IMG/VR virus record: IMGVR_UViG_3300046499_000150 | Span: 1 to 45,274 of that record | DNA length: 45,274 bases | From: a virus | Strand: one strand, 5' to 3' | In this document: one piece after another, positions 1 to 45,274 of the stretch | Layout of the letters: each line of letters starts with the position of its first letter | Numbering within the stretch: the stretch's first letter is position 1 | The notes under the pieces: model-generated | The model's database searches: none | Seen by the model: only the letters and a program-made list of their open reading frames with translations | What the model was told of the DNA's origin: nothing | Made by a program: the position numbers and the translations under genes

Positions 1-127
1 GATCCTTTAGCCGCAAACGCAGTGCTTCAACACTTACGTGTCCAAACCAATTCAGGGGCACAAGCACTAATAGGCTCTGCCCTTAAGAACGGCGAAATGA
101 ATGCTACACCAGACCTCCAGTTTAAGG
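1..127. repeat. 127-bp end repeat marking circular closure (left copy)
   Basis: Bases 1-127 are identical to 45148-45274. The repeat lies inside a long open frame that continues without shift from 45147 to 1, and 127 is a common assembler k-mer length. The simplest reading is a circular or terminally redundant genome cut at an arbitrary point. A true direct terminal repeat of the virion is possible but less likely. Confidence 0.93.
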
Positions 128-3100
128 TTCAGAAATCTATTGGCCATCTCGCCGAGTGGTCAAGAACAAACCCCGACGCTCAGTTTCCAGAATATATACG
201 TCTGAAAGTTATCCAAGAGGAACTCCGCCAAGGGGTTGCCGCAAGTAGAGGCTTGCCTGCAACTAGCCCTAGGATGTGGCAGCCTCCGCAAGGTGGACCC
301 GCATTACCATATACATCATTCCCTGATAGGCGGAGGGGAGCTAATACCATTTGGAACCCAGTCAACATTGCTAAGGAAATTAGAAATCTCGAAACTGCCA
401 CTCCTGAGATTACTAGAGCATATCAATACTACCGCGAAAACCTTGCTGCGACTCGGGATTTCATATCCACACACCCTTCAAACGCAATAGAAAATCCTCA
501 GGCACTTAGGGATGCCGCAGTTGCGCGACCATCTATGCCTATCTTCTCAGCGAATAAAAAAGTCCATGCCCTATTTGATAGGTTTATAGATGGAAAAGAT
601 CACCCACTCAGAATCGCTGAACAGGAAATGACTAAAGCACTTGACATGCAACTACGTTTTGATGCCGAACAAGTCTTTATGAATATGGCAGACCAAAACG
701 TAGGTAAGAACGCCGCAGGTACGTCAAAGGCATTTACACCGCGTAAGGCGGATTGGGTAGCCGGCCCAGATAGCTCCACTGCTAAAAAAGAGGGAGCACT
801 CCTAACACGTAAACGTAACGGTATACCCGAATACTGGACTGCGGACCCAGTGGTACTCCATGCATTTAACTCTGGTACTGTTCCGTTAGGTATCTGGGAT
901 CAGTTCCACACATCAGCTAAGAGCACTTTCCAAAAGACGACTACAGGGTTTTTCGCCCCGTGGTTCGCCATGACTGGTGGCATTCGCGCGATGGAGCAAG
1001 GCTGGACAACTGCTCCCGGTGGTATTCGTACCGCCGGTGGCCGTCCTGTGTATCCCTCTGGGCCGATTGCCTCGGCAATCGGCGTAGGCAAGCAAGTCGG
1101 TCCACGAATGATGCGGCCCACAGCTAAGTTCTTCCGTGAAACTCTAGCCCAATCTGCATGGGGCAAAGCTCTTACTCTAGGTCAAGCCGATCTGCTCGGC
1201 CGGTCCTTTGAAAAATGGTATATGGACTCCTACTATCGCCGCTTGGAAGTTGCTGGAGCGTTCGGACATAACCCAGTTATGGAGGGCAATGAGGTTACTC
1301 AATCCGTAGTAAACGCTAGACGAACCTACGGTAATAGCCGACTTATGAACCCCGTAATCGATTGGATGGACAAAGCCATACAAGGAACGAAATTCCTATT
1401 ATGGAATGTACCAAAGAAATTATTCTACGTTCCGGGGAATGCCCTACTCACTTCAGTTCAGGAGGCTCCGGCTTTTGAAATGGCACGCAAGACCCTCAAG
1501 GGGTCTACCGCTACTAACCGCCCGACTCAAGCAATTGATCCGAGAGGTGTTATAGACCAACTAACTGGCCGCAAACGTAACACGGTACAACGTCGTGAAC
1601 TCTCCGATGCAGAAGTCGCATCTATGATCTACAAAAACTACACAGGCAATCCCAGTACCCGCGGATATCGCACGGACAAAGCGGGTAGGTCCATTCCTTT
1701 TGATGCAGGTGAAGGACCATCACCAAGATACCAATCGATGCCCCGTGGACGACAAGAGAGACAAGATGCTCTGCGCGCAACGTGGAAGTACCAGAATTTG
1801 GCAGTAGATGCTGCCAACTTTGGCGTAGCCGGAGGGCGTACCATCACCCCTTGGTCTGGTGTACTCCTTCAAAGCCCGGCGGCCACACTCGCCGCCATGA
1901 GAGACAACCCTATACGGGCGAACATGGCCTTTGCCATGTCGGCTGTAATGCCAGAGGTCGTTGCGTATCTGTGGAACTCCTATTGGAGTAACATACCCAT
2001 CGCGGTAAAGGACGAAAACGGTAATCCTGTGTTAGACACACAAGGCCGACCGAGATATATCAAATACGATTACGTGAACCATTCGGTCAACGGTCGCAAC
2101 GATTACAACGTATTCAACAACGTCTACTTTGCCCATCCAAATGCACCCCCCTGGGAGGGAGTAGAGTTTAGACACTTCCAAGAAACAGCGTTCCAAAGAT
2201 ATATGACCCGTATGTTCATGCATCAGTATGCGGGCAAAGCATATGGTACTGTAGGGGAGGATGTCCGAAGAGGCTTAAACGGTTTCCTAGGCACAGCGGT
2301 TATACCGCCACTGCCGCCAGTGCTCGGAGCGTTCCTTGCGTCTAAAGACTTAGTAGCTACTGGCGGTTTTGCAGGCACGGTATTCAAGTCCAGATACAAC
2401 CAGTACATGGACCTTGGTGGTGGTGAAAGCACAACCGAACTCATGTTTAGAGGGATCATTCCAGCAATTACCGATATCTGGAACCAAGCAATGCAAGCAG
2501 GTACGAGCGCACCTGACTGGTGGTCTGGAGTAAAAGCCGCAGGTAGTCAGGTTGCTCATCGCATTGCTGGCCGTACAGCGATCCTTGGTGATATCACCGG
2601 AGATGCCAGGAGCCAGGGCGGCTCAACAATTATAAGTGAGCAGCTTTGGGACCGTAGAAAGGACATTGACGAACTTAGCCGTCGGTTCCGCTACGACGAA
2701 AGCGAAGGCATCAACATAAAGAGAGGCTCAAACGCAGGACGAAAAGAGGCCGAAGACTATTTAGGAGATCTACCCCCGACAATCGGAAAGAACATGATAG
2801 CTCATCCCGGCCTGCCACAAAAGCCACCGACAAATCCCCTATACACACTTCTCATGCGGGAGATCGAAACAACCTTTAACAAAGACGAACCAAAGAAAGG
2901 TGGTATCGCTTTCAAGGCTATGTGGGGACAGTATGGAATATGGGGCCAATTGTACAATGAAATGCGCCCAATCAACAGGGGCAACGACGGACCTTGGGTT
3001 GCAAGTCAGTTGAGTAGACCCGAAGACATGCAATGGTTCCGCGAGCGCAATATAAATCCACTCGATCAAGACGCTGTACGGAATTATTATCAATATCGAC

Positions 3101-3267
3101 GCAACCTAGTCAGCCAAAAGATAATGCAAACGATCATAGCCGTGGAACAAAAGCTGAGCAAACGGCCCGAAGTAATGCAACTGACCGGAGGCAAACCGTT
3201 TAAGATCAATATGCTTGACCCGCACAAACCAGGGATAAAGCCTCCAGACGAAGGCGAGAGCGAATAA
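1..3267 (+). CDS. Giant internal virion (ejection-type) protein, C-terminal 1,088 residues
   Basis: This is the C-terminal part of the protein that starts at 43015. The frame is open from base 1, so the full product is 711 + 1,088 = 1,799 residues. This part is largely helical, with basic and aromatic stretches and no enzyme motif I recognise. Residues encoded near 1900-2000 and 2270-2400 are hydrophobic and could enter a membrane. By position (last gene of the late operon) and by the N-terminal cell-wall domains of the same chain, it is probably a virion protein ejected into the cell, comparable in role to the large T7-type ejection protein. The stop codon lies in the left flank of the bidirectional terminator. 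The GTG at 22 should not be taken as a start. Confidence 0.85.
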   Translation, partial: DPLAANAVLQHLRVQTNSGAQALIGSALKNGEMNATPDLQFKVQKSIGHLAEWSRTNPDAQFPEYIRLKVIQEELRQGVAASRGLPATSPRMWQPPQGGPALPYTSFPDRRRGANTIWNPVNIAKEIRNLETATPEITRAYQYYRENLAATRDFISTHPSNAIENPQALRDAAVARPSMPIFSANKKVHALFDRFIDGKDHPLRIAEQEMTKALDMQLRFDAEQVFMNMADQNVGKNAAGTSKAFTPRKADWVAGPDSSTAKKEGALLTRKRNGIPEYWTADPVVLHAFNSGTVPLGIWDQFHTSAKSTFQKTTTGFFAPWFAMTGGIRAMEQGWTTAPGGIRTAGGRPVYPSGPIASAIGVGKQVGPRMMRPTAKFFRETLAQSAWGKALTLGQADLLGRSFEKWYMDSYYRRLEVAGAFGHNPVMEGNEVTQSVVNARRTYGNSRLMNPVIDWMDKAIQGTKFLLWNVPKKLFYVPGNALLTSVQEAPAFEMARKTLKGSTATNRPTQAIDPRGVIDQLTGRKRNTVQRRELSDAEVASMIYKNYTGNPSTRGYRTDKAGRSIPFDAGEGPSPRYQSMPRGRQERQDALRATWKYQNLAVDAANFGVAGGRTITPWSGVLLQSPAATLAAMRDNPIRANMAFAMSAVMPEVVAYLWNSYWSNIPIAVKDENGNPVLDTQGRPRYIKYDYVNHSVNGRNDYNVFNNVYFAHPNAPPWEGVEFRHFQETAFQRYMTRMFMHQYAGKAYGTVGEDVRRGLNGFLGTAVIPPLPPVLGAFLASKDLVATGGFAGTVFKSRYNQYMDLGGGESTTELMFRGIIPAITDIWNQAMQAGTSAPDWWSGVKAAGSQVAHRIAGRTAILGDITGDARSQGGSTIISEQLWDRRKDIDELSRRFRYDESEGINIKRGSNAGRKEAEDYLGDLPPTIGKNMIAHPGLPQKPPTNPLYTLLMREIETTFNKDEPKKGGIAFKAMWGQYGIWGQLYNEMRPINRGNDGPWVASQLSRPEDMQWFRERNINPLDQDAVRNYYQYRRNLVSQKIMQTIIAVEQKLSKRPEVMQLTGGKPFKINMLDPHKPGIKPPDEGESE

Positions 3268-3269
3268 AA

Positions 3270-3305
3270 AGAAAGGGCCTGTGTGTGACACACAGGCCCT
3301 TTTCT
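3270..3305. terminator. Bidirectional rho-independent terminator built on a TGTGTG/CACACA repeat
   Basis: A perfect 11-bp stem (3275-3285 with 3289-3299) closes on the loop TGA. An A-rich run lies on the left and a T-rich run on the right, so either transcript ends in a hairpin followed by U residues. It sits between the stop codons of the two convergent arms (3267 and 3305). The core 3280-3294 is a copy of the dispersed 15-base repeat, extended by GGGCC/GGCCC. Confidence 0.9.
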
Positions 3306-3577
3306 TATTCGTCGTCCCCGTTTTTACGGTACTCCGTATCGAGTATGTTCACCGTAGCACGCCAGTAAACGGTCTTGTTAAATATGAACTTCTGGACCTT
3401 ATCCTCCTTGAGCAAGAGTTCCAGATAGGCGAGCAACTCGTCCTTATCAGCTTCACTAAAGTATTTGATAAGTTCGGATTGTTTACCTCCATGCAAACCT
3501 TGACCAATAAGCAACTGCTCGAGCAGTTTGTGCCAACGTCTAAACGTCAGAGTTCTACCTTCTTCAGATGCGACCAT
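3305..3577 (-). CDS. Hypothetical small protein, last gene of the leftward operon
   Basis: A 90-residue protein starting MVASEEGRTLTF. I chose the ATG at 3577 because AAGGA lies eight bases upstream; a longer frame reaches 3613 without a better ribosome site. It overlaps the 3' end of the polymerase gene by 31 bases, which suggests coupled translation. It is charged and helical (a central KYFSEADKDELLAYLELLLK segment) with no family I recognise. Its stop codon adjoins the shared terminator. It may be a small accessory factor of replication, but that rests only on position. Confidence 0.65.
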   Translation of the reverse strand: MVASEEGRTLTFRRWHKLLEQLLIGQGLHGGKQSELIKYFSEADKDELLAYLELLLKEDKVQKFIFNKTVYWRATVNILDTEYRKNGDDE

Positions 3578-6087
3578 CGGTGTGTTCCTTTTGGGTCTTC
3601 CTTGTAGTCCCACTTACCCTTATCGTTGAGGACATAACTCACAGGATAACTCATCTTACACTCGGCCGGAATGATCAGGGGTTCTACCCTCCCCGTGAAG
3701 ACATTCCGTATGGGTATCGGTTCCTCGGCATACTTCTTCAATATCATAAGAGCAGTTTTGATAGTCCTAGGGCTAGCAATACAGACAAGATTATCGTGAA
3801 CGTCAATAGCAATCCTAGCATCGTCAGGCCATCCATCATCGCTCTCCGATTGATACCAAACTTGTGTAACCTTGTCCCCGATTGTGGACTGGGGATAGAA
3901 GGCCACAATCGACTTGAGCACGTCATCGTCGATCCTTTGGATAACCCTGAACCTCCTGCCAAGGGCGTTGAACACGGTCTTCGTTTTACGAAAACCTTTT
4001 TCCTCAGCATCCCACCATCTTTCAAGCTCTGGCGTAGTGCTATGATAGATAACAAAGTTGCGGCTTGCTTCGTTGTAAGAGAGTCCAGTGACTTCAGAAA
4101 GTTTGTACCTCTCCATCCGATAATTGAGGCCGTGTCTACATCTTTTAGCAACGTATCGAATAGTCGGCTTGCCTGCTCCGTCATGGTCGTAGACCGGCAC
4201 CTTATCGTAAGGCACCTTAAACATCTCTGCTGCCAACGCACGGTGGCAATCATACTTGCCGTCAAGACGGGCTTTCTCGAATTGATGCATCCACTTCGCA
4301 ATCCCAGCCCGCCAGCCGACAACTCGGGCCTCGGCTTGTGAAAGATCAAAGTATCCAAAGACCATCCCAGGGTCGCATAGATACATTTCTCGGGCACGCA
4401 CAGGTTGGTTCTGCATGTTTCCACCCTGCCCATCAAGCAGTGATGAACTGGACAAGCGCCCCGGTGCTTTTTGTACACCGTTTTGTCTGTACTCTGATCT
4501 GAATCGTCCATCAGGACCAACGGTCGAGTCAGCGTATGTACCAAGAAACTTGGACTCTTCGGCGTATCGGTTGACATAGCCTATCATTTCCTTGGCTAGT
4601 GCCGGTGTCTCTGGGTTTTTCAGGATGTTAACTCTATTCGCCTCGTCGGTGGACGTGCCCCTACCCTTGAGGTGCAACCTATTGAAGTACAACTCTTTCA
4701 TCTGCTGCCACGAGCCAGGATTGGGATCGTAGAACGGATTACCTGTTAGCTCATGAACACAATCGTGGAACTTTCCAAGTATCCCCTGCACATCCTCGGA
4801 GATGATCTTAACCAACTGTTCCTTACGCTTGAGATCGACCATCACTCCGTGGACTGTGGCGCTAACGAGATGCGGGTGCGCCCGCATGACGTGTTCCTTG
4901 TAGAACCTCCAGAGGTCTTGCTCTTTGAGTTCTTCGCACATCCGTTCCCAACATCGTAGAGTAATGCATGTATCCTTGCCATTGTATCGCCAGAAATCAT
5001 CGATAGTGCCGCCTTCTTTCCAAGATTCAAACTCGTCTTTATAGAAAGGATGGGTAGTATACTGGGAAGTGAGAAAGCCGAGATTATGTGGAAGTTGAGG
5101 GTATAGGGTGTGGTGCTGGAGAAGTGTGTCGTCGGAGAATGACACACTGAGCCAATCTTTAAGCCGCAGGGCGTAAGTATCGAACTGAGCGTTCTGCCCA
5201 ATGAGGGGCACATTGTTTTTCTTGTGTGTGTCACACAAGTCTTGGATGGCGTATAGGATGTCCGCCTCTTCTCGAACCGAGAAACGGTTATCTCTATCGT
5301 CGCGCCAGTTGATACAGAGTGAGTGGTGTGGATCATTAGCGAAACCAATACACGCCGTTTCTTTAGCAATCCACTCAATGTCGAGAGCAGTTGGCTTTCT
5401 TGCTTTTTTAATATTCTCAATTTCGACGAGGCATTGTCGATACGTTGGGTTAATAATTGTCTCGATCTTGTACGGCTTGTACGTTCCATTGAGAACACTC
5501 CCCAATCTGTTACGTATGTCTAACGTGAACACGGGCTCGAGTTTGAGTTCACGCATGGCGTAAGCCGGGTTGACCGTTACGACATACGTTCCCAGGCGAT
5601 TGCCTGGGAGCTTAGCTCCCTGGAGAACTGATCCACGCCAGTTCGTTACTTTGTCCTCGCCAAGAAGGGCACCGAGCGCGAAGTTTCCCATAACAAGAAT
5701 TGTTTTGAGATTAGGGAGCTTAGCAAGCTCCCACTCCAGCAGATCGGCCCACTTGTCAAGTTCTTCCCGTCTGACGACATTGCGAATGTCCCCGTGTCGG
5801 GAGAGAGAGATCTGGCGTTTGACAACATTTGTCGTATAAACATCTGTACGATGAAGACCGACTTTCTTGAGTGTATCGAATAGAAGTCTTCCGCTGCCTC
5901 CAATAAAAGGCCGACCCCTCTCGACCTCGGATTGTCCTGGGCCTTCACCGACGACAGCCACACTCGCATTGATTGGTCCCTCCGAGAAAACCTGAACCGC
6001 GAGGTTCAGGTCTGATGCATGTGCCCTAAAGTGATCTTCGAGTTCACTTGTCGAGGTCGGTTCCGGGTTGGGTATCTTCGACAACAT
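3547..6087 (-). CDS. Uracil-DNA-glycosylase-like / 3'-5' exonuclease / family A DNA polymerase fusion
   Basis: An 846-residue replicative polymerase. Residues about 40-180 resemble family 4/5 uracil-DNA glycosylases: GEGPGQSE followed by GRPFIGGSG at 48-66, with NPAYAM at 173 where HPS-type motifs usually lie. The Cys ligands of the Fe-S enzymes are not evident. Residues 230-375 are a DnaQ-like exonuclease: D236/E238 in LDIEW, D303 in QFDTY, and YNGKD ending at D372. The polymerase domain has motif A DLSQAEAR (D581), motif B with K648 and Y656, and motif C VHDN (D765), where family A enzymes usually have HDE. The start at 6087 has GGAG seven bases upstream and overlaps the gene before it by 44 bases. 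A dispersed-repeat copy lies in frame at 5223-5237 (CDTH). Confidence 0.93.
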   Translation of the reverse strand: MLSKIPNPEPTSTSELEDHFRAHASDLNLAVQVFSEGPINASVAVVGEGPGQSEVERGRPFIGGSGRLLFDTLKKVGLHRTDVYTTNVVKRQISLSRHGDIRNVVRREELDKWADLLEWELAKLPNLKTILVMGNFALGALLGEDKVTNWRGSVLQGAKLPGNRLGTYVVTVNPAYAMRELKLEPVFTLDIRNRLGSVLNGTYKPYKIETIINPTYRQCLVEIENIKKARKPTALDIEWIAKETACIGFANDPHHSLCINWRDDRDNRFSVREEADILYAIQDLCDTHKKNNVPLIGQNAQFDTYALRLKDWLSVSFSDDTLLQHHTLYPQLPHNLGFLTSQYTTHPFYKDEFESWKEGGTIDDFWRYNGKDTCITLRCWERMCEELKEQDLWRFYKEHVMRAHPHLVSATVHGVMVDLKRKEQLVKIISEDVQGILGKFHDCVHELTGNPFYDPNPGSWQQMKELYFNRLHLKGRGTSTDEANRVNILKNPETPALAKEMIGYVNRYAEESKFLGTYADSTVGPDGRFRSEYRQNGVQKAPGRLSSSSLLDGQGGNMQNQPVRAREMYLCDPGMVFGYFDLSQAEARVVGWRAGIAKWMHQFEKARLDGKYDCHRALAAEMFKVPYDKVPVYDHDGAGKPTIRYVAKRCRHGLNYRMERYKLSEVTGLSYNEASRNFVIYHSTTPELERWWDAEEKGFRKTKTVFNALGRRFRVIQRIDDDVLKSIVAFYPQSTIGDKVTQVWYQSESDDGWPDDARIAIDVHDNLVCIASPRTIKTALMILKKYAEEPIPIRNVFTGRVEPLIIPAECKMSYPVSYVLNDKGKWDYKEDPKGTHRWSHLKKVEL

Positions 6088-6352
6088 CCACGTTCTCCGT
6101 TGCTTCGTCGATTGCCTCGGGTGAAACCATGAGATCTGTGTGGCCAAGGTTGTGTGTCTCACACGCAGTTGCAGGCGTCTTACTCAGGACCATTCCACAG
6201 TGCTCACACATAGAGTAAATGCCAGGGCCTCCACCACCGATAACCCCGAACAATCCAGTAATCGGCGGTGCCTCAAGATGTTTGCACTCCGGGTTCTGGC
6301 ATACGATGGTTTCATCGTATGCGGGAATGCCCTTTTGATTTGCTACTCTCAT
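6044..6352 (-). CDS. Zinc-ribbon-like hypothetical protein
   Basis: A 102-residue protein. The ATG at 6352 has GGAGG five bases upstream; the frame extends to a GTG at 6364, which would start inside the ribosome site. Two cysteine pairs, CQNPEC near residue 15 and CEHC near 45, have the spacing of a zinc ribbon, with a glycine-rich turn between them. The C-terminal third is acidic. A dispersed-repeat copy (6151-6165) is read in frame as ACETH. It lies between the helicase and the polymerase genes, so a DNA- or protein-binding replication accessory role is plausible but unproven. Confidence 0.75.
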   Translation of the reverse strand: MRVANQKGIPAYDETIVCQNPECKHLEAPPITGLFGVIGGGGPGIYSMCEHCGMVLSKTPATACETHNLGHTDLMVSPEAIDEATENVDVVEDTQPGTDLDK

Positions 6353-6353
6353 T

Positions 6354-7592
6354 TCATCCTCCACTGATGTATCTCCTCATGGATTTCGTCATTGCCATTC
6401 TATCGCAGATTATGATCACATTATGTCTGGCTCGTGTTATTCCCGTGTATAAGTTCCTCCTGTTTAACATCCTCGGCGCGGCGTTGGTCATACAGTAAAT
6501 CACCGTATCGAACTCCGATCCTTGTGCCTTATGAGTGGTAACGGCATAACCAAGCTCGATCTTCTTGCGGGGGTCATAGTGTATGATGGACCCATGAAAT
6601 GGGCTATACGTCTGTATGAATGGCGGTATGACCATCTGTCGGTCGTCTGTTGAAATCTGTAGAGATCCATCTTCTGAGTTAACCCAATCGATGTATCCAA
6701 GATCCCCATTGAACAGCTTAAGCTGATAGTCGTTCTGGTTCCACAAGAACTTATCTCCGCCTCGTAACGCAATTGGTGGAGGTGCGTCCTTGAGGATTTT
6801 CGCTTTACGGTCCACACGAAGAATGTCCCCGGTTGGATTGAACTTGAGCTGTAAGCTCGGGTTAACTCTGTTAGTGCCGTAGTTCCCATTACGAGTCGGC
6901 ATGATGATCTGAACTCCACGGTGAGTTACCTCCTTAGTGGTGAACGCGATCAATTGCCTAATAGGGTTATCCGTGTAGATAATCTCGAACCGATCATTCC
7001 GCACGGGAAGGCGCCCCACTCTTATCCGCTCGGCATTGAACAAGATTTCATCGTCTGATCTAAAGCACCTTGTGAGCCGCTTGAAAGGTTTAGTTTTCAA
7101 CAAGTCTTCAAACGGTGAGCCTTTGTCCACAGGTGGTAACTGTTCATTGTCACCAAAGAACCTAATCCGGCCATTTGCCGGTAACGCCGCCATGAGTTGC
7201 TCATATAGCTGCTGAGACACCATTGAACTCTCGTCAACATACACGACCCTCTCGTTAAGCGGGCGTTGCCTATTACGTTTGGGATCAGGTGATATTGGCT
7301 TACCCTTCCCATCACTCTCGTCAGGCTGTGGGAACTCCAAGAGTTTGTGTATCGTCTTAGCCTGTATCCCTGTTAGCTCTTGTATCCTCTTCGCTGCACG
7401 TCCAGTAGGCGCGCACAGCACAACTCGCCCACGCCCAACTTGAGTAACAGTCTCTTCGTAGGCAATCCCCAACACACTCGTCTTGCCTGTACCCGCTCGT
7501 CCCGTGACAGAGAATATCCTGTTGAGGCTATCGAGGCACATCTCAATAGCCTGCTCTTGCTCGGTTGATAGGCTAATCTCTTGTCTTTTCAT
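6354..7592 (-). CDS. RecD-like superfamily 1 DNA helicase
   Basis: A 412-residue ATP-dependent helicase. Motif I is TGRAGTGKTS near residue 30, motif Ia CAPTGRAAKR near 60, motif II VYVDESSM near 117, motif III FGDNEQLPPV near 145, a C-terminal GYAVTTHKAQGSEFD near 348, and motif VI LYTGITRAR near 380. These are the RecD/RecD2 signatures. It lacks the N-terminal extensions of full RecD2, as phage Dda-like helicases do. It is co-transcribed with the polymerase and recombination genes and overlaps the gene before it by 20 bases. Likely role: strand opening during phage DNA replication or recombination. Confidence 0.93.
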   Translation of the reverse strand: MKRQEISLSTEQEQAIEMCLDSLNRIFSVTGRAGTGKTSVLGIAYEETVTQVGRGRVVLCAPTGRAAKRIQELTGIQAKTIHKLLEFPQPDESDGKGKPISPDPKRNRQRPLNERVVYVDESSMVSQQLYEQLMAALPANGRIRFFGDNEQLPPVDKGSPFEDLLKTKPFKRLTRCFRSDDEILFNAERIRVGRLPVRNDRFEIIYTDNPIRQLIAFTTKEVTHRGVQIIMPTRNGNYGTNRVNPSLQLKFNPTGDILRVDRKAKILKDAPPPIALRGGDKFLWNQNDYQLKLFNGDLGYIDWVNSEDGSLQISTDDRQMVIPPFIQTYSPFHGSIIHYDPRKKIELGYAVTTHKAQGSEFDTVIYCMTNAAPRMLNRRNLYTGITRARHNVIIICDRMAMTKSMRRYISGG

Positions 7593-7851
7593 CGATCAGT
7601 ACCTCCCCTCTGGACAAGTCAACGTTGTCGTTCTGCACGTACTGAGCCTTGACGCCTAGTTCATTGAGTATCCGCTCCGCGCCCTTAACTAGCAGCACTC
7701 TCATCAACACAGCTTTTGATAAACCCAAACTCTGTGCTGCTAGATCGAAGTTGTACTTGTCTTGTCCTGTTAGCCTTACAACCGTCGGGACCATCCCACT
7801 ATCGGGGTGGGGCGGTGCCAGCGAGATTGTTATCAGGTTAACATCGGGCAT
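7573..7851 (-). CDS. Hypothetical protein with ribbon-helix-helix-like segment
   Basis: A 92-residue protein starting MPDVNLITI at 7851, with GGAG eight bases upstream. The middle (about residues 27-62) reads as a beta strand (VPTVVRL) followed by two helices around an SLGLSKAVLMRVLL turn. This resembles the MetJ/Arc ribbon-helix-helix DNA-binding fold, though I cannot confirm the family. Such proteins bind short palindromes, so it is one candidate for recognising the dispersed repeat. The gene before it ends at 7913, and between them stands a 13-bp hairpin built on a repeat copy. Confidence 0.7.
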   Translation of the reverse strand: MPDVNLITISLAPPHPDSGMVPTVVRLTGQDKYNFDLAAQSLGLSKAVLMRVLLVKGAERILNELGVKAQYVQNDNVDLSRGEVLIDEKTRD

Positions 7852-7875
7852 ATTCTTTACTCCGGTTAATGAGTC

Positions 7876-7904
7876 GGGAGGTTGTGTGAGACACACAACC
7901 TCCC
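7876..7904. repeat. Extended copy of the dispersed repeat: 13-bp stem, 3-base loop
   Basis: GGGAGGTTGTGTG (7876-7888) is perfectly complementary to 7892-7904 around the loop AGA. It fills the gap between the DUF669-like gene and the 92-residue gene. No U-run follows on either strand, so it is not a classical terminator; it could be an RNA-processing or stability element or a protein-binding site. Confidence 0.8.
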
Positions 7905-7912
7905 TTCCTCAC

Positions 7913-8425
7913 TTAGCGCCGACGGCCACGAGCGGCAGTCGCTTTCGGAACTTCCGCCTTTGCCTCTTGCTCTTCCTCACGGGCCGGAGCCTCTTCAGCC
8001 GCGAAGAGGGACTTAACCGCGCTCCGCAGTTCGCCTTCGAGGTTCTTCTCCATACCCACGACCAAACCAATGGACTGGTTCATCCACTCGTTCGGGTTAA
8101 TCTCGTTCGTGTTGGAGTCCAGGCCGATCTTCTCAACGAACTGCCTGAGGTTCCACAGCGAACGGCGATCACCCGGCTTCGGAACGAGAAGCCGATTGTA
8201 GAAGAACAGAGCACCATCCTCGTAGTGCTCGGCGACTTCCGCCGGGATATTCTCGGCCGGAACGAGAATGCGAATAGCAAAGTACTCATTCCCAGCCCCG
8301 GAAGTCTTCTGCTCCACGGACTGGATCTCCCCGACGTAACGACCAACCGGGATTTCCGGCGGACGCTCAACGTCGGAGAGGTTCGTGTCGAGAGTGATAA
8401 TACCAACCTCTTCATGTTCAGCCAT
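7913..8425 (-). CDS. DUF669-like protein, probable single-strand DNA-binding partner of the recombinase
   Basis: A 170-residue protein starting MAEHEEVGII. The ATG at 8425 follows AGGAAA at a good distance. The N-terminal two thirds (IPVGRYVGEIQSVEQK, then EYFAIRILVP) resemble the DUF669 proteins that often sit beside Sak4-type ATPases in phages and are thought to have an SSB-like OB fold. The C-terminus ends in an acidic-then-basic tail (TAARGRRR), unlike the acidic tip of bacterial SSB. Its neighbours are a Sak4-like ATPase, a Cas4-like nuclease and the polymerase, which fits a role in binding single strands during replication and recombination. Confidence 0.7.
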   Translation of the reverse strand: MAEHEEVGIITLDTNLSDVERPPEIPVGRYVGEIQSVEQKTSGAGNEYFAIRILVPAENIPAEVAEHYEDGALFFYNRLLVPKPGDRRSLWNLRQFVEKIGLDSNTNEINPNEWMNQSIGLVVGMEKNLEGELRSAVKSLFAAEEAPAREEEQEAKAEVPKATAARGRRR

Positions 8426-8492
8426 AATACGTTTCCTGTAGGTGGTGAGCCGGACCACCTCAATGATGATAACTTCCCCGGTCGGAAGCCCT

Positions 8493-8765
8493 TTAATTTG
8501 TTTTGCAAGGTATCCTGACGCTCTTAGGATCATCAGGTCTACCCGCAGTTGTAACTCCTACATTGCAGCCACACGTCTGGCATTTCACCATGTAAATGCC
8601 ACAACGCTTTGCTGGGTACGGTAAGTCCACTTTACATGACTTTACGTTGTCATCCCTAAAGAACGGTTCACCAGTCACCAAGTCGAGATCTATCCCGTTT
8701 GGATACCACGGATCAGTCTTCTCCTTAGGCTCTCTATGGTAATCAACCCATCTAACTTTGTGCAT
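8493..8765 (-). CDS. Small cysteine-rich, probably zinc-binding protein
   Basis: A 90-residue protein starting MHKVRWVDYHREP. The ATG at 8765 has AGGAG six bases upstream. The cysteines are clustered (CGIYMVKCQTCGC near residues 60-72, with another at about 49 and one near the end), which suggests a zinc-binding knuckle. The ribosome site lies directly downstream of a dispersed-repeat copy (8776-8790). No family is recognised. Confidence 0.75.
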   Translation of the reverse strand: MHKVRWVDYHREPKEKTDPWYPNGIDLDLVTGEPFFRDDNVKSCKVDLPYPAKRCGIYMVKCQTCGCNVGVTTAGRPDDPKSVRIPCKTN

Positions 8766-8775
8766 GTTACTCTCC

Positions 8776-8811
8776 TGTGTGTCACACACGAAGGAACGCT
8801 CTTGCGTTCCT
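8776..8811 (-). repeat. Two-hairpin gene junction: stop hairpin followed by dispersed repeat
   Basis: A hairpin with arms AGGAACGC/GCGTTCCT (8792-8799 and 8804-8811, loop TCTT) overlaps the stop codon of the Sak4-like gene. Immediately after it in the leftward direction comes a repeat copy (8776-8790), then the AGGAG of the next gene. The same order (hairpin at stop, repeat, ribosome site) recurs in the rightward arm at 28112, 29285 and 38265, and the hairpin arms at 38265 are nearly the same sequence. Confidence 0.75.
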
Positions 8812-9724
8812 ACACACGGGGCGACACAAGTTTGATCGGTTTGTTGTCCTCAACGTCGCTGCCAGGACGATTTGCCGGTACAGATATCCTCTGCATCCCA
8901 CCTTTTAACCATTTCTCCCACAGATACGCTATCGTGATCTGTCCCGGTGCGTTCATAGGCTTCGATGGATCATACTCAGCTACAAAAGACGAGCTATCCT
9001 TCTGATCGAAGATACGAGTTTTCATTGGCCGCCTATTACCGGAATTTCTTACTGTCACAATCCGTGACCGCTTACCACCGGCATCCTGTCTGAAGTTCCA
9101 CACCTCACTTAGCGATCCTGTCATGCCATTGATAAGCTGGCCTCCCAACCCCATCGTGATATGCATGATCGTTTCCACACCGTTCTGCATTTTGGTAACA
9201 GGATCGGACTCGTGAGCGATGAATATGATATGCACTCGATGCTTCCCAGTTACGGCTAGTAAACTCCTTACCAAGCCGATCAGGTTCTGGTTCCTTCCGC
9301 CATATGCACCCATGCCCGGCTGCTGCATCGTAGGCGTAAACCCCCGACTTGCTCCCACCCCGTCGGCTACAGCCTTCTGCAAGGCGAAATACTGTATCGC
9401 TGTTAAGTTATCCACTACCACCGTTTTGATATTCCTATTCTCGAACAGTTCCATATCAAGCCCAAACGGATTGGTCCCCGTCCCGTGCTTGAATATCTCA
9501 TCGTAGGGTACACTAGAGAAGTCCTTATAATAGATATCTCCTTCCTTCCTCCCAACGACACTGAGGTGCTCACCCTCGTCGAACGAGAGCCACAACTTGT
9601 CCCCCGGTGCGGTTGCCGCATACGTTGTCTTACCCGCTCCAGACGGTCCCCACATAAGCATAGATATCCGAGCCGAGCCATCGGCCCCTTTCTTTGTTGG
9701 GAACAGTGTGACCCTTCCATTCAT
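8810..9724 (-). CDS. Sak4-like RecA-family ATPase (AAA_24)
   Basis: A 304-residue ATP-binding protein. The P-loop is GPSGAGKTT near residue 28, a Walker-B-like KTVVVDN lies near 100, and a further VHIIFIAHES strand near 170 fits the RecA core. Phage proteins of this size and pattern are annotated as AAA_24 or Sak4, single-strand annealing/recombination ATPases that work with an SSB-type partner. Here the DUF669-like gene follows two genes later and a Cas4-like nuclease precedes it with an ATGA overlap, so translation is probably coupled. Likely role: recombination-dependent replication or repair of phage DNA. The stop codon lies in a hairpin. Confidence 0.85.
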   Translation of the reverse strand: MNGRVTLFPTKKGADGSARISMLMWGPSGAGKTTYAATAPGDKLWLSFDEGEHLSVVGRKEGDIYYKDFSSVPYDEIFKHGTGTNPFGLDMELFENRNIKTVVVDNLTAIQYFALQKAVADGVGASRGFTPTMQQPGMGAYGGRNQNLIGLVRSLLAVTGKHRVHIIFIAHESDPVTKMQNGVETIMHITMGLGGQLINGMTGSLSEVWNFRQDAGGKRSRIVTVRNSGNRRPMKTRIFDQKDSSSFVAEYDPSKPMNAPGQITIAYLWEKWLKGGMQRISVPANRPGSDVEDNKPIKLVSPRV

Positions 9725-10725
9725 TCTTGCACCGCTCGTTCGCTGGGGGAAGGAACCACATCAATCATTTGGTGCCACTGTTCTCTCCGACCCTCAGGAG
9801 TGTCACCGCAAAACGGAATGAGAGCACATGGACGGAAATACCTGTTACACGAATGGGTACGGCGTTCGGTATGTTCCCAGTCGATCTGATACTCTTCGAA
9901 TATCTCCACCTGACGCCGTACCCAATTGGCCCAGTGTTGTATATCATCCTGCGTCCTTCGGACAGACTCAACGTGAACGTCCTCACCTCGGTACATAGGT
10001 TTGAGCCGACAGCCATAAACTCTCGCGTGGTACATGCTAAATTCAAACGTTGCCATCCCACAAGCCATATACCCGGTAATCTGATGCCGTATCTTAAACG
10101 ACTCAATCCAGGCTCTGTCCATGCGAGCCGCTGTCTTGTTCTCCGCCATAGTGACCCGATTGTTCCTTGTAGCATTGCACAATATCCCATCCATAGTTCC
10201 AATGAACCGGACACGCTTGCCGTCCATATACACCAGGATACAATCGAAGACTTGCTCTACTCCTGTCGGTTTCAGTGGTGCCTTCGGGTCCGCTACCCAA
10301 ACCGGCCAAGCGTGAATGTGCGGATATGTCTCCTTAGCGTACACAACCGCCGCGGTCTGCATATTGGAGAGCGTCCGCGTCTTATCGCTTGGATCGTCGT
10401 AATACCCACTCGTGTTCAACACCTCGACAGCTAGCTGTCCTAGTTGATCCATGTGTCCAGTGTACTTCTCAGTGTTCTTCCAGATCTCTTTCCACCGTGC
10501 CTCGGTAAAGATCCGCTCCCCTGTTACCTTCGCGTGGTCTGGAAGGTCCTGCATGTTGTGTAGCTGCCATACACGCATTGCAGCAAAGAACTGGTGCATG
10601 GCCTCGCCGGCCTCTAAGGCCAAAGCTCTCGCATGTTGAGGATATTGTCTTTGCATATGCACAACCCCAAATGTTGGGCATTCAGATATTCCTTCTAATC
10701 TGCTGTTCGAGAAAGCCCGGAGCAT
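9721..10725 (-). CDS. PD-(D/E)XK nuclease of the Cas4/AddB type with probable Fe-S cluster
   Basis: A 334-residue nuclease from the ATG at 10725 (GGAG six bases upstream). The frame extends to 10869, but the extra 48 residues are low-complexity P/S/T and would overlap the gene before it by 188 bases. The Cas4/AddB features are an N-terminal cysteine (SECPTFG), GEAMHQFF as the motif I His, FIGTMDGIL as the catalytic Asp motif, AENKTAAR as the (D/E)XK motif, and a C-terminal CNRYFRPCALIPFC that supplies three more cysteines. Four such cysteines usually hold a 4Fe-4S cluster. Inferred role: 5'-3' resection making single strands for the Sak4-like ATPase. Confidence 0.85.
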   Translation of the reverse strand: MLRAFSNSRLEGISECPTFGVVHMQRQYPQHARALALEAGEAMHQFFAAMRVWQLHNMQDLPDHAKVTGERIFTEARWKEIWKNTEKYTGHMDQLGQLAVEVLNTSGYYDDPSDKTRTLSNMQTAAVVYAKETYPHIHAWPVWVADPKAPLKPTGVEQVFDCILVYMDGKRVRFIGTMDGILCNATRNNRVTMAENKTAARMDRAWIESFKIRHQITGYMACGMATFEFSMYHARVYGCRLKPMYRGEDVHVESVRRTQDDIQHWANWVRRQVEIFEEYQIDWEHTERRTHSCNRYFRPCALIPFCGDTPEGRREQWHQMIDVVPSPSERAVQE

Positions 10726-11050
10726 CTTTGTCTCCGCTGGCAATGTTTTCTCTATCGCCCTCAGTTCGTAGAAGTGTTGGCTCGCCGAGGAAACCGACGG
10801 CTGACTCGAAGTCTGGGGTGAGGTTGGGACCGTCGTGGGTTTGCTTGGACTGACAGGCTTCGTCCGCATTGTAGTACCCCTTTATCTGCTGGTGCCAAGT
10901 ATTGAGCACCTGTATGAAGTTCTCAAAGTTCAGTTCGTGTGTCTCACACAAGCGTTCGAGAGATTTCGTGAACTCGTACCGTGTACATTCTGGCTCGTGT
11001 TCGAAGAATGTGCCATCGGCTGCCAGATATCCATTAACTTGCTTTGGCAC
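10682..11050 (-). CDS. Hypothetical protein; start GTG
   Basis: A 122-residue protein beginning PKQVNGYLAADGTFFE. The GTG at 11050 follows a strong AGGAGG at seven bases. The N-terminal half is a plausible folded domain; the last 50 residues are charged and overlap the upstream extension of the nuclease frame. A dispersed-repeat copy at 10936-10950 is read as LCETH in a helix (SLERLCETHELNFENF), so the repeat has been fitted into protein here. It overlaps the next gene by 44 bases and the previous one by 17. Confidence 0.7.
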   Translation of the reverse strand: MPKQVNGYLAADGTFFEHEPECTRYEFTKSLERLCETHELNFENFIQVLNTWHQQIKGYYNADEACQSKQTHDGPNLTPDFESAVGFLGEPTLLRTEGDRENIASGDKDAPGFLEQQIRRNI

Positions 11051-11363
11051 TGGCTCCCTCCTTGACTACAAATAACAACGGTCCCGCTATCAGCATCCGG
11101 TCAGGCTCGCCCTTTGGACATGACTTCAACCACAATGCCGACGCAATAGGATTGAATGCCATTCCCTTGATCTTCCCCTCTTCATTACAGTACGCAATCC
11201 CCCGTTTGTACTTCTTGCCATCTAGTTCCATCGAAGTGAAATATGGACAGACTTGAAACATCCCATCAACATATCCTTGTATCTCCTTCCACCCTGGGTG
11301 TTTCTTGTGTGTCTCACACACGATCTTGCCATCAGGTGCGATAGTGATGATCTTAAACGGCAT
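11034..11363 (-). CDS. DUF3846-like phage protein
   Basis: A 109-residue protein starting MPFKIITIAPDGKI, with AGGA upstream. The pattern of a short beta strand, IQGYVDGMFQVCPYF, a DGKKYKRGIAYCNEEGKIKG block, FNPIASALW, and a final hydrophobic strand (MLIAGPLLFVV) matches the DUF3846 family, found widely in phages and plasmids without an assigned function. A dispersed-repeat copy (11306-11320) encodes VCETH near residue 18. It overlaps the following gene by 17 bases. Confidence 0.8.
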   Translation of the reverse strand: MPFKIITIAPDGKIVCETHKKHPGWKEIQGYVDGMFQVCPYFTSMELDGKKYKRGIAYCNEEGKIKGMAFNPIASALWLKSCPKGEPDRMLIAGPLLFVVKEGASAKAS

Positions 11364-11364
11364 G

Positions 11365-11637
11365 TCAGTCCTCATTCGTCAGGGGTTCACTATCAACGGA
11401 TATGCCATCCTCTCGGCCCGTAACATGCCTGTTCAACAGCTTGAGCCGGTCGTCCAGAACCTCATGCAGACCAACCATACCCTGTATGGAATTTGCCAGT
11501 GCATTGATCAGTTCACTGCACATATCCAATTGCTTACCCATGTCGAGTTGACGTTCGTACATCAATCCCAACATATACCGCAACCCTGGATCACTCACAC
11601 GGTGTCGCAGTTGCCTATTGAACTCGTTCCAATCCAT
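11365..11637 (-). CDS. Hypothetical helical protein
   Basis: A 90-residue protein starting MDWNEFNRQLRHRV, predicted nearly all-helical with many leucines and methionines (MLGLMYERQLDMGKQLDM, then LHEVLDDRLKLLNR), so coiled-coil pairing is likely. The start ATG overlaps the stop of the gene before it (TAATG), a sign of coupled translation. No family is recognised. Confidence 0.75.
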   Translation of the reverse strand: MDWNEFNRQLRHRVSDPGLRYMLGLMYERQLDMGKQLDMCSELINALANSIQGMVGLHEVLDDRLKLLNRHVTGREDGISVDSEPLTNED

Positions 11638-11987
11638 TACTCTCCCTCCTTCTTAAAGAACTTGTGAACCATGTCGCTCGCAGCAGTCTTATCCTTCACA
11701 GCCTGCTCGATGCCGCGATCATAGTAGAAGTCAAAGTTCGACCTGGCAACACTGACCAGATCAATCGTTGGGGCACGCTGTTCTCGCTGGCAGTTCTCAC
11801 ACTCCGCTACGTGAATGGCATACTGTGCCTCGATCAAGGAGACAACACTTCCACACGCAGCAGCATACACCGCAATCGCGGTGTCCTCTGGCCACATATT
11901 GTACAGCTTGACCAGCATACGCTGTAGGTCAAGGAACACCTCAACCTGTTCCGGGCTACCCTTTATGACCTCGAACTCGTCATCCAT
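11637..11987 (-). CDS. Hypothetical protein with a cysteine pair
   Basis: A 116-residue protein starting MDDEFEVIKGSPEQ with GAGGAA upstream. A helical hydrophobic centre (DTAIAVYAAACGSVVSLIEAQYAI) precedes CENC, which could bind metal, and the C-terminus is lysine-rich. It is one of a run of small genes (11.0-14.5 kb) with overlapping ends, probably early host-takeover or regulatory genes by analogy with other phages. The function is unknown. Confidence 0.75.
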   Translation of the reverse strand: MDDEFEVIKGSPEQVEVFLDLQRMLVKLYNMWPEDTAIAVYAAACGSVVSLIEAQYAIHVAECENCQREQRAPTIDLVSVARSNFDFYYDRGIEQAVKDKTAASDMVHKFFKKEGE

Positions 11988-11989
11988 GA

Positions 11990-12298
11990 CTATTTCCTCT
12001 TGGAGAGTGCGATGCGGTCCATAGTCAAACTCAACTCTGTCCTTATCATCTGACAGTTATTAAGGTACTCCTCCACTTTCACAATGTCGTTATCTATCCG
12101 TAACAACGCCTTGCCCAATGCCTCATAGTTCCGTGCGAGTTTGTTCGAGAGCGTGCCACTCTCACGCTCAAGTCGTAGCATCTTAGATTGGTGGTATTCC
12201 ATTGCACCAGCGAGGCGTCGAAGCCTTACCTGTTCGAGGTGGGCTTCGACTTCTTCTCTGGTGTGATCATCGAAACTCGGTGCCAACACCAATGGCAT
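11990..12298 (-). CDS. Hypothetical coiled-coil protein
   Basis: A 102-residue protein starting MPLVLAPSFDDHTREE; AAGGGG lies six bases upstream. From residue 12 on it is a nearly continuous charged helix (REEVEAHLEQVRLRRLAGAM and onward to LSLTMDRIALSKRK), which suggests an extended coiled coil. It lies two bases from the next gene and one base from the previous stop. Function unknown. Confidence 0.75.
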   Translation of the reverse strand: MPLVLAPSFDDHTREEVEAHLEQVRLRRLAGAMEYHQSKMLRLERESGTLSNKLARNYEALGKALLRIDNDIVKVEEYLNNCQMIRTELSLTMDRIALSKRK

Positions 12299-12299
12299 G

Positions 12300-12728
12300 T
12301 TACGCCCCCTTCTCGGCGACGGTCAGTCGTCGCACCTGGGTTGTCCCCGGCCTCTTGGCCTCCTCGATAAGTTGCTTGGTCATACTCACAGGGACCTTGT
12401 AGTCCTTCATCAGCTTCTCGGCGAGCCAATCGGAGTTGAACTCTCTACGCGGCACGCTCACATTGACCTGAACGCTGAACTTGCCACTCTCAGCCAATAC
12501 GTGGTTTCCCGGAGTGGTGATCGTTTTTGGGTCGTCTATCATCTCTTCCTTGATCATGGTTTCGAGAAGCTTCTCGTACTTCTTCTCGGCCATCTGTTGA
12601 ACCTTCTTCCACAATATCAACAGTGCGAAACTCTTGCCTCTGTTCGTCTTGTCAGGGAACTTCAGACGCTCGGGCATTCCCTCAACGTCCATAACGATCT
12701 GCGCTTGGTAACTAAGTTCGTCTGTCAT
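12300..12728 (-). CDS. Hypothetical protein
   Basis: A 142-residue protein starting MTDELSYQAQIVMDVEG. The ATG at 12728 is preceded by the leader AAAACAGGAG that follows a dispersed-repeat copy (12744-12758), a leader shared by several leftward genes. It has a lysine-rich helix (KKVQQMAEKKYEKLLETMIKE), a beta-rich middle, and a TQVRRLTVAEKGA tail. No known family is seen. Its stop (TAA) touches the next ATG. Confidence 0.75.
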   Translation of the reverse strand: MTDELSYQAQIVMDVEGMPERLKFPDKTNRGKSFALLILWKKVQQMAEKKYEKLLETMIKEEMIDDPKTITTPGNHVLAESGKFSVQVNVSVPRREFNSDWLAEKLMKDYKVPVSMTKQLIEEAKRPGTTQVRRLTVAEKGA

Positions 12729-12729
12729 G

Positions 12730-12909
12730 CTACTCTCCTGTTTTGTGTGTCTCACACACGATAAACATGAAACTACTTGCATCCGGTGCGTGTGTAACAA
12801 TCTGAGCCACAACCTTCTTCAGATTGTACAAACTCTCCGGGTTGCACTCAATCTCCTTTTCCGCTCCGTCGGGATAGTTCACTGTCACCTTCACGTTGTA
12901 CTTGCTCAT
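12730..12909 (-). CDS. Small hypothetical protein whose C-terminus is encoded by the dispersed repeat
   Basis: A 59-residue protein starting MSKYNVKVTVNYPDG (an ATG six bases earlier is also possible). It reads as a compact alpha/beta protein with two strands, a helix (LYNLKKVVAQIV) and a strand. The last ten codons are the repeat copy 12744-12758 plus the ribosome site of the next gene, giving the tail VCETHKTGE. Its 5' end overlaps the frame 12848-13162 by about 60 bases. Confidence is moderate because of that overlap. Confidence 0.6.
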   Translation of the reverse strand: MSKYNVKVTVNYPDGAEKEIECNPESLYNLKKVVAQIVTHAPDASSFMFIVCETHKTGE

Positions 12910-13162
12910 CTTCAAGCATCCTAAGTTTTCTCTTCAGATGACTAACCAACGACATGAATACTTCACCACTCTCCCTTGGCTCAGCCGCACTAGAAGCAAC
13001 AATGAGAGCGGTAAACATCATCATGGTGGCTGTGGCACTGGCGAACGCTTCCTGTTCGGTAGACCCGGCTATCTCATGCCGCGTTACCGTATCCTTCAGC
13101 CAAAGTCTCAGCTTCTCGTCTGCCCAATTCTCGATATCCTTCTTGATCCTAGGATCGACCAT
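12848..13162 (-). CDS. Hypothetical protein with central hydrophobic helix
   Basis: A 104-residue protein starting MVDPRIKKDIENWADEK; the ATG at 13162 has GGAGG five bases upstream. Residues about 37-62 (EAFASATATMMMFTALIVASSAAE) form an Ala/Met-rich helix that could be buried or membrane-associated. The C-terminus is charged. The last 60 bases overlap the next gene in another frame, so one of the two tails may be less conserved. Function unknown. Confidence 0.65.
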   Translation of the reverse strand: MVDPRIKKDIENWADEKLRLWLKDTVTRHEIAGSTEQEAFASATATMMMFTALIVASSAAEPRESGEVFMSLVSHLKRKLRMLEDEQVQREGDSELSRRSGKGD

Positions 13163-13163
13163 C

Positions 13164-13274
13164 TCATCCTCCAAAGGTCATAAGCGTTATCACAACAGTG
13201 AATATGGCTACAGCTATCGCAGCTACCGTGAAGGCCATAATCTTCGCGGCAGACAGATCATCCTCGTACATCAT
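13164..13274 (-). CDS. 36-residue single-pass membrane peptide
   Basis: Reads MMYEDDLSAAKIMAFTVAAI and continues through a hydrophobic stretch to LMTFGG. AGGAG lies upstream of the ATG at 13274. The start overlaps the stop of the gene before it (TGATG) and the stop (TGA) lies two bases from the next ATG, so it fits the operon exactly. Residues about 11-33 form one transmembrane helix with an acidic N-terminus. It could be a small inner-membrane peptide affecting the host or lysis; there is no direct evidence for either. Confidence 0.75.
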   Translation of the reverse strand: MMYEDDLSAAKIMAFTVAAIAVAIFTVVITLMTFGG

Positions 13275-13480
13275 CACTCCTTGTTTGTGTGTCTCACACA
13301 GAGAACTTCGATAGTTTTCTCGTACTCAAACAACTCGGCCTCAGGGTTAATTTTCTGGGTAAGCCTACCGCTAACAACGTCCCAACACGCTAGCCTGAGT
13401 GGAACAACACAACCATAGCTTCTATTCCACTGCCTCTCCATCAAGCTACGTAGCTTCCTTGGGTTTGGATAAGAGTACAT
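13274..13480 (-). CDS. Small hypothetical protein ending in repeat-encoded residues
   Basis: A 68-residue protein starting MYSYPNPRKLRSLMER. The ATG at 13480 has GGGAG at a good distance and overlaps the previous gene by 35 bases; an alternative ATG at 13441 would remove the overlap but has no clear ribosome site. It ends VLCVRHTNKE, where CVRHT is the dispersed-repeat copy 13286-13300 and NKE precedes the next gene's AGGAG. A 14-bp perfect palindrome (AAGCTACGTAGCTT) lies at the boundary with the gene before it. Function unknown. Confidence 0.6.
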   Translation of the reverse strand: MYSYPNPRKLRSLMERQWNRSYGCVVPLRLACWDVVSGRLTQKINPEAELFEYEKTIEVLCVRHTNKE

Positions 13481-13649
13481 CGATCTCTCCCTGCAATCGC
13501 TCGATCTCTGCCCTCAACAGCATGTCACCACCATTCCGCTTCCAGATCTCCAACTCTATACGCAACTGTGCAACCTCTTCATCGCGAGCCTGCCAGCCAT
13601 TGGCATATGCTGCACGCTCACCTGGAGACATGACCCTTTCTCCATTCAT
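13446..13649 (-). CDS. Hypothetical coiled-coil protein
   Basis: A 67-residue protein starting MNGERVMSPGERAAY. After a short N-terminal segment it is a charged heptad-like helix (VAQLRIELEIWKR, then RAEIERLQGEIDVLLSK), so it is probably a dimeric coiled coil. The start overlaps the stop of the gene before it (ATGA). No family is recognised. Confidence 0.75.
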   Translation of the reverse strand: MNGERVMSPGERAAYANGWQARDEEVAQLRIELEIWKRNGGDMLLRAEIERLQGEIDVLLSKPKEAT

Positions 13650-13906
13650 CTATTTGCCCTCTTGTTGATGATCTCACGTCGCCTACCACTCGGAGCAACG
13701 GTCACAGTCTTCACCGTACCGTTACTCAACACCTGCGTGAACGTTCCATAGGTCCGCGTGAAATCATACGCGGTCCATATCTTGACCTCACCCCTACGTG
13801 TCACCTCGATTAACGGCACTTGTGCCGTTAGTCCTTCCAACGCCACAAAGTCTTTGAGCCTGTCCAACGGCAACGGCCCCCGCCATGCATATCGAGATCC
13901 TACCAT
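13646..13906 (-). CDS. Hypothetical basic protein
   Basis: An 86-residue protein starting MVGSRYAWRGPLPLDR. It is basic, with a strand-rich middle (EVKIWTAYDFTRTYGTF, then GTVKTVTVAPS) and a C-terminal GRRREIINKRANR that could bind nucleic acid. It overlaps neighbours by 7 and 4 bases. No family is recognised. Confidence 0.75.
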   Translation of the reverse strand: MVGSRYAWRGPLPLDRLKDFVALEGLTAQVPLIEVTRRGEVKIWTAYDFTRTYGTFTQVLSNGTVKTVTVAPSGRRREIINKRANR

Positions 13907-14250
13907 TGTTTCTGCCTCGCAAATAGAGCAGTCTCTTTCATCTTCTTAATCGGCAGTAAGGCATCGAGGTCGTAGTATACCTCACCACTCGTGTTACTCA
14001 CAACACTGTACGAATATGTGTGAGACTTACTGATCCAGTCAAGCCCCTGTGCGAAATGCTCGGTGTACTCATCATCCGTCATAATCGCATTCTGGATCTG
14101 TACTATGTCATTCGCGACCAGATCGAAGTATTGCGGCACATGCTTCTCAGGTGACATCCTCTTCTGATTGATAAACCATAAGATCATTTCCAACCGCCTA
14201 ATTGCTGCTTTGGCAGCAACCTCGGCCTTATCCAAGTTGTCCATGATCAT
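13900..14250 (-). CDS. Hypothetical protein
   Basis: A 116-residue protein starting MIMDNLDKAEVAAKAA. The ATG at 14250 is preceded by AGGAAG and overlaps the stop of the preceding gene (ATGA). A helical N-terminal half (AAIRRLEMILWFINQKR) is followed by DDEYTEHFAQGLDWI and a beta-rich segment. The frame reads on upstream through repeat 14261-14275, but the ribosome site argues for the shorter form. Function unknown. Confidence 0.75.
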   Translation of the reverse strand: MIMDNLDKAEVAAKAAIRRLEMILWFINQKRMSPEKHVPQYFDLVANDIVQIQNAIMTDDEYTEHFAQGLDWISKSHTYSYSVVSNTSGEVYYDLDALLPIKKMKETALFARQKQW

Positions 14251-14498
14251 TCTGCTTCCTTGTGTGTCACAAACGGAACCAAGTCTCGGTTCAGTCCCTT
14301 CTCTCTGGTCCACTCACACACAGTACAATCACCACCATCCGTGATAATCACACGTTTAGTGATGCCAAACCGCACTGCTACATTGTTGGTATAGTGCTGA
14401 AACGCCTTCACGGCCTCTTCAGCCGACACGAAGTGTCTCACCCGCTCTTGGATGTCACCATCCAGCCACTGGTACACAGAAAATTCATCGACGCTCAT
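14247..14498 (-). CDS. Hypothetical protein, first gene after the leftward promoter
   Basis: An 83-residue protein starting MSVDEFSVYQWLDGD. The ATG at 14498 has the repeat-plus-AAAACAGGAG leader. It contains AEEAVKAFQHYTNNVAVRFG, a strand pair with two cysteines (CTVC), and ends FVTHKEAE, encoded by a degenerate repeat copy (14261-14275) plus the next ribosome site. It is the first gene downstream of the 14572-14600 promoter, so it should be among the earliest made. Function unknown. Confidence 0.75.
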   Translation of the reverse strand: MSVDEFSVYQWLDGDIQERVRHFVSAEEAVKAFQHYTNNVAVRFGITKRVIITDGGDCTVCEWTREKGLNRDLVPFVTHKEAE

Positions 14499-14571
14499 TG
14501 TGATTGCTCCTGTTTTGTGTGTCTCACACGGAAGTTCAGGTCCGTGGTCGCAAAGTTCTGGTGTATGCATT

Positions 14572-14600
14572 ATGATATCAGAATGCATACACGCTGTCAA
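14572..14600 (-). promoter_or_regulatory. Strong sigma70-type promoter, leftward
   Basis: Read on the minus strand: a perfect -35 TTGACA (14600-14595), a 17-base spacer, and -10 TATCAT (14577-14572, five of six). The 17 bases ending with the -35 (AAAAATAGTGCTTGACA) are identical to those at the rightward promoter 18509-18525. A dispersed-repeat copy (14516-14530) lies about 35 bases into the transcript. It should drive the 14498-to-3305 operon by host RNA polymerase. Confidence 0.85.
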
Positions 14601-14759
14601 GCACTATTTTTCGTGAAAGTCCAACTATTTTTTGTGATGTCTGCAATACAAAATGGAATGTATCTTGGCCAACGCAGTTAGCTCAGGAACGTCCCGCGTC
14701 ATACGGATTAACAGTTGACACAACTTCAGTTGTATATACGTCCGCATACCTACCTCCAT
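14601..14759. other. Non-coding spacer between promoter and terminator
   Basis: I see no gene here. The region separates the terminator of the 14892-15836 gene from the promoter of the downstream operon. A small inverted repeat (CAACT-TC-AGTTG at 14721-14732) and a TTGACA at 14715 without a matching -10 are present; neither has a clear role. Confidence 0.5.
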
Positions 14760-14798
14760 AAAAAAGAGGCACGGAGGGTGCTAGGTCCCATCCGTGCC
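14760..14798 (-). terminator. Rho-independent terminator, leftward
   Basis: On the minus strand, arms GGCACGGA and TCCGTGCC (14798-14791 with 14775-14768) close a 15-base loop and are followed by TC and six T residues. It lies downstream of the stop codon at 14892 and separates that gene from the promoter at 14600. Confidence 0.88.
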
Positions 14799-14854
14799 CA
14801 AGTTGCGGGACACCGGCTCTCGGGGGGTTTCCCGGCCGATGTTCCCGGAGAGAT

Positions 14855-14881
14855 GGGGCTTGTGTGTCTCACACAAGCCCC
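14855..14881. repeat. Extended copy of the dispersed repeat: 12-bp stem
   Basis: Arms GGGGCTTGTGTG (14855-14866) and the matching 14870-14881 around the loop TCT form a perfect 12-bp stem just after the stop of the 14892-15836 gene. The U-rich terminator follows separately about 60 bases on, so this hairpin has some other role, such as protecting or processing the transcript end. Confidence 0.8.
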
Positions 14882-14891
14882 CTATTCGCGT

Positions 14892-15836
14892 TTACGCGGC
14901 GGCCTCCTCCCCGCTACCATTGCGCTGTATTGCCGCATCACATGCCTCGGCCAAAGCCTCAATAGCCGTAGCAAGCTCGTCGCCGAAATCCTTCAGCTTG
15001 CCAAGCGCCGTTGTGATGCTCTGTACCGCGCTGATCACATCCTTCTCATTGAGAGGATTAATTTCCTTCGCGCTTTGCGCCCTCGTCGGAATTGCCTTGT
15101 TCCGACTTGCCGCACCGATCCTCGCGAGTTCAGTGAAGCTTGGGATTTTAGTCAGCTTGACTTGTTTCCCATTGTCCACCACTTCGCGCTTCTCGTTCAG
15201 CGACACCTTGTCAACGTCGAAGTGTTCCTTCACCGCCTTGCCGGTCAGCATAAGGTGCCCTGTCACCTTATCCTCTTCCGCCTGAATACCCTTGAGTACC
15301 AGGGCATCCGCAGCTTTGATGCACTTCGTCATAGCCGCAGCGAAGTTAGAACGGAAGTTCTCCTTCGCTTGGAACCCTGGGAGATTTTTGTCCTCCTTAG
15401 GCTGCGGAAGATATTCCTTAGTCCACGGGGCGAGTTCATACCTTTGGACCCCATCCTCCCCAGTCTTTGCCACTTTGAGGCCAATCACAACCTCACACCT
15501 CTGCCTCAAGTCTCTCAGCTTCTCGCCCTTCTCCTGATAGATATCCTCAAGCTTGATATTCTTGTCAATTGACGCTGCCTTCGCGAATGCCACGGTCATG
15601 ATTTTCAAGGCATGGCCCTTCTGCCGATTGGTCTGGTCTTCGAGATTAGCAATCTCGCTTTCGAGATCCTTAGTCTCTTTCCAGGCCATAACAGCCTGTT
15701 GACCAACATCAGTTGCGAGTGCCCTAGGATTGATGTACGCTTGAACCTGCTTTGATGCTTCCGCCACGGTCTTAGTCTCCTTTATGAGTTTGTCTACAGT
15801 TGCCTTAGAGGCGAGTGTTACGGGCTTCTTTGCCAT
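14892..15836 (-). CDS. Hypothetical 314-residue protein, separately transcribed
   Basis: Starts MAKKPVTLASKATVDKLIKE after the AAAACAGGA leader. It is lysine/alanine-rich and mostly helical, with a coiled-coil segment (WKETKDLESEIANLEDQTNR near residues 50-70) and an Ala-rich C-terminal helix pair. The charge pattern would suit a nucleic-acid-binding or scaffolding role, but I recognise no family. It has its own terminator, and a 9-bp inverted repeat CAGTTGATC/GATCAACTG (15862-15883) lies just before its ribosome site, so it is probably regulated on its own. It is the largest unexplained gene in the leftward arm. Confidence 0.85.
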   Translation of the reverse strand: MAKKPVTLASKATVDKLIKETKTVAEASKQVQAYINPRALATDVGQQAVMAWKETKDLESEIANLEDQTNRQKGHALKIMTVAFAKAASIDKNIKLEDIYQEKGEKLRDLRQRCEVVIGLKVAKTGEDGVQRYELAPWTKEYLPQPKEDKNLPGFQAKENFRSNFAAAMTKCIKAADALVLKGIQAEEDKVTGHLMLTGKAVKEHFDVDKVSLNEKREVVDNGKQVKLTKIPSFTELARIGAASRNKAIPTRAQSAKEINPLNEKDVISAVQSITTALGKLKDFGDELATAIEALAEACDAAIQRNGSGEEAAA

Positions 15837-15861
15837 GACTAACGTTCCTGTTTTCGCGTTT

Positions 15862-15883
15862 CAGTTGATCGGTTGATCAACTG
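15862..15883. promoter_or_regulatory. Operator-like inverted repeat upstream of the 314-residue gene
   Basis: Arms CAGTTGATC and GATCAACTG with a four-base GGTT centre. It lies in the 84-base gap between the 81-residue gene and the 314-residue gene, next to a dispersed-repeat copy (15902-15916). In RNA it would make a 9-bp hairpin about 25 bases before the start codon; as DNA it would be a typical dimer-binding site. Confidence 0.55.
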
Positions 15884-15920
15884 TATGCATCCTCGCACGT
15901 TTGTGTGTCACACACAAGCG

Positions 15921-16166
15921 TTATTTTTCGGGTGCGACACTTTGTCGCACATCATTTCCGATCTCATCCATAGCACACAAGGCAATAGCAAACGCGCGGA
16001 AATCGTACTCTTTCCACACGTTGCGGTTGCCTTGAACTTGTACTGCATAGTTAAACGTGTTCAAGAGTGAACACATCGAGTGCAATCTTACCTCATCTTT
16101 CTCCCTTACAACACGAGCCACAACGTGACTCATTTCAACTTCAGGCTGTATAGGATTATCTGCCAT
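15921..16166 (-). CDS. Hypothetical small protein
   Basis: An 81-residue protein starting MADNPIQPEVEMSHVV after AAAACAGGA. It is mixed alpha/beta with two cysteines and a compact centre (LNTFNYAVQVQGNRNVWKEY). Near the C-terminus the gene contains an inverted repeat GTGCGACA/TGTCGCAC (15932-15950). Its leader carries the palindrome TGTGGCA-TTTG-TGCCACA (16185-16202) where other leftward genes carry the dispersed repeat. Function unknown. Confidence 0.7.
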   Translation of the reverse strand: MADNPIQPEVEMSHVVARVVREKDEVRLHSMCSLLNTFNYAVQVQGNRNVWKEYDFRAFAIALCAMDEIGNDVRQSVAPEK

Positions 16167-16184
16167 GCATTTATTCCTGTTTTG

Positions 16185-16202
16185 TGTGGCATTTGTGCCA
16201 CA
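16185..16202. repeat. Inverted repeat related to the iteron family
   Basis: TGTGGCA and TGCCACA around TTTG. It resembles the reverse complement of the iterons at 16394-16452 (GTTGC--AAATGTCACA pattern) and takes the place of the dispersed repeat in the leader of the 81-residue gene. Confidence 0.6.
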
Positions 16203-16339
16203 AGACAACGATCATAGGCTCATTTTCCTTCCTGTGTCAAGTGTTTTCTTTTGTGTGTGTCACACAAAACCATTTTCCTCCCTGTTTTCGACGCAACGAG
16301 ATCAAAGGTCCGAAAACATGGGCGATTTTGGGCGCAAAT

Positions 16340-16359
16340 CTGTGACATTTTTGTCACAG
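16340..16359. repeat. Palindrome CTGTGACA/TGTCACAG
   Basis: Perfect 8-base arms around four T residues. It is the leftmost element of the 16.34-16.59 kb cluster of palindromes and iterons and is probably a protein-binding site. The spacing (TGTGA-N8-TCACA) does not fit the CRP consensus, which has six central bases. Confidence 0.6.
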
Positions 16360-16393
16360 TGGCATAAATATCACGCTGTTTTCGGGTCACAGT

Positions 16394-16452
16394 GTTGCAA
16401 AAATGTCACACTCGAAGCGTTGCAGAAATGTCACTGTTGCCGAAATGTCACA
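16394..16452 (+). repeat. Three tandem iteron-like repeats
   Basis: Three 17-base units with the pattern GTTGC(A/C)(A/G)AAATGTCAC(A/T) start at 16394, 16419 and 16436. Two more exact-pattern copies lie in opposite orientation at 19083-19099 and 19225-19241, and looser ones at 16482-16498 and 16571-16587. Direct repeats of this size beside palindromes and an AT-rich tract are typical of initiator-binding sites at replication origins; here that is inference. Confidence 0.7.
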
Positions 16453-16510
16453 CTCCGGTGGTGTGACCCGACTGCAACAGGTGTGGCATTTGCGCCACTG
16501 TGGTATTTTC

Positions 16511-16536
16511 GCACCGTGGCTTTTGGGCCACGGTGC
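16511..16536. repeat. Hairpin GCACCGTGGC/GCCACGGTGC
   Basis: Perfect 10-bp arms with a six-base loop TTTTGG, inside the iteron cluster and outside any gene. No U-run follows on either strand, so it is not an obvious terminator. Confidence 0.65.
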
Positions 16537-16547
16537 GTGTCGTGGAG

Positions 16548-16575
16548 GCAACAGTGACAAATTTGTCACTGTTGC
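16548..16575. repeat. 28-bp perfect palindrome
   Basis: The half-site is GCAACAGTGACAAA followed at once by its exact reverse complement, with no spacer. Each half resembles an inverted iteron. A perfect 28-bp palindrome is very unlikely by chance and marks a strong dimer-binding site, a cruciform or an origin element. It ends eight bases before the stop of the secreted-protein gene at 16583. Confidence 0.8.
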
Positions 16576-16582
16576 TGATTTG

Positions 16583-16864
16583 TCACTGTGGCTGATTGAT
16601 CAACGTGTTCAATTCCGCCCCAATGCCAGTGTTTCGAAAGTGCCCGGCCTTCGTCACAGAGGGCCAGACCCCAGTCTTGCACGCGGTTTGCAACTTGGCG
16701 GAGAGTACCGCCTTGCTAGCGCAAACCGCCTTAGCGGAGGCCTCAAGGTCAGGAAAGTCACTGATTTCATACACAGTGACAGTGCGTGTCACTTCCTGCT
16801 TCGCAAAGCCTGAACCAGTCAGAAGCAGGAGGGCGATTGCAGTCAACTTCACAAGCTTGAACAT
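16583..16864 (-). CDS. Secreted or periplasmic small protein with signal peptide
   Basis: A 93-residue protein starting MFKLVKLTAIALLLLTGSGF, a classical signal peptide (two lysines, a leucine-rich core, an Ala-x-Ala-like GFA end at about residue 21). The mature part has two cysteines (AVCASKA and TACKTG) that could form a disulfide, and a WPSVTKAGHF segment. The ATG follows AAAACAGGA and a degenerate repeat copy (16882-16896). Exported early phage proteins often block superinfection or assist lysis; which of these applies cannot be told. Confidence 0.8.
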   Translation of the reverse strand: MFKLVKLTAIALLLLTGSGFAKQEVTRTVTVYEISDFPDLEASAKAVCASKAVLSAKLQTACKTGVWPSVTKAGHFRNTGIGAELNTLINQPQ

Positions 16865-16921
16865 GGTTTTTAGTCCTGTTTTGAGTGTCACACACAGGAA
16901 CCATTTCCTATGTGTGTCTTG

Positions 16922-16951
16922 CGGCACTTGCCTTGCTTCGCTCCCCTTGTG
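16922..16951 (+). repeat. 30-bp inverted repeat, left copy
   Basis: Matches 28 of 30 positions with the reverse complement of 17487-17516. The two copies flank a two-gene cassette (16961-17459). The right copy runs into a dispersed-repeat copy; the left copy is preceded by a decayed half of one (TGTGTGTCTTG at 16911). Confidence 0.8.
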
Positions 16952-16960
16952 AATGCATTC

Positions 16961-17221
16961 CTAGTCGCGAAGCTTCATATTGGACTTATTTTCCTCCAGG
17001 AACGTGAGAATTTGTTCCTTATGCTCTAGGAGGAAAATCCACGCCTCATAGTAAAGCGTAGTCGGATATCTTGAGCCCATGTAAACGGACATTCCGCCGG
17101 ACTGCCCGATTTTCATAGAAAACGGCCTAGATAGCGCCTTCGCTTTCAAGGCGGCGTTTTCCGTCCTAAGCCGCTCCAGTTCCATTTCCTGGTCGCGTTT
17201 GATATCTCGGAGAACTGCCAT
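16961..17221 (-). CDS. Hypothetical protein of a two-gene cassette
   Basis: An 86-residue protein starting MAVLRDIKRDQEMELER. The N-terminal 30 residues are a charged coiled coil (LERLRTENAALKAKAL), followed by a small globular part with aromatic residues (YPTTLYYEAWIFLLEHKEQIL). GGAGG lies upstream of the ATG at 17221, and the stop of its partner gene is one base away. Both genes lie between 30-bp inverted repeats, so they may have moved as a unit. Function unknown. Confidence 0.75.
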   Translation of the reverse strand: MAVLRDIKRDQEMELERLRTENAALKAKALSRPFSMKIGQSGGMSVYMGSRYPTTLYYEAWIFLLEHKEQILTFLEENKSNMKLRD

Positions 17222-17222
17222 G

Positions 17223-17459
17223 TTAGCCCTCCACCTTGAGCCACTGGCCGTCGGCCTGTTTCGCGTATTTCTGACCTAGGCCGGTTCCAGTCTGGCCTAT
17301 GCCATAGGTGCGCCAAGAACGTTCTGACATAAACGCCCACGGCCCTACGCTTGTTTTCCCATCATAGAACGTATCGTAAATGGGGAGGCCGAAATCATCA
17401 TTGGACGGAATGTAGCCTGTCCAATAACGACGATTTTCAACTTTGAGTTTAGTTGTCAT
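17223..17459 (-). CDS. Hypothetical protein, first gene of the two-gene cassette
   Basis: A 78-residue protein starting MTTKLKVENRRYWTGY. It is rich in aromatic residues and glycine (FYDGKTSVGPWAFMSERSW, then GIGQTGTGLGQKY), suggesting a compact beta fold. The ATG at 17459 follows AGGAAGG and a repeat copy at 17476-17490, whose central triplet faces the other way from most leftward copies. No family is recognised. Confidence 0.7.
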   Translation of the reverse strand: MTTKLKVENRRYWTGYIPSNDDFGLPIYDTFYDGKTSVGPWAFMSERSWRTYGIGQTGTGLGQKYAKQADGQWLKVEG

Positions 17460-17486
17460 GCTAGGTTTTCCTTCCTGTGTGAGACA

Positions 17487-17516
17487 CACAAGGGGAGCAA
17501 AGCAAGACAAGTGCCG
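17487..17516 (-). repeat. 30-bp inverted repeat, right copy
   Basis: Reverse-complement partner of 16922-16951 (28 of 30 matches). It lies just upstream of the first cassette gene, so it would be in the 5' leader of that transcript while the left copy is downstream of its end. The RNA between them could fold back into a long stem. Confidence 0.8.
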
Positions 17517-18519
17517 ATTATGGGGTTCTCGTATTCCCCAAGGGGGTTCGCGTCGCTAGGGCTCTCCAGCCCATCATTGCCTTGCGCGAACCGCTTTCAA
17601 AGAACTCTAGCGGGGACCAGTCGCACCTCAAGAGTGGCCACGGAGGGCCGGGGAGGGCTTGGAACTCAGTCGCTAGCAACACGATCAACCTAGCACCTCC
17701 CCAGCGCGTGTCAAGCGGCAATTTGTCGCACCCCAATCCTAGGCTAATTTGCCTAAAAACCCCCCTGCGACAATATGTCACACCCTTTATGCTCACATTC
17801 GCGTGATTATGCATTTTTGTGTATTGACACGTTTCCTGGGGTTTTAAGGCCCGTGGGCGCGTTTTGCGCTTCCCGTGGATGATTGCACCTAGAATGGAAA
17901 ATAACGCGCCGCCGGGCATTTCTGTGGGTCGTGTTAAGTCGTTGATTTTGCTCAGGAATTTCTGTCAAATCACAAGTTCGTGAGCGCCGTTTAGGCGCGG
18001 GTCAAAATTCCTGTCAAGGCCTAATCCGGCAATTCACAACTTTTTACGTGCGGCATTTTGTCACATCTTGTGTGCGACACACAGGTATTGATTCCTACAG
18101 GTCGCGGACGCAAATCCTAGGACTGATCTCCGCCATGTGTGGGATTTCCGTCCTACGAATATATGCATTCTGTCCTAGGATTAAAATCCGCAATATCGCG
18201 ATTTCATGATTTCGTGATATCACGATTTCACAAGGATCAAAATCCTAATTTTACCGTGTTAACAGAGTTAGGAAAACAAACCCCCTCTAACCCATTGAAA
18301 TCATTGAGCTTTTAGCCGCGTAGGACGATAGTCCTACCCCCCGTACCCCGGCCCATTTCCAAAGTCCGGGGAAAGCGATCCTAGGACTAAATTCCGGGCG
18401 AACGAAGTGAGGTCACACGTGGGCGTAAACGCCAAAACATAAACAACGACTTGTGTGTGCGCGAGCGCGCTTGTGTGTCTCACACGATAAATTATTGTGC
18501 ATAATTGAAAAAATAGTGC
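17517..18519. other. Long non-coding regulatory region between the two transcription arms
   Basis: About 1 kb without a convincing gene. It holds repeat copies at 18069-18083 and 18472-18486; four copies of an ATCCTAGG-type palindrome (17735, 18113, 18172 and 18377 regions), two of them continued by A-C-T-(A/G)-A; a hairpin GTAGGAC/GTCCTAC near 18320; two imperfect direct repeats AATT(T/C)CTGTCAA (17958 and 18007); and a short tandem of GATTTC/GATATC units (18200-18230). I could not find a convincing leftward promoter here, although one must feed the genes at 15.9-17.5 kb. Origin and operator functions are plausible. Confidence 0.6.
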
Positions 18520-18548
18520 TTGACAACCGCGCCTGACGGCGGTATAAT
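18520..18548 (+). promoter_or_regulatory. Perfect-consensus sigma70 promoter, rightward (P1)
   Basis: TTGACA (18520-18525), exactly 17 bases, then TATAAT (18543-18548). The 11 bases before the -35 are shared with the leftward promoter at 14600. A repeat copy ends 34 bases upstream. It should be read strongly by host RNA polymerase from the start of infection and makes the transcript for the 65-residue leader gene. Confidence 0.93.
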
Positions 18549-18574
18549 GGACTACAAGATGGGCAAAACGGCAA

Positions 18575-18636
18575 TGGGCCGGCCCATATAGTCGCGACCG
18601 GTGCGAGAGGCAGGGGCCAGGGATTCGTCCTTGGCC
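18575..18636 (+). promoter_or_regulatory. Structured 5' leader of the first rightward gene
   Basis: A 14-base perfect palindrome (ATGGGCCGGCCCAT, 18575-18588) is followed by a stem GGCCAGGGA/TCCTTGGCC (18615-18636) closed by a TTCG loop with one G-U pair. The stem ends 10 bases before the GGAGG of the next gene. UUCG loops make very stable RNA hairpins, so the leader probably protects the RNA or controls ribosome entry. Confidence 0.65.
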
Positions 18637-18659
18637 TTTACCTTGTGGAGGTATTCCCT

Positions 18660-18857
18660 ATGAAAAAATCTGTTGCTGTGAAGCCGCGTGAATATATGAC
18701 GCCTAACGTCGCGGACCTACTCGACAAGTGGAATAGCCGACATCGCGTAGATCGTGAGGTTATGGGAGCGATTGAACTCGCTTACATGCGTGGTGAGAGC
18801 AGCGGGTACATAGAAGGTTTTAAGGATGGAAAGCGGCGGAGTAAACGCCGCGTGTGA
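18660..18857 (+). CDS. Small basic protein, first gene of the rightward arm
   Basis: A 65-residue protein starting MKKSVAVKPREYMTPN; GGAGG lies eight bases upstream. It has a helical centre (VADLLDKWNSRHRVDREVMG) and a very basic tail (KDGKRRSKRRV), so it may bind nucleic acid. It is the only gene directly behind promoter P1. The stop TGA lies inside a dispersed-repeat copy (18851-18865). It is a candidate early regulator, perhaps of the repeats themselves; that is inference from position and charge only. Confidence 0.8.
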   Translation: MKKSVAVKPREYMTPNVADLLDKWNSRHRVDREVMGAIELAYMRGESSGYIEGFKDGKRRSKRRV

Positions 18858-18865
18858 GACACACA

Positions 18866-19082
18866 TGAACAAACTACATATATATGTGATGGGTGTGTAT
18901 CTATGTGTATACTATATATACTATATACTTAATATATATATACATAAATACTATACATATACACTATACATAATATATCTATACATAGTATACTATACTA
19001 TACTATACTTAGTATTATATACATGAAAAACCGCAAAACACGTTCATAATGCAAATCGCGCATTACGGCATGAAAATGCAGG
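18866..19082. other. Extremely AT-rich tract, possible DNA-unwinding element
   Basis: From about 18875 to 19025 the sequence is almost only A and T, built of TATA, ATAC and CTATA units, in sharp contrast to its neighbours. It encodes nothing convincing. Between 16.4 and 19.2 kb it is flanked by iterons facing each other. A duplex this weak is what a replication origin needs for strand opening; it could also carry weak promoters on both strands. Confidence 0.65.
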
Positions 19083-19241
19083 TGTGGCATTTTTGCAACA
19101 CTACAATACGCCCGTCATCAATAACAACAACACAATAATAACCGCATTACAGGCGGCGATGACACCCGCCCATAACACATACCGCCCTATGCGACGGAAC
19201 ATCGGGAGACCGAAGTTATCTGAGTGTGACATTTATGCAAC
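19083..19241 (-). repeat. Two iteron copies in reverse orientation
   Basis: 19083-19099 and 19225-19241 match the reverse complement of the 16394-16452 iterons (TGTG(G/A)CATTTNTGCAAC). They lie just right of the AT-rich tract and about 126 bases apart, with no convincing gene between them. Confidence 0.65.
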
Positions 19242-19310
19242 ACCTCCATACACACAAGTCGAATAGTTGATTTTGACGAAAATCAGATAAAGAACGAAAG
19301 GAGAACAAAC

Positions 19311-19451
19311 GTGGCCGAGGGGGGGCATGAGAAGGATTGGGATGTATACTTTGGGCGGTTTAGATCAGGAGATACGATGTGGGCCACGTGTGTGAAACAC
19401 ACATGGATTAAGAGTGCGGGAGCACTCGGGGGTTCATCGAAGATTGGATGA
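19311..19451 (+). CDS. Small 46-residue protein (possible)
   Basis: A GTG start preceded by AAAGGAG at seven bases opens a short frame beginning AEGGHEKDWDVYFGRFR after the initiator. A dispersed-repeat copy (19389-19403) lies in frame and encodes TCVKHT. It ends in GALGGSSKIG. It lies between promoters P1 and P2. The strong ribosome site is the main support; the length is short and no family is known. Confidence 0.5.
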   Translation: MAEGGHEKDWDVYFGRFRSGDTMWATCVKHTWIKSAGALGGSSKIG

Positions 19452-19557
19452 AGCATCCAGAGTATCACACTTTTTTTAGTTTGTCAAGCGGTATTTTCTC
19501 AATGTTCTGGGTTTGTTCCAACTATTTGACTTGTGTGAAACACACGGAAAATAATCC
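19452..19557. other. Short non-coding stretch before promoter P2
   Basis: It contains a T7 run (19471-19477) some 14 bases after a weak GGATG/CATCC stem (19446-19458), which could end the transcript from P1, and a repeat copy at 19532-19546 that ends 11 bases before the -35 of P2, the classic position for a bound regulator. Confidence 0.45.
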
Positions 19558-19586
19558 TTGACATGATAATTCACTTATAGTATAAT
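19558..19586 (+). promoter_or_regulatory. Perfect-consensus sigma70 promoter, rightward (P2)
   Basis: TTGACA (19558-19563), 17 bases, TATAAT (19581-19586). Dispersed-repeat copies bracket it: one ends 11 bases upstream of the -35 and one (19622-19636) starts about 30 bases after the expected start of transcription. This is the promoter nearest to the packaging and structural genes. Confidence 0.93.
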
Positions 19587-19665
19587 ATTGTACGTGGGAC
19601 TCACAGATTAGTCATGCACTCTGTGTGTCACACACATGATCGAGCGTCAGGGTTCGATCGTGATC

Positions 19666-19706
19666 TAGGCCGGGGTGGTAGTTTTCCTGTCTATCATCCC
19701 GGCCTA
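19666..19706 (+). promoter_or_regulatory. Long leader hairpin before the 125-residue gene
   Basis: A 16-bp stem (19666-19681 with 19691-19706) containing two G-U pairs closes a nine-base loop and ends 9 bases before GGAGG. It is followed by CCCATTTTT, so it could act as an attenuator or as a protective 5' hairpin. It parallels the TTCG hairpin before the 18660 gene. Confidence 0.65.
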
Positions 19707-19725
19707 CCCATTTTTGGAGGGTGAA

Positions 19726-20103
19726 ATGCGATCTAGTGCAGTAGTAAAAGGCGGAATGCACGCGAACTACGGTCCTACCCTCGACACGATTGGGCCATAT
19801 ATCACAGATAATTGGACCCGTCGAATAGCGCAATCACTCAGCAACAAGGGCGAATTTGCACTGAGATCGGTTCTCGACACGGTTCTAGGAGCTGCGCCCG
19901 GTACACTTGCGTCGTACTGGTACGCGGAAATCGGGGCGAGCCCAGAACTTGGCGGTGTGCGCCCAATCGTGCAGACGTATGTGGTCAACCGCAACACAGT
20001 AGCCCAAGACGTACAAGACATCCGTAATGCGTTCACGATGGCGAAGAACTCGAATGCAACGCAGGCCCAAAACCTGGATATGAACCCTCTCGGCACTCGG
20101 TAA
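19726..20103 (+). CDS. Hypothetical 125-residue protein
   Basis: Starts MRSSAVVKGGMHANYG with GGAGG five bases upstream. Helices (RIAQSLSNKGEFALRSVLDTVLG) are followed by a glycine/alanine-rich part and NRNTVAQDVQDIRNAF. It is the first gene behind P2 and is followed by a terminator, so it may be made in excess over the downstream genes. It lies upstream of the packaging genes, and a virion or assembly role is possible. No family is recognised. Confidence 0.78.
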   Translation: MRSSAVVKGGMHANYGPTLDTIGPYITDNWTRRIAQSLSNKGEFALRSVLDTVLGAAPGTLASYWYAEIGASPELGGVRPIVQTYVVNRNTVAQDVQDIRNAFTMAKNSNATQAQNLDMNPLGTR

Positions 20104-20117
20104 TCCTCCCCAAACTC

Positions 20118-20148
20118 GGCGTTGTGTGTGACACACAGCGCCTTTTTT
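20118..20148 (+). terminator. Rho-independent terminator made from a dispersed repeat
   Basis: Stem GGCGTTGTGTG/CACACAGCGCC (one T-G pair) with loop TGA, then six T residues (20143-20148). The repeat core is 20123-20137. With the terminator at 3275 this shows that the repeat can serve as a terminator stem. Confidence 0.85.
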
Positions 20149-20172
20149 GCAACCTGAAACTGGAGAAATCCC

Positions 20173-20532
20173 ATGAAAGGCGCACTTAGTTCGAAGCCGA
20201 ACTACCAGTTCAATGCCGAAGGCAACCTCGTGAAAGCCGCGGAGGATGAGCCTGATGAGGTCACGTTTCTCAGAGAATCTATTGTCCTCTTCGTTGAAGG
20301 TCAGTCAGGCAACCATCCTGCCGACGTTGCAGCAAGCAATGCTCCAGCGGACGTCATTCCGGAGGCGGCGTTAGACGTAAAGGGGACGAGGAGAGTGCTC
20401 TCGGAAAGCGAGCTTGAAGAGCAGCCAGGTTATGGTCGGCCCCTCGGCGATGATGAAACGTACCACGGCCACGAAGTGGCCACCGATGATGGGATGCCGT
20501 CAACGAAGCGTGGTCGCAAATCTAAGTGGTGA
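20173..20532 (+). CDS. Hypothetical acidic protein
   Basis: A 119-residue protein starting MKGALSSKPNYQFNAEG. It has a glutamate/aspartate-rich body, low-complexity alanine stretches (HPADVAASNAPADVIPEAA), and a basic end (KRGRKSKW). It is probably partly disordered. GGAG lies about eight bases before the ATG. Its stop TGA is part of the hairpin that shows the next gene's GTG in its loop. Function unknown. Confidence 0.72.
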   Translation: MKGALSSKPNYQFNAEGNLVKAAEDEPDEVTFLRESIVLFVEGQSGNHPADVAASNAPADVIPEAALDVKGTRRVLSESELEEQPGYGRPLGDDETYHGHEVATDDGMPSTKRGRKSKW

Positions 20533-20550
20533 TTTTGCGTGAGCAAAATC
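20531..20550 (+). promoter_or_regulatory. Hairpin with the terminase small subunit start codon in its loop
   Basis: Arms GATTTTGC (20531-20538) and GCAAAATC (20543-20550) around GTGA; the GTG start of the next gene is in the loop and the preceding stop TGA opens the left arm. No good Shine-Dalgarno sequence precedes the GTG. This points to translational coupling or to initiation controlled by structure. Confidence 0.65.
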
Positions 20551-21240
20551 TATAAACCTCGTATCAAGCGGGCACAGGCCTCCCCAACCACGCAGCCTGT
20601 CCCTGTGCTTGCTCGAGTAGGCGACCCGTTCATCGCACCGGACGGGTCGCTTATCGCGCCCAGTTATCCTGAGGATTACTTTCCCAGGGTAAAAGAAGAG
20701 ACTAAAGTCAATCCAGTGACGTTCCGGGCGAAACGCCGACGGAACATGAATGAGTTGCCTGGGCAAGCCAATATCATGAACGCAGTGGGTGCGGTCATGT
20801 TGTACACATTTTTCGGGGTTGGTGATCGTGAGATTGCCATAGCGTTAAAGTGTTCCTCTCAGGATATAGAGGAAATTCGTGCTCACACGGCATATGCTGA
20901 GTACCTTGAACTCATTGGCTCGGAGATCATTTCTGCCGAGAGTGAGAACATTACTCATCGCATTGCTGCTTATGCTCACGGTGCTCTCGATACAGTCGCA
21001 CACGTTTCTAGGAACGGCAAATCCGAGACGAATCGATTGCGTGCCTCAATTGATATCATGGATCGGGGCGGATTTAACCCCAAAATGGTGGCTGAGAAAC
21101 AGGTCTCACTTAAAAACGTGCTCCGTATCCAAGTACTCGATGAGTATGGCCAGGGTAAGAGCATGAATATCGAGATCAACACTGAAACAGGAGAGCCCAA
21201 TGGCGATAGTACCGAACCTGGCGCGTCCGGGACAGGTTGA
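20539..21240 (+). CDS. Terminase small subunit-like protein
   Basis: A 233-residue protein with GTG start, beginning SKIYKPRIKRAQ. The N-terminus is basic and proline-rich. Residues about 90-115 (FFGVGDREIAIALKCSSQDI) form a helix-turn-helix like those in phage small terminases, followed by a long helical region (YLELIGSEIISAESENITHR) that would oligomerise, and ASIDIMDRGGFNPK near 175. The C-terminal tail is acidic. It lies three genes before the large terminase, the usual place. Likely role: recognition of phage DNA for packaging. The family is inferred from pattern and position. Confidence 0.7.
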   Translation: MSKIYKPRIKRAQASPTTQPVPVLARVGDPFIAPDGSLIAPSYPEDYFPRVKEETKVNPVTFRAKRRRNMNELPGQANIMNAVGAVMLYTFFGVGDREIAIALKCSSQDIEEIRAHTAYAEYLELIGSEIISAESENITHRIAAYAHGALDTVAHVSRNGKSETNRLRASIDIMDRGGFNPKMVAEKQVSLKNVLRIQVLDEYGQGKSMNIEINTETGEPNGDSTEPGASGTG

Positions 21241-21418
21241 CGGTTCGTACATCGCGCCGAACCGGAAGGTAGCGGCGTTAGGAGTGCCGCTGTACGCTGG
21301 CGAGGTTGTGATCAACCTTGCCGACTTAAAAACTTACGTGGCGGTGCCGCCGGTAAGCCAGGGGGGACTTGCTGCTACAGACTGGGTTCTGTATGGCTAT
21401 GGTATTGGCCTCAACTAG
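21200..21418 (+). CDS. Hypothetical small beta-rich protein
   Basis: A 72-residue protein starting MAIVPNLARPGQVDG with AGGAG upstream. It overlaps the end of the terminase small subunit gene by 41 bases. Short strands (EVVINLADLKTYVAV) and TDWVLYGYGIGLN at the end suggest a small beta protein, perhaps a virion decoration or assembly factor. No family is recognised. Confidence 0.72.
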   Translation: MAIVPNLARPGQVDGSYIAPNRKVAALGVPLYAGEVVINLADLKTYVAVPPVSQGGLAATDWVLYGYGIGLN

Positions 21419-21429
21419 GGAGAAGGACG

Positions 21430-21675
21430 ATGGTTACGGGCAGCTTAGGTGCGAGTCGAGTGCGCGAGAGCTTCAATCCAAGTGGTGATAGCCTGATCGA
21501 TAAGATCAAGCGGCACACAGCGGATTTGATCGATCTTTGCAACGATCAAATGCTGAAAGATACATGCAAAGACACGACTGGCACTAGCGAAATCATTCGT
21601 CTTTACTCGTTAGCGATGACCCACTACGAAGACGCTGCCATGTGGGCAGTGAAGGCAGCGACCACTCCAAAGTAG
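21430..21675 (+). CDS. Acb2/Tad1-like helical hairpin protein (possible anti-CBASS/anti-Thoeris sponge)
   Basis: An 81-residue protein. The pattern FNPSGDSLIDKIKRHTADLI, then a linker, then LYSLAMTHYEDAAMWAVKAAT matches my recollection of the small phage proteins now grouped as Acb2/Tad1 hairpin-domain (DUF7681-type) proteins. Characterised members bind cyclic oligonucleotide or gcADPR signals and so blunt bacterial CBASS or Thoeris defence. The key visible points are the paired helices and the E-AAMWAVKA end. It stands between small unknown genes and the terminase, a frequent place for such proteins. The assignment is from motif memory, not a search. Confidence 0.5.
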   Translation: MVTGSLGASRVRESFNPSGDSLIDKIKRHTADLIDLCNDQMLKDTCKDTTGTSEIIRLYSLAMTHYEDAAMWAVKAATTPK

Positions 21676-21692
21676 TTGTGTGAGACACACAC

Positions 21693-23228
21693 GTGGCCCA
21701 GAATAACTACAAGTTGCGTAAAAACACTATCCACTGGGACTTTGATCAGTCCCGGAACAAGATCCAATTCTTCGGCGGTGGTTTTGCCAATGGCAAGACC
21801 ACTGCTCTTGTCATTAAAGCTTTGAAGCTCTGCGTGGAGTACCCCGGTTCGAACGGGCTTCTTGGTCGCTCGACCTATCCGAAGTTGAACGATACGCTTA
21901 GGAAAGTCTTTTTCCTGTGGTGTCCCCCTGATTGGGTCAAGAAGATGCCGACCCAGGACGACAATACGTGTTATCTGAAGAACGGCACGATTGTGAATTT
22001 CAGGTACATCTCACAGCGAGGTAAGCACACAGTCGATGGATCGACCACGAGCAATTTGCTCTCCGCGACATACGACTGGATTGGTATTGATCAAATCGAA
22101 GACCCTGAGATTGTCCATAAAGATCTTCTTGATCTTATGGGCCGCTTACGTGGGCAAGCGCCCTATCGTCCTGAAGGAGCTGAAGACACTACTATGCCAG
22201 ACTCCGGGCCTCGTTGGCTTATGTTGACGAGCAATCCAACGAGCAACTGGGTGTATAAGGAACTCATCAGACCGTTGCAAATCTACAAGAAGACCGGACG
22301 TAAAGTAGATCAACTTTTGGTTCATCCGATCACGGGAGTGCCAATCATTGACCTCATCGAAGGGGCGACTTACGCGAATAAGGAGAACCTCACAGAGGAC
22401 TTTATTCGCACGCTGGAAGCGTCGTATCGTGGCCAGATGCGTAAAAGATTCCTCGAAGGACAATGGGCAGCCTACGAAGGACTCGTGTACCAGGAGTACG
22501 AAGAGAGTAAACACCTGATCACACGCGCTGATGCGATGGCAATTCTGTTCGAGTTACAGGGGAAATCGTATCGTGTCAGAGCCATCGAAGGATACGACTT
22601 CGGACTCTCTTCTCCTTCGTGTTATCTTTTTGGATTTGTGGATGACTGGGGAAGAGTCGTTGTTCTGGATGGATTCTATGAAAGGAATCTTCACTACACC
22701 AGACAGCCCGATAGAGTTCAACGCATTAGGCACAAATACGCTCATCTTATCGACGTGGATGAGAGCATTAGGGCAGATCCATCGATCTTCCGTCAGAAGG
22801 TTATTGAGAAGCACGTCGATACGGGCACTCCTATCGCACAACTATTATCAGATGCCGGAATGGAATGCAGACCTGCTACGAACGATGTTGTCACAGGAGT
22901 TGCAAAGGTTGGGGCTTACCTCGCGGACCAGCCTTCCCATGAGCACATCCTCACTGGCAAGTCTCCCGGCCCGCTTCTGTATTTTATCGATGATCTGGAC
23001 TATATCACCGATGAGATTACTAACTATTATTGGGATCGTTCTTCGTCGGGCGAACATATTGATAAACCCATTGACCGAGATGACCATGCGATGGATGCAC
23101 TCAAGTATATGCTCTCGCATCAGCCGGAACCGGCTCAGATAGAGATACCGAAATCGAAGATCATCCCGAAATATATGTTCTGGATGGAAACTGATGACGA
23201 CGGACGCAACGCGCGGAGGGCTTTCTGA
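21693..23228 (+). CDS. terL: Terminase large subunit
   Basis: A 511-residue packaging motor with nuclease. The Walker A motif is GGGFANGKTT (residues 28-37), Walker B is IGIDQIED near 130-137, and LMLTSNPTSNW near 177-185 is the coupling motif. The RNase H-like nuclease starts at GYDFGLSS (D302) and ends with DRDDHAMDALKY near 465. Length and order are those of a complete TerL. It starts at a GTG one base after a dispersed-repeat copy (21677-21691), with no Shine-Dalgarno sequence in view; the previous stop is directly before the repeat. The stop overlaps the next ATG (TGATG). Confidence 0.95.
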   Translation: MAQNNYKLRKNTIHWDFDQSRNKIQFFGGGFANGKTTALVIKALKLCVEYPGSNGLLGRSTYPKLNDTLRKVFFLWCPPDWVKKMPTQDDNTCYLKNGTIVNFRYISQRGKHTVDGSTTSNLLSATYDWIGIDQIEDPEIVHKDLLDLMGRLRGQAPYRPEGAEDTTMPDSGPRWLMLTSNPTSNWVYKELIRPLQIYKKTGRKVDQLLVHPITGVPIIDLIEGATYANKENLTEDFIRTLEASYRGQMRKRFLEGQWAAYEGLVYQEYEESKHLITRADAMAILFELQGKSYRVRAIEGYDFGLSSPSCYLFGFVDDWGRVVVLDGFYERNLHYTRQPDRVQRIRHKYAHLIDVDESIRADPSIFRQKVIEKHVDTGTPIAQLLSDAGMECRPATNDVVTGVAKVGAYLADQPSHEHILTGKSPGPLLYFIDDLDYITDEITNYYWDRSSSGEHIDKPIDRDDHAMDALKYMLSHQPEPAQIEIPKSKIIPKYMFWMETDDDGRNARRAF

Positions 23229-23407
23229 TGGGCGCAGGCGTATGGTTCTGGCTGATCTACGTGATCTTCGGAGTGATGGGCCTTCTTGGAATGGGGCCGT
23301 GGTTCGGCAATCGTTGGGGGCCGTATGGGCCTCTTGGTGGATGGGTAATATTATTCCTCCTTGTGGGGCTTTTGGGGCTTCCTGTATTTGGGAACCCTGT
23401 CAAGTAG
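23228..23407 (+). CDS. Small two-pass membrane protein
   Basis: 59 residues starting MGAGVWFWLIYVIFGVMGLL. Two hydrophobic helices (about 5-22 and 38-54) are joined by a Gly/Pro/Trp-rich loop (MGPWFGNRWGPYGPL). The start overlaps the TerL stop by one base (TGATG), and a lipoprotein gene follows, so the three are one translational unit. A holin- or pinholin-like role in lysis is conceivable because no other holin is visible, but it is unproven. Confidence 0.78.
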   Translation: MGAGVWFWLIYVIFGVMGLLGMGPWFGNRWGPYGPLGGWVILFLLVGLLGLPVFGNPVK

Positions 23408-23416
23408 GAGTGTGTT

Positions 23417-23581
23417 ATGAGGATCTCCGCAATCCTCTTACTCGCGCTCTTGTTAAGTGGTTGTATTGATCGTGGGGTGGTTCCTTATACCGCCGCCGAG
23501 GTCGATGCGATCAACGCAAGAACTGAATGCAAGCGGTTGGCTCGAAACTCAGTTGAAATTGCTCGCTGTGACACTCGATAA
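23417..23581 (+). CDS. Small outer-membrane-type lipoprotein
   Basis: 54 residues starting MRISAILLLALLLSGCIDRG: a signal peptide ending in the lipobox LSGC at residues 13-16, so Cys16 should be lipidated. The mature part is only 38 residues with two more cysteines (TECKRL and ARCDTR). AGGAG lies seven bases before the ATG. It might act like the lipoprotein part of a spanin or in superinfection exclusion; its pairing with the two-pass membrane protein fits a lysis pair, but no membrane-anchored spanin partner is evident. Confidence 0.8.
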   Translation: MRISAILLLALLLSGCIDRGVVPYTAAEVDAINARTECKRLARNSVEIARCDTR

Positions 23582-23600
23582 CTCTGTGTGAGACACACAA

Positions 23601-25916
23601 ATGGCTTCTGAATTTGATACCGACATGAATGATGATGACGATCCGTCAGGCGATACGTTTGACGTGAACGACTTCATCGATGGAAAGAAGCCTTCTCGTC
23701 CAAAGGACGAGAAGTCTGTGCCTATATACCAAGTCTACCCGGACTCCAAAATTCCTGTATCAAAGGCATATGGCTCGCTGTGGAGAACGATGATCGACTC
23801 GTCGTTAAAAGCAAATGAGCTTATCCATGAGGCATGGGAGCAATGCTTTTCCTATTACAATAACCATCAGGTCAAGATCCAGGGCAGCTCCAAAGGGACA
23901 TTTGCCCGAGGTGACGTTACCGAGAATATGGTTTACAGTAACATTAACGTTATGCTGCCGGCAGTGTATGGGCGTGACCCGGACATTGCCGTTAATACAA
24001 CCGATAAAGAGGACGAGAAGTTCGCAGAAGGTGCTCGCGCACTTTTGAATGCCCTTTTGAAGGGCAAGAACCTATTGAACTGCAAACCAAAAGTGAAGAA
24101 GGCTGTTGGCGTAGCCCTGATGACGAATTACGGAGTACTCAAGCTCGATTACGTTCTAAAAGCAGATTCTTCGGACTCCGCTTTGGATGAACTCAAGCAA
24201 GTCACTTTGGAGATTGAGCGAGCGAAAAACGCTAAGGCGTTGGAAAACGCTTATGGCAAACTCGCCGCGATTGAGTCGGTTGTGAACGTGTTCGAGGCCG
24301 GTGGACCAAAGTTAAAGAATGTTATGGCCAAGAACTTGATCATCGATCCAATATCGGAGATGCCTGATGGTACAGACGCGGGTTGGATGGCAGAGAGGTG
24401 TTTCATTCCGACAAATTTCCTTAAGTACAAATTCACTAGGAAAGAGGAAGACTCCAAAGACTGCTATTATTACATATTCAAGCCCTCGCACAAAGCAGTA
24501 TTCACCAGCGGGTCGGGCAACACAAAGGACGATGCCTACGGCTTGGTTCTGGAAACTCTTGGGGCGGAGACTTCATTTCAAGAGAACGAGGAAGTCGGCG
24601 GGTACAGGGCTTTGTACTATACTGAGTGTTGGATGGTATGGGACAAAGCCACAAGACGTACCGCGCTCTTTGCCGCGGACGATTGGACGTATCCGCTTTG
24701 GGTATGGGACAACTATACAAAAACCACAAGATTTTTCCCATACTTTATCATTGGGTTTGGTCTATCCACAGGACAAACCACAACGGTTGGAGAGGTTTCG
24801 TATTACCTCGACCAACAGGACGAAATCAATCAGATTAATCGACAGGTGAGCCGGATACGCAACTCGATCTTTAACTTTTTCTTCTACAACTCACATAAGT
24901 TGTCTCAGGCCGACGCCGAACTACTCATGCAGGCTATCAAACGTGGGTTTGTCGATGAACAGGCAGTGGTCGGGGTCAAAGTCCCAGAGGGTTCGAAGAT
25001 TGGGGATGTCTTCGAGGCTCTCGTTCCGCCGAGTCTTAACTATGAAGCCCTCTTTAATAAAGAACCCACCATCAACGCAATCAATCGAATCTCTAATACA
25101 TCAGACGCAATTAGAGGTGTCCAATTTAAGACTAATACAAATGAAGCTAGCGTACAGTCTTATCAAGACGCGGCTCGAATGGCTGTGGGAGCAAAGATCG
25201 AGGTCGTCGAAGACGTGTTGAGTGATTTGTGCAAGGCATTGTTAGAGCAGTGTGTTCAGAATATGAGCAAACAAGAGGTCGAGTCGCTTATCGGTAAGAA
25301 ATTGTCTGATGGTTGGGAAAATATGTCCCTTGACGAGTACAATAGGAAATTCGCTTTGGAGCTGGTCCCTGGAACCAGCGAGAAGCCCAATTCTGTGTTC
25401 AAAAAGAAAGAGGCTATTCAAGTCGCCCAAGCCATTGGCCAATTCGCTAGTGCGGCGCCTATGACTTCCATGAAAGTTGCGCTTCGCGTGCTCGAACAAG
25501 CCTTTACGGAGGTTGTCATCAAGCCCGAGGATTGGGACTTGATGGAAAAGGAAATGGAAATGAATATGATGCGGGGGAACTCCTCTGGAGTTGCCGCTCC
25601 CCCGCAACCCGGTCAGAACCAACCACCTCCTGGGGTCTCTCCTCCGCTGCCCGGAGGGGCTCCAGGCGGAGGACCTCCCTCAGCCGGAGGCCCTCCACCA
25701 CCCGGAGTGGGGCCTCCTTCTCCGGGTGGCATCCCGCCCGAGTTGGCGAACTTGCCGCCAGAAGTTAAGGCCCAGGTTGAGCAAATGCACGCTCAAGGGG
25801 CACCGCCTGAAGCAATTGCTCAAATGCTCAAGCAGGCCGTTGCCCGGAATGGAGGTGGCGCACCTGCCCCTAGCCAACCACCTGGGGGCGCACCTCCCCG
25901 ACCAACAATGCAGTAG
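23601..25916 (+). CDS. Portal protein
   Basis: A 771-residue protein. The acidic N-terminus leads into a body typical of podoviral portals: WEQCFSYYNNHQV near 75, NMVYSNINVMLPAVYGRDPD near 112-131, FFPYFIIGFGLSTG near 385, a stalk helix region (QDEINQINRQVSRIRNS near 415), and EASVQSYQDAARMAV near 515. The last 110 residues are a Pro/Gly-rich repeat tail (PPGVSPPLPGG and the like), unusual for a portal. It lies between terminase and scaffold as expected. The ATG is one base after a dispersed repeat (23585-23599) without a Shine-Dalgarno sequence. A perfect 10-bp hairpin lies at 23692-23714. Confidence 0.9.
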   Translation: MASEFDTDMNDDDDPSGDTFDVNDFIDGKKPSRPKDEKSVPIYQVYPDSKIPVSKAYGSLWRTMIDSSLKANELIHEAWEQCFSYYNNHQVKIQGSSKGTFARGDVTENMVYSNINVMLPAVYGRDPDIAVNTTDKEDEKFAEGARALLNALLKGKNLLNCKPKVKKAVGVALMTNYGVLKLDYVLKADSSDSALDELKQVTLEIERAKNAKALENAYGKLAAIESVVNVFEAGGPKLKNVMAKNLIIDPISEMPDGTDAGWMAERCFIPTNFLKYKFTRKEEDSKDCYYYIFKPSHKAVFTSGSGNTKDDAYGLVLETLGAETSFQENEEVGGYRALYYTECWMVWDKATRRTALFAADDWTYPLWVWDNYTKTTRFFPYFIIGFGLSTGQTTTVGEVSYYLDQQDEINQINRQVSRIRNSIFNFFFYNSHKLSQADAELLMQAIKRGFVDEQAVVGVKVPEGSKIGDVFEALVPPSLNYEALFNKEPTINAINRISNTSDAIRGVQFKTNTNEASVQSYQDAARMAVGAKIEVVEDVLSDLCKALLEQCVQNMSKQEVESLIGKKLSDGWENMSLDEYNRKFALELVPGTSEKPNSVFKKKEAIQVAQAIGQFASAAPMTSMKVALRVLEQAFTEVVIKPEDWDLMEKEMEMNMMRGNSSGVAAPPQPGQNQPPPGVSPPLPGGAPGGGPPSAGGPPPPGVGPPSPGGIPPELANLPPEVKAQVEQMHAQGAPPEAIAQMLKQAVARNGGGAPAPSQPPGGAPPRPTMQ
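23692..23714 (+). repeat. Perfect 10-bp hairpin inside the portal gene
   Basis: CTTCTCGTCC (23692-23701), loop AAA, then the exact reverse complement (23705-23714). It is coding (SRPKDEK region). It is one of a series of perfect short-loop hairpins inside genes. Confidence 0.75.
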
Positions 25917-25942
25917 TTGTGTGAGACACACAGGAGATTAAA

Positions 25943-27115
25943 ATGGCGGGCCTCGACGGTAACGACTCTGTTGGAATGGAAGTTATTAAGGACTCGCTGA
26001 ACCTGACTGACCAAGATTTGGCCCCGGAGACACCGGAGCTAGATTGGGGCGACGAAGGAGCTGACCCTTCGGGTCAGCAAGAGTTTGAGTCCGAGCCCTC
26101 TCCCGAGCCGGCACAACGTGAGCAATCGTATCAAGAGCCTACGTATCGAGAACCTGGGAGCCGGGAGGCTCCCTCTCGTGATCCTCTTAAACAGAATACG
26201 CTTAAGTTTGACCCACGGGCGACCTTTCGCCAGGATCAAAAGGGAAATCTCATTGATACTCGAACTGGTGAACTCATCGCCAGATCGGGTAGTGAAGCTC
26301 GTATTTACCAACGAGTTCACAAACAGGCGAGCGATTACATCCGAGCGGCGACCGGGAACATCCAAAACCAGATGCAGGGCGAGCGTCAGAAGCTCAATCG
26401 TGCAGTGGAAATCGGGCTTGGATTTGAGAAGGAACTTAGCGACCTCAAATCCTATGTCGGTCAGATTAATGCATATGAGTTGCCCCGCGAGGGGTTACTT
26501 GAAGCGGCACAATACTATAAACAGGCTCAAACCGACCCGGTAGGAGTGCTGAAAAATCTCCTAACACGTGCGGCGCTAGCCGGTGTGGACATTAGTCAAT
26601 TGGGGATGGACCCTAAAGGTATCGATCCTCAGGCGCTCGTAGAGCAGATCCGGCGGGAAATTCAAGCCGGCATCGCTCCGGTCGCCCAATTCACCAATCA
26701 GCAAGTCCAGGAACGTCAGAACCAGCAGGTCGAGTCCCAATACCTCCAGCAAGCGGAGAGACAGGTTAACGACTTCTTTGGAAAGACGAGGGAGGCTATA
26801 CCCTTCACTCATATCTTCCATGCAGTCTTACAGCAACCCCAGTTTCAGCATATGTCACTGGGAGAAATATGGGACAAGATCCAGCTTCACCTGATGCGAA
26901 ACGGGGTAAATCCTAGCCAGCCCCCATCTCGCAGTCAGAGACAGCGACTAAGTGGCACCCGTGGAGGGCAAGCGCCCTCCAGGAGTCTGCCGAATGGGCA
27001 GGGTATGGCCCCATCCGGTGGTGACATGAGTGGGAGAGGTAATACAGGCCCTGCCCACCCAAGCATGTCATACGACGCAATCATACGAGAAGTCCTCGGC
27101 ACAGCCCGCAGGTAA
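25943..27115 (+). CDS. Capsid scaffolding protein
   Basis: A 390-residue protein starting MAGLDGNDSVGMEVIK, with GGAG after a repeat copy (25918-25932). The acidic, proline-rich N-terminal 90 residues (EFESEPSPEPAQREQSYQ) are followed by long glutamine/arginine-rich helices (QNQMQGERQKLNRAVE, then EAAQYYKQAQTDP, then VQERQNQQVESQYLQQAERQ) and a small C-terminal domain. This composition and its place between portal and capsid identify a scaffold. Coding hairpins lie at 26060-26078, 26156-26173 and 26962-26981. Confidence 0.82.
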   Translation: MAGLDGNDSVGMEVIKDSLNLTDQDLAPETPELDWGDEGADPSGQQEFESEPSPEPAQREQSYQEPTYREPGSREAPSRDPLKQNTLKFDPRATFRQDQKGNLIDTRTGELIARSGSEARIYQRVHKQASDYIRAATGNIQNQMQGERQKLNRAVEIGLGFEKELSDLKSYVGQINAYELPREGLLEAAQYYKQAQTDPVGVLKNLLTRAALAGVDISQLGMDPKGIDPQALVEQIRREIQAGIAPVAQFTNQQVQERQNQQVESQYLQQAERQVNDFFGKTREAIPFTHIFHAVLQQPQFQHMSLGEIWDKIQLHLMRNGVNPSQPPSRSQRQRLSGTRGGQAPSRSLPNGQGMAPSGGDMSGRGNTGPAHPSMSYDAIIREVLGTARR

Positions 27116-27132
27116 CTTGTGTGAGTCACACA

Positions 27133-27147
27133 GAAACCGGAGGTTTC
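27133..27147 (+). promoter_or_regulatory. Shine-Dalgarno hairpin of the capsid gene
   Basis: Arms GAAACC and GGTTTC around the loop GGA, ending two bases before the ATG at 27149 and directly after a repeat copy (27118-27132). The loop is the core of the ribosome-binding site. Three other late genes have the same design with different arms. Confidence 0.75.
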
Positions 27148-27148
27148 T

Positions 27149-28117
27149 ATGGTTCTCGATACAATTATCCACTCAATGCTTGACAGGTCGCGGGCCAAGT
27201 TGATTATGGCCTCGGCGATCTCTGGCACGGTCAGTGCCTATCTGCACGCCAAAAAGCGTGTGGTCACGGAAGACGGCGGCCCGCAAATCACCAATCCGTT
27301 GATCACGGGACTCAATCCTAATGTTCAGTCGATGCAGTACTACGATACTGTGTCGATTGATCAGACCAACGAGTTCTCGACTGTGGAATACTATATGTCC
27401 CGCGTCGTGGGCTCGCTCATCATCTCCGATCAGGAAGAGGATGAAAATCAGGGCCGTGCTGAGATTTTCAAGATCCTCAAGGGAAAGATCCAGGCCCTCG
27501 ATGAGTCAATCAAACGGAAGTTCGCCCAATATCACACATCGGTTGGTACTGGGTCTGATCCTAATGGCCTCGGCAATATTATTCCTGCTGACCCTACTGT
27601 GGGCTCCGTAGGTGGGATCAACCTGGCCAATGAGTCGCAGTGGAGGAGTTCGAGCTATGATTTCAACGGCACGCTTTCGCCGGAGAACATCGAAGAAGCC
27701 TTTGATGACATCATCGAGCTTGACCTCAACCGATCTACGGATGGGCAATCTTCTCCGCGACCCACGGTTATCTTCGCCGGTCGCAACATCTACCGAATGC
27801 ACAAGGCTGCGGCGCGAGACAAGCAGCAAATTCAGCTCAAGGATTCCGGCACAGGTCGAAAGCTTGTCAACCTCGGGATCAGTGGAACGACCCATAACGG
27901 CGTTCCGCTACTCTTTGATGAAAAACTGGCGTCGAACGATGCCTACTTCATAAATGAGGAGTATCTCACTCTTCACGTTCTGCGTGGAGCGAACATGAAG
28001 ATCAAGAAGCTCTCCTCTCCCTGGAACATGGATGCCACTGGCCGTCGCGTCGTCTGGGAAGGTCAACTCTGTACGTGGAGGCAATACCGCACCCACGCAT
28101 ACCTCACAAACACCTAG
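27149..28117 (+). CDS. Major capsid protein
   Basis: A 322-residue protein starting MVLDTIIHSMLDRSRA. The features fit phage major capsid proteins of the HK97-fold type: YYDTVSIDQTNEFSTVEY near 67-84, a charged EEDENQGRAEIF helix, GGINLANESQWRS near 155, PTVIFAGRNIYR near 210, and a final YFINEEYLTLHV. It follows the scaffold and is the best-equipped late gene for translation (repeat plus Shine-Dalgarno hairpin). Its stop TAG lies in the left arm of a 10-bp hairpin (28112-28134). Confidence 0.88.
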   Translation: MVLDTIIHSMLDRSRAKLIMASAISGTVSAYLHAKKRVVTEDGGPQITNPLITGLNPNVQSMQYYDTVSIDQTNEFSTVEYYMSRVVGSLIISDQEEDENQGRAEIFKILKGKIQALDESIKRKFAQYHTSVGTGSDPNGLGNIIPADPTVGSVGGINLANESQWRSSSYDFNGTLSPENIEEAFDDIIELDLNRSTDGQSSPRPTVIFAGRNIYRMHKAAARDKQQIQLKDSGTGRKLVNLGISGTTHNGVPLLFDEKLASNDAYFINEEYLTLHVLRGANMKIKKLSSPWNMDATGRRVVWEGQLCTWRQYRTHAYLTNT

Positions 28118-28169
28118 TCGCTTTGCGACTAGGTATTGTGTGTAACACACGAAAAATCGGAGATTTTTC
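28112..28169 (+). repeat. Three-hairpin junction: stop hairpin, dispersed repeat, Shine-Dalgarno hairpin
   Basis: In order: ACCTAGTCGC/GCGACTAGGT with loop TTT (28112-28134, containing the capsid stop), the repeat copy with centre TAA (28137-28151), and GAAAAATC/GATTTTTC with loop GGA (28151-28169), which ends against the ATG at 28170. Nearly every base of the junction is paired. Confidence 0.8.
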
Positions 28170-28586
28170 ATGGCTGTTTCGGGTATCCTCAATGGTTCGA
28201 GGCTCGCTTACGTTGTGGTCAAGCAGGAGGGCTCGGTCAAACGGGAGAAGCACTTTTGGACCAAAGACGGTATCAAGAAGAAGCTGGTAGACGAGGATGC
28301 CGGATATTTGGTCTACTTTCCACGTGGACATGCCGTCCGTATCAAATCTCTGGCGATGCTTCGTCACTACCAGCTCCACAAGGAGCCGAAGATCATCCAA
28401 CTTGAAGGTCTGAACGATCCGAATAGTCCACTGGGTAAGATGTTCATGTCCCAGGACCAAGCCCTCCGACAGGCGAGCTATCACGAACTCGAGCAAATGG
28501 TGATCAACCTTGCCGAGTCTCGTGGCAAAATCGAAGTGAACGACTATGTCCCACGCGATCTGGATGAGGACGAGCGAGCGGCTTAG
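28170..28586 (+). CDS. Head-associated hypothetical protein
   Basis: A 138-residue protein starting MAVSGILNGSRLAYVV. The N-terminal half is strand-rich (EKHFWTKDGIKKKLVDEDAGYLVYFPRG), and the C-terminal half is helical and acidic. Its place between two capsid-type proteins suggests a head decoration, completion or assembly factor. No family is recognised. Confidence 0.75.
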   Translation: MAVSGILNGSRLAYVVVKQEGSVKREKHFWTKDGIKKKLVDEDAGYLVYFPRGHAVRIKSLAMLRHYQLHKEPKIIQLEGLNDPNSPLGKMFMSQDQALRQASYHELEQMVINLAESRGKIEVNDYVPRDLDEDERAA

Positions 28587-28613
28587 TCCTCCTAACTCAT
28601 AGGAGAGATTTCT

Positions 28614-29285
28614 ATGCTTCGTGATCGACAAGGCTTCATGCAAGGAGTGAACACGTATGTGCCCGGTATGCAGTTCAGTACTGCTCTTAATGTTGCTGAA
28701 GGTAGCGTGTTCTCTCTGGGCCGACCATTGGCCGCCGGGACGCCGACGACTATCAATATTCCGGCCAATGCGAGCGGGTATCTCTCCGCTCCGCTGGAAC
28801 TTACTGACACCCCGTATGGTAGGAACCTTGTCTTGGCAGTGACTACCGCCCTTACCGGGTCTACTTCCGTCCGTATCTTCGGTGAAGATTACCTCGGCCA
28901 GCCTATGGTCGAGGATATCGTCGTCGCTGGTGGTGCGATGAAGAAAGCGTTCTACCGTATCCTTGGCGCACGCGGTATGCCGGGACACACGACCGCCGTA
29001 GCGGCGGTCACTGTACAGCGTGGGGCAAATCTTGGTTTGCCGTACAAGGGCTCCATCGAATGGGCCAAAGAAGCAAATGTCTTTATCGACCTGGCTTTTG
29101 CGAAGATCGTCGCGGCGGACTTGACCGATCCGGCAACTGCCACTACGGGCGACACTCGTGGGCAGTACATCCCCACGGCGGCGCCAGACGGTGTGAAGGA
29201 GTTCATCATCTGTATGCGAGCCGATGGTGCTGTGAACGCCAACAACAACGGTGGGCTTCACGGGATCAAGCAGTTCAACGCGTAA
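28614..29285 (+). CDS. Probable capsid decoration or minor head protein
   Basis: A 223-residue beta-rich protein starting MLRDRQGFMQGVNTYV. Strand and turn patterns (GTPTTINIPANASGYLSAP, then TALTGSTSVRIFGEDYLGQP) and a lack of charged helices suggest a surface beta-sandwich. GGAG precedes the ATG. It follows the capsid and the 138-residue gene and comes just before the tail adaptor, the place of decoration or minor capsid proteins. The assignment is from context. Confidence 0.65.
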   Translation: MLRDRQGFMQGVNTYVPGMQFSTALNVAEGSVFSLGRPLAAGTPTTINIPANASGYLSAPLELTDTPYGRNLVLAVTTALTGSTSVRIFGEDYLGQPMVEDIVVAGGAMKKAFYRILGARGMPGHTTAVAAVTVQRGANLGLPYKGSIEWAKEANVFIDLAFAKIVAADLTDPATATTGDTRGQYIPTAAPDGVKEFIICMRADGAVNANNNGGLHGIKQFNA

Positions 29286-29337
29286 CGAAATCGCGTCGCG
29301 ATTTCGTGTGTGACACACAAGCGAAACGGAGTTTCGC
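29285..29337 (+). repeat. Three-hairpin junction before the tail adaptor gene
   Basis: ACGAAATCGC/GCGATTTCGT with loop GTC (29285-29307, starting on the last base of the stop TAA), a repeat copy with centre TGA (29305-29319), and GCGAAAC/GTTTCGC with loop GGA (29321-29337) ending against the ATG at 29338. It has the same plan as 28112-28169 with unrelated arm sequences. Confidence 0.8.
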
Positions 29338-30042
29338 ATGGCCAAGACGATTCGAGAGATTGTGACCGACGCTCAAGAGTCGCTTGGGGATGTACCGGGT
29401 GCAGGCGTGCAGACATACGCGGACGACCGTATGTTTCGCGACTGCATCCGGGCATTCAACGTGTTCCACAAGAAATTCCCGTGGGATCAGTTCATAAGTT
29501 GGTCTCTCGTAGAACTCGATGGAATATCTGGAAAGATCAAAGATCCAGTGTTCCAGCACCTAAAGGACTTCGACGATATCTTCTCAGTTTTCCCTGAGAA
29601 CTCCAACTTCGAAATCCCGATCTTAGATCGACGACGCAATCCTAACTCGCTTCGTGGAACGAGTGCTATGTTCTGGACGGCGTTACCCACAATCGATCCC
29701 GATTATCAGTGGAAGCGTGTCCAGATCATTCCTCCGACTACCACAGGCAAAGTTGTCATTTGCTGGAGACACTATCCCAGAGACTTTAGCGCGGCCGGTA
29801 TTCAAACCCCGTGGGACTGGGATGATGTGATGGACCTCGATGAGGACATGCTTATCCATGCGGTTTCATGGCTAACGCTCTCTGGTGATGATATCAATGC
29901 CGGCGCAGCCACGGATCAGCAAAATCTTGCAGATGATAGGTTCCAGGAAATCACTGCTGGCCTAGCACGCAGGAAGATTACCCCGAACAAAACGGGTGGC
30001 GGAGTTCCATATAACTGGTATCCGACAAGTCCAAACCCCTAG
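29338..30042 (+). CDS. Head-to-tail adaptor (short-tail tubular protein A type)
   Basis: A 234-residue protein starting MAKTIREIVTDAQESLG. This N-terminal helix, the FRDCIRAFNVFHKKFPWDQF segment, a beta-rich middle (YQWKRVQIIPPTTTGKVVI) and a helical end (DEDMLIHAVSWLTLS) fit the adaptor ring of short-tailed phages that sits under the portal. The tail nozzle gene follows directly, as in T7-like gene orders. Confidence comes from size, order and pattern. Confidence 0.72.
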   Translation: MAKTIREIVTDAQESLGDVPGAGVQTYADDRMFRDCIRAFNVFHKKFPWDQFISWSLVELDGISGKIKDPVFQHLKDFDDIFSVFPENSNFEIPILDRRRNPNSLRGTSAMFWTALPTIDPDYQWKRVQIIPPTTTGKVVICWRHYPRDFSAAGIQTPWDWDDVMDLDEDMLIHAVSWLTLSGDDINAGAATDQQNLADDRFQEITAGLARRKITPNKTGGGVPYNWYPTSPNP

Positions 30043-30057
30043 GTTTGGAGTCTGCCC

Positions 30058-31917
30058 GTGGTTCACGCTTTTAAGAAGTCTAAGAAGGCCCGCCCGGCCT
30101 CCAAGTTGGACTCGTCCACTTTGAGAGGCTTCGGCGGCGGCTGGAATAGCATCGACGAAGACTTGTCGATGAAGCCGAGTTTTCAAGTAACTCTCATTAA
30201 CTTTCACCGCACGACGAGCGGTGCACAGGCTGTTCGGTTCGGACAGAAGTTTGTGTGTGACATACAAGCTGTACACAATTCTCCAATCCTTGACGGGATT
30301 TATTACAACACATGGAATATCGTTTTTTGTGAAGACGGTTTCATCCTCAAGGTTAGTGAAACTGGTTCTACCATAAGCATCATTTGGTCTGGCTTTCCTG
30401 CTGGGACCGTCGCAGACGGTCCACTGATCAAGCAGGTGAGTTTCGTTCCGTTTAAGGACACGTTGATTATCCATACCGGGCAAACCAAACCTCTTGAGAT
30501 CAAACCCACTATGGTTTGTGACTACCTTGCCGATCCGGTCGGCGGCAATGCTCTCACCCCGATTGGCAAATACGGCTGTGTAGCAGCCAATTATCATTGC
30601 GTTGCGAACATTATCACGACCAAGCTCGAACCGCCAGTGACCGGGGTAATCGTAGTTGACGAGCGAAAACAGACTGAGATTTACATCAGCTCTAAGGGCA
30701 CGTCGGGTGTGTTCCCCGGAGATACCGACCCGAACGACTCCATAGCAATCGATGTAGGGGCGTATGCCCCTGAGGGCGCAGCTGCGATCCGTGGGATCGC
30801 TGGGTTCAGAACGTATCTTCTAGTGTTCTTGCAGAATATCACTCTACAAGTCAAACTTGGGGAGTACGACGATAATGGTGCTCACGTTCCAAGGTTCCCA
30901 GACACTCTACCACAGTTTGGGCTTTTGGGCAATCGGTCCATCGTTACTGTTGAGAACGATATCATGTTCTGCGGCCTCTCGGGCCTAGCTTCAGCTAAGC
31001 GCAATCTGTACGCTCCCGACTCGATCACTTCAGACTTTCTCTCAACTGCCATATCTAATACGTACCGTAAGATTACAGGTGCGCTCTCAAACGATGACCA
31101 ACTAACAAAATCATTTGCCGCGTTCGACAAGCTGAATAACAACTTCATGTTGTTCATGCCGGAAGGCAAAGTGTTGTGTTACACGTTCAATCCACATCTT
31201 AAGATGCGTTCGTGGTCACAGTTCGAGGACATGGATTGGACGGCTGCATGGGCGAGTATTTTGGGGCGTATCTTCCTCACGAAGGGAACAAAGATATTCC
31301 TTGGAGGCAACGGCACGTTTGAGGATGAGAACTTCTACGCCGACCGTATCGGTGATCGGGATTACACATACGCACCTAGCCATTCGTTTGTCGCTGGCGA
31401 TCTGGTATACGATCCTCAAACATTCGAGGTGTGGGCATGTCTAGCGAGTTACCTAGGAACAGCAGTACCCACTTTCGCACAGGAACGTATCAACAACCCG
31501 GACAAATGGACTCTGTACGAAGGACTCGCAATCCAAATCGAGATGGAACTCCCTTGGATCGATGGCAAAGACCCGCTAAAGCTAAAGCAACTCCGCTACG
31601 TAAGCATAGCCACGAAAGGCGACGCTGAGTTCACGTTCGAGGCATATGTGGACAACCTGTATAAGGACGTAGATGGCAATGTCATACATGCACCCTCCGT
31701 ATCGATGGCCTTTATTGGCAATGACGCTTATGGTTACGGCTTCGATGATGGCTACTATGGTATGGGCCGGCGTTCTCGTGACCCTCGGCTTTTTGGGATG
31801 CCCGTGAAATTCAAATCAGTGAAGTTCAAGCTCTGGGGAGCGACTACCAAAAAGCTCGAAGTTATCAATCTGTCGTTCCTGTACGCTCGAAACCGTATAA
31901 GTGGTTACGTTCGATAG
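30058..31917 (+). CDS. Tail nozzle / tubular protein B-like
   Basis: A 619-residue protein with GTG start, beginning VHAFKKSKKARPASKL. It is almost entirely beta-rich, with a repeat-like propeller character (IYYNTWNIVFCEDGFILKV, then IVTVENDIMFCGLSGLASA, then FMLFMPEGKVLCYTFNP) and an RISGYVR end, as in nozzle or stabilisation proteins of short-tailed phages. A one-mismatch copy of the dispersed repeat lies in frame at 30252-30266. The start has no strong ribosome site, so exact N-terminus confidence is moderate. Confidence 0.75.
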   Translation: MVHAFKKSKKARPASKLDSSTLRGFGGGWNSIDEDLSMKPSFQVTLINFHRTTSGAQAVRFGQKFVCDIQAVHNSPILDGIYYNTWNIVFCEDGFILKVSETGSTISIIWSGFPAGTVADGPLIKQVSFVPFKDTLIIHTGQTKPLEIKPTMVCDYLADPVGGNALTPIGKYGCVAANYHCVANIITTKLEPPVTGVIVVDERKQTEIYISSKGTSGVFPGDTDPNDSIAIDVGAYAPEGAAAIRGIAGFRTYLLVFLQNITLQVKLGEYDDNGAHVPRFPDTLPQFGLLGNRSIVTVENDIMFCGLSGLASAKRNLYAPDSITSDFLSTAISNTYRKITGALSNDDQLTKSFAAFDKLNNNFMLFMPEGKVLCYTFNPHLKMRSWSQFEDMDWTAAWASILGRIFLTKGTKIFLGGNGTFEDENFYADRIGDRDYTYAPSHSFVAGDLVYDPQTFEVWACLASYLGTAVPTFAQERINNPDKWTLYEGLAIQIEMELPWIDGKDPLKLKQLRYVSIATKGDAEFTFEAYVDNLYKDVDGNVIHAPSVSMAFIGNDAYGYGFDDGYYGMGRRSRDPRLFGMPVKFKSVKFKLWGATTKKLEVINLSFLYARNRISGYVR

Positions 31918-31918
31918 T

Positions 31919-31951
31919 TGTGTGTCACACACAAGGATGAGCGAAGCTCAT
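31919..31951 (+). repeat. Dispersed repeat followed by a hairpin that includes the start codon
   Basis: The repeat copy (31919-31933) follows the nozzle stop. Then ATGAGC/GCTCAT with loop GAA (31937-31951) has the start ATG of the next gene in its right arm. AAGGA lies between the two. Confidence 0.65.
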
Positions 31952-32978
31952 GACCACAGACTTCACTCCAAACTTTGGCCTCGCCCTGCCGGACTTTCGT
32001 ATGGGTCCCTGGCATGACTTGTTAAATGGCGATATCACGAAGATCGATCAGTTGTTAGCCACTGCTCTCTCTTCGTCGAACGTAGTCGCCTGGGCTAACA
32101 ATACACATTACGCCGGTGGCATATCTGTTCTGGACGAGACAGACGCCACGATTTGGATGTGTGTGGTTGCCCATACGAGTGCCGCGAGCGGGACGTTCGC
32201 TCAAGATCGAAGTGCGCATCCTACTTACTGGACAAGATTGCTTACTGGTTTCGCCCCTCGTGGCGAGTGGACAAATAACACGAATTACTTCCCATACGAC
32301 CTTGCATATCAATCGCACTTGGGCATTTTCGCCTTGTGCGAACAAACTCATGTGAGTAATCCTACCGGAACGATCAAAGACGATCAAGCATATTGGGCGT
32401 TCCTATGCGATTTGTCGACCTCAAACTTGGCTGCTGCCGTTACGGTCACGTACTCAAACGCAACGTCACCAACGTTACCTAACACGAATGTTCAAGCCGC
32501 GATTGACAAGCTGGAAGATTACGTTACGAGTTTGAACAACGTGAACGTTACACAAGGCAGTGATATCGCCACCTTGCGTACCGATCTGAACAATGCTATC
32601 GCAACGTTGAACGCGAGCATCACAAGTCTGTCCAACATCACAATGAAGCTTGCCGGCAATCAAGTCACTACGGGCGGCTTTAGGATCACACCATTTAACG
32701 CCGGGAACTCTGTTCCTAACTTCGTGCCAAATCCGATGAATGGAAATTACCAATACGTCAGTAATGTAGGGGCATTCACATTCCAGCCTCCTGTAAACGA
32801 TTGTGCGATGGACGTTCTCATAATAAATTCACCTACTGCCGGTACTGTTGCATTCCCTGGGTTCTCTGTGGGTCTAAACATTGGGGATATTATGACCAAT
32901 GTCAATGGTCATAGGTTCCTCATATCGCTCCGACGCATCAATGGTATCGCAACGTACTCCATAAAGGCGCTCCAATGA
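31950..32978 (+). CDS. Tail fibre/appendage protein, paralogue 1
   Basis: A 342-residue protein starting [16 protein letters not shown]. The first 150 residues are closely similar to those of the next gene (same [23 protein letters not shown] and AYW blocks), so the pair share a virion-binding N-terminal module. Then comes a coiled-coil-like segment ([20 protein letters not shown], then [12 protein letters not shown]) and a distinct beta-rich C-terminal domain. It may be a trimeric fibre or a partner onto which the larger fibre attaches. The stop overlaps the next ATG (ATGA). Confidence 0.75.
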
Positions 32979-35830
32979 CCACAGAGTACACCAAGAATTT
33001 CAGACTGAACCTCCCTGACTTTAGGATGGGGCCTTGGCATGACCTGACTAATACCAATACGGTTAACATCGATGAACTGTTGCTGAACATTGCTCAGGGA
33101 ACAGACACGACCACTTGGGTAAACGGTACGGCTTACGAAGCTGGCCAAACAGCTATCGACGTAAGTGATTATTCGTTCTGGTTGTGTCGTGTGTCACACA
33201 CAAGCGCACTTGCGCCGACAACGTTTGCCCAAGATCGTGTCGCACATCCTACGTACTGGACTCGGGTTGTTGTCGGAATCAACCCCCGTGGTGCTTGGAC
33301 TCATAGCACGCACTATTTTGTCAATGATCTCGTCACTGATGAGCCCGAAGGGGTCATCGCTCTCTGTATAACTGAACATATTAGCTCGGCGCTGCCGAGC
33401 ACGTTCCGCACGGATGCAGCCTATTGGTCGATCCTTGCTGATCTTCACGCAGCCGTAGGCCCTCCTGGCCCAACAGGTGCCACTGGCGCCAAAGGTGACA
33501 CTGGTTCTCAAGGACCAATAGGCCCTGTAGGACCAATCGGTCCTCAGGGCGTTCCTGGCAACACCGGCCCGCAGGGGACACAAGGCCCGGTTGGGCCACA
33601 GGGTGCTATCGGCCCATCGGGCGGCCCTCCTGGCCCTCAAGGCCCCGCAGGGGCTCCTGGCATTATGGGCCCAGGCACAGCAACGCCTCTCATGGACGGC
33701 ACCGCTTCGGTGGGTGTTTCGCCGTCGCTCGCGGCACGCGAGGATCATCGTCACCCAACCGACACGTCAAAATTGAGCCGGGACGGCTCACTCTCGATGA
33801 CGGGTAATCTAACTTTAGCCTATCCGTCGCCAGCTATAGTTCTTGTAGGAGATTTGACAACTAATTCTCAGATTGTGTCGTACAAAGGCGGGACGCCTCG
33901 CTGGTCCTTATCTCTTGGGGATGGTCAGGCAGAGACTGGCGGCAATGCTGGAAATATATTCAACGTTGCTGCATTCAGTGACACTGGAGGATACCTCTCA
34001 TCACCTTTTGCTATTACGAGAGCCGAAGGCCGTCTTCTCGGCAATGGTGTGGTCCCGGTTGCCACTAATGAACTTGTCAACAAAGCCTATGTGGACGGCA
34101 AGGTCGCCGGCGTGGACTTGTCGAGCAAGGTGAGTAAACTTGGCGACACCATGACGGGGACTTTGAATATTACTGCCGGTGGCTACTTAAACGTTAATGC
34201 AGCGGCGAATGGGTGGGCTACCGTTACTCTAACGACAGGCACGAATGGCCGTTCGTACATAGCCAGTCAAAAGAATGGGAAGACACGCTGGGAAGTCGAT
34301 TTAGGTAACAGCGCACCTGAAACAGGCGGCAACGTCGGGTCGGAATTCTTTATTCATCGCTACGACGACGCCGGAAACTATAATAGTACGCCACTCACCA
34401 TTTTGCGTGGCAGCGGCAATGTTGGCATCAATACGGGGGCTCCGCAGGCCAAGCTGGATGTGAATGGTGGGATCATCGCGTCTCAGGAGCTAATACTGAC
34501 AGGCTCGGAGACGCAACAAATCCGTTTGAGCTGTGGCGGTCAGGACTGGCGCATCGCTTCGCAGGCGACGGCGCAGGGCGGAGCGTTTTACATCTATGAC
34601 ACCACGCATGGTGTGTACCCGTTCGCACTTACTCCTGCGGGCAACTGCGGCATCGGCAACGGCTCGCCAGGGTACAAGTTGGATGTAAACGGTGCAATCA
34701 AGGCGAATAACATCATTGCTAATCTGGATTACTCTTATATCGGAGCCAACCTGCAAACGCGTCCGACAAACGCCTATGCTGTTGGCGCCATTGGCTGGAA
34801 TTACAACACCCAAGAAGTTGGGTTTTGGAATACTTACACTGGTGCAGGCACCAATAGCTTTGTGTTCAGACAACTAACAAGCAATGGGGCGGCACACACC
34901 GATCTGATGTCGATCTCGCAAAGCGGCAACCTATGGGTTGGCGGTACCACTGATGTAGTCGGCAAGATCACCTGTGGCGACTTCAAGTCGAACAACAATG
35001 TCCAGTCAGCAGGCGGTATCTATTACTTTCAGGACGGCAACAAGTATCTGCAATATGGTACTGGCGTTGCGGTGAATGGAGCAGCGGGCTTTTATTTCAG
35101 CGACAATGCTTGGCACAACGGTACGCTCGGTACCCTCACCGGCCTCGTGACTTCCCAATCAACAAACGTAAGCCATGCCGTCTTTTCGATGACGAACGAG
35201 TTTCGCGTGCAGCAGGGCGCGCTGTATTGGGATCGTTCCACCAATGCCGTTAGCCTCGTTAGCAACGTCGCCAGCACTTCCCTGATCATACAACCCAGCG
35301 GCGTCGTCAAGCTCGGCATTGGCTATGCCGGCAGGGCGGGACAAGCTGGCGCCTTCGACGGCAACGCCCACAACTTCTACTGGACGAGCAGTCTGCACGC
35401 CTACATCGACAACGTCGATTTGGGCCCGGTTGCGTTCGCCTGCGACTACCGCATCAAGAAAGATGTCGTCCCGCTCGACAGTACCTGGGACGCCGTGAAG
35501 GCGCTCAAGCCGATCAGCTATACGCAGGCTGAGTTCATGCCGCTTGTCACCAAGGTGGATCGTGTAAAGGAAGCGGCCGATCTAAGAAAAGCTAACCCAA
35601 AATCTGAGTTGCCAAAGTATCCACCTATGTACGCAGCGGACAACATCGAACGTTGGGGATTTATAGCTCACGAGCTACAGGACACGTTAATCCCAATGGC
35701 TGCCACAGGCACTAAAGACAGCCCCAACGAAATACAAGCTCCTAACCCGCTCGTGATCATAGCTGCACTAACACGAGCGTTGCAAGAGGCTATGTCCCGG
35801 ATCGAAGCGCTCGAAGCAAAGATTGTGTGA
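32975..35830 (+). CDS. Collagen-containing tail fibre with C-terminal S74 intramolecular chaperone
   Basis: A 951-residue fibre. It has an N-terminal anchoring module shared with paralogue 1 (1-155), a collagen-like Gly-X-Y region (about 161-230: [13 protein letters not shown] and so on), a [10 protein letters not shown] linker, beta-helix-like repeats, and from about 820 an S74 peptidase domain ([18 protein letters not shown], then [11 protein letters not shown]). S74 domains help trimer folding and then cut themselves off. The usual catalytic Ser of the SD-xR-xK motif is Cys here (CDYRIK). A repeat copy (33188-33202) is in frame, and the stop TGA lies inside another (35824-35838). It is probably the main receptor-binding fibre. 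Confidence 0.88.
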
Positions 35831-35842
35831 GACACACAACTC

Positions 35843-36829
35843 ATGCCCGATGTCGTAATCATATTAACTTCTGGTTCTAGTTGGACAGTCCCAAATGACT
35901 GTAGGGATGCCAAAGTTGAATGCGTTGGCGGTGGGGCTGGAGGTTCTGGTGGCTCCGCTGGAGCCACCGGCAATGTTGGTGCGTCTGGCTTTACCGGCCT
36001 TGGCGGTGTTGGTGGAACTGGCGGCGACGGGGGATTTGGTGGTGGAGGTGGAGCTTATTCCATGCTAACAAGTACGTTCGTAGCAGGAACTATCATATCA
36101 TATGGAATTGGTGCTGCTGGCGGCATAGCCTCCAACGGAGGCGACACTTGGTTTAATGGAACATCGTTTGGCAACGCTGCTGTTGCTGCTCAGGGTGGAT
36201 TTCACAATGGAGCTGGAGGCGCTGCCTCCAGCGGCAGAGGCTCGACTAAGTATTCTGGCGGAGCCCCTGGCACCCGTGCCGCAGGCTCTGTAGGTGCCAA
36301 AGGGCCAGATCCTATCGGCGTTTCTGGTGGCAGAGGCGGAACCGGAGGGGCTGGTGGAACAGGCGGCTCTGGTGGCGGCGCTGCTGGCCTTCACGGTTCA
36401 GGAAACAATGGTTCCGGCGCAGCCGGAGGCCCTGGCGATGCAGGAAGCGTGGGAGCTGGTTCTTCCGGCTCCCAATGGGGCTCCGCTGGTTCCGGCGGTG
36501 GCGCAAATGGTGGCTCTGCCCCTGGAGGAGGAGTTGGCGGTCCTGGTGGAGTTGGTGCAAACGACCCTGGTAGTACCGGTGTGGCTGGGAGCCCTGGTAA
36601 TCCAGCGGATCTCTCTGGTCAATATGGCGGCGGCGGAGCTGGAGGCTCAGGCGGTGGTGGTGGCGGTGGTGGTGGTGCAGCCGGTATAACTGCCTATATC
36701 GGCGGGGCCGGTGGACCAGGTGGTGGCGGCGCAGCCGGCTCTGCCGGGAAACCCGGCGTTATCGTAATTACATACACACCGTATATTCCTGTTTACCATC
36801 TAGGCAACCTTCCGATGCAGGGCTTCTAA
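35843..36829 (+). CDS. Glycine-rich tail adhesin
   Basis: A 328-residue protein. The short N-terminal strand segment (VVIILTSGSSWTVPNDCRDA) leads into some 280 residues dominated by glycine with Ala, Ser and Asn, as in phage glycine-rich domain adhesins whose tips form polyglycine II sandwiches. It ends in VIVITYTPYIPVYHLG. Its place right after the S74 fibre suggests a fibre-tip receptor-binding protein. The ATG is four bases after a repeat copy and has no Shine-Dalgarno sequence. Perfect coding hairpins are at 35948-35968 and 36212-36232. Confidence 0.78.
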   Translation: MPDVVIILTSGSSWTVPNDCRDAKVECVGGGAGGSGGSAGATGNVGASGFTGLGGVGGTGGDGGFGGGGGAYSMLTSTFVAGTIISYGIGAAGGIASNGGDTWFNGTSFGNAAVAAQGGFHNGAGGAASSGRGSTKYSGGAPGTRAAGSVGAKGPDPIGVSGGRGGTGGAGGTGGSGGGAAGLHGSGNNGSGAAGGPGDAGSVGAGSSGSQWGSAGSGGGANGGSAPGGGVGGPGGVGANDPGSTGVAGSPGNPADLSGQYGGGGAGGSGGGGGGGGGAAGITAYIGGAGGPGGGGAAGSAGKPGVIVITYTPYIPVYHLGNLPMQGF

Positions 36830-37318
36830 ATGACTAAGGACCTCACACATCGAGTTTACGAACCGAAGGACATTCCACGGGTCCTCGATCTAATCATGCT
36901 GGCGTTACCACAATTACCCAACTATGCAATGATCGTACCAGACCGAGATCGGATCGAATATGTTCTCACCCATAACGTCGATAACGCCGAGGCATTTGGC
37001 GGGTGGGTCTTGTGTGACACACACGAAACCGTTTACGGTTTCGGTGGTGCCTGGTGCGTTCGCAGTCTCATGTCTATGGACTTCGTGGCTGATGACATAT
37101 TTATGTGGGTTGAGCCTGAATATCGGACTTACCCAAACGTGCGAAAACTTGTTATCAACTATGTGGACTGGGCACAGGCGCGAGGCGCCAAGCTCATCCG
37201 TGCCTCCCACACGGGAGGAAGTTTCCCTAAAGACAGTCGTGAGGCTATGCTCTACCACACCTTACTCATGAGACTCGGGTTCAAAGAAGTCGGAAGCGTG
37301 TACCACCTGCAAGCGTAG
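36830..37318 (+). CDS. GNAT-like acetyltransferase-fold protein
   Basis: A 162-residue protein starting MTKDLTHRVYEPKDIP. The fold pattern of a beta strand, the helix DIPRVLDLIMLALPQ, FGGWVLCDTHETVYGFGGA, a strand, a helix with VRKLVINYVDWAQARGAK, and MRLGFKEVGSVYHL resembles GNAT proteins often found among podoviral tail and internal genes. The canonical acetyl-CoA loop (R/Q-x-x-G-x-G/A) is not clear, so activity is doubtful. A repeat copy in frame (37011-37025, CDTH) is followed at once by a hairpin GAAACCG/CGGTTTC. Its stop TAG is in a hairpin loop (GCAAGC/GCTTGC). Confidence 0.65.
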   Translation: MTKDLTHRVYEPKDIPRVLDLIMLALPQLPNYAMIVPDRDRIEYVLTHNVDNAEAFGGWVLCDTHETVYGFGGAWCVRSLMSMDFVADDIFMWVEPEYRTYPNVRKLVINYVDWAQARGAKLIRASHTGGSFPKDSREAMLYHTLLMRLGFKEVGSVYHLQA

Positions 37319-37341
37319 CTTGCAACATACGGAGAAAAGTA

Positions 37342-38256
37342 ATGTCCGGTTCAAGCCCTCCTCCAGACAATTCAATGCAAGTCGAAATGATGCGTGAGAA
37401 AGCCGCGGCAGAAGAACGTCAGCGTCAAGACGATCTTGCGGCACAGCACAAAACTGAACTAGCAGGACTCCGCACCTCGGCCCGTGGCACTGCGGGTAAC
37501 ACCGTGAGAAATTACTTCTCGGAACAGGGGATCGATCCCGATAGGTACGGTGGTTCGATCGATACGCAATTGAATGCCATGCTCGGGGGAATCTCTCCGA
37601 CCGATGAGAACCCTGGAGCGGCCTTTACAGGGGCCGGGCAAAGTATCTACGATACTTTGCAGACGGGTGAACGCTCAAAATACGGGAACCAACTTAACCA
37701 GATCTTCGCCCCCGAGTGGGAAATGCGGCGAGTCCCCATGAATATGGATGACCCGTATCTTGCCGGTGTCGAAAGCGAGCAATATGCGACTGCCGACGAT
37801 ATCATCAAGCACCTAGTCGATCGTGGCGTACTCACATCGGGCGGATACGCTGCCGCACAGAAAGACCTCGAAGGCCAGCGCGCCGGGGTGAGGTCTCGAC
37901 TGAACGAAATCGGTACGGGTCTGCTCACCAAAGAGCAACAAAGCCTTCGCGATATCAGCAATCGTGCAAGGCAATCGGCCTCTACGGCCCAACTTGGCAG
38001 TTCGTTCGACCCGTACTCGTACCAAGGCGAAGCCGATCAGAGCTTCAACGACTTCATTGCAGGTCTGGGCAGTAGCATCAGAGGCCAGGTCCCTGGACAG
38101 TTGTTTAATACAGCCGGTCTTGCCGCCATTGGCGGGGCGGGTCAGCCGCTCGGCAACACGGCGTTCAATCCAGCAGCCGCTAGTGGGACGGATACTACCG
38201 ACGACACAAGTACTCAAGATAATAACAGGCCCACTAATCCAAACTCGATCTTCTAG
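37342..38256 (+). CDS. Probable internal virion protein
   Basis: A 304-residue protein starting MSGSSPPPDNSMQVEM. A charged helix (EKAAAEERQRQDDLAAQHK) is followed by Gly/Ala/Gln-rich helices and a disordered Thr/Asp/Asn-rich end (DTTDDTSTQDNN). The composition and the place between fibres and the giant protein are typical of small ejection or internal core proteins. A perfect 10-bp coding hairpin lies at 37638-37660. No family is recognised. Confidence 0.65.
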   Translation: MSGSSPPPDNSMQVEMMREKAAAEERQRQDDLAAQHKTELAGLRTSARGTAGNTVRNYFSEQGIDPDRYGGSIDTQLNAMLGGISPTDENPGAAFTGAGQSIYDTLQTGERSKYGNQLNQIFAPEWEMRRVPMNMDDPYLAGVESEQYATADDIIKHLVDRGVLTSGGYAAAQKDLEGQRAGVRSRLNEIGTGLLTKEQQSLRDISNRARQSASTAQLGSSFDPYSYQGEADQSFNDFIAGLGSSIRGQVPGQLFNTAGLAAIGGAGQPLGNTAFNPAAASGTDTTDDTSTQDNNRPTNPNSIF

Positions 38257-38264
38257 GGTGTGTG

Positions 38265-38315
38265 GGAACGCTCTCGCGTTCCTGTGTGTGACACACAAAA
38301 TCTCGGAGAGATTTT
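38265..38315 (+). repeat. Three-hairpin junction before the 327-residue internal protein
   Basis: GGAACGC/GCGTTCC with loop TCTC (38265-38282), a repeat copy with centre TGA (38283-38297), and AAAATCTC/GAGATTTT with loop GGA (38297-38315) ending against the ATG at 38316. It is the third example of this plan in the late operon. Confidence 0.8.
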
Positions 38316-39299
38316 ATGGAAGCCTTAGGCGCTATTACCGGCTTGATCGGGGCTGGCCTACAGGCCCAGGCCAACCACGATCAACTTATGTTCCAGTACG
38401 CAAAGTTTAACTGGGAGAAACAGCGTGCTGATACTCAAGATCGCTTCGCGGCGGCGTCGCGAAGCGATATGTTCGGTAACAAAACCGCATATGACCGAAC
38501 CCTAAACGAGTGGAACATCAATCTCACTCCCACTCAAAAGCAACTTATGCAAGGAGGTGAAAAGGAGCAGCTAAATCAGCTTCAAGATGCCATAGAAGCC
38601 CGAAAGATCAAGAGACAGATCCAAGAACGGGCTCGCAGCGCGGTAGAACCGTTCAAACGGGCCGCGGCCGGCTATCAGTACGATCTTCCTCCCAGTGAAG
38701 GGGCCGTTCGTAGTGATCTCACCGGCCTTATGGCCACAAACGAGATGATGAAGACCAAGGCCCAACAGGCTCTAATCATGCGTCAAGCCGCCCGCTTGGG
38801 CCGTGGTGCCGACGCGGCTAAGATCATCCAATCGGCCGATCAAAAACTCGGCAATGCCGATGCGATGAACAATCGTATGTTAGAGGCTCGAACTCAAGCA
38901 CTGAAAGAAGTCGCTGGGCGACAGCAACTCCACGAAGCCCAATGGGGTGGTCCCATGAAACTCTGGGGCGATCTGATGGCTCAGGGAGGAGACATTCCGG
39001 GCATCCCAAAGAGTAGTCTTACCGATACGACTGGCGCTCAGCAACAGGCAATGCTGAGTGCCTTTAATCAGGGCACTCAAAACGTCGGTGGAGCATTTGA
39101 CAGTCTTGCCAGTGCCGCAGGCAAGTCAGTTGACCTTTCTGGCATCGCGAAGTCACTTGCCTCAATCGGCAAAGAGAGTAACAAGAAGGCCAAAGCCGCA
39201 CCAGAAGCCCAATACGGTGGGACAACATCTTACGACCAGTCCAACTACTACGGCGATCAGGATCGAGTCTACTCGGACAGCGACGAAATCGTCTTTTGA
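38316..39299 (+). CDS. Probable internal virion protein, helical
   Basis: A 327-residue protein starting MEALGAITGLIGAGLQ, whose hydrophobic N-terminal helix could insert into membrane. The rest is helical and rich in Gln, Ala and Arg (ARKIKRQIQERARSAVEPFKR, then AQQALIMRQAARLGRGADAA), with an acidic tyrosine-rich tail. Ejected channel proteins of podoviruses look like this. An 11-bp coding hairpin (38440-38468) stands near its start. The assignment is from context. Confidence 0.65.
   Translation: MEALGAITGLIGAGLQAQANHDQLMFQYAKFNWEKQRADTQDRFAAASRSDMFGNKTAYDRTLNEWNINLTPTQKQLMQGGEKEQLNQLQDAIEARKIKRQIQERARSAVEPFKRAAAGYQYDLPPSEGAVRSDLTGLMATNEMMKTKAQQALIMRQAARLGRGADAAKIIQSADQKLGNADAMNNRMLEARTQALKEVAGRQQLHEAQWGGPMKLWGDLMAQGGDIPGIPKSSLTDTTGAQQQAMLSAFNQGTQNVGGAFDSLASAAGKSVDLSGIAKSLASIGKESNKKAKAAPEAQYGGTTSYDQSNYYGDQDRVYSDSDEIVF
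38440..38468 (+). repeat. Perfect 11-bp hairpin inside a virion gene
   Basis: ATCGCTTCGCG (38440-38450), a seven-base loop, then its exact reverse complement (38458-38468). It is the longest perfect coding hairpin I found. Confidence 0.75.
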
Positions 39300-39334
39300 C
39301 TAAGATTGTGTGAGACACACAACGGAGAGGTTCC

Positions 39335-45274: not shown

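Follow-up and report, generated by a model that had tools for sequence, protein, structure and literature searches.

What does it mean when a phage displays the ribosome site of a gene in the loop of a perfectly paired hairpin, and does so at several genes with arms of different sequence? The question is raised by four late gene starts in IMGVR_UViG_3300046499_000150, a 45,274-nt virus record from an uncultured soil phage (hereafter the window, meaning the whole stretch of DNA analyzed), which was studied from its sequence alone. Genes of the window include those for the large terminase, portal, major head protein and DNA polymerase, and the layout consists of a leftward early region and a rightward late region. 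No tRNA genes were found in the window, and the nearest named phages are remote, with database matches of ~22-27% identity.

Ribosome-site hairpins at four gene starts

Inspection of the leaders of the genes at 27149, 28170, 29338 and 38316 bears out the original prediction that GGA of the Shine-Dalgarno (SD) sequence forms the loop of a hairpin adjoining the ATG. Before the major head protein (capsid) gene, AGAAACC-GGA-GGTTTCT occupies 27132..27148 (+ strand; 7 bp, -6.2 kcal/mol), making the stem slightly longer than the GAAACC arm first given for this site. The hairpin GAAAAATC-GGA-GATTTTTC at 28151..28169 (+; 8 bp, -4.1 kcal/mol) precedes gene 28170, GCGAAAC-GGA-GTTTCGC at 29321..29337 (+; 7 bp, -7.0 kcal/mol) precedes gene 29338, and AAAATCTC-GGA-GAGATTTT at 38297..38315 (+; 8 bp, -4.8 kcal/mol) precedes gene 38316. 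All four share a C-GGA-G triloop, arms that are exact complements as had been stated, and a last base directly 5' of the ATG. Predicted folds of the four leaders in 110-nt contexts leave the GGA unpaired with a probability of at least 0.95, consistent with the proposed RNA pairing around an exposed GGA.

Perfect GGA triloops with arms of at least 7 bp occur five times in the 45 kb, both strands counted, where by our own estimate from base composition ~0.1 would be expected; the fifth lies within a gene at 33774-33790. At the genome's own noncoding hairpin rate, the expectation is 0.08 SD-centered hairpins, compared with four observed (Poisson P ~2e-6). These two expectations rule out chance alone as the source of the four hairpins. 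Random placement at the genome's own hairpin rate is likewise rejected, and therefore either adjacency to a palindrome, described below, or selection is needed. The SD stems, at -4.1 to -6.8 kcal/mol in this comparison, are also weaker than the other 44 hairpins, whose median is -11.0 kcal/mol (P=0.002).

Two further sites, which had been put forward as weaker forms of the same hairpin, proved not to be equivalent. The gene at 43015 is preceded by an imperfect GAAAA/TTTTC stem of 5 bp with an 8-nt loop containing GGAG (42997..43014, +), for which predicted folding leaves the GGA unpaired at only ~0.5-0.65. At 31950, ATGAGC-GAA-GCTCAT (31937..31951, +) overlaps the start codon and takes its AT into the stem, such that the loop is GAA and the SD lies outside it.

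A GGA exposed in a hairpin loop over the SD is the general layout of CsrA/RsmA target sites on mRNA (PMC7652899), and translational control of these late genes by a CsrA/RsmA-type protein acting through the GGA loops had been suggested on this ground. High-affinity CsrA sites are, however, ANGGAN hexaloops on stems of mostly four or fewer pairs (PMC7652899), whereas the window hairpins present a triloop on a perfect stem of 7-8 bp, with an A two bases 5' of the GGA at one of the four sites. These departures in loop, stem and flanking base speak against such control, as do the absence of a CsrA match among the 20 window proteins, a subset of all ORFs, that were scanned against Pfam, and the lack of conservation of the hairpins described below. 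We consider this explanation highly improbable.

The adjoining palindrome and the orthologous starts

A member of the GTGTG-NNN-CACAC palindrome family ends 0-2 nt 5' of the arm at all four SD hairpins. GTGTG-AGT-CACAC (27119..27131, +), GTGTG-TAA-CACAC (28138..28150, +) and GTGTG-TGA-CACAC (38284..38296, +) each lie 0 nt from the arm, and a second GTGTG-TGA-CACAC (29306..29318, +) lies 2 nt from it. The family comprises ~40 copies in the 45 kb, mostly intergenic and in early and late regions alike. Among 455 distinct copies from the window and its relatives, for which more than 100 related viral loci were fetched, the half-sites vary jointly (GTGTG/CACAC, GTTTG/CAAAC, GTATG/CATAC), a start codon typically lies at most 20 nt 3' of the palindrome, and the center in mRNA sense reads AGA in 65 copies versus TCT in 13. 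By itself the palindrome can fold into a stem of 5 bp closed by a 3-nt loop. It is conserved before orthologous genes and is present in 42 of the 47 distinct upstreams of the capsid gene.

Comparison with known phage repeats separates the palindrome from the SD hairpins. Like the palindrome, the stoperators of L5-like mycobacteriophages (PMC9283540) are many dispersed short copies, mostly intergenic; they are, however, asymmetric and have a known repressor, whereas the window copies are palindromes, and the window proteins searched included neither a repressor nor an integrase. The SAS/ESAS elements of cluster K mycobacteriophages (PMC3203893) resemble the SD hairpins in that they contain the SD, have G/C symmetry and stand directly before the ATG; at some genes inverted repeats precede them, and their function is unknown. 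SAS is one conserved 13-bp sequence, placed at non-structural genes and common to relatives (PMC3203893), in contrast to the four different sequences of the SD hairpins, which are found at late genes and are not shared by relatives. The SAS consensus GGGATAGGAGCCC is not matched at any of the four SD sites, all of which differ in their arms. Of the two window features, the GTGTG palindrome is the one that corresponds better to a conserved repeat at gene starts.

Inspection of orthologous starts reveals that the pairing itself is not kept. Among palindrome-bearing orthologous sites, a hairpin between palindrome and start was seen at 0/34 for 28170, 0/14 for 29338 and 0/6 for 38316, for which a search with the 38316 protein for further relatives yielded two loci only. 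For the capsid gene the count is 1/42, the one case (L100) being a distant relative with a 5-bp stem, the loop CCA and no GGA. Where the capsid protein of a relative is 93-99% identical, the palindrome is retained but the arms do not pair, for example in CACACAGACAGGTGAAGTCATG. A common form among 28170 orthologues is ACACACGGAGATT....ATG, where the 5' arm is missing, and most 29338 orthologues have neither the hairpin nor the SD (gtgtgagacacacaacATGGCC). A scan of viral contigs plus the fetched loci gave at least 166 distinct sites that combine the palindrome with GGAG, and a paired GGA triloop is present among them only in the window lineage and in two unrelated chance matches away from starts.

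The SD hairpins are common only to L034 (98.9% identity) and the identical contig L005, and the exact sequence of the 28151 hairpin recurs in L034 and in the L005/L239 contig and nowhere else. The recurrence of the same hairpins in L034 and L005, which come from other datasets, disfavors an assembly artefact. No relatives between 98.9% and ~75% DNA identity to the window were found; because the relatives are ~75% DNA-identical, no immediate ancestor is visible, a point against the template-switch origin discussed below. A search of genome contigs with the capsid protein, aimed at the host, found no relative of that protein. At all four genes, related phages thus combine intact genes with unpaired arms, and a conserved RNA element is rejected. 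The combination of different arms with the same pairing had been read as covariation-like, a reading that fails because the hairpins are absent at orthologous sites and the four sites, arms included, are non-homologous.

An alternative is that the hairpins were selected in this lineage for SD display, in which case they would insulate the ribosome site from neighboring structure, notably the palindrome and the upstream hairpin, and present the GGA as a toehold on which the ribosome docks while the stem is still closed. In keeping with this, all four C-GGA-G triloops fill the interval between palindrome and ATG and stop at the ATG, at a placement probability of ~2e-6 relative to the genome's own hairpin rate; stems are kept weak with the GGA predicted to be exposed, and one of the four precedes the capsid gene. 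The orthologous sites just described, with no GGA-loop hairpin at any of those tested and, among the at least 166 palindrome-plus-GGAG sites, none outside the window lineage bar the two chance matches, argue against it, as do the lack of a hairpin at most window starts that have an SD and the wealth of equally perfect hairpins without an SD. We hold selection for SD display to be a less probable but serious rival to an origin by template switching during replication. The SD-centered placement and the arrest of all four hairpins at the ATG are more directly explained by selection and count against template switching. The weak SD stems suggest a stability ceiling at ribosome sites, which is compatible with both accounts.

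Tight hairpins across the window

Expected hairpin numbers were derived from order-2 Markov, base-composition and codon-shuffle models, and tight perfect hairpins exceed them 10- to 20-fold in the window, at a density of about 1 per kb. With palindromes masked, 48 perfect hairpins with arms of at least 7 bp and loops of 3-4 nt are present versus ~6 expected (22 with 3-nt and 26 with 4-nt loops, versus 3.8 and 2.0), and arms of at least 8 bp give 26 versus 1.4. Loops of 5 nt are represented once versus 2.9 expected, and longer loops are enriched about two- to threefold. This 3-4 nt limit is not accounted for by loop thermodynamics, a point against template switching. Within genes, taking approximate ORF-derived boundaries, 16 hairpins with arms of at least 8 bp are seen versus 1.1 under synonymous-codon shuffling. 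A comparable excess was not found in the relatives (0 to 3 hairpins with arms of at least 8 bp per 12-23 kb locus), in lambda (4), or in T7, TM4 and three other phages (0 to 2), and for arms of at least 7 bp the nearest relatives show a mild increase at most.

The excess is one of perfect stems. Perfect 8-bp stems are enriched 13.6-fold, in contrast to 0.7 to 3.7 fold for single-mismatch stems, and G-U (1.7-fold; A-C, 0.7-fold) is not preferred over other mismatches. On inspection of the loop list, GNRA and UNCG loops are not overrepresented, and genome-wide selection for RNA stability is rejected on these grounds. The barely enriched single-mismatch stems and the lack of a G-U preference favor copying by template switching over selection on RNA pairing.

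Alignment to relatives indicates how some of the hairpins may have formed. In the in-gene hairpins at 23692, 33384, 14202 and 1922, one arm resembles the family sequence while its partner has strongly diverged; those at 28991 and 30784 have grown from near-palindromes, and the 5' arm of the 28151 hairpin has no counterpart in most relatives; in many others the derived arm is not clearly identifiable. Several in-gene hairpins coincide with a local dip in protein identity (0.32 v 0.71, 0.33 v 0.75). This dip, and the one-sided divergence where it is clear, count for template switching. The in-gene hairpins at 5990 and 11867 keep their pairing in relatives despite sequence change, and mean protein identity inside versus beside 20 hairpins differs modestly (0.63 v 0.72); both observations count against template switching.

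Hairpins also gather around the palindrome. At three of the four SD sites a second hairpin lies on its other side, and hairpins directly upstream of a palindrome are found at 28112, 29285, 38265 and 8792. Neither these flanking hairpins, nor the palindrome, nor the genome-wide excess had featured in the original prediction. Of these, ACGAAATCGC-GTC-GCGATTTCGT (29285..29307, +) extends into the palindrome and is confined to the window lineage, and GGAACGC-TCTC-GCGTTCC (38265..38282, +) ends 1 nt 5' of it. Six hairpins with arms of at least 6 bp lie directly downstream in the sense direction, including 31937 and 37024. The latter, CGAAACCG-TTTA-CGGTTTCG (37024..37043, +), abuts a palindrome within a gene, where there is neither an SD nor a start, and serves as an internal control for geometry; it counts for the template-switch account.

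A function at the DNA level, with the hairpins acting as single-stranded or cruciform signals such as N4-like virion RNA polymerase promoters or protein sites, would suit the tight 3-nt loops, the perfect Watson-Crick arms and a palindrome able to form a stem. It is improbable, given that the arm sequences are not shared, that no virion RNA polymerase was found among the proteins searched, and that the sigma-70 consensus promoters found at 18520, at 19558 and at 16240(-) suggest transcription by the host polymerase.

We favor, at a probability of roughly 0.5, the reading that the SD hairpins at the four starts arose recently and in this lineage only, as inverted repeats produced next to the palindrome by short-range template switching and near-neutral in their effect on translation. 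DNA replication would write perfect inverted repeats through quasi-palindrome correction or snap-back copying, a process that may often act beside the dispersed GTGTG-NNN-CACAC palindromes, with the palindrome as its probable trigger. Because only 17-19 nt separate palindrome and start codon, a new hairpin there would be nearly forced to center on the SD. Such hairpins would be tolerated, and perhaps mildly favored, because the GGA is exposed and the stem, which ends before the AUG, is sufficiently weak for the ribosome to melt.

Published template-switch and quasi-palindrome hairpins (PMC8794818; PMC7202029) share with those of the window perfect Watson-Crick stems and short loops; the copying of one arm from its partner in a single step, with no gradual intermediates, would be a further likeness. 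The window hairpins are far denser, concentrate at loop lengths of 3 and 4 nt and often abut a palindrome, and we infer their formation from sequence. Template switching makes perfect stems in one step and favors 4-nt loops, with 3-nt loops depleted among published events (PMC8794818), and the window triloops are for that reason not explained by this precedent. The coding palindromes of Nematomorpha mitochondria (PMC6649704) are likewise many perfect in-gene inverted repeats with concerted arms in one lineage, but average 43 bp with arms ~37 bp apart, in contrast to arms of 7-12 bp and loops of 3-4 nt in the window.

The hairpin after the capsid gene and wider meaning

One hairpin position is shared with relatives. 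In the window, ACCTAGTCGC-TTT-GCGACTAGGT (28112..28134, +; -15.5 kcal/mol) spans the capsid stop codon, 3 nt 5' of the next palindrome. A hairpin that overlaps or follows this stop codon and borders on the next palindrome is present in 12/34 relatives, the number of independent cases being lower because some of the hairpin-bearing relatives are near each other. The sequences differ, as in CGTAAACC-TTC, CATAACGC-AAG, GACAGGC-GAA and ACGAACGC-TCT, and the equivalent position of other genes gives counts of 0 or 1. As judged from these comparisons, the post-capsid hairpin is better evidence for a selected RNA structure than the SD hairpins, subject to the same template-switch caveat, and may perhaps act as an attenuator or a protector of the mRNA end.

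A combined history, in which strong hairpin-writing replication with a strict 3-4 nt loop and a palindrome trigger builds RNA hairpins, SD-display hairpins among them, that selection then keeps, seems to us rather unlikely. The conserved elements that merit attention are the start-associated GTGTG-NNN-CACAC palindrome and the post-capsid hairpin. The SD hairpins carry a warning, namely that different arms with conserved pairing within one genome can reflect inverted copying and not selection on RNA. The window bears the strongest tight-hairpin signature in the compared set and is useful for learning how hairpins, possibly including those at ribosome sites, arise. If the hairpin-writing reading is true, this phage lineage would be a natural system for watching the birth of cis-regulatory RNA structure.

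Hairpins at gene boundaries

Inspection of the region directly 3' of the capsid gene reveals a hairpin (28112-28134) adjoining the next copy of the dispersed palindrome GTGTG-NNN-CACAC. Hairpins occupy this position, with diverse sequences, in the window and in 12 of 34 related viral loci, among them L006, L010, L011, L012, L031, L036, L037, L038 and L045. Another hairpin, ACCTGAACC-TCGC-GGTTCAGGT followed by TTTTC (5990-6011), sits at the beginning of the DNA polymerase frame, which lies on the minus strand; its pairing is kept in three relatives even though both arms carry base changes. In the relative L017, the palindrome precedes an AGGAC-AAA-GTCCT hairpin at a start site, ending at an ATG (L017:7826), where the Shine-Dalgarno sequence lies within the stem rather than the loop.

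A divergent patch between near-identical phages

Comparison of the window with its near-identical relative L034 over 7.4 kb reveals 85 differences, all inside one 840-base patch (24002-24839) in which each version carries its own tight hairpin. This patch looks like recombination.

The dispersed palindrome

About 40 GTGTG-NNN-CACAC sites are dispersed over the window (for example, at 3281, 8777, 12745, 25919 and 39308), and many related uncultured phages also keep the palindrome. Start codons usually lie 0-20 nt downstream, half-sites covary (GTTTG/CAAAC and GTATG/CATAC variants), and a central AGA is oriented with transcription by 65:13. Long perfect hairpins with arms of 12-14 bp enclose the palindrome at 3272-3302, 7876-7904 and 14855-14881; the first of these, positioned between convergent genes with T- and A-rich flanks, resembles a bidirectional terminator. 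In the early/late control region, a palindrome is found near each of three sigma-70 promoters, at 18520 and 19558 on the plus strand (both 12/12 consensus bases) and 16240 on the minus strand (11/12). By analogy, the palindrome is a putative element that may be operator-like, stoperator-like or akin to the start-associated sequences (SAS) of cluster K mycobacteriophages.

Follow-up and report, generated by a model that had tools for sequence, protein, structure and literature searches.

RESULTS

Gene junctions of the window phage.

The window, by which we mean the whole stretch of DNA analyzed here, is a virus record of 45,274 bp that looks complete and belongs to a tailed phage. At three of its gene junctions on the plus strand, starting at 28112, 29285 and 38265, a hairpin at the stop codon is followed by a dyad, a Shine-Dalgarno (SD) hairpin with a GGA loop and the ATG of the next gene, exactly at the coordinates given by the first-pass annotation. 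The first junction consists of the 10-bp stop-codon hairpin ACCTAGTCGC TTT GCGACTAGGT (28112 to 28134), the dyad site TGTGTGTAACACACG (28137 to 28151) and the SD hairpin GAAAAATC GGA GATTTTTC (28151 to 28169). In the second, the 10-bp stop-codon hairpin ACGAAATCGC GTC GCGATTTCGT (29285 to 29307) precedes the dyad CGTGTGTGACACACA (29305 to 29319) and the SD hairpin GCGAAAC GGA GTTTCGC (29321 to 29337), while the third combines the 7-bp stop-side hairpin GGAACGC TCTC GCGTTCC (38265 to 38282), the dyad TGTGTGTGACACACA (38283 to 38297) and the SD hairpin AAAATCTC GGA GAGATTTT (38297 to 38315). A fourth SD hairpin, AGAAACC GGA GGTTTCT (27132 to 27148, plus strand), lies ahead of the major capsid gene. 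On the leftward arm, the first two elements are found as claimed at 8811 to 8776 of the minus strand, where the 8-bp stop hairpin AGGAACGC AAGA GCGTTCCT (8792 to 8811, in the sense direction; the loop reads TCTT on the plus strand) stands beside a dyad site (8776 to 8790). The stop hairpins at 8792 and 38265 nearly share their GGAACGC arms, as had also been noted. The pattern GAACGC-N3/4-GCGTTC occurs at just these two places in the window and once more in one relative, and the arms were rejected as a second dispersed repeat.

The rest of the genome was surveyed for context. A 127-bp direct terminal repeat (positions 1 to 127 and 45148 to 45274) indicates a circular or terminally redundant genome, and a tRNA search of the window found none. 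The 1,081-residue protein encoded at 22 to 3267 (plus strand) has no PHROG match and is present in 10 of 10 relatives, diverged (23 to 54%) and longer in several; perhaps it is an ejected virion protein. At the other end, a large protein (43015 to 45273, plus strand) combines phage lysozyme and VanY-type carboxypeptidase domains, and the tail fiber gene carries Gly-Pro-rich, collagen-like coding repeats at 33458 to 33663. An 81-residue protein (21430 to 21675, plus strand) matches the Acb2/Tad1 hairpin domain (Pfam PF24729, E value of 2e-10) and, by this match, is likely a sponge protein against cyclic-nucleotide defenses. Near the divergent early region lie two clusters of short repeats, one TGTCACTGTTGC-like (16184 to 16586) and one GTGTGGCATTTNTGCCACA-like (19082 to 19248), which are iteron-like and possibly mark an origin of replication.

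In isolates, the counterparts of the capsid and polymerase genes of the window are only distantly similar. We worked with environmental relatives and gathered 80 loci with 82 to 100% capsid identity; ten near-complete relatives together with the window made up the 11 genomes of the network comparison, and all fetched loci together provided about 850 distinct dyad sites. Locus L145 represents the window phage assembled a second time and is not independent of it, and L041 is nearly identical to it (98.9% over 7.4 kb). Exact 15-mers of the dyad were also found in other environmental contigs, and an Rfam search gave no match. Mx8, BUCT555 and ppBjS10J-1, the named phages closest in capsid, carry no such network, with at most five copies of any dyad with 5-nt arms.

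The dyad forms a genome-wide network of mostly intergenic sites.

The dispersed repeat at the junctions is real and far more abundant than the four copies counted at first. With at most two mismatches, the window holds 40 distinct copies of a 13- to 15-bp site, TGTGTG-NNN-CACACA, and the same threshold gives 139 overlapping matches on both strands, versus 1.2 in shuffled sequences. Thirty of the 40 copies are intergenic, while intergenic DNA makes up 10% of the window. Most intergenic gaps of at least 17 nt contain a copy, at a density of about one per 1.1 kb; gaps down to 17 nt are filled by the dyad alone, the distance to a stop or start codon can be as small as 1 nt, and early and late operons are occupied alike.

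On the minus strand, intergenic copies lie at 12744 to 12758, 13286 to 13300, 14516 to 14530, 15902 to 15916, 16252 to 16266 and 16882 to 16896, and a copy with two mismatches marks a gene end at 14261 to 14275. The divergent region contains copies without strand assignment at 17476 to 17490, 18069 to 18083 and 18472 to 18486. On the plus strand, the intergenic copies are those at 19389 to 19403, 19532 to 19546, 19622 to 19636, 25918 to 25932, 31919 to 31933, 39307 to 39321 and 42981 to 42995; others sit at a gene end (18851 to 18865), overlap one (35824 to 35838), fill the 17-nt gap 5' of the terminase large subunit gene (21677 to 21691), precede the start of the portal gene by 1 nt (23585 to 23599) or another start codon by the same distance (40930 to 40944), or lie ahead of the major capsid gene (27118 to 27132). 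Copies within coding sequences (CDS) are located at 2028 to 2042, 30252 to 30266, 33188 to 33202, 37011 to 37025 and 44107 to 44121 on the plus strand and at 5223 to 5237, 6151 to 6165, 10936 to 10950 and 11306 to 11320 on the minus strand.

Site positions are conserved while the arms change with lineage.

Each of the ten near-complete relatives has 32 to 43 dyad copies. By comparing orthologous junctions between the window and these ten, we found that where the window has a site the relative has one in 57 of 68 cases and lacks it in 11, whereas at junctions without a site in the window the relative has one in 8 of 68 cases and lacks it in 60; these comparisons come from related genomes and are not independent events. 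The sites at 15902, 16252, 25918, 29305, 31919, 38283, 39307 and 42981 are among them. The copy ahead of the major capsid gene is kept in 10 of 10 relatives, and the site at 28137 has an ortholog in 7 of the 8 relatives with a comparable junction.

The arms fall into lineage types, GTGTG, GTTTG and GTATG, which occupy the same junctions with the arms switched, as in the forms GTGTGAGACACAC and GTTTGAGTCAAAC. Among the 80 capsid loci, many have a site at the capsid junctions but with other arms (GTGTGAGTCACAC, GTTTGAGTCAAAC, GTATGAGTCATAC and GTGTGATTCACAC). About 35 sites have switched arms jointly from one phage lineage to another but stayed in place, which suggests a partner that varies along with the phage. 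This observation bears on the idea that the dyads are recognized by a host regulator, or are short promoters or RNase sites for host enzymes. Such a reading gains from the TGTGA-N-TCACA core of the dyad, which resembles the dyads of bacterial regulators, and from the capsid-based search for a host in GTDB genomes, which returned no match. However, besides the joint switching of arms, the 17-nt gaps filled by the dyad alone offer no space for a promoter, and we consider host recognition improbable.

The dyad behaves as a DNA site that tends to be oriented with transcription.

The GTTTG lineage varies enough for its arms to be examined as DNA or RNA. Positions 3 and 11 form a Watson-Crick pair in 21 of 35, 16 of 30, 13 of 40, 19 of 37 and 20 of 36 copies of five phages of this type, always below the expectation for independent half-sites; U.C and G.A account for most of the mismatches, G-U being almost absent, and mid-stem mismatches affect a quarter to two-thirds of the copies. 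No compensatory pairing was found at this position in the GTTTG-type phages, the exception being the hairpin at 7876 to 7904 described below, and at most sites little pairing extends beyond the dyad core. Because the arms of this lineage do not covary and mid-stem mismatches are common, the dyad, judged by these alignments, is a dimer-type DNA site, with a protein dimer recognizing its two half-sites, and not an RNA hairpin. GTGTG-type arms, the type of the window itself, are too uniform for this comparison, so for the lineage of the window the conclusion is extended from the homologous position and sequence of its sites.

The center of the dyad is asymmetric, and its AGA type lies in the sense strand in a ratio of 20:1 in the window phage, on leftward and rightward arms both. 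Ratios of 18:4, 15:3 and 14:2 were obtained in relatives of the same type, most of which show a similar bias, and in the other types the bias is weaker (120:70, G:C, intergenic copies). Since the center follows the sense strand on both arms, a role linked to transcription rather than to the chromosome is favored. Pure SD mimicry is insufficient as a cause of the orientation, which persists in copies that have an SD of their own downstream.

A few dyads are nested in long hairpins.

Between the gene at 7913 to 8425 and the downstream gene of a predicted ribbon-helix-helix (RHH) protein, the minus strand contains a long hairpin, GGGAGGTT-dyad-AACCTCCC (7876 to 7904), whose 11 to 15 bp enclose the dyad and which is kept in 10 phages despite altered outer arms. 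In L181 and L182, the register of its stem differs from that of the dyad. An RNA role at this junction is well supported by the comparison of these sequences. Elsewhere, copies at convergent gene ends or ahead of U-runs form terminator-like stems. The dyad at 3280 to 3294 lies at the tip of a 14-bp hairpin located where genes converge (3272 to 3302, resembling a bidirectional terminator), and the plus-strand copy at 20123 to 20137 is followed by GCGCCTTTTTT in a terminator-like arrangement; a further copy (14861 to 14875) lies within a 12-bp hairpin on the minus strand (14855 to 14881). A few dyads are thus embedded in long hairpins, of which one is conserved, so that RNA structure has a part at some copies; these were built into hairpins, for which the dyad would offer a ready-made apex.

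The outer hairpins belong to a genome-wide excess.

The stop and SD hairpins occur beyond chance in the window, with 9 stop hairpins versus 0.7 expected and 5 SD-loop hairpins versus 0.3 expected; the relatives have 0 to 4 and 0 to 2, respectively, against similar expectations. Most relatives carry the dyad at the same junctions without the outer hairpins. The stop-codon hairpin at 28112 is restricted to the window phage and the nearly identical L041, and the SD hairpin at 28151 is absent from other relatives. Because L041 has both of the three-part junctions that its contig covers, these junctions are not an assembly error.

Counting all perfect hairpins with stems of 7 bp or more, we found 64 in the window phage versus 8.6 in shuffled sequences, and 40 of the 64 are within genes. 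Against synonymous codon shuffles, CDS hairpins are in excess with loops of 3 nt (15 versus 3.5) and 4 nt (16 versus 4.8), and no excess was seen with loops of 5 to 6 nt; the spacer peak is at 3 and 4 nt only. The excess is confined to fully paired stems. The stop and SD hairpins are part of a phage-specific, genome-wide excess of perfect hairpins with 3- to 4-nt loops. Genome G012 is the same phage as the window and provides no independent genome rich in hairpins. Over the 7.4 kb shared with L041, only two hairpins differ. In a coding hairpin at 24235, a paired change from A-T to G-C plus one more change separates the two phages (1.2% divergence), which is possibly a hairpin-templated or compensatory event.

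As the origin of the excess we prefer hairpin-primed template switching, read from the distribution of loops and stems and not from caught events. Quasipalindrome correction or template switching is known from bacteria and yeast to perfect the arms of inverted repeats, coding DNA included (PMC8604942), and in the window phage it is perhaps indicated by the excess and the loop sizes. The excess fits a physical fold-back with a minimal loop. The outer hairpins might instead be selected structures peculiar to the window phage, serving mRNA stability or SD protection. In this direction point the GGA loop of 4 of 4 junctional SD hairpins, the residues at CDS hairpins, which are as conserved as elsewhere, and the higher density of non-element hairpins between genes than within them, but relaxed intergenic constraint would explain that density equally well. 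Moreover, the loops show no evident GNRA or UUCG preference and stems with G-U pairs are not in excess, which sets these hairpins apart from most RNA structures under selection. We regard selection as the less likely origin, although it keeps some weight beside template switching.

The three pieces do not form one RNA module.

The first-pass annotation had read the junctions as a modular intercistronic element in which three consecutive hairpins set mRNA cleavage, stability and re-initiation of translation gene by gene. Part of this description stands, in that the repeat recurs and the outer hairpins exceed chance, but the three pieces are not one module. Since the stop hairpins of the three junctions do not align with one another, no covariance model of the junctions was built, and a descriptor scan of the roughly 850 sites was used in its place. 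The full order was found at three junctions only, all of the window phage, and it does not recur in related phages. Minimum-energy folds of the three junctions lack three consecutive hairpins; in each of them the dyad is not a hairpin, and its arms pair elsewhere. In addition to the excess of outer hairpins, the RNA reading can draw on the conserved hairpin that encloses the dyad upstream of the RHH gene and on the orientation of the window-phage sites with transcription. Against it stand the restriction of the full order to one phage, the dyad arms of the GTTTG lineage, which do not covary as RNA, and the SD and stop hairpins, which belong to an excess reaching into coding sequence. As a general module it is largely refuted and we give it little chance; the middle dyad and the outer hairpins are two unrelated things that overlap at junctions.

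A conserved small protein is the candidate binder.

The RHH gene (7573 to 7851, minus strand) encodes 92 residues and has a dyad copy upstream of itself, and all relatives with a contig spanning this locus have an ortholog there. The RHH_1 profile gave no sequence match to the protein. Its predicted topology is a strand (residues 23 to 26) followed by two helices (29 to 42 and 46 to 64), and in a Foldseek search with the predicted model RHH proteins came out on top (CopASO, AtaR and PutA; also CopG) with E values above 1 and TM scores to the target of 0.74 to 0.80 for CopG and CopASO. RHH dimers are small and bind short pseudosymmetric dyads. On the basis of this model, the 92-residue protein is the candidate for a dyad binder that would most likely be a phage-encoded dimer. 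The operators of the CopG, AtaR and CopASO type are likewise dyads, and the strand-helix-helix order and predicted fold match those proteins; their operators serve one or few promoters, whereas here 40 sites run through the operons.

In GTTTG-type phages the strand residues of the protein read R-x-R, whereas most phages of the GTGTG type have R-x-T or R-x-S. L188, a GTGTG phage, fits this pattern though its protein is otherwise nearer to the GTTTG clade, and G002 is an exception, with R-L-R and GTGTG sites. The residues and sites thus appear to correlate loosely, a lead rather than proof.

RHH proteins also work in partition systems, and the dyads could in principle serve a genome-organizing protein, for partition, nucleoid-like compaction or packaging, instead of transcription control. 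Their spacing is more even than random in 5 of the 7 genomes tested, and their presence in both early and late operons suits such a function. However, gap placement alone may account for the even spacing, the orientation follows transcription on both arms and not the genome, and a ParA-like gene was not seen among the proteins scanned. We regard this alternative as unlikely, if somewhat better placed than host recognition or the RNA module.

DISCUSSION

The explanation that we favor, and think probable, is a network of dyads bound by a dimeric phage protein, together with a separate mutational excess of hairpins. From what was observed of the dyads, namely how many there are, where they lie, how they are conserved, how their arms vary by lineage and that base pairs do not covary, we infer a dimeric, most likely phage-encoded protein, for which the conserved 92-residue RHH protein is the candidate, that would bind the roughly 40 sites. 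The bound protein would act on RNA polymerase crossing the operons as a stoperator-like roadblock or pause, and the roadblock or pause could damp or time gene expression. Hairpin-primed template switching during replication would separately make the stop and SD hairpins, and any effects on translation or mRNA stability would be secondary.

The best-known repressor sites that are dispersed and act on polymerase during elongation are those of Cluster A mycobacteriophages. In phages such as L5 and Bxb1, 20 to 30 short repressor sites, the stoperators, are dispersed over the genome, mostly off promoters and oriented with transcription, and their consensus drifts by phage group along with the repressor (PMC6550527). 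Of known systems, the dyads come closest to these, in number, dispersion, intercistronic placement and lineage-specific consensus and, to a degree that varies between types, in orientation. However, the stoperator site is asymmetric, whereas the dyad is palindromic with an asymmetric center and numbers 32 to 43 per genome. Cluster A phages are temperate and have an immunity repressor and an integrase or parABS, but no tyrosine or serine integrase was found in our 11 genomes, only three of which gave HTH_3 matches. The repressor binds the stoperators in Cluster A, whereas the candidate binder here is an RHH protein and the block to elongation is suggested by analogy. Because of these differences in asymmetry, repressor and temperate lifestyle, and with no integrase here, the network can be called stoperator-like but not a stoperator system. 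No integrase, resolvase or classical repressor was recognized in the window, so a lysogenic role of the kind played by true stoperators would be without its customary partners.

The layout also recalls the SAS/ESAS elements of Cluster K mycobacteriophages, a short repeat near the start codons of several genes, with the SD between complementary ends. SAS is an asymmetric 13-bp sequence located 3 to 7 nt from start codons in the right half of the genome, and about half of its copies are immediately preceded by inverted repeats (PMC3203893). These elements include the ribosome binding site, whereas the dyad lacks an SD and stands 1 to 19 nt before starts or elsewhere. An asymmetric repeat containing the SD was not found among our elements, and the SD hairpins, alike in layout only, have just the GGA loop in common, belong to one phage and are not shared between phages.

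More broadly, and only tentatively, we may have before us a phage family without a recognized integrase in which a single small RHH protein, acting through about 40 dyads that co-evolve with it, controls nearly every gene boundary; this control would be stoperator-like, assembled from unrelated parts, and would serve lytic timing or superinfection exclusion, with one member of the family having also gained perfect short-loop hairpins in a mutational burst across its genome. The hairpin excess provides a natural example of short-loop inverted repeats that arise throughout a genome, within coding regions too. If the protein-dyad network is borne out, a compact protein-site pair with a short candidate binder would be available, and the presence of a comparable and strongly conserved network in an unrelated family of environmental phages would mean that whole-genome damping of transcripts has evolved more than once.
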